A DNA stretch of 42,059 nt from Clavulina sp. PMI_390 (lineage: Eukaryota > Basidiomycota > Agaricomycetes > Cantharellales > Hydnaceae): the NCBI GenBank assembly GCA_015039315.1, contig WIDE01000130.1:21655-63713 (forward strand), given 5' to 3'. The position numbers were made by a program, and so were the translations under genes. Positions 1-42,059 of this stretch are shown here, piece by piece. The first letter of the stretch is position 1; each line of letters starts with the position of its first letter. Under the pieces are notes generated by a model. It did not search any database, was not told where the DNA came from, and saw nothing but the letters and a program-made list of their open reading frames with translations.

Positions 1-1254
1 CGCTCAGACCTCAAGAGCTGCTCCACCATCAACCACCGACTTAATTATCTCACTCTCCCCCTTGTTTGGACGCGATTCACCCTTCATCTCAATGCTATCC
101 ATCAATTTGACCTGTTAAACCATCTCCCCTCTATCATCAGTTATCCCCACAAAATACAATCTATTCGCACATTGCGGATACCTTTCATGGACCCAGAACT
201 TGAAGCGACCATCACAACGACACAATCCATACTCGAACAGTCTCCCAAAAATAAAGTCCCTGCCGTCGCCTCTACGATAGAGGCTCTCTTTTTACTTCTA
301 GATAACGTCAAGCAATTGACTGTTATCCAAGTAGATCGTACGACTCTTGAGATGTACTATCTCTACCTCTCGAATCATTTTACTGAAGTTTCTGATCAGG
401 TTGAACATCGAGTCCCTCAGGATGTCGAGTCTCTTACACCAACCGCACTGAGAATTCTGGAGGGTTGGTTACCGAAATCAAAACTATGGGAGCTGAGCAC
501 AATCAATCTCCCGTCTGACGCTGTAGCTCAACTTCTCAAAACCCCTTCCCCCATTTCCTCTCTATCAGTGATCCCCCCAGTACAGAACTCCTCCCATCCG
601 AATGACATTCAACCTCTGGTATCCCTAACACTCAGGAGCCTCCGAACAAGCGTCCACTGGGCGCAAGCCTTCCTCTCTCCCACGTCGCCGTCACACTCTC
701 TGGTGCTACTTGACGTCTTACCCCTCGCCGGAAATGGGCACCTTGGCCGTCGTATGGCAGAGCTACCAAGTCCTGTAAAAATTTTACAGGCAGAAAAGAT
801 GACATTGTTCTACCTCACAATGATGGTGATCGGAATCCATCGTGGTGGGACATGCCCTAACTTGCGGGTTATCGTGCATTCCTCTCGCGGAATTGAGGAA
901 AAAGGAATTTTAGAAACTAGGAGGCTAACTGCCCGGCTGGTATATCTCTCATTCAATATGCATCAGTCCTTGCATACCTACGTATTGCGGATTGCGCACT
1001 ATCCACATCAAATCTGGGCGGATTTGGATGCCCCTAGCGCATTTGCCCGCGATCTCGCTAATAAGATGACTGCACTCGACGGTCGTTCCCCACCTCCAAG
1101 AGTCATACTAGAGTTGGGCACCCTTGGAACGCCAGACTTTGTGTGTTGGATATTCACCACAAAGTCCAGGAATGAGTGGACATGCCAGAAGGAGGACAAT
1201 GTGATAGAAGACTCAGCTGAGCGAGAGGATATTTTATACCTAAACCGCAGCTGA
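1..1254 (+). CDS. F-box-type protein, 5' truncated by window edge
   Basis: An open frame runs from base 1 to the TGA at 1252-1254 (417 codons), so the true start lies outside the window. The first residues read like the segment just after an F-box in basidiomycete proteins (DLKSCSTINHRLNYLTLPLVW), where the family usually has 'xxCSLVCxxWxxLATPLLW'. The rest is a leucine-rich body without catalytic motifs, with LRR-like strands such as VSLTLRSLR around residue 208. F-box proteins of this kind normally present substrates to SCF ubiquitin ligases; that role is inferred from family. The F-box itself is not in view, so the call rests on the flanking segment. No intron is needed in the visible part. 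Confidence 0.55.
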   Translation, partial: RSDLKSCSTINHRLNYLTLPLVWTRFTLHLNAIHQFDLLNHLPSIISYPHKIQSIRTLRIPFMDPELEATITTTQSILEQSPKNKVPAVASTIEALFLLLDNVKQLTVIQVDRTTLEMYYLYLSNHFTEVSDQVEHRVPQDVESLTPTALRILEGWLPKSKLWELSTINLPSDAVAQLLKTPSPISSLSVIPPVQNSSHPNDIQPLVSLTLRSLRTSVHWAQAFLSPTSPSHSLVLLDVLPLAGNGHLGRRMAELPSPVKILQAEKMTLFYLTMMVIGIHRGGTCPNLRVIVHSSRGIEEKGILETRRLTARLVYLSFNMHQSLHTYVLRIAHYPHQIWADLDAPSAFARDLANKMTALDGRSPPPRVILELGTLGTPDFVCWIFTTKSRNEWTCQKEDNVIEDSAEREDILYLNRS

Positions 1255-1639
1255 TCATCCCACATTCCCTATTGAAAAGGAGGGACTTCGCGCTCCAGCT
1301 CCGCAATATTTGGGCCATGTCGTCACGCCCGCATCTGCCGCAAGAACGTCTAGTAGTCAATTGGGGGAAAGAAACAAGAATTCAAATTGCTCGGAAGGGC
1401 CTTGGCCGACACCCAAATCATGTCCGCCTGCGGGCGGTTGGTTGCCTCTCCAAGCGACACTCCACTGCTGCTCAGGCGGTGCAGTCCAGGCTTTATAAAA
1501 CACCATATTGCCTCATATATTATGGTTTGGCCACTTCCGTCGCACTGGATTCCCTGGAAAGGAGAGGGAGTGAACATTTTCCAGTAATGGAGACGTTGCC
1601 TGATCGTACTGGCTTCAAGCCTCCCCCAGCTCAATCCAG
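1255..1639. other. gene-free stretch with one TATA-like site
   Basis: No convincing coding region was seen. A TATAAAA sequence at about 1493-1499 lies some 145 bases upstream of the small ORF starting at 1640 and could be its promoter, but nothing else supports this. ORFs on both strands here have no recognisable composition or splice context. Confidence 0.3.
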
Positions 1640-1861
1640 ATGTATTATCTCCAGAACCCTCCCTTTCCCCCTCCTTGGGGCCTGATCGACCGCCCATTCG
1701 ACCCTCTGGCTCTCGGTAATCACCTTCTATTTTGTCTCTCTCGTTGAGAAAATGCTGTCTCTACCTCTCGCTCAGGGTTTCACCATGGAGTACATCCTGT
1801 TAGCCAGGCCTACCACCGCTGCGTCTTCCGCCAAATCCAACCCTCATGCTCAAGAGCATAA
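1640..1861 (+). CDS. possible small hypothetical protein, two exons
   Basis: I do not recognise this protein. ATG at 1640 opens a Pro/aromatic-rich frame (MYYLQNPPFPPPWGL). A GTAATC donor at 1716 and a CTCAG acceptor ending at 1775 would remove a 60-nt intron and keep the frame open to TAA at 1859-1861, giving 53 aa (exons 1640-1715 and 1776-1861). There is no signal peptide or membrane segment. Without splicing the frame still ends quickly (about 35 aa). The only support is the plausible intron, a TATA-like box upstream and the unusual composition, so it could be noncoding. Confidence 0.22.
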
Positions 1862-2304
1862 TGGATGTTCCTAACTATATCTTATGGCGGAAGCATGCGA
1901 TGTTGGGCTTCCCCACGTGCCGAGCTTCCCTAAAGTTCAAGTTCTAGAACAGACAGGAACCAAAGATCACTTGATCTATGGGCGGTACACCTGACATTCC
2001 ACGGCGCACGTTCTTTCCTCTCCAAATTTCATGCCGTACTTTTGTGTCGTCGACTCTTCTTGTTCCTTCCGCCTCGTGATCACTTCTTTCTTGCTTCGGA
2101 TTTCATACGCTGTATACTACGCGTCTATTTTAGAGGGCTTCCATGACCTCATTTGTCCTGTCGATCCAGTGGGTCAGCGGTCATCACATTGAAAAACATT
2201 TCCGATGGTCCTGTGGGGTGGGACGGGCGACAACGGGTATAAAGCGTTGGCCGTCAGACTAGTGCTCTCCATCAACAACAACCCCCTCCAAAATCACACA
2301 CGAA
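1862..2304. promoter_or_regulatory. intergenic region with TATA box for the small secreted protein
   Basis: No gene seen. TATAAA at 2238-2243 sits 62 bases before the ATG at 2305, followed by an A/C-rich leader (CATCAACAACAACCCC) typical of a fungal transcription start and 5' UTR. Confidence 0.45.
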
Positions 2305-2761
2305 ATGCGTTTCTCCATAATCACCGTGACGTTATGCTTTGCCGCTTATGCGTCCGCAATGTACATGTAAGCTCTGATCGCGTCAGACGTACTCGCTCAG
2401 AGCGCTCACTGCTCGCTGCTAGGCCTTCTAAGCTGATAAACAAGGATGATGTCCTCGCCGAGGCACGGGGTCTGGTGTTGTAAGGATTTCATTTCGTTGG
2501 AGTCGAATGTCTGGGGCGGTTCTAGACGCCAACGGTCTGACTGGCTGCCTTGCCGCTCCCTTCCTTTGCGTTCTCGTGATCTTCCACAGCCCACCAACTC
2601 CATGTGCCGAAGACTGCGGAAAAGCTGCTTTCCAATGCGGCGGTACCTGCTCGATCTTCCAGTTAGTATTGGGTCAGCCGAAGGATGCATCCGAATGCTT
2701 GTTCGAATGCGGGGAAGAGTTCAAAACTTGTGTCACGCGCTGTTCAGCAGGTCGAGGGTAG
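2305..2761 (+). CDS. small secreted cysteine-rich protein, tandem CX3C repeats
   Basis: Three exons (2305-2366, 2423-2479, 2590-2761) give 96 aa. Residues 1-18 are a clear signal peptide (MRFSIITVTLCFAAYASA), so the product should be secreted. The mature part has eight cysteines spaced C-x3-C-x6-C-x3-C-x15-C-x3-C-x6-C-x3-C, that is, the same four-cysteine unit twice. A C-x3-C-xn-C-x3-C unit is the pattern of alpha-hairpinins, where two helices are held by two disulfides; the similarity is one of spacing only. Intron 1 (GTAAGC...CTAG, 56 nt) is typical. Intron 2 (GTAAGG...CCACAG, 110 nt) is longer and its acceptor was chosen because it restores the Cys-rich frame. The gene converges on TTI2. 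Function unknown; an apoplastic effector or antimicrobial role is only a possibility. Confidence 0.55.
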
Positions 2762-2924
2762 AAGAATGGTGGGAGAGTAAAAAAAATTATTGTTTATCGA
2801 TCAAAATTCAGGAGGTCGAGGTTGATAGCCTTGCGAAGCTCCTCCTGAGCCCATATATTGTAACACATGTATACCATATTCGAGCACAGTCAACTCCCCA
2901 CTGGGCTAAGATTGAAAGGATTTC

Positions 2925-4677
2925 CTAACTCTTTTTGGGGAATAGGTCGGAGAACATCGATGGGTCAGCTTGCATGAGCCGGGGAAGCTCTTTCTATTGA
3001 GCGATTAATGTGAGACCCCAACAACGACACTAGGCAATATGGTTCAACTCACGTCGTGGATGTCAGGGCTGACAGCTACCAGTTCCCTGGCCAATTCGAG
3101 CAATGCCGTAACTAATGTCGCTAAATGCAAGCGCATGAGAACTACCGAGGATTGAAATCCGCAACCGAAAGCACCTACCGTCCTCGCTTCGCTTCTCCTT
3201 GGTCTCGACCCAGCACCGCAGCAAGCTGTCGAGAATACGATGTTTCCACGACCCGACAAGCCCCGTACCTGCACATATCCGAATCAGCCCTGTCAAGCAT
3301 CGGCAGCTGAGTAGCTGGAGTCGAGGAGCGGTCGGGACTTCAGGTTTTGTAATCATAAACTCGGAGAGTTGCGGAATGAGCGCCTACGATCCGTCAACTC
3401 AGCAAGGATTAAGCCCAAGGAATGAGATTGTGGCCAACAAACAAGTTTCCTGTTACATTACCTTGAAGAACCGAACGCTCGATATCCCCAGTTCGTCTAC
3501 GACCGGGATAAGAGCTTCGACGGAGGTCTCGATCATCTTGGCATTTCGGGTCCCATAGATCCATGCGCCGCCGATGATGTCCTCGGAAATAAGCGTCCAT
3601 AGGAGTTCATATCGTCGCTGACTACCCGGCTCAGCGATGCGATTCGTGAGACGGAGGTAGCACGTTGTTGAGGCAAGGAACAGCGGTGGCGCCGTCTCTT
3701 CCGACAGGAATCTCATCGCTGTTCCCAAAAACTAGGTAGAGTATGAGCATGAAACAGGGGCAGGGAGAGTCGAAGGGTGCCAAATCGCAGTTACGGACCT
3801 GGAACAAAAGCGAATCTACGCCCGTCCGTTTGAGGAGGCTGGCGTCCACTCGGTCGACTAACTCTGTCGCAACTGCTATTCCGCGAGGCTTGAACCTAGG
3901 GTCGAAATCATCCACTAGTGTCATGAGAGGAGGTATCACAAGCGGCCATAACGTCTCGAAATCTCCATCCTAAAAGCTAGGAGGCTCAATTCAATCTCGA
4001 GGGTCTGGAGATTGCTCAGACATACGTCGAGCTGCATTATGCACCATCGAAGGCAGTTCCAACACCCCAGGCCTTCGTTCTTCCAGTGTTGTTCCCGATA
4101 AAAATCCTGTGTAGCTGCCGTTCCACCTGCTGGTCTGGGGAGTGACCTGCCACTATCCAGATTGACGCGCGGATGGGCAGAAGCAATGAAAAGAGGATTG
4201 ATCTCGGTTTCAAGCACTTCTCGGACGATGCTTTGACAAGAAGTCGGCTGATGCGAGACACATTTGTCTGCGATGTCTGTCGCCCATTGGTGACAATTTG
4301 CGTTAGCCTACCACGAAATGATGGAAAAAGAAGGGGGAGCACACTTTTGGCAAGATCGGATGTTGATTGGCTGGTAAAGTCGTCGACGCCAATCAAGGAT
4401 GTGACTCGGAGCAGGAATCGAGATCGCACAGATGCGACAAGAGTTTCAGGTTCTACAGCCTGTAGTTTGTTGAGGGATTGCCAAGCCACATCTTTCCACC
4501 GCAGTAGAGGGCCTTGAGAGAATAAGGAATCATTTTTCTCAGAGAGCGCCTATCTTATTGTAGGATAGATGACGATGAACCAGATTCGAGCTCGAGAGCT
4601 TGGTACTCAACAGGGATTCGCAAGTTGTCCAGTAGACTCTCTAGAACGCCGGTTTGATTCTCGCTCGAAGATTGCAT
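2925..4677 (-). CDS. TTI2: TTI2 family protein (Tel2-Tti1-Tti2 complex)
   Basis: Eight exons read from high to low coordinates: 4612-4677, 4312-4549, 4026-4267, 3799-3969, 3462-3731, 3179-3383, 3053-3120, 2925-2993. They sum to 1329 nt, 442 aa. The family-like core spans exons 3-5: a Trp/Cys-rich helix (CLRWCIMQLD), then LWPLVIPPLMTLVDDF and RTGVDSLLFQ, followed by helical HEAT-like segments and a short tail ending in DLFPKKS. TTI2 proteins join Tel2 and Tti1 in the TTT co-chaperone, which stabilises PIKK kinases (ATM/Tel1, ATR/Mec1, TOR). The identification is from the remembered pattern of the central LPP-LLTLLDD segment. The junction of exons 1 and 2 (donor GTTGAGT at 4611) is the least certain splice; all others use ordinary signals. 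Confidence 0.65.
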
Positions 4678-5171
4678 AACTAATATCTATATCAAATTAT
4701 CACTATTAGAATTCATTAAGTCGTTCAAGTTCACTGACCCCAATATGACGAACACGGAGAAAAGTGGCCGTGACGAGGGTCGTCACAGCTGTGACTCCGG
4801 TGTTCCTCCTCGTGCGGCCGCCACCGAACTATCACGCTATTAAGCATGAGCCCCGAGCACAATGAAAGATGCCCTTTAGAACCCTTAAGTGCAGGATCTG
4901 ACGTGAGAAATCCCCCCCTTCCTGGTGCTGCCAGGTCGTGCTGCCTAATTCACTGGGACTCAAACCCCAAAACGGTCTAGGCTGGGAGCAGCCTAATTCG
5001 TCTCGAAGCAGCAAGTGTCACCTGGACGTACCGTGACGAGCGCGCGGTAGTGGCATCATTCTTGCCGCGATCGTCGATGCATGTGTGCTAGCTAGTGCAC
5101 CTCTACTGCTTAGCCTTTGTCTAGTACGTGAGTGGTTTGCACGCATTATGCCTCGCTTTAACCGCTCATGA
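4678..5171. other. intergenic region between TTI2 and an LRR-type gene
   Basis: No supportable gene. A short ATG frame at 4745-4843 (32 codons) has no continuation by obvious splice sites. The segment should hold the TTI2 promoter and whatever upstream exon the gene at 5172 may have, but I could not identify either with confidence. Confidence 0.3.
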
Positions 5172-6722
5172 AATGCTGTGATTGACCCTACGGTGTATGC
5201 TCCCAGCTTCAGCTTCCATTGTTCCCCTGCTGTGTTTCTCCCCGACGTCGGAACCTGCGCACACTTCTGCTCGAATATGCGCTCCCACACTAGCATCGAC
5301 GAGTGGTTCCGCAAGGAGCCTGGCCAGTGCATCCCAGAAGGTGGAGGGCACGAATTGAGGGTATATCTAGGCCCCTCGTCCCTGGACCAAATCGCCACCG
5401 CGGCTATGATCTCACGCCCGCACGCCAAGTTCCTCGATGTCTTTGAACAAAGCAAGCAGTACTGGCGAGAGCTTACGATCGACTACGCTGACGGGTCATT
5501 CGATGGCTCCTCCGAGAGCTCATTTGGCGGGAGTGACGACACTGACGTCTCGGACGTTGATGTGATCAAGCTCGAAGAGGTCATCCTTGGTGGCACATTC
5601 TCGTCTCTCCACCGCCTCAAGGTCTTCGGACCCCCAGGTGAAAGCCGTCCTATGATGCTCCCCCGAGGGTCTGCTCTCCCCAAGCTTTCACACCTGGAAG
5701 TCTACAACCGAATGCTCCATACCGAGAACGAGTTATTCGCCGAGCCTTTCCGCCACTTACACGAACTCATCCTCACTCTTCCTCCATATCTCGATGAGAC
5801 CTCTTCTTCATGGACCTCGCTTCTTTCCCACAACTTGTTCCCAAAGTTGCGGAAGTTGCGAATTTGTGGCCTCCAACCAGGTCATGTGGAGCGGTCCTTT
5901 ATTGTTGATCATCAGAACATAGGGACGGACGATCACCGCTTGCTTCTAGAGCACCTCCAGCAGCTCAGCATTGGCGTCACGCGAGCAGGGACCCTCAAGT
6001 GCCTGTTCGGCGCACTGAAACTCTGCTCTCTGCGCACACTCTCCATTGATGGGTTCTGGGACGGGGCTACCCTGCCTCAGGGTTTACTTCAGCAAATCGT
6101 AGGTTTTTTTCGTTTCAAATCATGACTGTTATCAGGCACGGTTCTGAACACATCTTGTTCGGGATGGGTGTGTATTAGGCTCTGTGCGCCCCGCAACTTC
6201 GCTCATTTGAGCTGGACCCTCATTGTTCGCACATGAGCCTCGATCACGTCAAGAGCATCTTGGACGAACTCGCAGCCGAAGCAGCCAATCTCTGGCCGCT
6301 TTCCTTGACAGCCGTGCGCGCAGGGTTCAAAATTGGTCGCTCAAGTCCGCCGGCCTCGTGGTCCAGCAGCGCCAGTGCGAGTCCCATCGACGCTGACGAG
6401 GAGATTGCGAGCGATAGTGATGACGAAGCGTACTCTATCACATCGATGCAGGCGAACTGCGGGGCTCCAAAGGTGATGCTCCCGCCAAGGGTCCTCCGCA
6501 AATACGAGCTCAGTGTGTTGGAGCTCGCGCGAAAGCGCCTCCCAGAGCTTACAGTAGTTGGAGTGGTTACGCTTTCGCAGCAATACCGAATAACGCTGGA
6601 TAAGCTCGTTCGTATCGAGGTCAGTCAAAAGAAACACTTTTGAGACATGGCCCTATTCTAATCCTCGATCTTTGTGATAGTCTCTGCCCATCCGACCCTC
6701 AAAAAGCATTTGGGGCGCATGA
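5172..6722 (+). CDS. F-box/LRR-type protein, N-terminus missing or not located
   Basis: Three exons: about 5172-6088, 6179-6619 and 6681-6722. Introns GTAGGT...TTAG and GTCAGT...ATAG are in phase and restore one frame ending in TGA at 6720-6722. The first in-frame ATG is at 5277; a stop at 5169-5171 closes the frame upstream. The body has LRR-like repeats (LHRLKVFGPPG, LSHLEVYNR, LHELILTLPPYL, LRKLRICGL, LRTLSIDGF), as in the large basidiomycete F-box/LRR families, preceded by a WRELTI segment and an acidic Ser/Asp-rich insert near residue 110. No F-box is visible. Either an upstream exon was missed or the gene lost its N-terminus. It converges on the adenylate cyclase gene. Confidence 0.5.
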
Positions 6723-7336
6723 GGGAAAGACGCTGTGAATGGCAAGTTGAGGCGATGGGGGCCTCACAGGGAGACCCCACTTTTCCTTTTTTTGGATCAC
6801 ACTAGCACTGTGCTAATTTGTCTCAGATATTCATTGACTCATGTTGTATCGCCTCTATGCCTGTACTCGCCCCTGTTGTAACCTGACGATATCCCATCTG
6901 CTGTATCTGTAATTCACTTGTATCACTAGTATGTAGTATTGCTATGCCTAATCATTCAATCATTGATTGGAGAAACGGATTGGATATCGTGCGTGTGTGC
7001 AGTGTCAAAGGTGTACAGATCTAGCTACAATTCGTGGTGCCGATAACAGACAACAAAGATGGGACGCAACAAGATAAGCCCCAAGAAGGAGATTTAGTAA
7101 AATACAAGGTCATATCGTCGAGGAATATTATAGGCAGTAGATCGAAAGCAGTCCAGGTCCGTCCAATGAGAGATTAGAGAGAGCGAAACACAAGAAAGCG
7201 AGATAGCGCGTTGAGTGGCAACAAAAAACATGGTATCGTGAAAGCAAAATGATCATTCGTCAAGAACGGAAAGAAAAATAGAGGGGAGTTCTGTGGGCAA
7301 CAAACGACAAGAGGAAAATGCAAACAAGAGGAAGGT
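6723..7336. other. convergent 3' intergenic region
   Basis: AT-rich spacer between the 3' ends of the LRR-type gene and the adenylate cyclase gene. It should contain both 3' UTRs. No ORF with splice support and no repeat was recognised. Confidence 0.35.
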
Positions 7337-10300
7337 TCATCGTACGCGCGCGATGGGAGACATAAGACCTTGAACGATTCGAATAGCTTGGAGGAGCATG
7401 TGAGGGTCAATATCCTCCAAGCGCGGAGGAAGCCCGCCCCTGGTAGCTGCAGGTTGCATCATAGTGCGGATCTGGATCGAGGATAACGCATTCTCAATTC
7501 GCCCCACAATATGATCGAGCATGAGAAGAATATCCTCATCGCTCGAGTCTGCTTTGAACTTGGGGAGGAGGACTTCGCGATCGGCGTGCCAGAATAGGGC
7601 AGCGTTTGGCTCAGACGAATTGCTGGCTCCTAGAGCTCCTGGTGAGACGCCTTCGGACATTTCCACGGGGGCGATTGATCGCCTGGGGGGATCGGGCTTG
7701 AAGATTCGGGACGAAGCTAGCGCCTCGAGGCGCACAGCAAGAAGGTTGAGTTCCATGACCTGGTCCAAACTAAACTGCGTACGCGATGGGGCTGCAGCAG
7801 AGGGAGGGAGGAAGGAGTTCTGGAGGCGGCCGAGAAGCATGGAAGGGAAGGCCAAGGAGAGTGCCTCAGGAGCTTCGAGACCCTTCAACGATCTTTCGCC
7901 CATAGATATCAGTTCGATACCCATTTGCTTGAGCGCCTCGATATGGTTGAAGGATACGTGAGTATCATCAAATTTGGCCTCCTTGATGATCTCCAGCTCG
8001 CGAACAACGTCGGAGCTGACCATGATCTGGCCACCTTGCGCCTGAGCCATGATACGGGCTGAACGGTTGACCATAGGACCGAAATAATCCATTCGATGAG
8101 TTGTTGGGTCTTCGGCACAGACAGGCTTCCCCCAATGAATACCCATACGCACGGACAAACCTCGAGCAATCACAGTGCCTTCGGAATCTTGGATCTCAGC
8201 ACCGTCTTCGGATTCGAGGATCTCCATGGGCCAATCCAGGTGTAGCAGCTCCATCTGCACCTTGAAGCACCAAAGAACTGCGGCAGGCAACGTTTGGAAT
8301 GCCATCATGAACGAGTCGCCTTCAGTCTTCACCTCGAAGCCACCAATCCAGCGAGCTTGACGGCGAAGCAGTTCATTGTGCTCCTTCATTGCCACCGACA
8401 TGCCAGCATTCTTCTTCTCCCAGAGCACAGTGGAGTTCCGGATATCAGTGAAGACGAGAGCAAGGTGGCCAGTAGGGGCATCCACAGATGGAGGAAGAAT
8501 ACGTAGGAGGCGGTCGCGTTCTGGACGAGGACCGGTTCGCCGGGTAGGGACATACATGTCATCTTGCAGATTCCGTGCACGGCTACCGCCCGTGAAGAGA
8601 TCGCTCACAGCGATGACCATGACGACAGTGTTTCCATCCGCGCCATACGACATCGCATGATCACGAAGCATCTGGGCGGCTTTCATGGGATCATCTCGGT
8701 TTTGGCGTGCAGTGTCGACGGCGGTACGATATGACATGTAGTCCCAGATCCCTCGATTGGCGATGATGACGAACTCATCGGCTTCGGTCAGAGTGTGGGC
8801 CATGACGTCAGGGCGAGCATTCACAGCAGGAAGCAGGTGGAAGAAGCCAAAGTTGCGAGAAAGGTCTTCCTCCTCATTCACCATACCCTTGGGAGACACC
8901 CAACCTTCAGCCCCTCGGATCCGCACAATCTCGCTTCGTTCGAAGGGATCGTGCTTCACCGAGACAGCGACGAATGAACCAGAAGATTGTGACACCACTG
9001 CTAACATGTCGCCCACATTGGCAACATACATGGTCTTCTTGCCTTCCGGCTGGTCGATGATATGAAGGACAATGGCAGAAGCCCCACCTTTGAGGTCGTT
9101 CATAATAGGGCCAGACATGCTAACCGTAGACAGCTTCCTGCCCATCCCGGCTCCGGGGTTCTCGTACTCCTTCGTAGCGAGATGCTCATACAGCGAACGG
9201 TTGAGCCCCAAGAACGCACTCCGAAGAGCATCAAGGACATCTTCGCCTCCAAACTTCTCCGCGCTTTTGACAAGTGCATCTTGGAATGTCTGAGCAAAAT
9301 TCTCGTGGAGATACCTCGCCGCGCGATTCGAATTTAGGTTGGGTTGAGTGCGTCCAAACATGCCAAAGAGGCACTCGTTTTCCTTGCCACGAAAGCGTTG
9401 CAAGGCGAGATCAAACGTCATAGGTCCATCAACGTTTCCAAGGGTGTCGGCGATTCCATAGGCCATGTGGTTGATCTCCGTATCAGATGTACGCACACGC
9501 CGCTCTAGTGAGTCGTCAGGAACAGAAGCGCCGCGCAATGTGACATCCATAAGACCAAGCACGCGAAGTTTAGTGAGGTCCGCAAAATCAAACAGGCGAT
9601 CTTGAGCGGTTGCACTAGAGGGATCGAGGACTGGGGCATTCGACATCTGCATGTTCTTGATCTCGAGACGTTTGTTGCCCGACAAGTTGAGGTACTTGAG
9701 CTGGGAGTTGAAGTTCCTGTGTTCAAAATAGCGTTAATACGAGACCCTCCTGCAGCATAGTTGTGGGCGACATACCAATTCCAATCATACTGCCAGTTGG
9801 TGACGTTGTACTTCAACAAATTGTTCCCGACGTCAAGAGTTTCCAGCGCGGACACCTTGCCGAGCTCTGCTGGAAGGGTCTGGAGCTTGTTTCCGTTGAG
9901 ATGGAGCACCTTCAACTTAAGTGACTTGATCATATCACCAGGCAAGCTTGTCAGGTTGTTCCCGCTCAAATAGAGCTCGTACAGCTGGGAGAAACTGTGT
10001 AGATGTGAGGATGGTAGTTCATTCAGCTGGTTGAAGGAGAGGTTGAGCACACGCAATTCACGCATGTACGAGAGGGTGTGGAAAATATCAAAGGACGTCG
10101 TGCGGTTTGTCACCCCAAGGTAGTTGTCTGCAAGGAATAGGCGCTGGAGAGAGAATGCAAGTGGCGGGATCGTACGGCCGGTGATCGAGAGGCCTGCTGC
10201 AGAGCCTTTGCGCTCAATATCATAGTGGATGGTGCTGGCATCATCTATTGCGTACCCGTTTGAGGCCGAGCCCAGCATCAGGGTGGCGGTAGAGGCAGCG

Positions 10301-13300
10301 GCAAGCGGCCCACCAAGCCCAAGCCCGAAAGGCTCGTTCGGGTTGATAGCAGGATCTTCCCATCCTTCCAACGAGTTTGAGCTCATGTTCAATTCCACGA
10401 GGCTCTCGCACTCCCAGATGCTCTCTGGGACGACCTTGATGTTGTTATTGTGCACATTGAACACGCGGAGTTTCTTCAATTTGCCAATCCCCTTGGGAAG
10501 ATTATGCAAATCGTTGTTCGTGCAGGATAAAGTTTCGAGATCTGCGAGGTCACAGATGACATCGGGAATGGCGCGGAACTCGTTGTAGTCGAGGCGGAGA
10601 GTGATGAGGGACGAGAAGGCACGAAGTGAAGTGATATCCTCTTCTTCGCCAAATGAGGAGAGCTTCATATGGCTGAGATCGAGAGTCGTAAGTTTAAAGC
10701 GAAGGTTGGGCGGTGCCGCTGCCAGCTGAACAGGAGAGGCAGGAAGATGAGGACGTAACAGGGAGCGACCTGTTCTATTGTGCGAAGTATTGAGCGTCAC
10801 TAGCCTTGGGCTCACCACGAAATCCAGGACATTGATCGTGTTGTGCTCGGCCAAGAGGCTGTCGAGCTTCTCTAGCGCCGAGAGCGGGGAGAGATCCGAA
10901 ATGAGGTTGCGCCTGCAGTCGAGCTCCTGTAGGCTGATCATGAGCCTCATCTCGGCTGGGAACTCGCGGATTTGGTTGCCCACGATGATAAAGCGCTCCA
11001 ATGCAACGAGTCGACCAATATCAGCGGGTAGAACCGAGATGCTGTTGAACGACGCATCAAGGTCGACGAGGTTCGGCATTTCGCAAATAACAGGTGGAAG
11101 GCGGTCGAACTTGTTATTCGAGATATTGAGGAACTTGAGGCTGAGCATGGAGGCGAAGTTCCTTGGGAGGTTCGTCAGTTGGTTGTTTTGGACGAATATC
11201 TGTCGTAGACCAGGAATTTGATCAAGTCCTGCATGATCTAGCTCAGCAATGCGATTACAGCTGATGTCAAGCCACTGCAGACTCTTGATCTGCCGCACGC
11301 TTCTTGGAATCTTCTTGAGCGCACAGTTGGTCAAACGTAGTTCCCGTAGCGAGTCAGCATCAGCGACAAAGTCGTGGGGAATATCAACTAGTGGGTTCTT
11401 GGAGAGGTTGAGGGTGATAATCTGAGACGCGTTACGATGCAAGACAATTGGGACTGTCTCAAGGGCACGATCTGCAAGCTCAACATGCTCGAAGCCATTA
11501 GAGAATGACTCGTCATCAATCTGATGACAAAAGACGTCAGCATAACATAACCAAATGCAGAGAAACGACAGAAAGCACAATACGCACTCGGACTTCAACA
11601 ACACCAAGACTGGCATTCTTGAATATAAATCGAACCAAGAACCCCATGTCCTCTCCCCCTAGAGTATCGTAGTCATCGGATGGAGTATAACCCGCTTGCT
11701 CAAGACGCCGATGCAGGAGTTGCGCTGGTTTCTGACTGTTGTTCAGGACCCGTTCTGTGAATTCGACGAAGACAAATCAGTCAATCTGCACAATCAAAAT
11801 AGGGAGAGAAAAAGGCAACCCACGTCTTCCTTTTTCACGCATGTACAAGCGATGCGTCTCGCCTTTGATCCCCAATTTCTTCGTCAAGGCGCTTCGCATG
11901 CTGGCCACAGTCGTCGTCGGAGGGCAGTTGATGATATGGTATTTCCCATCCTGCCGGTATATCCGTACACTCGACTGCGGCTGGGTAGAGCGCGAGGATG
12001 GGTTGGACTGAACGGATGGTGCTCCGGGTTGGTGTTGGGTGATAGTACCAGAGCTGATAGAGGCGGCTGCTGGTTGGGGATGGGGTGCAGTGCGAGGTGG
12101 CCGGGTGACTGGGGATTGGGAAGGTAAGAATGACGTGGAGGACTGAGCGGCGGCGGCGACGGCCATGTGTGAATTGGAGTTATATGAGGAAGCACCAGGA
12201 GTTATTGGTGTTTGGGGTAGCGATTTATCGTAGTTATTACGGGCTATGGAGTAAGGGCCGGAAGGACTCAAAGAGGGCCCAGCACCGTTCCTTGACGATG
12301 AGGAAGGGCCATGCCCATTGGTCGCAGAATGTTGATCGGGTGATTGCAAGCGCGAGTTGGTAACACTGACAGAAGACGAAGGGTCAGCAATCGCTAGATT
12401 GCCTGGGTGGTTTGCCATTCCATTCCTCTTCGTCGATCCTCCTGCACCCGTCCGATGGCTCGATGATCCTTGGCCCTTATAGTTTCCATCCACATTCGCG
12501 GCTCCATATGGCGTGAAGCTGGGTCGCCTACGTGTGCCTCCTGCGCTAGTTCCGACCCCAATATCCTCATCAGAACTCCCCTCGTCTTCCTCAGGCTGTC
12601 CATTTGGAGCCTTCACGGTGGCCCAACTGTCCGGAGCCTGCCAGTGAGGGCTGACACTCGGTACCTCTCCTGGACCGGCTGCAAAACCAAAAGGATTAAT
12701 GTTCGTGTTCAGTGGGTGGAGACGTGGAGAAGTCGCCGAGGAGGATGGGCCAGGACCAGGAACACCGTACTCTGGAATCGTATACGCTGATAATGTATCC
12801 TTGGGGGATATTGAAGGCGGGAGAGTCCGTCCGTTACCGAGACGTGAGTTTCCGTTCGCAGAATGAATGCCCGAACCTGAAGCGGCCCCAAAAGGATCGA
12901 GATTCGAGAAAGGTGTTCCATTGACACCCGCATAAACTCCCGCTCCCTCACTTCCCCAATGGTGATTATTCTGATTCTGCATGGCAGAAGAGGAAGGAGC
13001 GGTAGGGTCCACAGCAAGCTGTCGAAGTGGGTCGGCCTTGTCATATGATTTAGAGGAAGACGAGTGCGAATGGCCGGCTGTGCTGGGTGTATGTGACGTA
13101 CTGCCACCAGTTCCAATCGTATAGGCTGACCCCGCGCTAGTGCCATTGATGAGCGAGCTCACATGAGGATCAATGATACCCTCCATATCCATGTTCTCCA
13201 AGTCTATCGGACCAAATGAATCATGGTGTGGAATTGGCGGTGGCGGCTCTCGCGCTTTTTGTTTCGACTGCTTTCTGGAGCGTTTCGAAGGACTTTGAGC

Positions 13301-14172
13301 AGCATTGGAGAGGGAGAGGAGGGAGTGTGAGGAGGACAGGCCAAACGTGTTTGGGAAATCGACGCCATTCTGATTGGATGCAGACGCCGGCGAGAGGTGG
13401 GTCGGAGATTGATGAATGGTGTCAAGATCGAGGGAGGACGCATAGCGTTCTGGTTGTGATATCAAACGGGGTCAAAGCACCAAGAAGTCGTTAGCTTCTC
13501 AAATTGGACGCATGGTATGGAATAAAAATGTCTGGACGATGAATCTCACCGTTGTGCGAATCACCACGATTAAAGGTGGACTTGCTGGCTTTCTTCTTGA
13601 TGAAGGTTAGAAACGAGCTTTTAGCCGCCTTTTGTGGGGTTTGATCATAGACGTCGGACGCGGAATGGTAGGGATTGGTGTTATGAGTCTGGTTATTATT
13701 GACATGGAAGTCCGGTTGGCTAGCGTCGCTGTCGCCGCGGCGCCGAACACTACGATTCAAGTTGGTGGTGGTGGAGGATGCAGAGAGGCTGGAGTTCATA
13801 TGGAGACCGGTGGCACCTGAACCAGAGGCAGAGAGACCTTGAGAGTTCGGACCGTTCGTGATGCTACTGCCATTCCGGAGACGTGAAGAAGACGAAGAGA
13901 AACTGGCAAGACCGAAGGGGCGACGCTGCTGAGTGTATGGGTTCGTTGTCGTGGCCTATCGATGCAACATGAGAAGGTGAGTATTCCTCGGTGATATCAG
14001 TACAAGGATCACCAAAGCATACCTCTGGAGGCGCCGGCGTCATCCAGGGTGCGATCTCGGCGAGACTGTCGTCTCTGGGCAAGAGGCTTGCGCCGAAGTC
14101 TGTTTCTGCGGCCTCGTGCCGGCTTCCCCATGGATAGACCGGCATCGCCGGGTCGTCCATGATCGATTCCAT
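7337..14172 (-). CDS. CYR1: adenylate cyclase (RA-LRR-PP2C-cyclase)
   Basis: Six exons (14023-14172, 13550-13955, 11824-13449, 11588-11754, 9776-11520, 7337-9716) sum to 6474 nt, 2157 aa, close to other basidiomycete adenylate cyclases. Order: Ser/Asn/Gly-rich low-complexity N-terminus (about 50-670), Ras-association domain starting near 678 (VRIYRQDGKYHII), a long leucine-rich repeat array (about 790-1370, e.g. LDISCNRIAELDHAGL), a PP2C-like domain (about 1445-1740), then the class III cyclase domain with FTDIRNST (Asp1789) and TEGDSFM (Asp1832), the two metal-binding aspartates. The enzyme makes cAMP from ATP at the membrane under Ras/G-alpha control and feeds protein kinase A. An in-frame TGA just upstream supports the ATG at 14172. 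The gene is divergent from MRI1. The intron before exon 3 (100 nt) is the only atypically long one. Confidence 0.95.
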
Positions 14173-14553
14173 CGTAGGCGTTGCTCACAGCGTCGAGAAT
14201 GGCTGTGAGGCTGGGGTCGTTTACGACCAGGTCGTTGTTTGTGGATGAGTGTTAGGCGCCAGGAACACCGTGGGAACCCATTCAGTCAAGCTTCGGCCTT
14301 TGTCCTGGAAGCTCTGGCTAAGCTTCTAATTTCGAGTCAGATCTGAATCGTATTGTGAAACAAAAGTCAAGAATAGTCATACAATAATAGCCCTAGCAAG
14401 GAAATACAATAAAAATTCATTTTATCGATCGTCACCGAAATCCCTCAAAAAATATGTCAGTCACGCAATCGAACGTGCATTTTAGCCCTGCTGCCTCTCA
14501 TCTTTCACAAACTTCCCCTCCTAACTTCCTCCAGCTCCTCGTTGACTTAAGAA
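14173..14553. promoter_or_regulatory. divergent promoter region, adenylate cyclase / MRI1
   Basis: 381 bases separate two divergent ATGs. The middle is AT-rich, and the MRI1 side has a C/T-rich stretch (CTTCCCCTCCTAACTTCC) just before its start, as in fungal 5' leaders. No classical TATAAA was seen. Confidence 0.4.
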
Positions 14554-16267
14554 ATGGCCATCAAATTACTTACATCTATCCGTACCTCTGACGCGTCAGA
14601 TGAGATCGAGATCATCAACCAGCTCCTACTCCCCCACACCACTGAGTGGGTCAAAATAAACTCGATCGAGGATGCCCACGACGCCATCAAAACTATGAAG
14701 GTGAGCTAGGGACCATTATATGCCTATGTCACTTCTGGAAATCCCTTTCGATCCCTTCGTAACGCGTATACGCCCATGAAATACATAATCATGCACGACG
14801 TATTTAGATTCGCGGAGCCCCCGCAATCGCGTCACTTGCTTCCCTGGCTGTGGCCCAAAACCTCTCCCGTCTTCTCAAATCCGCCGACACCTCGTCCTCC
14901 TCTCTCATCCTCGCGTCACAAGACACCGTCCGAGCATACCTCACTCCCTTGCTTGATTTCTTGTACACCGCACGCCCTACCGCTGTCAATCTCGGTACCG
15001 CCATCAAACGTTTGCGCGCAGTCCTGGTCACTGAAGTGGATGCAGCATCGACGCCAGTAACGTCTCTAGTCGAGAAACTGATCAAGGAAGCTCATGCCAT
15101 TGTCGATGAAGACTTTGGAAGGAATAAAGAGATGAGCCGCCACGGCGCCGAATGGATCTTGGAACAGTATGCTGCGAGCCCTGAGAGATTTTTGGAAGGC
15201 GGAAAAGTCAATGTGTATGTCAAGCAACGTTCTAGTATGAAACCCAATGATCTGATTAGCCGCCTTCACCTTCTTCCTCAGGATGACGCTGTGCAATACT
15301 GGCTCCCTTGGTGTGTATCACCGGCTCAGAAGTTTCCAAGACTTTGTTACTAATGCGGTTTTATTATATAACTCAGCTACTTCTGTACGTCGAATTGTGT
15401 TGCACACCAGAAGTAAAGGGGGTCTGACGATAGTTTACTTTGTGTAGGGATACGGCACGGCACTCGGCGTTATCACGCACCTCTTCGAGACGGAGAAGCT
15501 TGGAAAAGCATTTTACACTCAGACTGCACCATACCACCAAGGTCCTTGCTACTCGCCCCTGCTGAACACCATGCAACTTGCTAACATCGTTTCCTTGAAG
15601 GGTCTCGCCTCACCTCGCTTGAACTGCTCACAATTGGCGCACCTAGCGTCATGATCTGCGACACGATGGTTGGATCCCTATTCCAGCACCACAACATTCA
15701 CGCAGTTCTCGTCGGCGCAGATCGCGTAGTGAAAAACGGAGACACCGCTAACAAGGTCAGCCGCCCCACTAGCCCGAACCAGTCTTCCTTTCTTACGCAT
15801 TGAGCATGATTTCGCTTCTGCCCCGGGCATAGATTGGGACGTACAATGCCGCCGTCCTCGCAGCCAGACACAAGATTCCGTTCATTGTCGTCGCTCCCGT
15901 GAGCACGGTCGACCTCGATATCCCTGATGGATCCCAGTAAGTAATCACACCTAATCCTTCTCGATCTTAAATACTAACTCATCCCTGGCACTCATTATAA
16001 TTTCAACCCAGCATCCCAATCGAGCATCGCCCTCCGATTGAGGCATGCACCCTTCGCGGAGTTCCCTATCCTCCCACTTCCGCTGGTGGCCCACCCGAAC
16101 TCATCAACATCTTGTACACCCCACCAAACATCGACCTCGCGAACGGCGTGTACAACCCCAGCTTCGACGTCACCCCCGCTGAGCTGATCAGCGCTGTTGT
16201 GACGGAGAAGGGAGTTGCGGTGCGCAAAGATGGAGAGACGGCGATCGATTTGTCTGCGGTAGTGTAA
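14554..16267 (+). CDS. MRI1: methylthioribose-1-phosphate isomerase
   Basis: Eight exons (14554-14700, 14808-15214, 15282-15310, 15377-15384, 15448-15541, 15601-15755, 15833-15936, 16012-16267) sum to 1200 nt, 399 aa, normal for the family. It isomerises 5-methylthioribose-1-phosphate to the ribulose form in the methionine salvage pathway. Visible family marks are [33 protein letters not shown] (Cys189, matching catalytic Cys160 of Bacillus MtnA) and [19 protein letters not shown] (Asp269, matching catalytic Asp240). Exon 4 is a micro-exon of only 8 nt, coding A-T-S of the conserved GSLATSGYGTALG. It is related to eIF2B alpha/beta/delta, but the Cys/Asp pair and GADR motif favour the isomerase. 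Confidence 0.95.
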
Positions 16268-16453
16268 AGTGATACAGCTCTCAAAGTCTGTACTGGTGCA
16301 GCTGTCCTCATGCGAACCTAAGGGTTGGTAATGTATGTGTAGTTGTACCAAAACCTTAGATGTATTTGTACAGCGTTCACGGATGTATGAGTTGTAGGGA
16401 AGCAAATACATGAATCGTACAATCCAATCTTGTTAGTTGGAACGTGCTCTATC

Positions 16454-18468
16454 TCAATAATCTGGTGGCTCAGGATAGACAGGCGGATAATATGGGACCG
16501 TGTCATCATCCTCATCATCTTCAACCCACGCCAGATCTGCTTCCTTCTCAGGACTTGAGGAAGTATCAAACGTAATGTTGTCAATGCCAGCAGGGCGCAT
16601 CTCAGGGGGGTCGTCATATTCCATGATGTCGACATCCTGGTCTTCCTCCTGGGCTTTGCGCCGGCGGACGAGCTCTTCGTCCTCCTGTGATAGGCAGGGC
16701 CGGACGGAGAGAGGAAACATTGAATGATCAGGGTTGAAGAGAGTGAAAGTAAGGACGGAAACGTACGATATCAAACTCATCTTCGCGCTCTTCATACACG
16801 ATATTCTCTTCGAGCTCCTCGAAGCCTGCCGCAAATGCACCCCACTTTTCTTGTGTGACGACGCTCCAAATGTTGATGAGCCCGCCCTCGCTAACAGTGG
16901 CGATGGCGGACTTATGAGGATGCCACTATGAGGGGAGAGACAAATTAGATGATAACACTCGTATGATACGAATTGGATAGACAGCACCCACATCGATATC
17001 AAGCAAGGGCTCACGTGGCCCATCAAGGATTTTCTCCAACCTTCCTGTCTCTCGGTCCCAAATATAGATGACATGGGAGGCCTTGCTAGCAGCGCCTGAA
17101 TGTAGTGTGTCCGTAGTGTATCACAACCGTGAGCGAGTAGCAGGGTTCAACCAGACTTCGTCTGACTCATACCTCCAACGATCCGATCACCGTTTTTGCT
17201 CCAAGTAACTCCATTCCACGGCATTTTGGCGACGTTGTCTTGCAGCTTGTGGATCGCCTCAACGACGACACCATCCCCTCTTGATTGCACCTCAAAGGTT
17301 CTCACAGTACGGTCATTGGATGCCATAGCCAAGTGCCTAGTTAGGTGTGTTGATCAGAACTAAGCATGGGACGGACTATCGCATAATCATGTAGGATGAA
17401 AGTACGGACTTGCCGGAGGAATCAAACTCGAGATAGCGGATCGACGCGTTTCCAGCTACTTTCTCTCGGTACACGAGCTATGAAAGGGAAAAGCCGAGCA
17501 GCCACGATCGTCAGAATCTCATCTTAAGTAGAGCAAAGTAAAAACCGACTTGATGCGTCCGGCAATTGAAGGCGAGCAATTCGCCTGCTGACGTCCCTGC
17601 GTACACCTCTGTGCCATCCGATCTGAATCGTGCGACATTTATCTTGTTCCGATCTCGAGACCTGTGGGCGGAGATATTTGTATTAGCTAGCAGTAGACAC
17701 ATCTTGAAGCAAACCATGAAACCTTGAGGAAGGCTGCTGCTCTTCCATTGACTCATCGAGTTGAGTACCGGCGCCAGAGACTACTGCTTGTGTATGATCA
17801 AGCTCGTATCGCTGGACACGGTCATGTCTCATGTCCACCAGGAAGCATTGTCCTGATGACAATGTGGCAACAAATATCCGACTAGATAATATCACAGGAA
17901 CAGAGATTGGGTCAGCCGGTGGCGCGAATGTTGACGAGATCGAGGAACGTACTCACACACCTATTTCTGGGATTCATATGTGCCCCTGTCACAGGGCAGT
18001 CGAAGCGAATCGTGTGTACCCGGTCTGCCTCTTCGAGGTCCCATAACACACAGTTCCAGTCCCGTGAAGAAGTGAGCACATAACGAGAGTTGCGGGACCA
18101 ACTGGACCATTCAGAGATGTGCGCACATATAGCCAGGTCAGTATTTATGGATAGATCCAAACATATATGTGAACCCCGCAGGCACGTACGATACGCTTGT
18201 TATGCTCTTCGTATGCCCTTCGAGTGACCGTAGAACACCTCCAGTTTCAAGATCCCATATGGTCCCCCATCCATCACTCCTCCCCGCAGCGATTAGCTTT
18301 CCAGAGGAGTTATGCCTTGCGCATGTGGCGATATCTTCTAGTGTTGTTGTTACAGACTCAGGAATACCTGAACCAGATGGGCAAGCAGGGCACAAGTTGG
18401 GAGTCATTCAATGAAGGGGCGTGAGGTACGTAGCATAGCGCCTTACTCAGGAAGTCGAGGTTATCCAT
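16454..18468 (-). CDS. SWD1: COMPASS subunit Swd1 (RBBP5 homologue), WD40 protein
   Basis: Ten exons (18447-18468, 18190-18367, 17961-18101, 17723-17881, 17550-17661, 17410-17477, 17173-17336, 16992-17095, 16767-16925, 16454-16684) sum to 1338 nt, 445 aa. WD40 blades are clear: GTIWDLETGGVLRSLEGHTK, SWSRNSRYVLTSSRDWN, VTWSKNGDRIVGG. After the propeller comes the hallmark hinge EKWGAFAAGFEELEENIVYE, then an acidic tail ending in PEPPDY. In Swd1/RBBP5 this hinge contacts the Set1/MLL catalytic module; the protein is a core subunit of the nuclear H3K4 methyltransferase. It converges with MRI1, leaving only 186 bases between stop codons. Confidence 0.92.
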
Positions 18469-19086
18469 GAAGAGGCCTCGTATTGAGACTATTATGAGCC
18501 TAGGGTCGACGAGCTGAGAAGTGGAGAATCTGTGATCGTGTGCAGCTGTTTGGTTTGTCGCGCGCTGTCACGTGTGAGAGTTGTAGGTCGATTGGGAAAC
18601 CGTACCATAGAGGCAACGCGTACATATTCGAGATATACGTGATATGTAAAGGAATTTTTGGATTCTGATACTCAATCGACTCTGACAAACAAGAGTGCTA
18701 GTGTACAGAGGAGGACTGAGCCAAACCAGCGTCGATCCCACACCCAGATATATATCTTCCCTAACATACGCCATGCCATAGGCAGAGCCACTACCCCGTA
18801 CAGCCTAATTTATTTGCTCCAAAGACTTGGGTTCTAGAACGATAGAGACGTTGAAGAGCTCGTTGGGAAAGGGCATCTTCGCAGGTCTTGACCCCATATC
18901 TAGTCAGAGAGGACGGGAGGTAGGGATGAGGACCTGATAGGCCATAGAGTCTGGTTGGACGCAGTATCGGCGAAAACCATAGGTCTAAGAGATAGAGGTG
19001 AGATAGGAAACTGCAATACCATATGAGCACGGGGACGTACCACTCTAACAGCCAGGGAATCAGGTCTCCAATGTTCGATGCCGCAA
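18469..19086. promoter_or_regulatory. SWD1 upstream / CDC26 downstream region
   Basis: Between the SWD1 start and the CDC26 stop, both on the minus strand. A long frame on the same strand overlapping the CDC26 3' end lacks splice support and is taken as UTR. A GATATATATC run near 18745 is palindromic and TATA-like but lies about 280 bases from the SWD1 ATG, so its role is unclear. Confidence 0.3.
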
Positions 19087-19362
19087 TCAATTTTCCTGGC
19101 TTGACACGGCGTTCCTTCCACCCATCCCTACGTGGCTTCCGGCACCAAAATTTGCGCCAGAACCGCTGAGTATCCCATTCAGACTGCCGCCTGCTGTGGT
19201 TGGGGGAGCTTCTGCATCGACGGCGCCAGCCGAGGATCCCGCAATAGCATTCCTCTGCCTTTCAGCTAGCTGTCGTTTAGCTTCGAACTCTCGTGCTCGC
19301 TGGCGCATGTCTTCCACATCTTTATCGGAGATGGTTATCACGGATGGATCTCGGCGCAGCAT
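19087..19362 (-). CDS. CDC26: anaphase-promoting complex subunit Cdc26
   Basis: Single exon, 91 aa, starting at the ATG at 19360-19362. The N-terminus MLRRDPSVITISDKDVEDM matches the Cdc26 pattern MLRRxPTxxxLxxxDIxE; in other species the acetylated first Met and these residues insert into the TPR groove of Cdc16/Cut9 (APC6). A charged helix follows (RQRAREFEAKRQLAERQRN), then a Gly/Ser-rich disordered tail. The subunit stabilises the APC/C ubiquitin ligase. An in-frame upstream extension begins at 19434, but the MLRR start is the one conserved in the family. Divergent from the PRA1 gene. Confidence 0.8.
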   Translation of the reverse strand: MLRRDPSVITISDKDVEDMRQRAREFEAKRQLAERQRNAIAGSSAGAVDAEAPPTTAGGSLNGILSGSGANFGAGSHVGMGGRNAVSSQEN

Positions 19363-19686
19363 GATGTTGATCGCAGACGGCAGTAGCGGTAATAAAAAAA
19401 ACTTTGCAAGCTGGCACTCAAAGACGATCACCAACGTGGCCGTAGCTGGTGTATGTTGAATATCTCCCTGTACAACTTGTGTGTGTGGGCGTCAATGCTC
19501 GGCGGCTGGATTGAGATCGCGGCGGTGTGTGGCTGTGCAACTTCGGCGCAGCGGCCTAAACAGCGCCAAACAACCTCCTGCACTCGCAGTCAACTCCGGA
19601 TACCTTGCTCTCCTCACCCCCTCTTCCACCTACTTTAACCGCCAAACCGTACCACTTTCACTCCCCACCAACTTTCACCGAACACA
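19363..19686. promoter_or_regulatory. bidirectional promoter, CDC26 / PRA1-family gene
   Basis: 324 bases lie between divergent start codons. The PRA1 side ends in a C/T/A-rich leader (CTTTCACTCCCCACC) directly before its ATG. No TATAAA seen on either side. Confidence 0.4.
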
Positions 19687-20798
19687 ATGGAGCAACTCGC
19701 CAAGGTTCAAGAAGTCGTCACTCACTTCCGTGTAAGGCTGTATTTTTGGGTGCCACATCGTCTCCATGACTAACCACCCTGTGTACTCCGACTTTGTGTG
19801 GATTCGATGCAACCAACCTGCTCTACGATCTCTGGAATGTTCAATTTTCCACTTGTCCGTGAATAGGAGACTAGGTTGACAAACCTCCGTCCTTTGACGG
19901 AATTCTTCAACCCTGGCCAAATCTCTCGGCCCGCTGTGAGTGCTCTCAAATGTGCCTTCCTGTGTCTTTGGGCTCTAACCTGACGGTGCTTTGAAATCTC
20001 TGTGTTGCCTTCACATAGGACATGAACCAAGTCACCAGTCGGATATCGTATAACACCCGCTATTTTGCTGGTGCGTCAATTATCCTTCCGCGGTCTCCTA
20101 TCCGCACGAAATAGTCATTCTAAAATATAACGCGTTCAATTTTGTCCTTGATATATAGGCAACTACGGAATTGTTGTTGCCGTCCTCGCTGTATACGCAC
20201 TGTACGTCTCCTTTTGTTTTGTCCACTGGTGTTTCCAACGGCATTTACGTATATTGCATTTTCGTGATCCAGAATCACCAACATCTGGCTGCTTGGTGCT
20301 ATTGCATTCCTTTTCGGTGGCTTCACTGCCATCAACCGATTTGGTATGTCACCTCCCCCCCCCCCCTGAGCACCTCTCAATCTCCTCACTGACTGTTTCA
20401 TCCACGCACCTCTTGGACCCTCTTGTCAATCTGGATCCATCTTTGCCTATTTTCTTTGACGCTGATCAGCTCCTGAGCCCACACAAGTCGGCGACTATGT
20501 GATCACCCAAAAGGGGTTGTATATCGGTCTCTTCGTTATCGGTATTCCCATGCTCTACATCGCCGCGTACGTCGTTTCCGCCCTCTATGCATGCGCTTCC
20601 ACCCTATCTGACATCCATATTTCATATCCATGCTTCCCTGTCATTTTCATGATTTGTCTTATCCGCTCATTACGTCCTATCAGACCGCTGAGCACATTCT
20701 TCTGGATCATCGGCGCATCCCTGTTCTGCATTGTCTTCCACGCAAGCATAATGGAGCCTGGCGTTGAGAGCGAGTACAGCGGTGTTGAGAGCGTCTAA
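19687..20798 (+). CDS. PRA1: PRA1 family protein (prenylated Rab acceptor)
   Basis: Seven short exons (19687-19731, 19867-19935, 20019-20070, 20159-20201, 20273-20343, 20470-20566, 20684-20798) sum to 492 nt, 163 aa, the usual size. The family pattern is plain: LTEFFNPGQISRPA, then SRISYNTRYFAGNYGIVVAV opening the first hydrophobic hairpin, WLLGAIAFLFGGF, a short loop, and a second pair of membrane segments (YIGLFVIGIPMLYIAA and FFWIIGASLFCIVFHASIM). PRA1/Yip3 proteins sit in Golgi/ER membranes and act on prenylated Rab GTPases during vesicle traffic. One intron holds a run of about ten C. Intron 1 (135 nt) is longer than the rest. Confidence 0.9.
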
Positions 20799-21208
20799 TC
20801 GTCCATCGGGCGTGCAGCAAGGCGCATGTTCATAACGCATGATCGTATAGACCAACACGTCACGCGTTGAACAGTGTGCCCCCTTCTTGTATTCGAAGCG
20901 AGATCTGGATTGGGCCTGAGGATTGGACTTATGATCATTTCTTTGCTTTGTGGTTGTTTCTTTTCTCTTTGCGCTAGCTTGTTCGATACAGGATCCTATA
21001 TATTCATCTATTTCTTCTGCCTCTGGGCGGTACCTCGCAATGAGCTCCTCGACTGTTCTCTTACACGCGTTGTGGTTTTTGATTGCTCCTAACAATAGAT
21101 TTCATCAAGGATTGTTTTGCTCGACGCCCAGACCGAATCCCAAACACAGCGGAAGAAAATCGCCGGTTCCAAGCTGAACCCAACCAGAACCAACAGAGCC
21201 AAGTGCTC
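20799..21208. promoter_or_regulatory. upstream region of F-box gene A
   Basis: Contains the PRA1-gene 3' UTR and the promoter of gene A. At 21112-21148 is the gene A version of the block found upstream of all seven array genes: TTGTTTTGCTCGACGCC, then a CCCAAAC. No ORF supported. Confidence 0.4.
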
Positions 21209-22864
21209 ATGGCAAGTTGCTCGCTCCAATCACTTCCGGTAGAACTGCTGCTTAATGTCGTGGAATATCTCGATGTCATCAGCATCATTCGTCTTTCCTG
21301 GGTAACGTTTGTTTCGAGCTCTTGAGCCAAGGTGGTTGTTGCTCATCGTTGGGATGGTTTTCAGGCCTCTAAAGGACACCACAGCACTCTTGGAGCCTCG
21401 AGGCCTTTTTGGCATCGATATTGCCGCTTGCTTCTCCATGAAGAGCGCCTGCCATCGTCGTCCTTTGACCTTGACTCTCTTAACATTCGTGAGCTTGTCC
21501 AGCTTGCCACTCGTTCCGAAAGGATCGCGCGAGCTGCCGATCCGAAATACTCACAGAAACCTACACATGGCCGCCGAACACAATTCAAGATGGACCATGA
21601 CCCAGAGTTCGACATAAACTTCTCTGGGCCCCATCTGACTCCAGGTGGTCGCTGGTTACTGTCCCTCGCTCTTCGCAGCCGCGACAACTCAATGCATATT
21701 CTGTGTTGGGATACCAATCAAGCTGACTCTGCTGATTGTCCCTTGATTCTTCCGGTTGCATCTGCCGAGATCGAGCCTCTCACTTCCAAACCTGCGGCTC
21801 AGCTATATGATCTCTACAATCCAAGCTATGATCCACGCCTTCAACTATACTCCTTCTTTTTGTCTGAAAGGGCACTTTATCCAGGGTACTCCCTTCTATC
21901 GCTGCTCATCCTGCTCCTTTTCTGAAATTTCATGACCAGATCTCCAAACTTCAAGCAGTGCACGGCAATTCTAATCGAAATGAAGGACATGGGGCCTCTC
22001 CCTCCTTCTTTTTCTTTCCCAGATCACTCCAAGAGGTGGTACCACGGCATGGAGACGAAATTTCGACATTCCGATCGCTGGGCCGTCATCGAAAATCCAG
22101 GCCATGAGCCAAGATCGATGGTGTGGGACTCACAGAACGGTCAAAGTAGTGACTATCCTGTTGCTTCTGATGGTGTGACCACTTTCGACAGAATTTTGGC
22201 TACTCGCGATGGCGCCATTATGCGAGTGAAGGGTGAAGTGCGCGGGAGTTCCCTCATTCTCCACTTCTCTGCGCCGTCAACGACGAACGCGGTAACTCTC
22301 ATTCGATCCAGAGTTATTGAGGTGCCTAAAACGCTGGGATCGATACCTTTTCGATCATCGGATCTCATCTTTCCTTTTGTGTTCACTGGTGGGACAGTAC
22401 ATCTCCTGGGGTACAGCACCGCGACGCTTGTTCACATCGAGTGCTACACACGCTTGAACTACTTCCATGCAGCGGTAGCTGTAGCGGGGGATGGAAGCCT
22501 CCACGAACTTCCTAATGAACAGTGGCGCCGGAATGAGCATCTCATTCCCTTGTGGACGTCCAAGCCGTCATCTTACTTCATCCTCGACCACACGGCGGGT
22601 GAAGCCCATAGTAGCGCTAGACCTGCCCCTTCAAGCACTATATCTCTACGTGGCGACAACTTCTTCTTAAAATGCTTCCCCTATGCCATCCAAAACTCCA
22701 TCGTCAAACCACGAGTATTGTTAGAGGTGCAAGGTCGGCCCTCAGATGTTGGGGTCACCATAAGCAAAAGTTGTAAGAGTGTTTGCTTACGCTCAGGCCA
22801 GTGGACATTCACTTGGAGAGATCGCAATCGTCAGCACATTGTAACATTCATCCGGTATGACTGA
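21209..22864 (+). CDS. F-box protein, array copy A
   Basis: Exons 21209-21301, 21365-21885 and 21940-22864 encode 512 aa. Exon 1 is the F-box (SLPVELLLNVVEYLDVISII), the Skp1-binding module of SCF ubiquitin ligases. The remaining ~480 residues have no domain I can name; they recur in all copies with marks such as LATRSERIARA, PGGRWLLSLA, HILCWDT, RWAVIENPGHEPRSMVWDSQ, WRRNEHLIPLWTSKPSS, CKSVCLRSGQW and a terminal RYD. The repeated GRW...WD pattern suggests a beta-propeller-like fold, which is inference. First gene of the array, next to the housekeeping PRA1 gene; in the first conserved GGRW-like pair copy A has DRW instead of GRW. Confidence 0.85.
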
Positions 22865-23318
22865 AAGTATATTAGCCTACGTTTTGATTGGATTCTACTG
22901 GATGGGTAGTACAATAATCATGAGGCTCTTGCTTTCTCCTGCCGCTCTATCATAGTTTGGTTTCTGTCACCTGCCGATGCAGCTTACGTCGCAATGAAAA
23001 ATACTTCCGGACCGCTGGAGCTATCGCCTCATACGTCGCCTTCCAGGCGAGAAACATGGAGCCTTGTGTTGTGTCGGTTCTTCGGATTCCACGTGGGGGA
23101 CGTGGGTAGGTAGGGCCTGTGTTGGTCCTCTATTCGGCTTAGGATCCTCCATGTATCCAGCCATTTCTTTTACTTCACGCTACACATTACAGCAGGGCTT
23201 TTAGATGGATATTTGAAGCTCACAGTCTCATACATTCATTCTGAACGATGGACTGCACTGGCCTTGTTGCGTTCGAGGGGAAATTTGCGGGGCCAAACAA
23301 TGCCCGTGGCCAAGGATC
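22865..23318. promoter_or_regulatory. spacer A-B
   Basis: No gene and no trace of the secreted-protein family was seen. The block TTGTTGCGTTCGAGGGG...CCAAAC at 23263-23300 lies 20-55 bases before the copy B start and matches the one before copy C closely. Confidence 0.4.
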
Positions 23319-24979
23319 ATGCCCAATATTTCCCTGCTATCAATTCCAGTAGAGCTGCTACTGAAGATTGTGGAATATCTCGACGTCTTCAGCATAATAC
23401 GCTTATCTTGGGTGAAATCGGGTTTGAGCTTCCCCAGGTCGGAGTCTTGTGGCTCATCGCTTGAACCTATCTCAGGTCTCTAGAGGACACCACAGCGCTC
23501 TTGGGGTCTCTCGGGCCTTCTGGTCCCGATACTGCCGTCTCCTCTTGCAAGACGAGCGATTGCCGTCATCATGCTTTAACCTTGATACCCTCAACGTTTC
23601 CGAGCTCATCCAACTCGCTACTCGTTCTGAACGGATTGCACGAGCTCTTGACACGCAATCCCCCCAAAATCCTTGCCGTGCCCGTAGAGCACAGTTCCAA
23701 CTGGGTCATGACCCAAGCTTCCACATAAAACATCTCGATATTTATCAAGCTCCCGGTGGTCGATGGGTGCTGTCCCTTGCCTCGAACAGTCAAGATAACT
23801 CAATTCACATCATGTGCTGGGATACCTCTGAAGCTGATTCCGATGTGGCTCCATTGATTCCTCCCTCCGCTAGTGCCGAGCTTAGGCCATTTGCACCGAC
23901 GGGCACGGCAATGGTATATCACCTCCATCCTCCAACATATGATCCAAAAACTCAGCGATATTCCTGCTTCATAACTGGGGTCGCTAATCTTCCAGGGTAT
24001 GTCTTTCAACTCCGTTGTCGGCTTTTTACTTGCTAAACCGCAGATTGCTAGAACTTCGGGCTTCCGACAATGTATCACGATCCCCGTCGAGATGGAAGAT
24101 AGGGATCCACATCCACCCTCTTTCTCTTTTCCTGACCAAGCCACCATATGGCTTCGAGCTCCAAGGACTGAGTTTCAGCCTTCCGGTCGCTGGGCTGTCA
24201 TTTGCAGCCCGGCCCATGAGCCAAGATCAATTGTCTGGGACTCCCAGAGCGGGCAGACCAGTGACTACCCTGTTGCCCGTGATAGCGCGACAACTTTTGA
24301 CAGAATTGTCGTCACCCATGATGGTATCATCTTACGAGTACAGGGCGGGATACATATGAATAAGCTAGATGTCCGCTTCTCTCCAGCTTCAGCGACGGAG
24401 GTTGTGATTCCTGTCCACTCTACGTCGTTTACGGTGGCTGGAACTCGACACTTCGTACCTTCTCACGCTTCGGGCCGCACTCAATTTCTCGTTTTCACTT
24501 CTGGCACGATACGCCTTCTGGAGCAAAGCACTGCGACGCTTATTCAAGTCGAGTGCCATACATTCACGCATCGCTTTTGCACCGCAGTCACTGTGTCCGC
24601 GGATGGAGCCATCCAAACTCCCCGCAACGAGCATTGGCGTCGGAACGAGTATCTTATTCCTTTGTGGACGTCCAAACCTTCATCCCACTTCATTCTCACT
24701 ACTCTGGTAGACCGACCTCCCACAAGAGCTAGATTCGGTGTGGCTAGCACCACGGTGACTCTGAATGATAAAAAACTCTTCTTGAAGTACATCCCCCCTA
24801 CCAGCAAAACTTTGGGTGTGGAGCCCCAATTTACCCTAGATGTGCCAACACGGCCCTTTGATACTGGCATCACGATGGAGAAAGGGTGCAGAAGCGTTTG
24901 CTTACGCTCAGGCCAGTGGATGTTCGTTCGGAAAGGGCACGATAACTACCATGCTGTAATGCTTATCCGGTATCGTTGA
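23319..24979 (+). CDS. F-box protein, array copy B
   Basis: Exons 23319-23411, 23476-23996 and 24052-24979, 513 aa. F-box: LLSIPVELLLKIVEYLDVFS, with Phe for Ile in the usual DVIS. Exon 2 starts VSRGHHSALG and holds RYCRLLLQDERLPSSCFNLD and PGGRWVLSLASNSQ. Exon 3 enters through a GATTGCTAG acceptor preceded by an alternative CCGCAG only nine bases upstream; the downstream AG is the one that keeps the frame and aligns with copies A and C. The last residues are RYR rather than RYD. Closest in appearance to A and C. Confidence 0.85.
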
Positions 24980-25536
24980 TTGTAATTCAATCCACGCATT
25001 CGGTCACTGGCATGACGGTAATCAACTTCCTAATAACACTCACCAAATTGTAGAAGTTGCTGGCAAAACGAGTCTGAAGGTCTCACTGCTACCATTTCAT
25101 CCCCACGGTGTGTTTGACCAGTCATGCAAATGCTAAGGATATCTTGACGTTTGGTCAAACCGAGGTTATTGGCGCGTGGCGTCAGCATGGGCGTCAGTGG
25201 TACCCCACAGCATGTCGTCACATAGATACATATTTCTGCGCGTTGGAAAGTGTGCTCCCAATCCGCCCTCGCGGCAGGAAATCCGGACTGCGCTTGAGGA
25301 GTTGAGGATCAAGCTTAGGTTCATGTGTTTTGCTTTTGTAGTGGCTTCTCTTGCATGTGCTAGCCGTTAGGCAAGGGGACCTGCTCCATAATTATTTCCT
25401 CTTATTTATTGTTCTAATGTGTATCTCACAATCAGCTCCTCCAAGTTGTTGTGCGATGATCACTGTCTACCATAGAGTTCATTTGTTTTGTTGCGTTCGA
25501 GGGCCCATCCACAAACCCAAACGTTACCCACGCTCA
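24980..25536. promoter_or_regulatory. spacer B-C
   Basis: No supportable gene. The conserved upstream block of copy C is at about 25487-25522 (TTTTGTTGCGTTCGAGGGCC...CCCAAAC). A partial second version, GTTGTTGTGCGA, is at about 25445-25456. A 9-bp inverted repeat at 25112-25120/25152-25160 was noted but not given a function. Confidence 0.35.
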
Positions 25537-27226
25537 ATGACAGTTAAGACCAGTTTGTCCTTGGATTCAGTTCCGGTAGAGCTGCTTCTTAATATCGTAG
25601 GATATCTTGATGTTATCAGCATAATCCGTCTATCTCTGGTAAATTGATCCAGAGCTCGAGGCCAGATCCCCAGTAGTACGGCTGACGGATTTCATCTCCA
25701 GGCTTCTAAACGACACTACAATACTCTTGGACTTTCGCATTCCTTCTGGCATCGATACTCTCGCCTTCTTCTACACGATGAGCAGCTACCGGCGTCATGT
25801 TTCGACCTTGATGCCCTCAACGTTCCCCAGCTTATCCAGCTGGCTACTCGTTCTGAACGGATTGCGCGAGCTGCTGATCCAAAATATTCGCAAAACCTTG
25901 GCACCGCTCGTCGATCTCAGCTTCATTTAGACCACGAAAAAGCCTTTCACACCAAACAGTCGAATATCCACCAAACTCCGGGTGGTCGATGGGTATTGGC
26001 AATTGCATCGCGTAGCCAAGATGACTCACTTCACATTATGTGTTGGGACACAACTAAGGCTGATGGAGATAGATTGACGTCGATATTTCCCACCGCTTGC
26101 GCGGAGATAAAGCCTTTTGCACCTAAAGGCACACGAATGGCATATACACTCCACCCTCCAACATACGACCCAGACCTCCAAATATACTCCTACTTTGTCT
26201 CTGGCACCGATCTCTTCCCAGGGTATGTTGCCTGATTTCTCCTTGTTCTCCCCTTGACTCATATATCTCATGATTAGAACGTCAGGCTCTCGGCAATGTG
26301 TTGCGATTCCAATCGAGATGAAAGCAGTGGATCCCATTCCTCCTTCTTTTGGCTTTCCAGATTGCACCGCAACATGGCTCCAGGCTTCAAGGACCGAGTT
26401 CAAACCTTCTGGTCGCTGGGTTGCCATTCACAACCCTGGTCACGAACCAAAATCGATCGTGTGGGATTCCCAAACTGGTCAGACTAGTGAATATCCCTTC
26501 GACCCTGATAACAGTGACAACCAATTTGATCGAATTGTGGTAACGCATGATGGCCTCGTGATGCGAGTGCAAGGTGGAGCGCGCGCGAGAATTCTGGTGC
26601 TCCACTTCTCTGCACCCCCAGCGTCGCGTGCCTTAACTCTTGCTCGTTCCACGACCTTTGAGGTACCTGGTGATCCACTCACTGGATTCACTCTCGCCTC
26701 AAAATCTATGGCAGCCTCAGACTTCATCACCTCACAGGTCTTTACTTCTGGGAAGATACGCCTGAACGAAAATAGCAATGCAACGCTTGTTCAAATCGAG
26801 TGCTACACAGCTATGGACCGCTTTCATACAGTTGTGGCTGTATCTGCAGATGGGACGCTTCATCAAATCCCGGATGAGTCATGGCGCTACAACGAACCTC
26901 TGATCCCTTTGTGGACATCCAGACCATCTACCCATTTTCTTCTCTCTACCTTAGCGAATGCACCATCCATTATGGCTTTGTTTGCGTCTACCAGCAACAT
27001 GGTGACTCTCGATGCTGGACAGCTCGTCTTGAAATGCATCCCTTCCACCTTCCCGGGCTTGTACAGCGAAAAAAAAGTATTGTTGAATGTGCCAGCTCTT
27101 CCATTTGATGATGCTGGGGTCACTATGGATGGGGCTTGTAGAGGTGTTTGCTTGCGCTCAGGCCAGTGGATGTTTCTTCGGACAGGTGACGGCAAGCGCA
27201 TTGTGATACTTGTGCGGTGTGATTGA
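25537..27226 (+). CDS. F-box protein, array copy C
   Basis: Exons 25537-25638, 25702-26222 and 26278-27226, 523 aa, the longest copy. Exon 1 is 102 nt because of three extra N-terminal codons (MTVKTSLSLDSVPVELLL), and its last codon is Leu where the other six have Trp. Exon 2 has no early Met, so simple ORF searches see only its second half; it reads ASKRHYNTLGLSHSFWHRYS and carries the usual LATRSERIARAADPKYS and GGRWVLAIA. Exon 3 has a longer middle segment (TFEVPGDPLTGFTLASKS) and ends in RCD. Followed by a relic of the secreted-protein gene. Confidence 0.85.
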
Positions 27227-27461
27227 TTGTGAACCATTCCGCCCATCACACCAGACACCCAGTTCAGCGAGTTAGCTTTTCTTTTCCCGCGGTGCTCGAT
27301 GTATTGCAGACTTACTGCCAGTGAAGTCAGAACCTTGCTTCACGCAGTCCAATTTATCGATTATATTCAGATGAGATAGCTTTATTCGGCCCCCCCACTC
27401 CGATACGTTGACGCGTCACCGATCAACGGCTAGACTCGCTACAACCCGATCTCGCTAGCCT

Positions 27462-27530
27462 CTACCAAAAGTATGAGAACGTTGGGGTGCTCGTTATGGG
27501 GGGCGTATCAGTCACTGTGGTCGTGGGGAC
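27462..27530 (-). pseudogene. relic of Thr-rich secreted protein gene (s1)
   Basis: Only the last ~22 codons survive, reading TTTVTDTPPITSTPTFSYFW before a stop; they match the C-termini of s2 (TATPPVTSTSTVSHLE) and s3 (TATPPVTSTSTVSYLR). The signal-peptide exon and the CCTTTTTLDQ exon are absent from the remaining sequence up to the copy D start at 27717. The position, just downstream of an F-box copy on the opposite strand, is the same as for the complete copies. Confidence 0.65.
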
Positions 27531-27716
27531 CTGTACTTGAATGCATACTAGCAGGGCATCGAGTTTCAAGCATGATGATGAGGTAACTCTGAATGGAAAT
27601 ATTGGTGGCCAATACTTATCGTGAATGCCTAGAAGCGGTTGTGTGACGTTGTGGCTGTGTGTGCGAATCGGAACGCAGGTTACCAAACACTAGTCTCACC
27701 TGAGAAATTGCTTCTT

Positions 27717-29398
27717 ATGACCGGTTTCTGTTTTCAATTACTGCCGATAGAACTTCTGTTTAAGATCGCGGGACATCTGGATGCCATCACCATAATTCGG
27801 TTATCATGGGTAAGTCTTTCCAAAGCTCGAAAGCCAGATCTAGACTAGCGTACCAGCAGCTTATAGATCACAACTCCCTAGGTTTCCAAACAGCATCACA
27901 GCGCTCTCGGGCTCTCGAGGTCGTTCTGGCATAGATACTGCAGGCTCCTTTTGCATGACGAGCGAATCCCGCTGCTATGCTTTGACCTTGATGCCTTCAA
28001 CATCTCAGAGCTCATTCAGCTCGCCACTCGGTCCGAAAGGATCGCGCGAGCTGCCGATTCGGGATACTCGCAAAGCACTAGATTCGCTCGTCGAGCGCAA
28101 TTTCAGTTGCATCATGACTCAGCCTTTCTCATTAAGCAATCGAATATCCATCAAACTCCCGGTGGCCGATGGGTATTGGGCCTTGCTTCTCGCAGCCAAG
28201 ATAACTCGATGCATATCATGTGCTGGGATACCACTAGAGCCAATCCAGAGGCGCTACCGTTAATACCCCCCACCACTTGCGTTGAGATCAAAGCTTTAGC
28301 TTACACAGGGATCAAAATGGTGTATGAACTCCATCCTCCAACATATGATCCAAACCTGCAAATATACTCCTGCCTAGTATCTGGGCGGGAAGCCTTCTGG
28401 ATGTATGCTTCTTAACTTCTCATCAGTCTTCTGGCTAGCTAAACTTCTCCGACATCAGAACATCCATTTCCAAGCGCGGCATTGCAATTCCAATCGAAAT
28501 GCGAGATACAGCTCACCAACATCCGACTTTTCGCTTCCCGGACTGCACCACAACGTGGATCCAGGATTCTATGACCCATTTTACGACTTCTGGCCGCTGG
28601 GCCGCCATTCATTACCCTGGTCGCGAGCCTCACTACTCTAGTTATGAATCCAGATCAGTCGTGTGGGACTCCCAAAACGGCCAGACCAGTGACTACTCTG
28701 CCGGCCCCCATATTAGCGAGAAGCAATTTGATAGAATTGCGGTCACGTACGACGGTGTCGTTGTGCGAGTTCACGGCGAAGTGCGCGCGAGGACCCTTGT
28801 TTTGCACTTCTCTGCACCCCCAACGTCGAGTGCTGTAACTCTTACTCTTCCTAAAACCACTGAAGTACCTGGGATCCCAAACTCTGTCCCAGGTGGCTCA
28901 AACTCCATTTACTCATGCATTTTTGCTCCCGGGATAATACGCCTTGATGAAAAGAGCACTGCAACCCTTGTTCACATTGAGTGTTACACAAAATTGGATC
29001 GCTTTCATACAGCTGTGGCTGTATCCCCAGATGGGACTCTCCACAAACTGCCTGATGAGCCATGGCGTCGCAACGAATATCTTGTCCCTTTGTGGACATC
29101 TAGACCATCAACCCACTTTCTTCTCTCCACCCTGGCGGATAAACGGTCCATTCCGAATGTTTTTACCTCTAACCACATGGTGACTCTTGATGCCACCCCG
29201 CTCGTCCTGAAGTGCATCCCCTCCGCCCTCGCAAATTTGAGTAGCCAAAAACAAGTCGTGCTGAGTGTACCAACTCTGCCGTTTGAGGCTAGGCTCACCA
29301 TGGACGGGCGTTGTATGGGCGCTTGCTTACGCTCAGGTCAATGGATGTTTCTTCGAGCGGGCGACAAGCAAGTCGTGATGTTTGTTCGATATGATTGA
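27717..29398 (+). CDS. F-box protein, array copy D
   Basis: Exons 27717-27809, 27882-28402 and 28459-29398, 517 aa. F-box: QLLPIELLFKIAGHLDAITI, the most divergent in the A-D subgroup. Exon 2 (VSKQHHSALGLSRSFWHRYC) ends in FWM, the donor splitting an Ile codon (AT|A) instead of the Gly codon (GG|A/G) split in every other copy; phase is unchanged. Exon 3 has a short insertion after the GREP motif (HYSSYESRSVVWDSQ). Conserved tail CMGACLRSGQWMF...RYD. The upstream block GTGTGCGAATCGGAACGC...CCAAAC lies at 27658-27690. Confidence 0.85.
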
Positions 29399-29669
29399 GC
29401 GTTGACCAAGCCACGCCTCCTACACGCGTCGTTCCACAAGTCAGTCTTTTCTTCCTCTCGGTGCTCGTTGGATTGCAGACTCGGAAGGCGGCACCAAATT
29501 GATTAAATAAACATCAGGATTTTGCTACTAGGGTGTAGCTTGAGGTCCAACCATAATTCCGTCGTAGTCTGGTTGTAGTCGGCGTTCTCTTTCACCCCCA
29601 CCCCCCGATTGCCACGACGCAAATTAACACTTAGGAGCCCTTCATGCTAAGAGTTCACTCGTACTAAAT

Positions 29670-30202
29670 TTATTCAAGGTGCGAGACAGTGGAGGTGCTC
29701 GTTACCGGGGGTGTGGCAGTCACTGAAGATGTGCATGCCGTAACTGTCCAGGTGGATGATGGATTTGGCCCGTAATTAACGAAAAGATAACTGCTAGTGA
29801 CAGATGGGAAGGTGCAGCTCCCGTGAGGCTCGAGAGAACGGCCAGCAAGGGCCGTGGTAGTGGGGTAGACGACAACCCAGGATGTGGAAGTATTCGTCGT
29901 GACTGCAAAATTGAAGAATCATAGACAGACATAAATGAATCAGCCACCGTCCTTAGATATAAAGCTGTGATTTAAGGGAGTAGTCGTATACCTTGATCGA
30001 GAGTATTGGTGGTGGTACAGCACGGATAAAGGAAGGTGGACGTAATGTAGTGTCCAATCCCCGTACGAGGGCATGTACTCCTAAATGGAGCTCAGAAATC
30101 AGAGAAGAAAGAGTGGAGAATAGTATGGAAGACCCAATACTGCGCAGAGACGCCTGCGACAACAGCCAAGCCCAAAGCAGCGGCATGAACGCAAGGCAGC
30201 AT
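29670..30202 (-). CDS. small secreted Thr-rich protein, copy s2 (intact)
   Basis: Three exons (30141-30202, 29992-30080, 29670-29902) sum to 384 nt, 127 aa. Residues 1-21 are a signal peptide (LGLAVVAGVSA). The mature part begins QSTCPRTGIGHYITSTFLYP, continues CCTTTNTLDQ, a Thr-rich stretch with TSWVVVYPTTT, then LEPHGSCTFPSVTSS and a Thr/Ser-rich end (STWTVTACTSSVTATPPVTS). It carries cysteines at CPRT, CC, SCT and TAC. The family is unknown to me; Thr/Ser-rich secreted proteins are often O-glycosylated and wall-associated, which would be inference. Intron 2 uses a normal donor (CAAG|GTATAC), unlike s3 and s4. Confidence 0.6.
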
Positions 30203-31064
30203 GTTATGAACGGGACCTATGCGCGAAGGGATGTCTATGCTTCGAACGAGCTTAGCCGGCACAGGATTTACATAAATGGACTGCCATCGACGACATTTTA
30301 CGTCGTTGCCAGCAACCAATACATCTACGCTGTGATGTACCTTCAATCCTGTTCGTATTGTGGGGATAGGGCGCGGAGAAAATCCGGGTCAGGTTATTTA
30401 CGTGCGGCTTATAGCACGAGCATTAGTTAACACGGTGTAAACTACGCACACATGTAGACATCTTCGGGGTGAGCAGTGGCAGTGTGCGACATAAGCTGAG
30501 TGTGAGCTCTCAGAGGATGCTGAGGCTGATTATGTGTAGGATTTGAGTCATGAACGATAAGGAGCGGATCTATGACCCTGTTCAACGAACAATCCCCACA
30601 TTCGGACGATGCAGGGTCTGCAAGGAGTATCCAGGAAGAGTGTCCACTCTAGGATGTATAGGGAACAAATTTCAAGGACAGTGATGGAGGGATTCATCAG
30701 CCAATACCCTCAGACCCTTTGTTTGGCTCGTTTGGACCGTTTGGCCTGTTTAGAGGGCCAAACGGGCCAAACTCTAAACGGATTAATTCAATCCAAACAA
30801 AGGGTACCCGTTTCAGAGACGAAAACACGCCAAACAGGCTGAAAAACCGGCCGACTTTTTCTGATGTTGGAGGCCAAGATTCATAATGAATGGCCAGCAG
30901 GAGTCTGTGGGGGGTTTTTTTGGCACAGCTTATCAGCTATCCTGCAGTGAGAATAATATTAGTTTCAGGATGACTTGATCGTGCTGTGGTTGTGTGTTGT
31001 GCGAACCAGAACGCCAAATTTGGAAGGTTACCAAACACTATTCCACTCGACAAATAGATTTTTT
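30203..31064. promoter_or_regulatory. spacer s2-E with promoter blocks and a foldback element
   Basis: The s2 upstream block TTTACGTCGTTGCCAGCAAC starts at 30297. The copy E upstream block TTGTGTGTTGTGCGAACC...CGCCAAATTTG...CCAAAC lies at 30989-31038, about 30-75 bases before its ATG. A foldback sequence occupies 30714-30805. No gene seen in the rest. Confidence 0.45.
30714..30805. mobile_element. 92-bp foldback, MITE-like
   Basis: A perfect 13-bp inverted repeat, ACCCTTTGTTTGG at 30714-30726 and CCAAACAAAGGGT at 30793-30805, bounds 92 bases. The inside is filled with GTTTGG/CCAAAC units (CTCGTTTGG, ACCGTTTGG, GGCCAAACGGGCCAAAC), so the whole can fold on itself. Size and terminal repeats suit a non-autonomous DNA transposon remnant. 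No clear target-site duplication was seen, so a simple palindromic repeat is also possible. Confidence 0.4.
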
Positions 31065-32665
31065 ATGTTTGGTTCATCCTTTCAGTCGCTGCCTGTAGAG
31101 TTGCTGCTAAAAACTGTGACGTACCTTGATGTCATCACCATAATTCGTCTCTCTTGGGTGACATCACTTTAGGCTCAACGGTTACCGCGTCCTAACTTAC
31201 GAATTGATCATGTCCTCAGGTCTCCAGAGCATGCCAAGAAGTTCTTGGAGCTTCGCGAGCATTTTGGTATAGATATTGCTGTCTCCTTCTTTACGATGAG
31301 TACCTGCCAGTGGCACGTTTTAACCTCGATGCCCTCACCATTTCCGAACTTGTCCGTTTGGCCACTCGTTCCGAAAGGATTTCACGGGCGGCCTGTTCAG
31401 AGAATCGTATCGGTCCTCCATATGCTCAAAGAGTCCAATTCCAGCTAGACTACGACCGAAACCTCTACCTCACGCCGTCCAATATACACCAAGCTCCTGG
31501 TGGTCGATGGATCCTAGCCCTCGCTCTTCATACGACCGATGAATCGCTTTATATTATGTGCTGGGACTCTTTAGAGGCCAAATCAGACATTTTAACCTCA
31601 TTTCTTCCCATTGCAACGTCCTGGATCGCGCCCATAGAAGTACAGATGGGATATGAACTCCAGCCTCCAACATACGATCCAAGCTTACAGCTATATTCTT
31701 GCTTCGTAACAGGGGCGGATTCAACCACAGGGTATGTGCTGCCAATTCTGACTCTCTCACTCTGGCACTAAAATTTACCCAGGCAGTGCGTCGCGATCCC
31801 GATTGAGATGCGATGCATCAATCACCATCCACCGTCCTTCAGTCTCCCAGAACATTCTATTACTTGGACTGAACTCCATAAAAGCACATTTCGGCCTTCT
31901 GGTCGCTGGGCTGTCATAGATGACCTCGGCAATGAGCCTAGATCGCTCTTATGGGATTCTCACAGCGGTCAGATCAGGGAACTGCCCATTCGACCGCCTC
32001 CCCGATCGGTTTGCGAAAGTATCGTTGTTACCCATGATGGTGTTGTAATGCGGGTTGAAGGGGAACCGAGCGCGAATACCCTCATGCTCCGCGTATCTTC
32101 AATGAGTACGATGACTCCTACTTGTTCCACAACCATTGAAGTTCTTGGCGTCACAGAGGCCAAAGATTTCCGACCTCCAGACTACCTCGACTACTCCATA
32201 ATCACTTCTGGGACAATTCGTCTTATGGAGAACAGCACGGCCCCGCTTGTTCAGGTTGAATGTTCCACGTCCAAATATCGCTTTCACGTGGTGTTCGCGG
32301 TTTCTCATGATGGGGCTATCCACAAAACATCCGAGGATCACTGGCGTCACAATGAGTATATTGTCCCTCTGCCGTTATCTAATAAAGCAAGCCACTTCAT
32401 CCTCACTTCTGGAACCTCTCTGGGCACCATATCCAACACGGTGACCGCGAATGATGAAGCCCTTCATCTGGTATGCATCTCCAACGCCGGTAGAGCTTCT
32501 GACGATGAAGGACAAACCGTGTTGAAAGTGCCACTTCAAGATTCAGATGTTGGGTTCACTATGAACGATGTCTGCCAAAGCGTTTGTGTAAGATCTGGCA
32601 AATGGATTTTTATGAGGAAGAGGTACGGTCACAAGTACACTGTGATCATCATTCGGTATGATTGA
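31065..32665 (+). CDS. F-box protein, array copy E
   Basis: Exons 31065-31157, 31220-31731 and 31783-32665, 495 aa, the shortest copy. F-box: SLPVELLLKTVTYLDVITII. Exon 2 is 512 nt, nine less than in A-D and F, still phase 2; it starts VSRACQEVLGASRAFWYRYC, the type shared with F and G. Exon 3 holds PSGRWAVIDDLGNEPRSLLWD, SHSGQIRELP, THDGVVMRVEG, TSGTIRLMENS, CQSVCVRSGKWIF and ends in RYD. It lies between secreted copies s2 and s3. Confidence 0.85.
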
Positions 32666-32937
32666 GCCTGGGCCGGTTCGCTTATCCTGCTTGGCACATC
32701 ATTTTGTATGTTGGACTTTCTTCTTTTACTCGCTGAACCGCAGACTAAAAGCGTGCCAGCAAAATCATTATGACAAGGTTTGGGCTTTTGGCCCTTCGGC
32801 TGCGATTGTTCCGGTTCACAAACTATTCTGTTGCAGTCTGTTTTAAGCAGATGTTCCCGATCCTTCCCTACCCCGATTAATACGACGCAACTGAACGGCT
32901 AGCGAGCTCTCGCGCTTGAGCCCACTCCCACTGAAGT

Positions 32938-33471
32938 TTAGCGAAGGTACGAGACAGTGGAGGTGCTCGTCACGGGGGGTGTAGCAGTCACGGTGGATGT
33001 GTATGCTGTAACTGTCCATGTGGATGATGGATTTGGCGCAGCCGTGTACGATATCTCGCTGGTAGTAACGGTTGGGAGCGTACAAGGGCTTTCGCGCGGT
33101 TCGAGGGCGCGGGCAGCAAGGGAAGTTGTAGTGGGATAGACGACGACCCAGACTGTAGAAGTGGTGGTGGTAACTGTGAAATTCGAGTCGGGGAAGATAC
33201 GGGGGTCCAAAATCAGTCATCATAAGAACGCGATGGACGTTGAATCGAAAGAGCGCATGCCTTGATCGAGAGTAGTCGTGGTCGTGCAGCACGGATAAAG
33301 GAAGGTGAAGGTGGAGTAATAGTCCGTTACCGTCCGAGGACACTCTCTGCCAGGTCAAGACCTCGAATCAGGCAAGGACAGGGAGACAATCGTGGTGGGG
33401 GCTTACGATTGGGCGAAGACGCCAGCCGCCAAAGTAAGGGTCAAAAGAACAGCTTGGACGCGAGTCAGCAT
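32938..33471 (-). CDS. small secreted Thr-rich protein, copy s3 (intact)
   Basis: Exons 33407-33471, 33261-33346 and 32938-33173 sum to 387 nt, 128 aa. Signal peptide MLTRVQAVLLTLTLAAGVFA, then SECPRTVTDYYSTFTFLYP, CCTTTTTLDQ, a Thr run with TVWVVVYPTTTSL, LEPRESPCTLPTVTTSE and a C-terminus STWTVTAYTSTVTATPPVTS. Intron 1 is GTAAGC...GGCAG. Intron 2 appears to use a GC donor (CAAG|GCATGC) with acceptor TTTCACAG; the paralogue s2 has GT at the same place. A TATAAA (minus strand) lies about 72 bases upstream at 33543-33548. Function unknown. Confidence 0.58.
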
Positions 33472-34178
33472 GGCGTGGTGAGGCGGAGGATTGATGAAGC
33501 TTGATAAGGTTTAAGCTTCAGCTGGGCCTGGCGGCTCGAACCTTTATACGTATGTTGCTGTCGACAACTATTTACGTATGACCGGCAACAATTAAGTTAT
33601 CCACAGTATGTGCACCCTCACCTGTATTCGCAATACAAAATAGGGAACCGGTAAACCCCCCAATTGAGCCCGTCGGTATAAAGCGTTCACGCAGCGTGAA
33701 TTGAGTAAAACATTCGTGGAATTCACCGATCACCACCATTGACGGTCCAGAATACATATCCATGTTGAACATCAGAGGCTGCCGATGGCACGAACCGGGA
33801 TGTACGCGTGTGTCCCCGTAGAGTCCCACATTTTTGGAGGGTTTCGGCTCTATAAAGAGCTTCCAGAAAGAGTATATTGGGACCACAATGTCCAGCTCAT
33901 GAGGATTCATGCACTATGAAACATGCTGGAAGAGCATCCAGTTCAAGAACAAAACGACAGAGTACATTTAGACGTGTAAGTGTTCCATATTTCGTTGAAG
34001 ATCTAGACCATTCGAATGAAAAGTTGCGGAAGCACATCGATTACGATTCAGGTAGAAGAATTATGGCGTGGGAGATCTCGTACCAGCGCTTAGATTGTGT
34101 TTTGCGAGGGCGCTCTTGCCAAATATTCCCAAGTTTCCCAGACGCCGAATATCACATCGACTCAGCCAGTCAGATGCT
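33472..34178. promoter_or_regulatory. spacer s3-F with promoter blocks
   Basis: Near s3: TATAAA on the minus strand at 33543-33548 and the shared block TTTACGTATGACCGGCAACA starting at 33571. Near copy F: the block TTGTGTTTTGCGAGGGCGC...GCCAAA at about 34095-34123. The stretch 33600-34080 has no supportable gene. Confidence 0.4.
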
Positions 34179-35811
34179 ATGGCCTTCGTCTCCTTGCAAT
34201 CGTTGCCAATAGAGCTAATGCTTGAAATTGTGGCGTATCTTGACGTCATCAGCATCATCCGTCTCTCTTGGGTAGCATAGGTTTCAATCTCCAAAGCCAG
34301 ACTGTTGTGCCTAATCGGTCGATTGTCGTCTTAGGTCTCAAAAAGATATTACGAAGTTCTTGGAGCTTCCCCAATATTCTGGTCTCGATATTGTCGTATT
34401 CTTCTTCATGATGAACGTCTACCAGCGTCATGTTTTGACCTGGACAATCTCAGTGTATCTGAACTCATCCGATTAGCAACTCGTTCCGAGAGGATAGCGC
34501 GCGCTGCTGATCCCCGATACTGGTTGAGTCCGCTCCATGCTCAAAGGGCCCAATTTCAGTTAAGCCACGACCCGAATTTCAGCATCAGGCCATCGAATAT
34601 TCACCAGACTCCGGGTGGTCGATGGGTACTGGCGCTAGCGCACCGTGAAGAAGATGATTCACTACATATAATGTGCTGGGACTCCAAGCGAGCCAGCGAA
34701 CATAGCTCTCCTCCGATTTTTCCTATCGCGTCTACGCTGGTCAGGCCTTTTGGGCCAGCTAGCATGGGCGTGGAATATCGACTCTGGCCTCCAACATATG
34801 ATGTAAACTCACAGAAATATTCTTGTCTCATCACCGCGGTTGCTAGAATCATGGGGTATGTGCCTCAAAGTATCTTCATTGCATTGCTCCGCTAAACCTC
34901 CTAGTATTAGGATATTCCGTTTTAGGCAGTGGTCTGCGACCGCAATTGAATTCCAGTGTATTGAGGACCATGCTCCGTCTTTCCACCCCGTGGAACACTC
35001 CCATACTTGGGTGCAAGCTTTTGGAGCTGGTTTTAGACCCTCTGGCCGCTGGGCAACTATTGAGAGGATCAGCGACAAGACCACCTCGCGTGTTTGGGAC
35101 TCTCAAAGCGGTCAGATAAGGGATTATCCTATGGATCCTCCTGCCCCAAGAAAACTTGAAAGCATGCTTGCGACTCATGATGGGCTCATAATGCGAGTGC
35201 AGGGAGAACTTCGTGCAAGCTATCTTCTCCTCCACTTCTCAACACCTGCGACGAGCACAACTACTGGCGCCTGCTCCACCAAGATAAGAGTCCATAGGAC
35301 AAAGGGCGGCGTCGTTCCCCGACCTCCTCGTGACCTAGAATACTCCATTTTCACTTCCGGAACAATTCGGCTTCTCGAAAATGTCACGGCTACTCTCGTT
35401 CAGGTCGAGTGTTCCACAATTGCATATCGCTTCGACATTACTGTGGCCGTTTGTCAGGACGGGACCGTCCACACTTTACCCGAGGATGATTGGCGTTGGA
35501 ATGAACATCTTGTCCCCCTTTGGACATCCAAGCCATCAAGCCACTTTAGCATCGCTTCTGAGAAACCTCCGAGTCCTATCTTTGGTTCTGACATGGTGGC
35601 TCAGGGGGCTGAAGCCCTCTCTCTGATGTACACCCCAAGAGCTCATAGCAGCGAACGTCGAGCGGTACTAAGCGTGCCATTTCGAGAATCTGATCCTGGG
35701 ACCACAATGGACAAGCACTGTCAAAGTGTTTGCGCGCGTTCCGGCGTGTGGATGTTCGTTCAGAGTAGTAGCGATGACAAGCATACCATCATACTCATTC
35801 GATATGAGTGA
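34179..35811 (+). CDS. F-box protein, array copy F
   Basis: Exons 34179-34271, 34335-34855 and 34926-35811, 499 aa. F-box: SLPIELMLEIVAYLDVISII. An out-of-frame ATG at 34174 lies five bases before the chosen start, which is set by alignment of the F-box with other copies. Exon 2 (VSKRYYEVLGASPIFWSRYC) contains LATRSERIARAADPRYW and PGGRWVLALAHRE. Exon 3 contains PSGRWATIERISDKTTSRVWD, SQSGQIRDYP, TSGTIRLLENV and SGVWMFVQSSS, and ends in RYE. Groups with E and G. Confidence 0.85.
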
Positions 35812-36097
35812 GCATGGATCGAACCTCTTCCTACAACAAGCACATATTCAAATTTACTACGCCCCCGACCGTGCTCGCTGCTGCCAGAGAATAGAAGCTT
35901 CGAATTTACCAGTGCAGAGAGGATATCGGGATCTTGCCTTTCCGGCAGCAACACAACTTCAACCATCGTCTAGTCATAGTCTATCTACAACAGACATTGT
36001 TGTTTCTCTGACCCCTGGAATTCATCAACACCACCCCTATCAGTCGTCAATCAATGGCCAACGCAAACTCTCACGCCAAGCCCGATCTTCCTAATGT

Positions 36098-36626
36098 CTA
36101 ATACGTGATGGTGGACGTTACAGGAGGTGTGGCAGTCACTGTGGACGTGTATGCCGTCACCGTCCAGGTGTATGATGGGTCAGGCCCGTACTGAGTGGAC
36201 ACCTCGCTAGTAGTGACAGTTGGGAGGGTGCAAGGGCTTTCGCGTGGTTCAAGAGCGCGTGCGGCAATGGAGGTCGTGGAGTGAACAACGACCCAGGATG
36301 TGGGAGTGTAGGTCGTGACTATAGAAGTCCAGGAGGGAGGTGGATATTCATCCCCAAATTAATTATCATGGCTATACGACGGGAGCCCAATTAAATCGCC
36401 ACATGCCTTGATCAAGGGTGGTTGTGGTAGTGCAGCATGGCTAAACGCCGGTGGTCGTGGTGGAGTAATAGTCTGTCACTGTACGAGGGCACTCACTGTT
36501 CAAACCGTTTGATGGTCAGATCACAAAAAGGGCAGTAAAGATGCTAGGGACTCACGATTGAAGTTGAGCGGAAACTCCTGCCGCAAAAGCCAAGGCCAAA
36601 ACAACAGCTTGGACGCGAGCTAACAT
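36098..36626 (-). pseudogene. small secreted Thr-rich protein, copy s4, in-frame stop
   Basis: Exons 36556-36626, 36407-36495 and 36098-36318 sum to 381 nt and align with s3. The signal peptide is intact (MLARVQAVVLALAFAAGVSA), followed by QLQSECPRTVTDYYSTTT. In exon 2 the codon matching Tyr of s3's LYPCC is TAG, so translation would end after about 42 residues. The rest (PCCTTTTTLDQ, LEPRESPCTLPTVTTSE, SYTWTVTAYTSTVTATPPVT) remains open to a normal stop, which points to recent inactivation. Intron 2 has a GC donor (CAAG|GCATGT) like s3. A TATATA is at 36699-36704, about 75 bases upstream. Confidence 0.6.
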
Positions 36627-37352
36627 GTTTTGGATGGGACTAAGGCTGAAAGAAGCGAGAGGATAGTTAAGCTTCACAGATAGGCTTGGCAGCCCCAGTA
36701 TATACAGGTGTGTCTTCATTCAATGATGATTTACGTACTACTGGCAGCAATCAATACGTATATGGTGCCGTGCAACCCTAGCTCCGTTCGTATTGGGGAT
36801 AAGAAACGATCAGAAACTCTGAACAAAGTTGTTTCCACGCAAGTCACAGTGTGATCATTTACCCCAGTTATATTACGTCAATCTCGGGAGGATGACCGAA
36901 CCCTAGGACCGACAGCATCGGTGCGGAACTCATGTAGGATCGGAGCGAGCAGGGGCCAGGGCCATAATGGTTAGACCTGTAGACCGTGGACCATAGATTT
37001 TCCAGTGGCGGAAGAGTTCGATAGTGCTCGAGGCCCCCACAAGAAACGTGGTGAGATCCCGCTAGGATGCACTCAGAAAGTCGCCAGCGGCAATGGCGGT
37101 GTAGCGGTGTCGTACTACTCGCAGGTCTGAAGCGTGAAGACAAAGCGGATTGGAATGAATGGAGTCGGGATCTAGTGTGGAAGATTGGAAGAGACCCTTC
37201 AGGAGTGATCCTTCATCGCGCACTCGCTCTCCTTTGGTAAGAATAGTATTAGTTTCTAGCAACATTGTAATTGTGTGTTGTGCGAGTGTAACGCCAAATT
37301 TGCAAACTCAACGGGTGGCCAAACATTGCGTCCGCTGAGCAAACGACGTGCC
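36627..37352. promoter_or_regulatory. spacer s4-G with promoter blocks
   Basis: Near s4: TATATA at 36699-36704 and the shared block TTTACGTACTACTGGCAGCA starting at 36730. Near copy G: TTGTGTGTTGTGCGAGTG...CGCCAAATTTG...CCAAAC at 37271-37324. No gene was recognised in 36780-37260. Confidence 0.4.
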
Positions 37353-39031
37353 ATGTCTCATTTTCCTCTGGAATCGCTGCCAATAGAGCTACTCCTCATG
37401 ACTGTCACATATCTCGATATCATCTCCATTATTTGTTTCTCTTGGGTAACTATCGGCGGCTTCGAGCCTAAACACACAGATTGTCCTAACTGTATATGCT
37501 GACATGTCGCCAGGTTTCTAGGATGTGTTATGAAACTATTGGAGCGTCTCTACCTTTTTGGGCGAGATACTGTCGCATCCTTCTTCATGACGAGTGCCTG
37601 CCGTGGGGATGCTTCAACCTCGACGCTCTCAGCGTTTCCCAGCTCGTCCGGCTGGCGACTCGTTCTGAAAGGATTGCACGCGCCGCTGACCCACGGTACT
37701 CTCTGGGCCTTCCTTATTCCCAGAGAGCGCAGTTCCAGCTAGGGCACGACGCAAATTTCTGGATCCAACCGTCGAATATTCATCGAGCTCCAGGTAGCCG
37801 TTGGGTAGTAGCCCTTGCTCTTGATACCAGTGATTATTCACTGCATATGATGTGCTGGGACTCTGCTGGGGCTAAATCAGATGCCTCCCCCTTACTCTTT
37901 CCAGTTGCATCGTCGCATATTGATACTCCTGCAACAACGGGCACGAGGCCTCGGACCATACACAAACTCCACTCTCTGACATATGATCCAGTCTCACAAT
38001 CATATTCTTGCTTGATACATGTACATGTAATTGGCAGGATGCCAGGGTAAATGTCTCATAGGTTGTTCATTCTACTCCCTCACTGACCTTTCCAATTCAG
38101 ATCATTACGTTTTATCGATTCCTTCGCAATCCGAACCGAGTTGCGCTGCACAGAGTGCGGCATTCCTCATTTCACCTTCCCCGAGAGTTCCATCACATGG
38201 ATTCAAGCTTCTAAAACCAGGTTCCTCCCTGCTGGCCGTTGGGCCGTCGTTGAGTACCCACAAGGCGAGCCAAGATCGCTCGTGTGGGATTCTCAAAGCG
38301 GCCAGATCAACGAGTATCCCGTTCAACCTCATAACTATGATGAGTCTGATTTCATCCAAAAATTCGAAACCATTGTCGCTACCTATGATGGCGTTGTGAT
38401 TATGATACAGGGTGAGGTGAAGGTCGACACTCTCGTTCTCCACCTCTCCGCACCTTTAGCGACGAGTCAGAAGACACTGACACACTCAAGGACCATTGAA
38501 GTCTTTGGGTCCATTGAAACTGGCACTTTCGGGACCCTCGAATATTTACACTACCACGTATTCACTTCTGGTACCATGCGCCTTCTTGAGAACTGCACTG
38601 CGACGCTCGTTCAAGTCGAATGCGACGCTGGCGCGTATCACTTTTGCACGGCAGTAGCTGTATCTAAAGATGGGATCGTCCGGGAAATTAGTGAGCATCC
38701 TTGGCGGTGGAACGAACATCTCATCTCTCTGTGGACATACCGACCAGGGTACCACTTCATCCTCACGACGGGGGAGCCTCCTATGGAGGGAATCACGACT
38801 GACTCAGTGACTCTGAATGACGATGCTCTCTTCTTGACGTGCATCCCCCGAGTAGTCAGGTACTCCGAGGGCGATAGACGCGAAGTGCTGAGAATACCAG
38901 TCCAAAAGTCCGATGCTGGTATCACGATGAACAAGAGTTGCCAAAGCACTTGTATGCGGTCAGGCGTCTGGATGTTTGTCCAGAGCAGCAACAATAACAA
39001 GCACACCGTGATGCTGGTTCACTATGATTGA
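37353..39031 (+). CDS. F-box protein, array copy G
   Basis: Exons 37353-37445, 37514-38046 and 38101-39031, 518 aa. F-box: SLPIELLLMTVTYLDIISII, followed by CFSW where others have RLSW. Exon 2 is 12 nt longer than standard because of extra residues before the intron (HVHVIGRMPG). Exon 3 holds PAGRWAVVEYPQGEPRSLVWD, SQSGQINEYP, TSGTMRLLENC, CQSTCMRSGVWMFVQSS and ends in HYD. In exon 2 the usual PGGRW is PGSRW. Last gene of the array; no secreted-protein copy follows it. Confidence 0.85.
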
Positions 39032-39424
39032 GCCTCACCATGTGTGTGACTTCTTAAGGCCAGGCAGTATTATTGTAGCAGGACTAATCGATATTATGGC
39101 AGTATGAAGAGATGGGGCGTTCTGGACCCCTGCCATACCATGCTGGGAGCCCACCATCTCTTTGTCATGAAGCTATGGTCGTCGGGACAATGGTGCTTCT
39201 ACAAAGCAGTGCGGTCGCTCTATTTTCCACTCTACTTGTGTTCAAACCACCTCTTGTCTGCTCTGTCCCATATAAGAACCCCCAAACTTGCCTCTCGCTC
39301 TTCACCATCCCACAATTCTCACTCTTACCAAGGATCTAAGCACTACATCGCCAACTCCCCACCCATATCTCGTGCAATCCCCTATTACCCAAACCTACAC
39401 ACAACTCTTACCCTATCTCACCCA
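39032..39424. promoter_or_regulatory. end of array and promoter of the next gene
   Basis: Holds the 3' UTR of copy G and a TATAAG at 39271-39276, about 150 bases before the ATG at 39425, followed by a long C/T/A-rich leader. An open frame continues upstream of 39425 to 39104, but its composition looks like UTR. Confidence 0.4.
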
Positions 39425-39832
39425 ATGAGTTCTTCACCCGAGGTTCCCTCCTGTGGTTGCACCCTGTGCCAACGAGCCAGCGCCGAAGCACTCGCGCAAA
39501 TCTCACCCACGATGAGGAATCCCCCTGCTGCACCCAAAGACTCTCCCCGTCGCCCAAGTCTCCAATCGCGACTTGAGTCTCCAACCGCAGCACCCGTCGC
39601 TCCACGCCAGCAAAAGTGGACAGAAGAAGACGCCAAAAAGGCTGCAGACGCCCTGCTCCATCGAGAGTACGTGCAGCGTCACCGCGAGTGGATGGAGCGG
39701 ATAAACGAGGAGATGAAGCGGTACCTTGAGGAGGGGCCAACCATGACTAAAGAAGAAGAGCGCAAGATATACCAAAATAGACCGGCCAGAATCATTTCTT
39801 TTGAGCCCCCAGTGGACTCCGACGAGGATTAA
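39425..39832 (+). CDS. small hypothetical charged protein
   Basis: Single exon, 135 aa from the ATG at 39425. I do not recognise it. The N-terminus has a compact cysteine group (SCGCTLCQ), then a Pro/Ser-rich disordered stretch, then a long charged helix (DAKKAADALLHREYVQRH and EWMERINEEMKRYLEEG) likely to form a coiled coil, and an acidic end (DSDED). No signal peptide or membrane segment. An in-frame extension to 39104 would give 242 aa, but a TATAAG at 39271 and the leader-like composition make the shorter start more likely. Confidence 0.55.
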   Translation: MSSSPEVPSCGCTLCQRASAEALAQISPTMRNPPAAPKDSPRRPSLQSRLESPTAAPVAPRQQKWTEEDAKKAADALLHREYVQRHREWMERINEEMKRYLEEGPTMTKEEERKIYQNRPARIISFEPPVDSDED

Positions 39833-40259
39833 GGAATGGTTCCCGGTTCGGCTTGCTGTGAGCCTGCGCCTGCCAGTGGTCGAGTCCATGCTCTTCCTAT
39901 AGTCCTCGCCTTTGTTGTTAGCCTGTTTCTACGATATGTCCCTCCTGCCACTACGAGTGGTTCGAAACAATATTCTCTATAATTGTCATTCCTCCATTCG
40001 CACACCTTACAATAATCCTATGAGACTAACAAAGCTCAGTAGTGACTTTGTTCAGAGACAGCATTCAGCGCCTTGATATCGAGAAACTCAAGTGATAACT
40101 GCTCCCAAAGCGTTTCTCGGACCATAGGTCAAGCGCCAAGGCAGCCTTCGTATTCCCATTGTTCGAAAAAAATACGATCAGATCAACTTCCAAGCTTGAT
40201 TCCATAAAATACAATAATGCCCCTCTGATAATAAGCAAAACCAATCTACGCTCGATCCC
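39833..40259. other. convergent 3' intergenic region
   Basis: Lies between the stop of the small hypothetical gene and the distal terminal exon of the cyclophilin gene. No gene or repeat seen; should hold both 3' UTRs. Confidence 0.35.
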
Positions 40260-42026
40260 TCAATCCACTCTGCTCCCACTGCCCACAGGCAAAGGCAGGT
40301 AATCCTCAGCCTTACCCTTCCCTCCTCGGAGGTTGGCAAGGCGCGCACGGATTTGCACTCCGTAGAAGCGGTAGATGACGACACCACCAGCAACAAGGAC
40401 GATGAAGGCGAGGAAAGAGGTGACGGAGGAAGAGGTGGGGACGGGGATAGATGAGGAGGAAGTGGCAGAAACTGCGGGCTCAGGAACAGCGGCGTCTACC
40501 TCGGGCTGCAGGTTGGTCCAATGGAATTAGTCAGTGATGGTTAGCAAGGTGGAAGATTCACGGGTCAGCACAGGGATGATTCGTCAAAGCATGGCAGGTT
40601 CAGCACAAGCAGGCAATGCACGGATAAGAGCAAGTGATCACGCAGCGGATTAGAGAGCAATTTTTCAAAACAATACGTCACGACGCATCCAATTATTCCA
40701 TTCATAGTAGGAGCACATTTTTTGTGGTGGAAGTTCCACGAAGAAGATATGACGAAGGAAGAAGTTAACGAAGTTAACAACGACGCTTAGAGATCCTCTT
40801 TGGGCGGCACCTTTTCGCCAGCAGCAGCCTCGGGAGTCTCCTGGGGAGGAACAGGGAGCTATAGGTAAGGGGAAGAAGATCTCAGCAATGTAATCACAAC
40901 AGAAACAGGGTATGATGGAGAGCTCACCTCGCCAGCGTCGGCGACGATAACATCAACAGTGGGCCTATCTTGGGCACCCTTGCTCACGTTTTCTAGAGTG
41001 GAAAGATTTAGTTACACTGGGGAGTGCTGGGTGACGCGAGGTGAGTGCTTACCGATAGCGTGGACAACGTCCATACCGTCGATGACGCGACCAAAGACGA
41101 CGTGACGGCCATCGAGCCAGGAGGTCTTGACGGTGGTGATGAAGAATTGCGAGCCTTAGAGAAGAAATGTCAGTCGGGCAAGCTACATTGACTAGATGAG
41201 TCTCAAGTACCGTTGGTGTCCTAGTTAGAGTCAATTGAATTAGTGAGAAAGAACTTCGGGTGAATAATGCGTCAGCACATACCTTGCCAGAGTTAGCCAT
41301 GGAGAGAACGCCAGGGCCGGTGTGCTTTAGCTTGCTAGATATCGAGGTGAAATACATCAGTCAAGCCGAAAGACTACTTGCGTGGGTGTAAGGCGACGCA
41401 CAAGTTCTCATCCGCAAATTTGTCTGAACAAGCACGACCGTCAATATTCGCCAAAATCACAGCGATGTAGAGGAATACTCACTGCCGTAGATAGACTTGC
41501 CACCAGTGCCATCACCGCGAGCTGGAGAAAAATTGATGAGGGAAACTCATATTGACACGTAGCATTTCTCCACGTACTGAAGTCACCACCCTGGATCCTG
41601 TGGTTCACACGACAGCGTCAGCACAAGTTCATGGCGTGAACAGAACAAAAGCAGCATACATGAAGTCTTTGATAACACGGTGGAACTTGGAGCCCTTGTA
41701 GCCCATACCTTCCTCGAGAGGAGTACCATCCTTCTTGACACCAGTTGCCAGCGCACGGAAGTTCTCGGCAGTCTTGGGAACAGAGCCGCCGTAGAGACCC
41801 ATGGTGACTGCACGAAGAGTTTAGTATTGAGCATATGAGCACGGGGAAGAGGATGGGTAGACTGACTCCTGCCCATGGACTCGTCACCATGCTTGATGTC
41901 GAAGTAGACGACGCTGGTAATCTTGGGTTGCTTTACGGGCTTGTCGGCGTCGGCGGCATTGACGCGAGCATCAAACGCCCAGATGGCGAAGAGCAAGACG
42001 AGGAAGGGGGCGAAGCGATAAATCAT
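40260..42026 (-). CDS. cypB: ER/secretory cyclophilin (peptidyl-prolyl isomerase) with two candidate last exons
   Basis: Starts at ATG 42024-42026 with a signal peptide ([20 protein letters not shown]). Exons then give [106 protein letters not shown] and [13 protein letters not shown]. The catalytic Arg (FHRV), the SQFF segment and the cyclosporin-contacting Trp ([11 protein letters not shown]) are present, so an active prolyl isomerase of the secretory pathway is expected. DTNG comes from a 10-nt micro-exon at 41211-41220. After [10 protein letters not shown] the frame can enter exon 40787-40858, ending PPKEDL, or exon 40260-40505, ending in a Ser-rich linker, one membrane segment ([16 protein letters not shown]) and a basic cytosolic tail. 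Both keep phase 0. Confidence 0.9.
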
Positions 42027-42059
42027 TTGGTTGTAAGGGTTCGCAATAGCCCACTCGTG

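Follow-up and report, generated by a model that had tools for sequence, protein, structure and literature searches.

A tandem array of seven intact and diverged F-box genes with a predicted C-terminal propeller in Clavulina sp. PMI_390

The DNA considered here, referred to below as the window, is a stretch of 42,059 nucleotides that forms part of contig C36 in the 39.4 Mb genome of Clavulina sp. PMI_390 (Cantharellales, Hydnaceae). Between positions 21209 and 39031 it contains seven F-box genes, F1 to F7, all on the plus strand and all intact. F1, an F-box gene with a predicted propeller, occupies 21209..22864 (exons 21209-21301, 21365-21885 and 21940-22864; 512 aa) and is followed by F2 at 23319..24979 (exons 23319-23411, 23476-23996 and 24052-24979; 513 aa), F3 at 25537..27226 (exons 25537-25638, 25702-26222 and 26278-27226; 523 aa) and F4 at 27717..29398 (exons 27717-27809, 27882-28402 and 28459-29398; 517 aa). 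Then come F5 at 31065..32665 (exons 31065-31157, 31220-31731 and 31783-32665; 495 aa), F6 at 34179..35811 (exons 34179-34271, 34335-34855 and, with the preferred acceptor, 34911-35811; 504 aa) and F7 at 37353..39031 (exons 37353-37445, 37514-38046 and 38101-39031; 518 aa).

These models were made by eye and with a script and were then reproduced by splice-aware profile-to-DNA alignment, the profile having been built from the same seven proteins. All seven genes have open reading frames and GT-AG introns, which bears out the first-pass annotation, made from the sequence alone, in its claim of seven same-strand F-box paralogues. Its exon counts also stand. Exon 1 is 93 nt long in six of the seven genes (102 in F3), exon 2 is 521 nt long in five (512 in F5, 533 in F7) and the intron phases are 0 and 2 in every copy. 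Intron 1 measures 62-72 nt and intron 2, with the preferred F6 acceptor, 51-56 nt. In F6 an acceptor 15 nt earlier than the alternative suits the family better, giving an intron of 55 nt and a protein of 504 aa; the alternative yields 499 aa. The motif blocks RSERIARA, PGGRW, VWDSQ and C.SVC.RSGQW, which had been presented as common to the copies, hold as majority motifs, but F5 reads RSERISRA and LWDSH, F7 reads PGSRW, and only F1 and F2 carry C.SVC.RSGQW without deviation. Between pairs the proteins are 43-63% identical over about 500 positions, and a search with F2 as the query matched the large exons of each of the remaining six genes with E-values from 6e-149 to 9e-63.

Of the seven genes, one is represented exactly by a public model. 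F2 is identical across all 513 residues to DL93DRAFT_352987 (P0001), which is annotated in Clavulina sp. PMI_390 as a hypothetical protein. The models for F3 (P0002, 563 aa) and F4 (P0003, 559 aa) carry N-terminal extensions, the one for F1 (P0004, 330 aa) has different introns, and the remaining three genes were not among the matches. Caution is warranted with the public gene models of this family.

In a repeat analysis genes 1-4 recur every 2.1-2.2 kb and genes 4-7 every 3.1-3.3 kb, and the long spacers of the latter contain further repeats of their own. The spacers hold three small genes on the minus strand. S1 (29670..30202) has three exons and an open frame for an apparently secreted protein of 127 aa, rich in Thr, Ser and Pro, and lies head to head with F5. 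S2 (32938..33471; 128 aa, three exons, open) belongs to the same family and lies head to head with F6. S3 (36098..36626), also of this family and head to head with F7, is broken, its second exon containing an in-frame stop, and is the only dead gene that we saw in the array. Thus the head-to-tail arrangement described in the first-pass annotation is correct for F1-F7, but three genes of the opposite strand are interleaved with them. By eye, the N-termini of S1 and S2 show a hydrophobic stretch resembling a signal peptide. After residue 21 the S proteins consist to 48-51% of Thr, Ser and Pro, and neither S1 nor S2 matched any Pfam family at E<=1. The second intron begins with GC in S2 and S3 and with GT in S1. 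In the three head-to-head pairs the S and F starts are 707-862 nt apart. Elsewhere in the window neither further F copies nor remnants were matched by tblastn with 20 family proteins at E-values up to 0.1, and no tRNA genes were found anywhere in the window. In the spacer between F4 and F5, positions 30720-30790 contain, by eye, near-palindromic GGCCAAACGGGCC / GTTTGG motifs, and this stretch is perhaps the remnant of a small mobile element.

Since three S copies lie head to head with F5, F6 and F7, this half of the array was built from a two-gene unit, and what was duplicated there is a module of one F and one S gene. The sequences upstream of F5, F6 and F7 can be aligned among themselves at 67-74%, and much of the aligned sequence is the S gene itself; F4 shares with them only short stretches of 40-80 nt. 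Because this upstream likeness is largely that of the S gene and the overlap with F4 is short, we make no claim about a common promoter. Relatives of the S genes were found on C237 and C203, two contigs that are absent from the list of those carrying the F family, and no S match was found in the F-family loci fetched from outside C36, mostly with only 1.5 kb beyond the match. On these grounds the pairing of S with F looks local to this one array. On C203 two minus-strand S-like copies lie beside a plus-strand F-box-like gene of another kind (L045:1769-4592; E 9.5e-8), a neighborhood that we do not use as evidence, the base rate of F-box genes not being established; on C237 the nearest long reading frame checked near the S-like gene has no F-box.

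At E<=1 the F-box profile PF00646 matches all seven F proteins and PF12937 matches six of them. When three were scanned alone against the curated Pfam cut-offs, F2 passed while F1 and F7 fell below. The F-box-like match in F2 spans residues 7-52 and hence extends past the 31 residues encoded by exon 1, so that exon 1 cannot be equated with the F-box as had been proposed. In the predicted model of F2, in which 67 of 513 residues fall under pLDDT 50, residues 97-513 form a separate strand-rich domain, and with medium confidence the C-terminal portion of about 400 residues in the F proteins is predicted to adopt a beta-propeller fold. Foldseek returned 34 matches at E<=0.001 for which the TM-scores to the query were low (0.13-0.33), and a sequence search of solved structures with a profile of the seven proteins yielded no more than two weak matches at E 0.14, both to F-box proteins of other types. 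No WD40 profile matched any of the seven proteins at E<=1. An assignment to the FBXW (F-box/WD40) class was rejected on the missing WD40 signature, and we speak only of proteins working like FBXW. Within that limit, the predicted architecture makes F1-F7 most likely substrate receptors of SCF ligases that work like FBXW proteins.

On the tree the seven genes form one clade (support 100/100). F1-F4 are grouped with support of 98/96 and F5-F7 with 90/93, the latter being under the 95/80 mark, and this split agrees with the distribution of the S genes, which adjoin three of the seven F genes. F3 and F4 are the closest pair (100/100), and the branching among F5, F6 and F7 is not settled. Pairwise dS runs from 0.84, the youngest split, to 1.99, and pairwise omega from 0.23 to 0.38. 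A one-ratio model gave omega 0.354 for the whole gene. All seven terminal branches have omega below 1 (0.28-0.44; p<=4.2e-5), and two inner branches gave one value below 1 (p 0.014) and one indistinguishable from 1 (p 0.15). Every copy is therefore under purifying selection.

Diversifying selection had been suggested for these genes, with a test by site. For this we used our own code rather than PAML, with sites treated as independent, and three maskings of the alignment: 540 columns, 489 with gap columns removed, and 402 with three columns masked around gaps. In this order, M1a versus M2a gave p 0.15, 0.17 and 0.39, M7 versus M8 gave p 0.006, 0.005 and 0.010, and M8a versus M8 (halved) gave p 0.007, 0.008 and 0.041; M8 assigned omega 1.7-2.6 to about 4-6% of the sites. 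A run of M7, M8 and M8a with fixed branch lengths left the ranking unchanged. The tests thus disagree, and they are unreliable at dS values up to 2; the suggestion draws some support from M7/M8 and M8a/M8 but none from M1a/M2a or the overall omega, and strong ongoing positive selection in F1-F7 is not established. The regions of the protein differ, the mean posterior omega being 0.33 for residues 6-52 and 0.50 from residue 99 on (p 0.0006). Inside the C-terminal domain the loops average 0.58 and the strands 0.42 (p 2.5e-6), with 0.64 for 19 helix residues. A faster C-terminal domain with faster loops would be expected of recognition surfaces and also of relaxed loops. Nor did the proposed birth-and-death turnover find support inside the array, where the youngest split has dS 0.84 and the search of the window found no F remnants. 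We read the history of these genes as one of old duplication in which all seven copies were retained and the putative target-binding part evolved faster, with no visibly fast turnover.

The array belongs to a larger family. A hand count gave at least 23 loci in the genome, a lower bound by the search tool's own statement: seven each on C36 and C113, two each on C251, C159, C253 and C12, and one on C264. The expansion by duplication that had been claimed is upheld by these data, with the window clade, a second set of seven and smaller groups elsewhere. Outside C36 we modeled 16 relatives, a first set of 15 and one more on C253, and the models of 14 span all or nearly all of the gene. Seven of these 14 retain intron 1, in phase 0; the other seven, all on C113 (317617-339578; L015-L017 and L024-L027, six of them close together), lack it, and their exons 1 and 2 are fused. 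The two relatives on C12 have partial models only, one of which retains intron 1. In the three relatives for which the profile extended to the ATG (L031, L036 and L038), exon 1 counted from that codon is 93 nt long, and exon 2 is 509-524 nt in the seven that retain intron 1. With a family-wide profile intron 2 is in phase 2 in 14 of 14 relatives; a narrower profile called it phase 0 in two of 13, and in the partial L036 it is in phase 0 under both. In a tree that takes in 13 of the 14 near-full-length relatives, the C113 genes are one clade adjoining the intron-keeping genes, and intron 1 was therefore probably lost once in their lineage. The architecture that had been called fixed is so in F1-F7, but it reflects inheritance from the family, and the seven genes on C113 depart from it.

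The same genome holds a sister family of F-box proteins, type B, with 55 matches to a C-terminal query, 39 of which cover at least 200 of its 236 residues (hand count). The two families have in common a middle region with a PGGRW...CWD motif, at weak E-values, and type B is clustered too, with three copies at C36:4-13 kb; it differs from the family of F1-F7 in its C-terminal half. Homologues of F1-F7 outside Clavulina were not found among about 7,990 candidates scored in a protein search (six matches, all from Clavulina sp. PMI_390), in a second search of about 7,990 candidates (five matches from the same strain, with the query member P0005 missed) or among 136 candidates (three matches, again all from this strain). 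The family thus appears confined to Clavulina sp. PMI_390 within protein searches of limited reach, from which absence elsewhere does not follow. In the literature searched we found no paper joining Clavulina, F-box genes and expansion. The family is of interest as a large and poorly annotated one, F-box and propeller-like, in a member of the Cantharellales, with groups that differ in intron content.

Among the expanded F-box families of nematodes and plants are some with C-terminal domains of the LRR, Kelch and FBA types. FBXW receptors resemble F1-F7 in combining an N-terminal F-box with a C-terminal propeller, here a predicted one. Mouse FBXW18, FBXW19 and FBXW21, which are several similar paralogues, have total lengths of 466-469 aa (PMC13060343), near the 495-523 aa of F1-F7. 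The likeness stops at the WD40 sequence signature, which F1-F7 lack, and at the solved structures, among which their profile matched no FBXW-type protein. Nematode and plant expansions are alike in being lineage-specific multicopy families with tandem copies and a faster target-binding part. They differ in that the C-terminal part of F1-F7 is a predicted propeller, whereas in nematodes it is of the DUF38 or MATH type, the F-box/MATH adapters being argued to mark foreign proteins (PMC5392922), and in that positive selection is weak in F1-F7.

As a whole, these results make it probable that the array is a panel of SCF receptors that arose by tandem duplication and has been kept under purifying selection, each copy having a different target. 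The idea of substrate receptors, already put forward in the first-pass annotation, draws its support from the architecture of an F-box with a predicted propeller. The N-terminal F-box (about residues 6-57) would dock on SKP1, the propeller (about 97-513) would bind the target, and the SCF ligase would ubiquitinate the target so held. The array would have grown from one ancestor that already possessed the short exon 1 and introns in phases 0 and 2, and would then have split into the compact half, F1-F4, with its repeat of 2.1-2.2 kb, and the F5-F7 half, whose unit of 3.1-3.3 kb carries S1-S3. Purifying selection would have kept all seven copies while the propeller loops drifted or adapted, leaving a panel in which the putative target differs from copy to copy.

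Two further readings are compatible with such a panel and concern the nature of the targets. The receptors may each serve one fixed endogenous target, for example in fruiting, as the result of old subfunctionalization with no arms race. We regard this as a reasonable possibility, though a minority one: long retention, purifying selection and a window in which no F pseudogenes were found speak for it, as does PMC8893723, where F-box genes are named among the functions enriched in the developmental genes conserved in complex multicellular fungi, but a family found only in Clavulina sp. PMI_390, albeit by searches of limited reach, is odd for housekeeping. We consider it rather unlikely that the array is instead an intracellular surveillance repertoire, in which F-box receptors under diversifying selection mark foreign or non-self proteins. 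The excess of change in propeller loops over strands, the significant M7/M8 and M8a/M8 comparisons, the size of the family in this genome and the parallel with nematode F-box/MATH adapters (PMC5392922) would all fit; the overall omega of 0.354 with constraint on every copy, the M1a/M2a values of p 0.15 to 0.39 and the unreliability of site tests at dS up to 2 do not.

Neutral drift, with unequal crossing over producing tandem copies of little functional consequence, would account for family groups of many sizes across the genome and is the reading given for plant F-box families in PMC3030570 and PMC7829749. It seems improbable here, however, where all seven copies are open at dS 0.84-1.99 and each terminal branch is well under omega 1. 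An assembly artefact duplicating a single locus, raised beforehand as a possible refutation, has nothing in its favor and is ruled out by copies that agree at only 43-63% of residues. The receptor panel is our preferred reading, and taken as a whole the array represents gene-family expansion of an ordinary sort. As a clean set of intact, constrained and diverged neighbors, F1-F7 are well suited to asking whether fungal F-box expansions see changing targets outside the organism or fixed ones inside it.

The S genes invite a bolder idea, which we think very unlikely: F5-F7 with S1-S3 might be recognition modules, duplicated as units, in which a small secreted protein is paired with a divergently transcribed receptor that recognizes its own or foreign versions of that protein. 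We know of no recognition module of F-box and secreted proteins from any mushroom-type fungus. In the kss antidote/toxin modules of C. tropicalis an F-box gene has been duplicated together with a partner gene (PMC12680543), and F5-F7 with S1-S3 resemble both these and plant self-incompatibility loci in the duplication of an F-box gene and a partner as a module. In contrast to those systems, the partner is present beside only three of seven F copies and is not linked throughout the family, it is apparently secreted, and one partner is broken. Nevertheless, with a gene for a secreted protein repeated in one half of the array, the module merits a second look.

Several other features lie nearby. 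Upstream of the window, C36:1-19800 (L039 and L040) contains a second interleaved array of at least three units of about 3.5-4 kb, in which plus-strand F-box genes of a third kind, LRR-like by eye, alternate with minus-strand genes of the type B sister family. Two of the plus-strand genes were scanned and gave F-box-like matches at E 3.6e-7 and 0.0046, the latter below the curated cut-off. Within the window, positions 5172-6643 of the plus strand hold long reading frames of F-box/LRR type by eye, with no Pfam family at E<=0.01. On the minus strand a large gene at 7337-11658 has LRR, PP2C and guanylate/adenylate cyclase domains, and we take it to encode a CYR1-type adenylate cyclase like that of yeast; a search of plasmids with a cyclase fragment gave no match and was uninformative. 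Beyond F7, positions 40800-42059 of the minus strand contain, by eye, a gene for a cyclophilin-type peptidyl-prolyl isomerase with many short introns.
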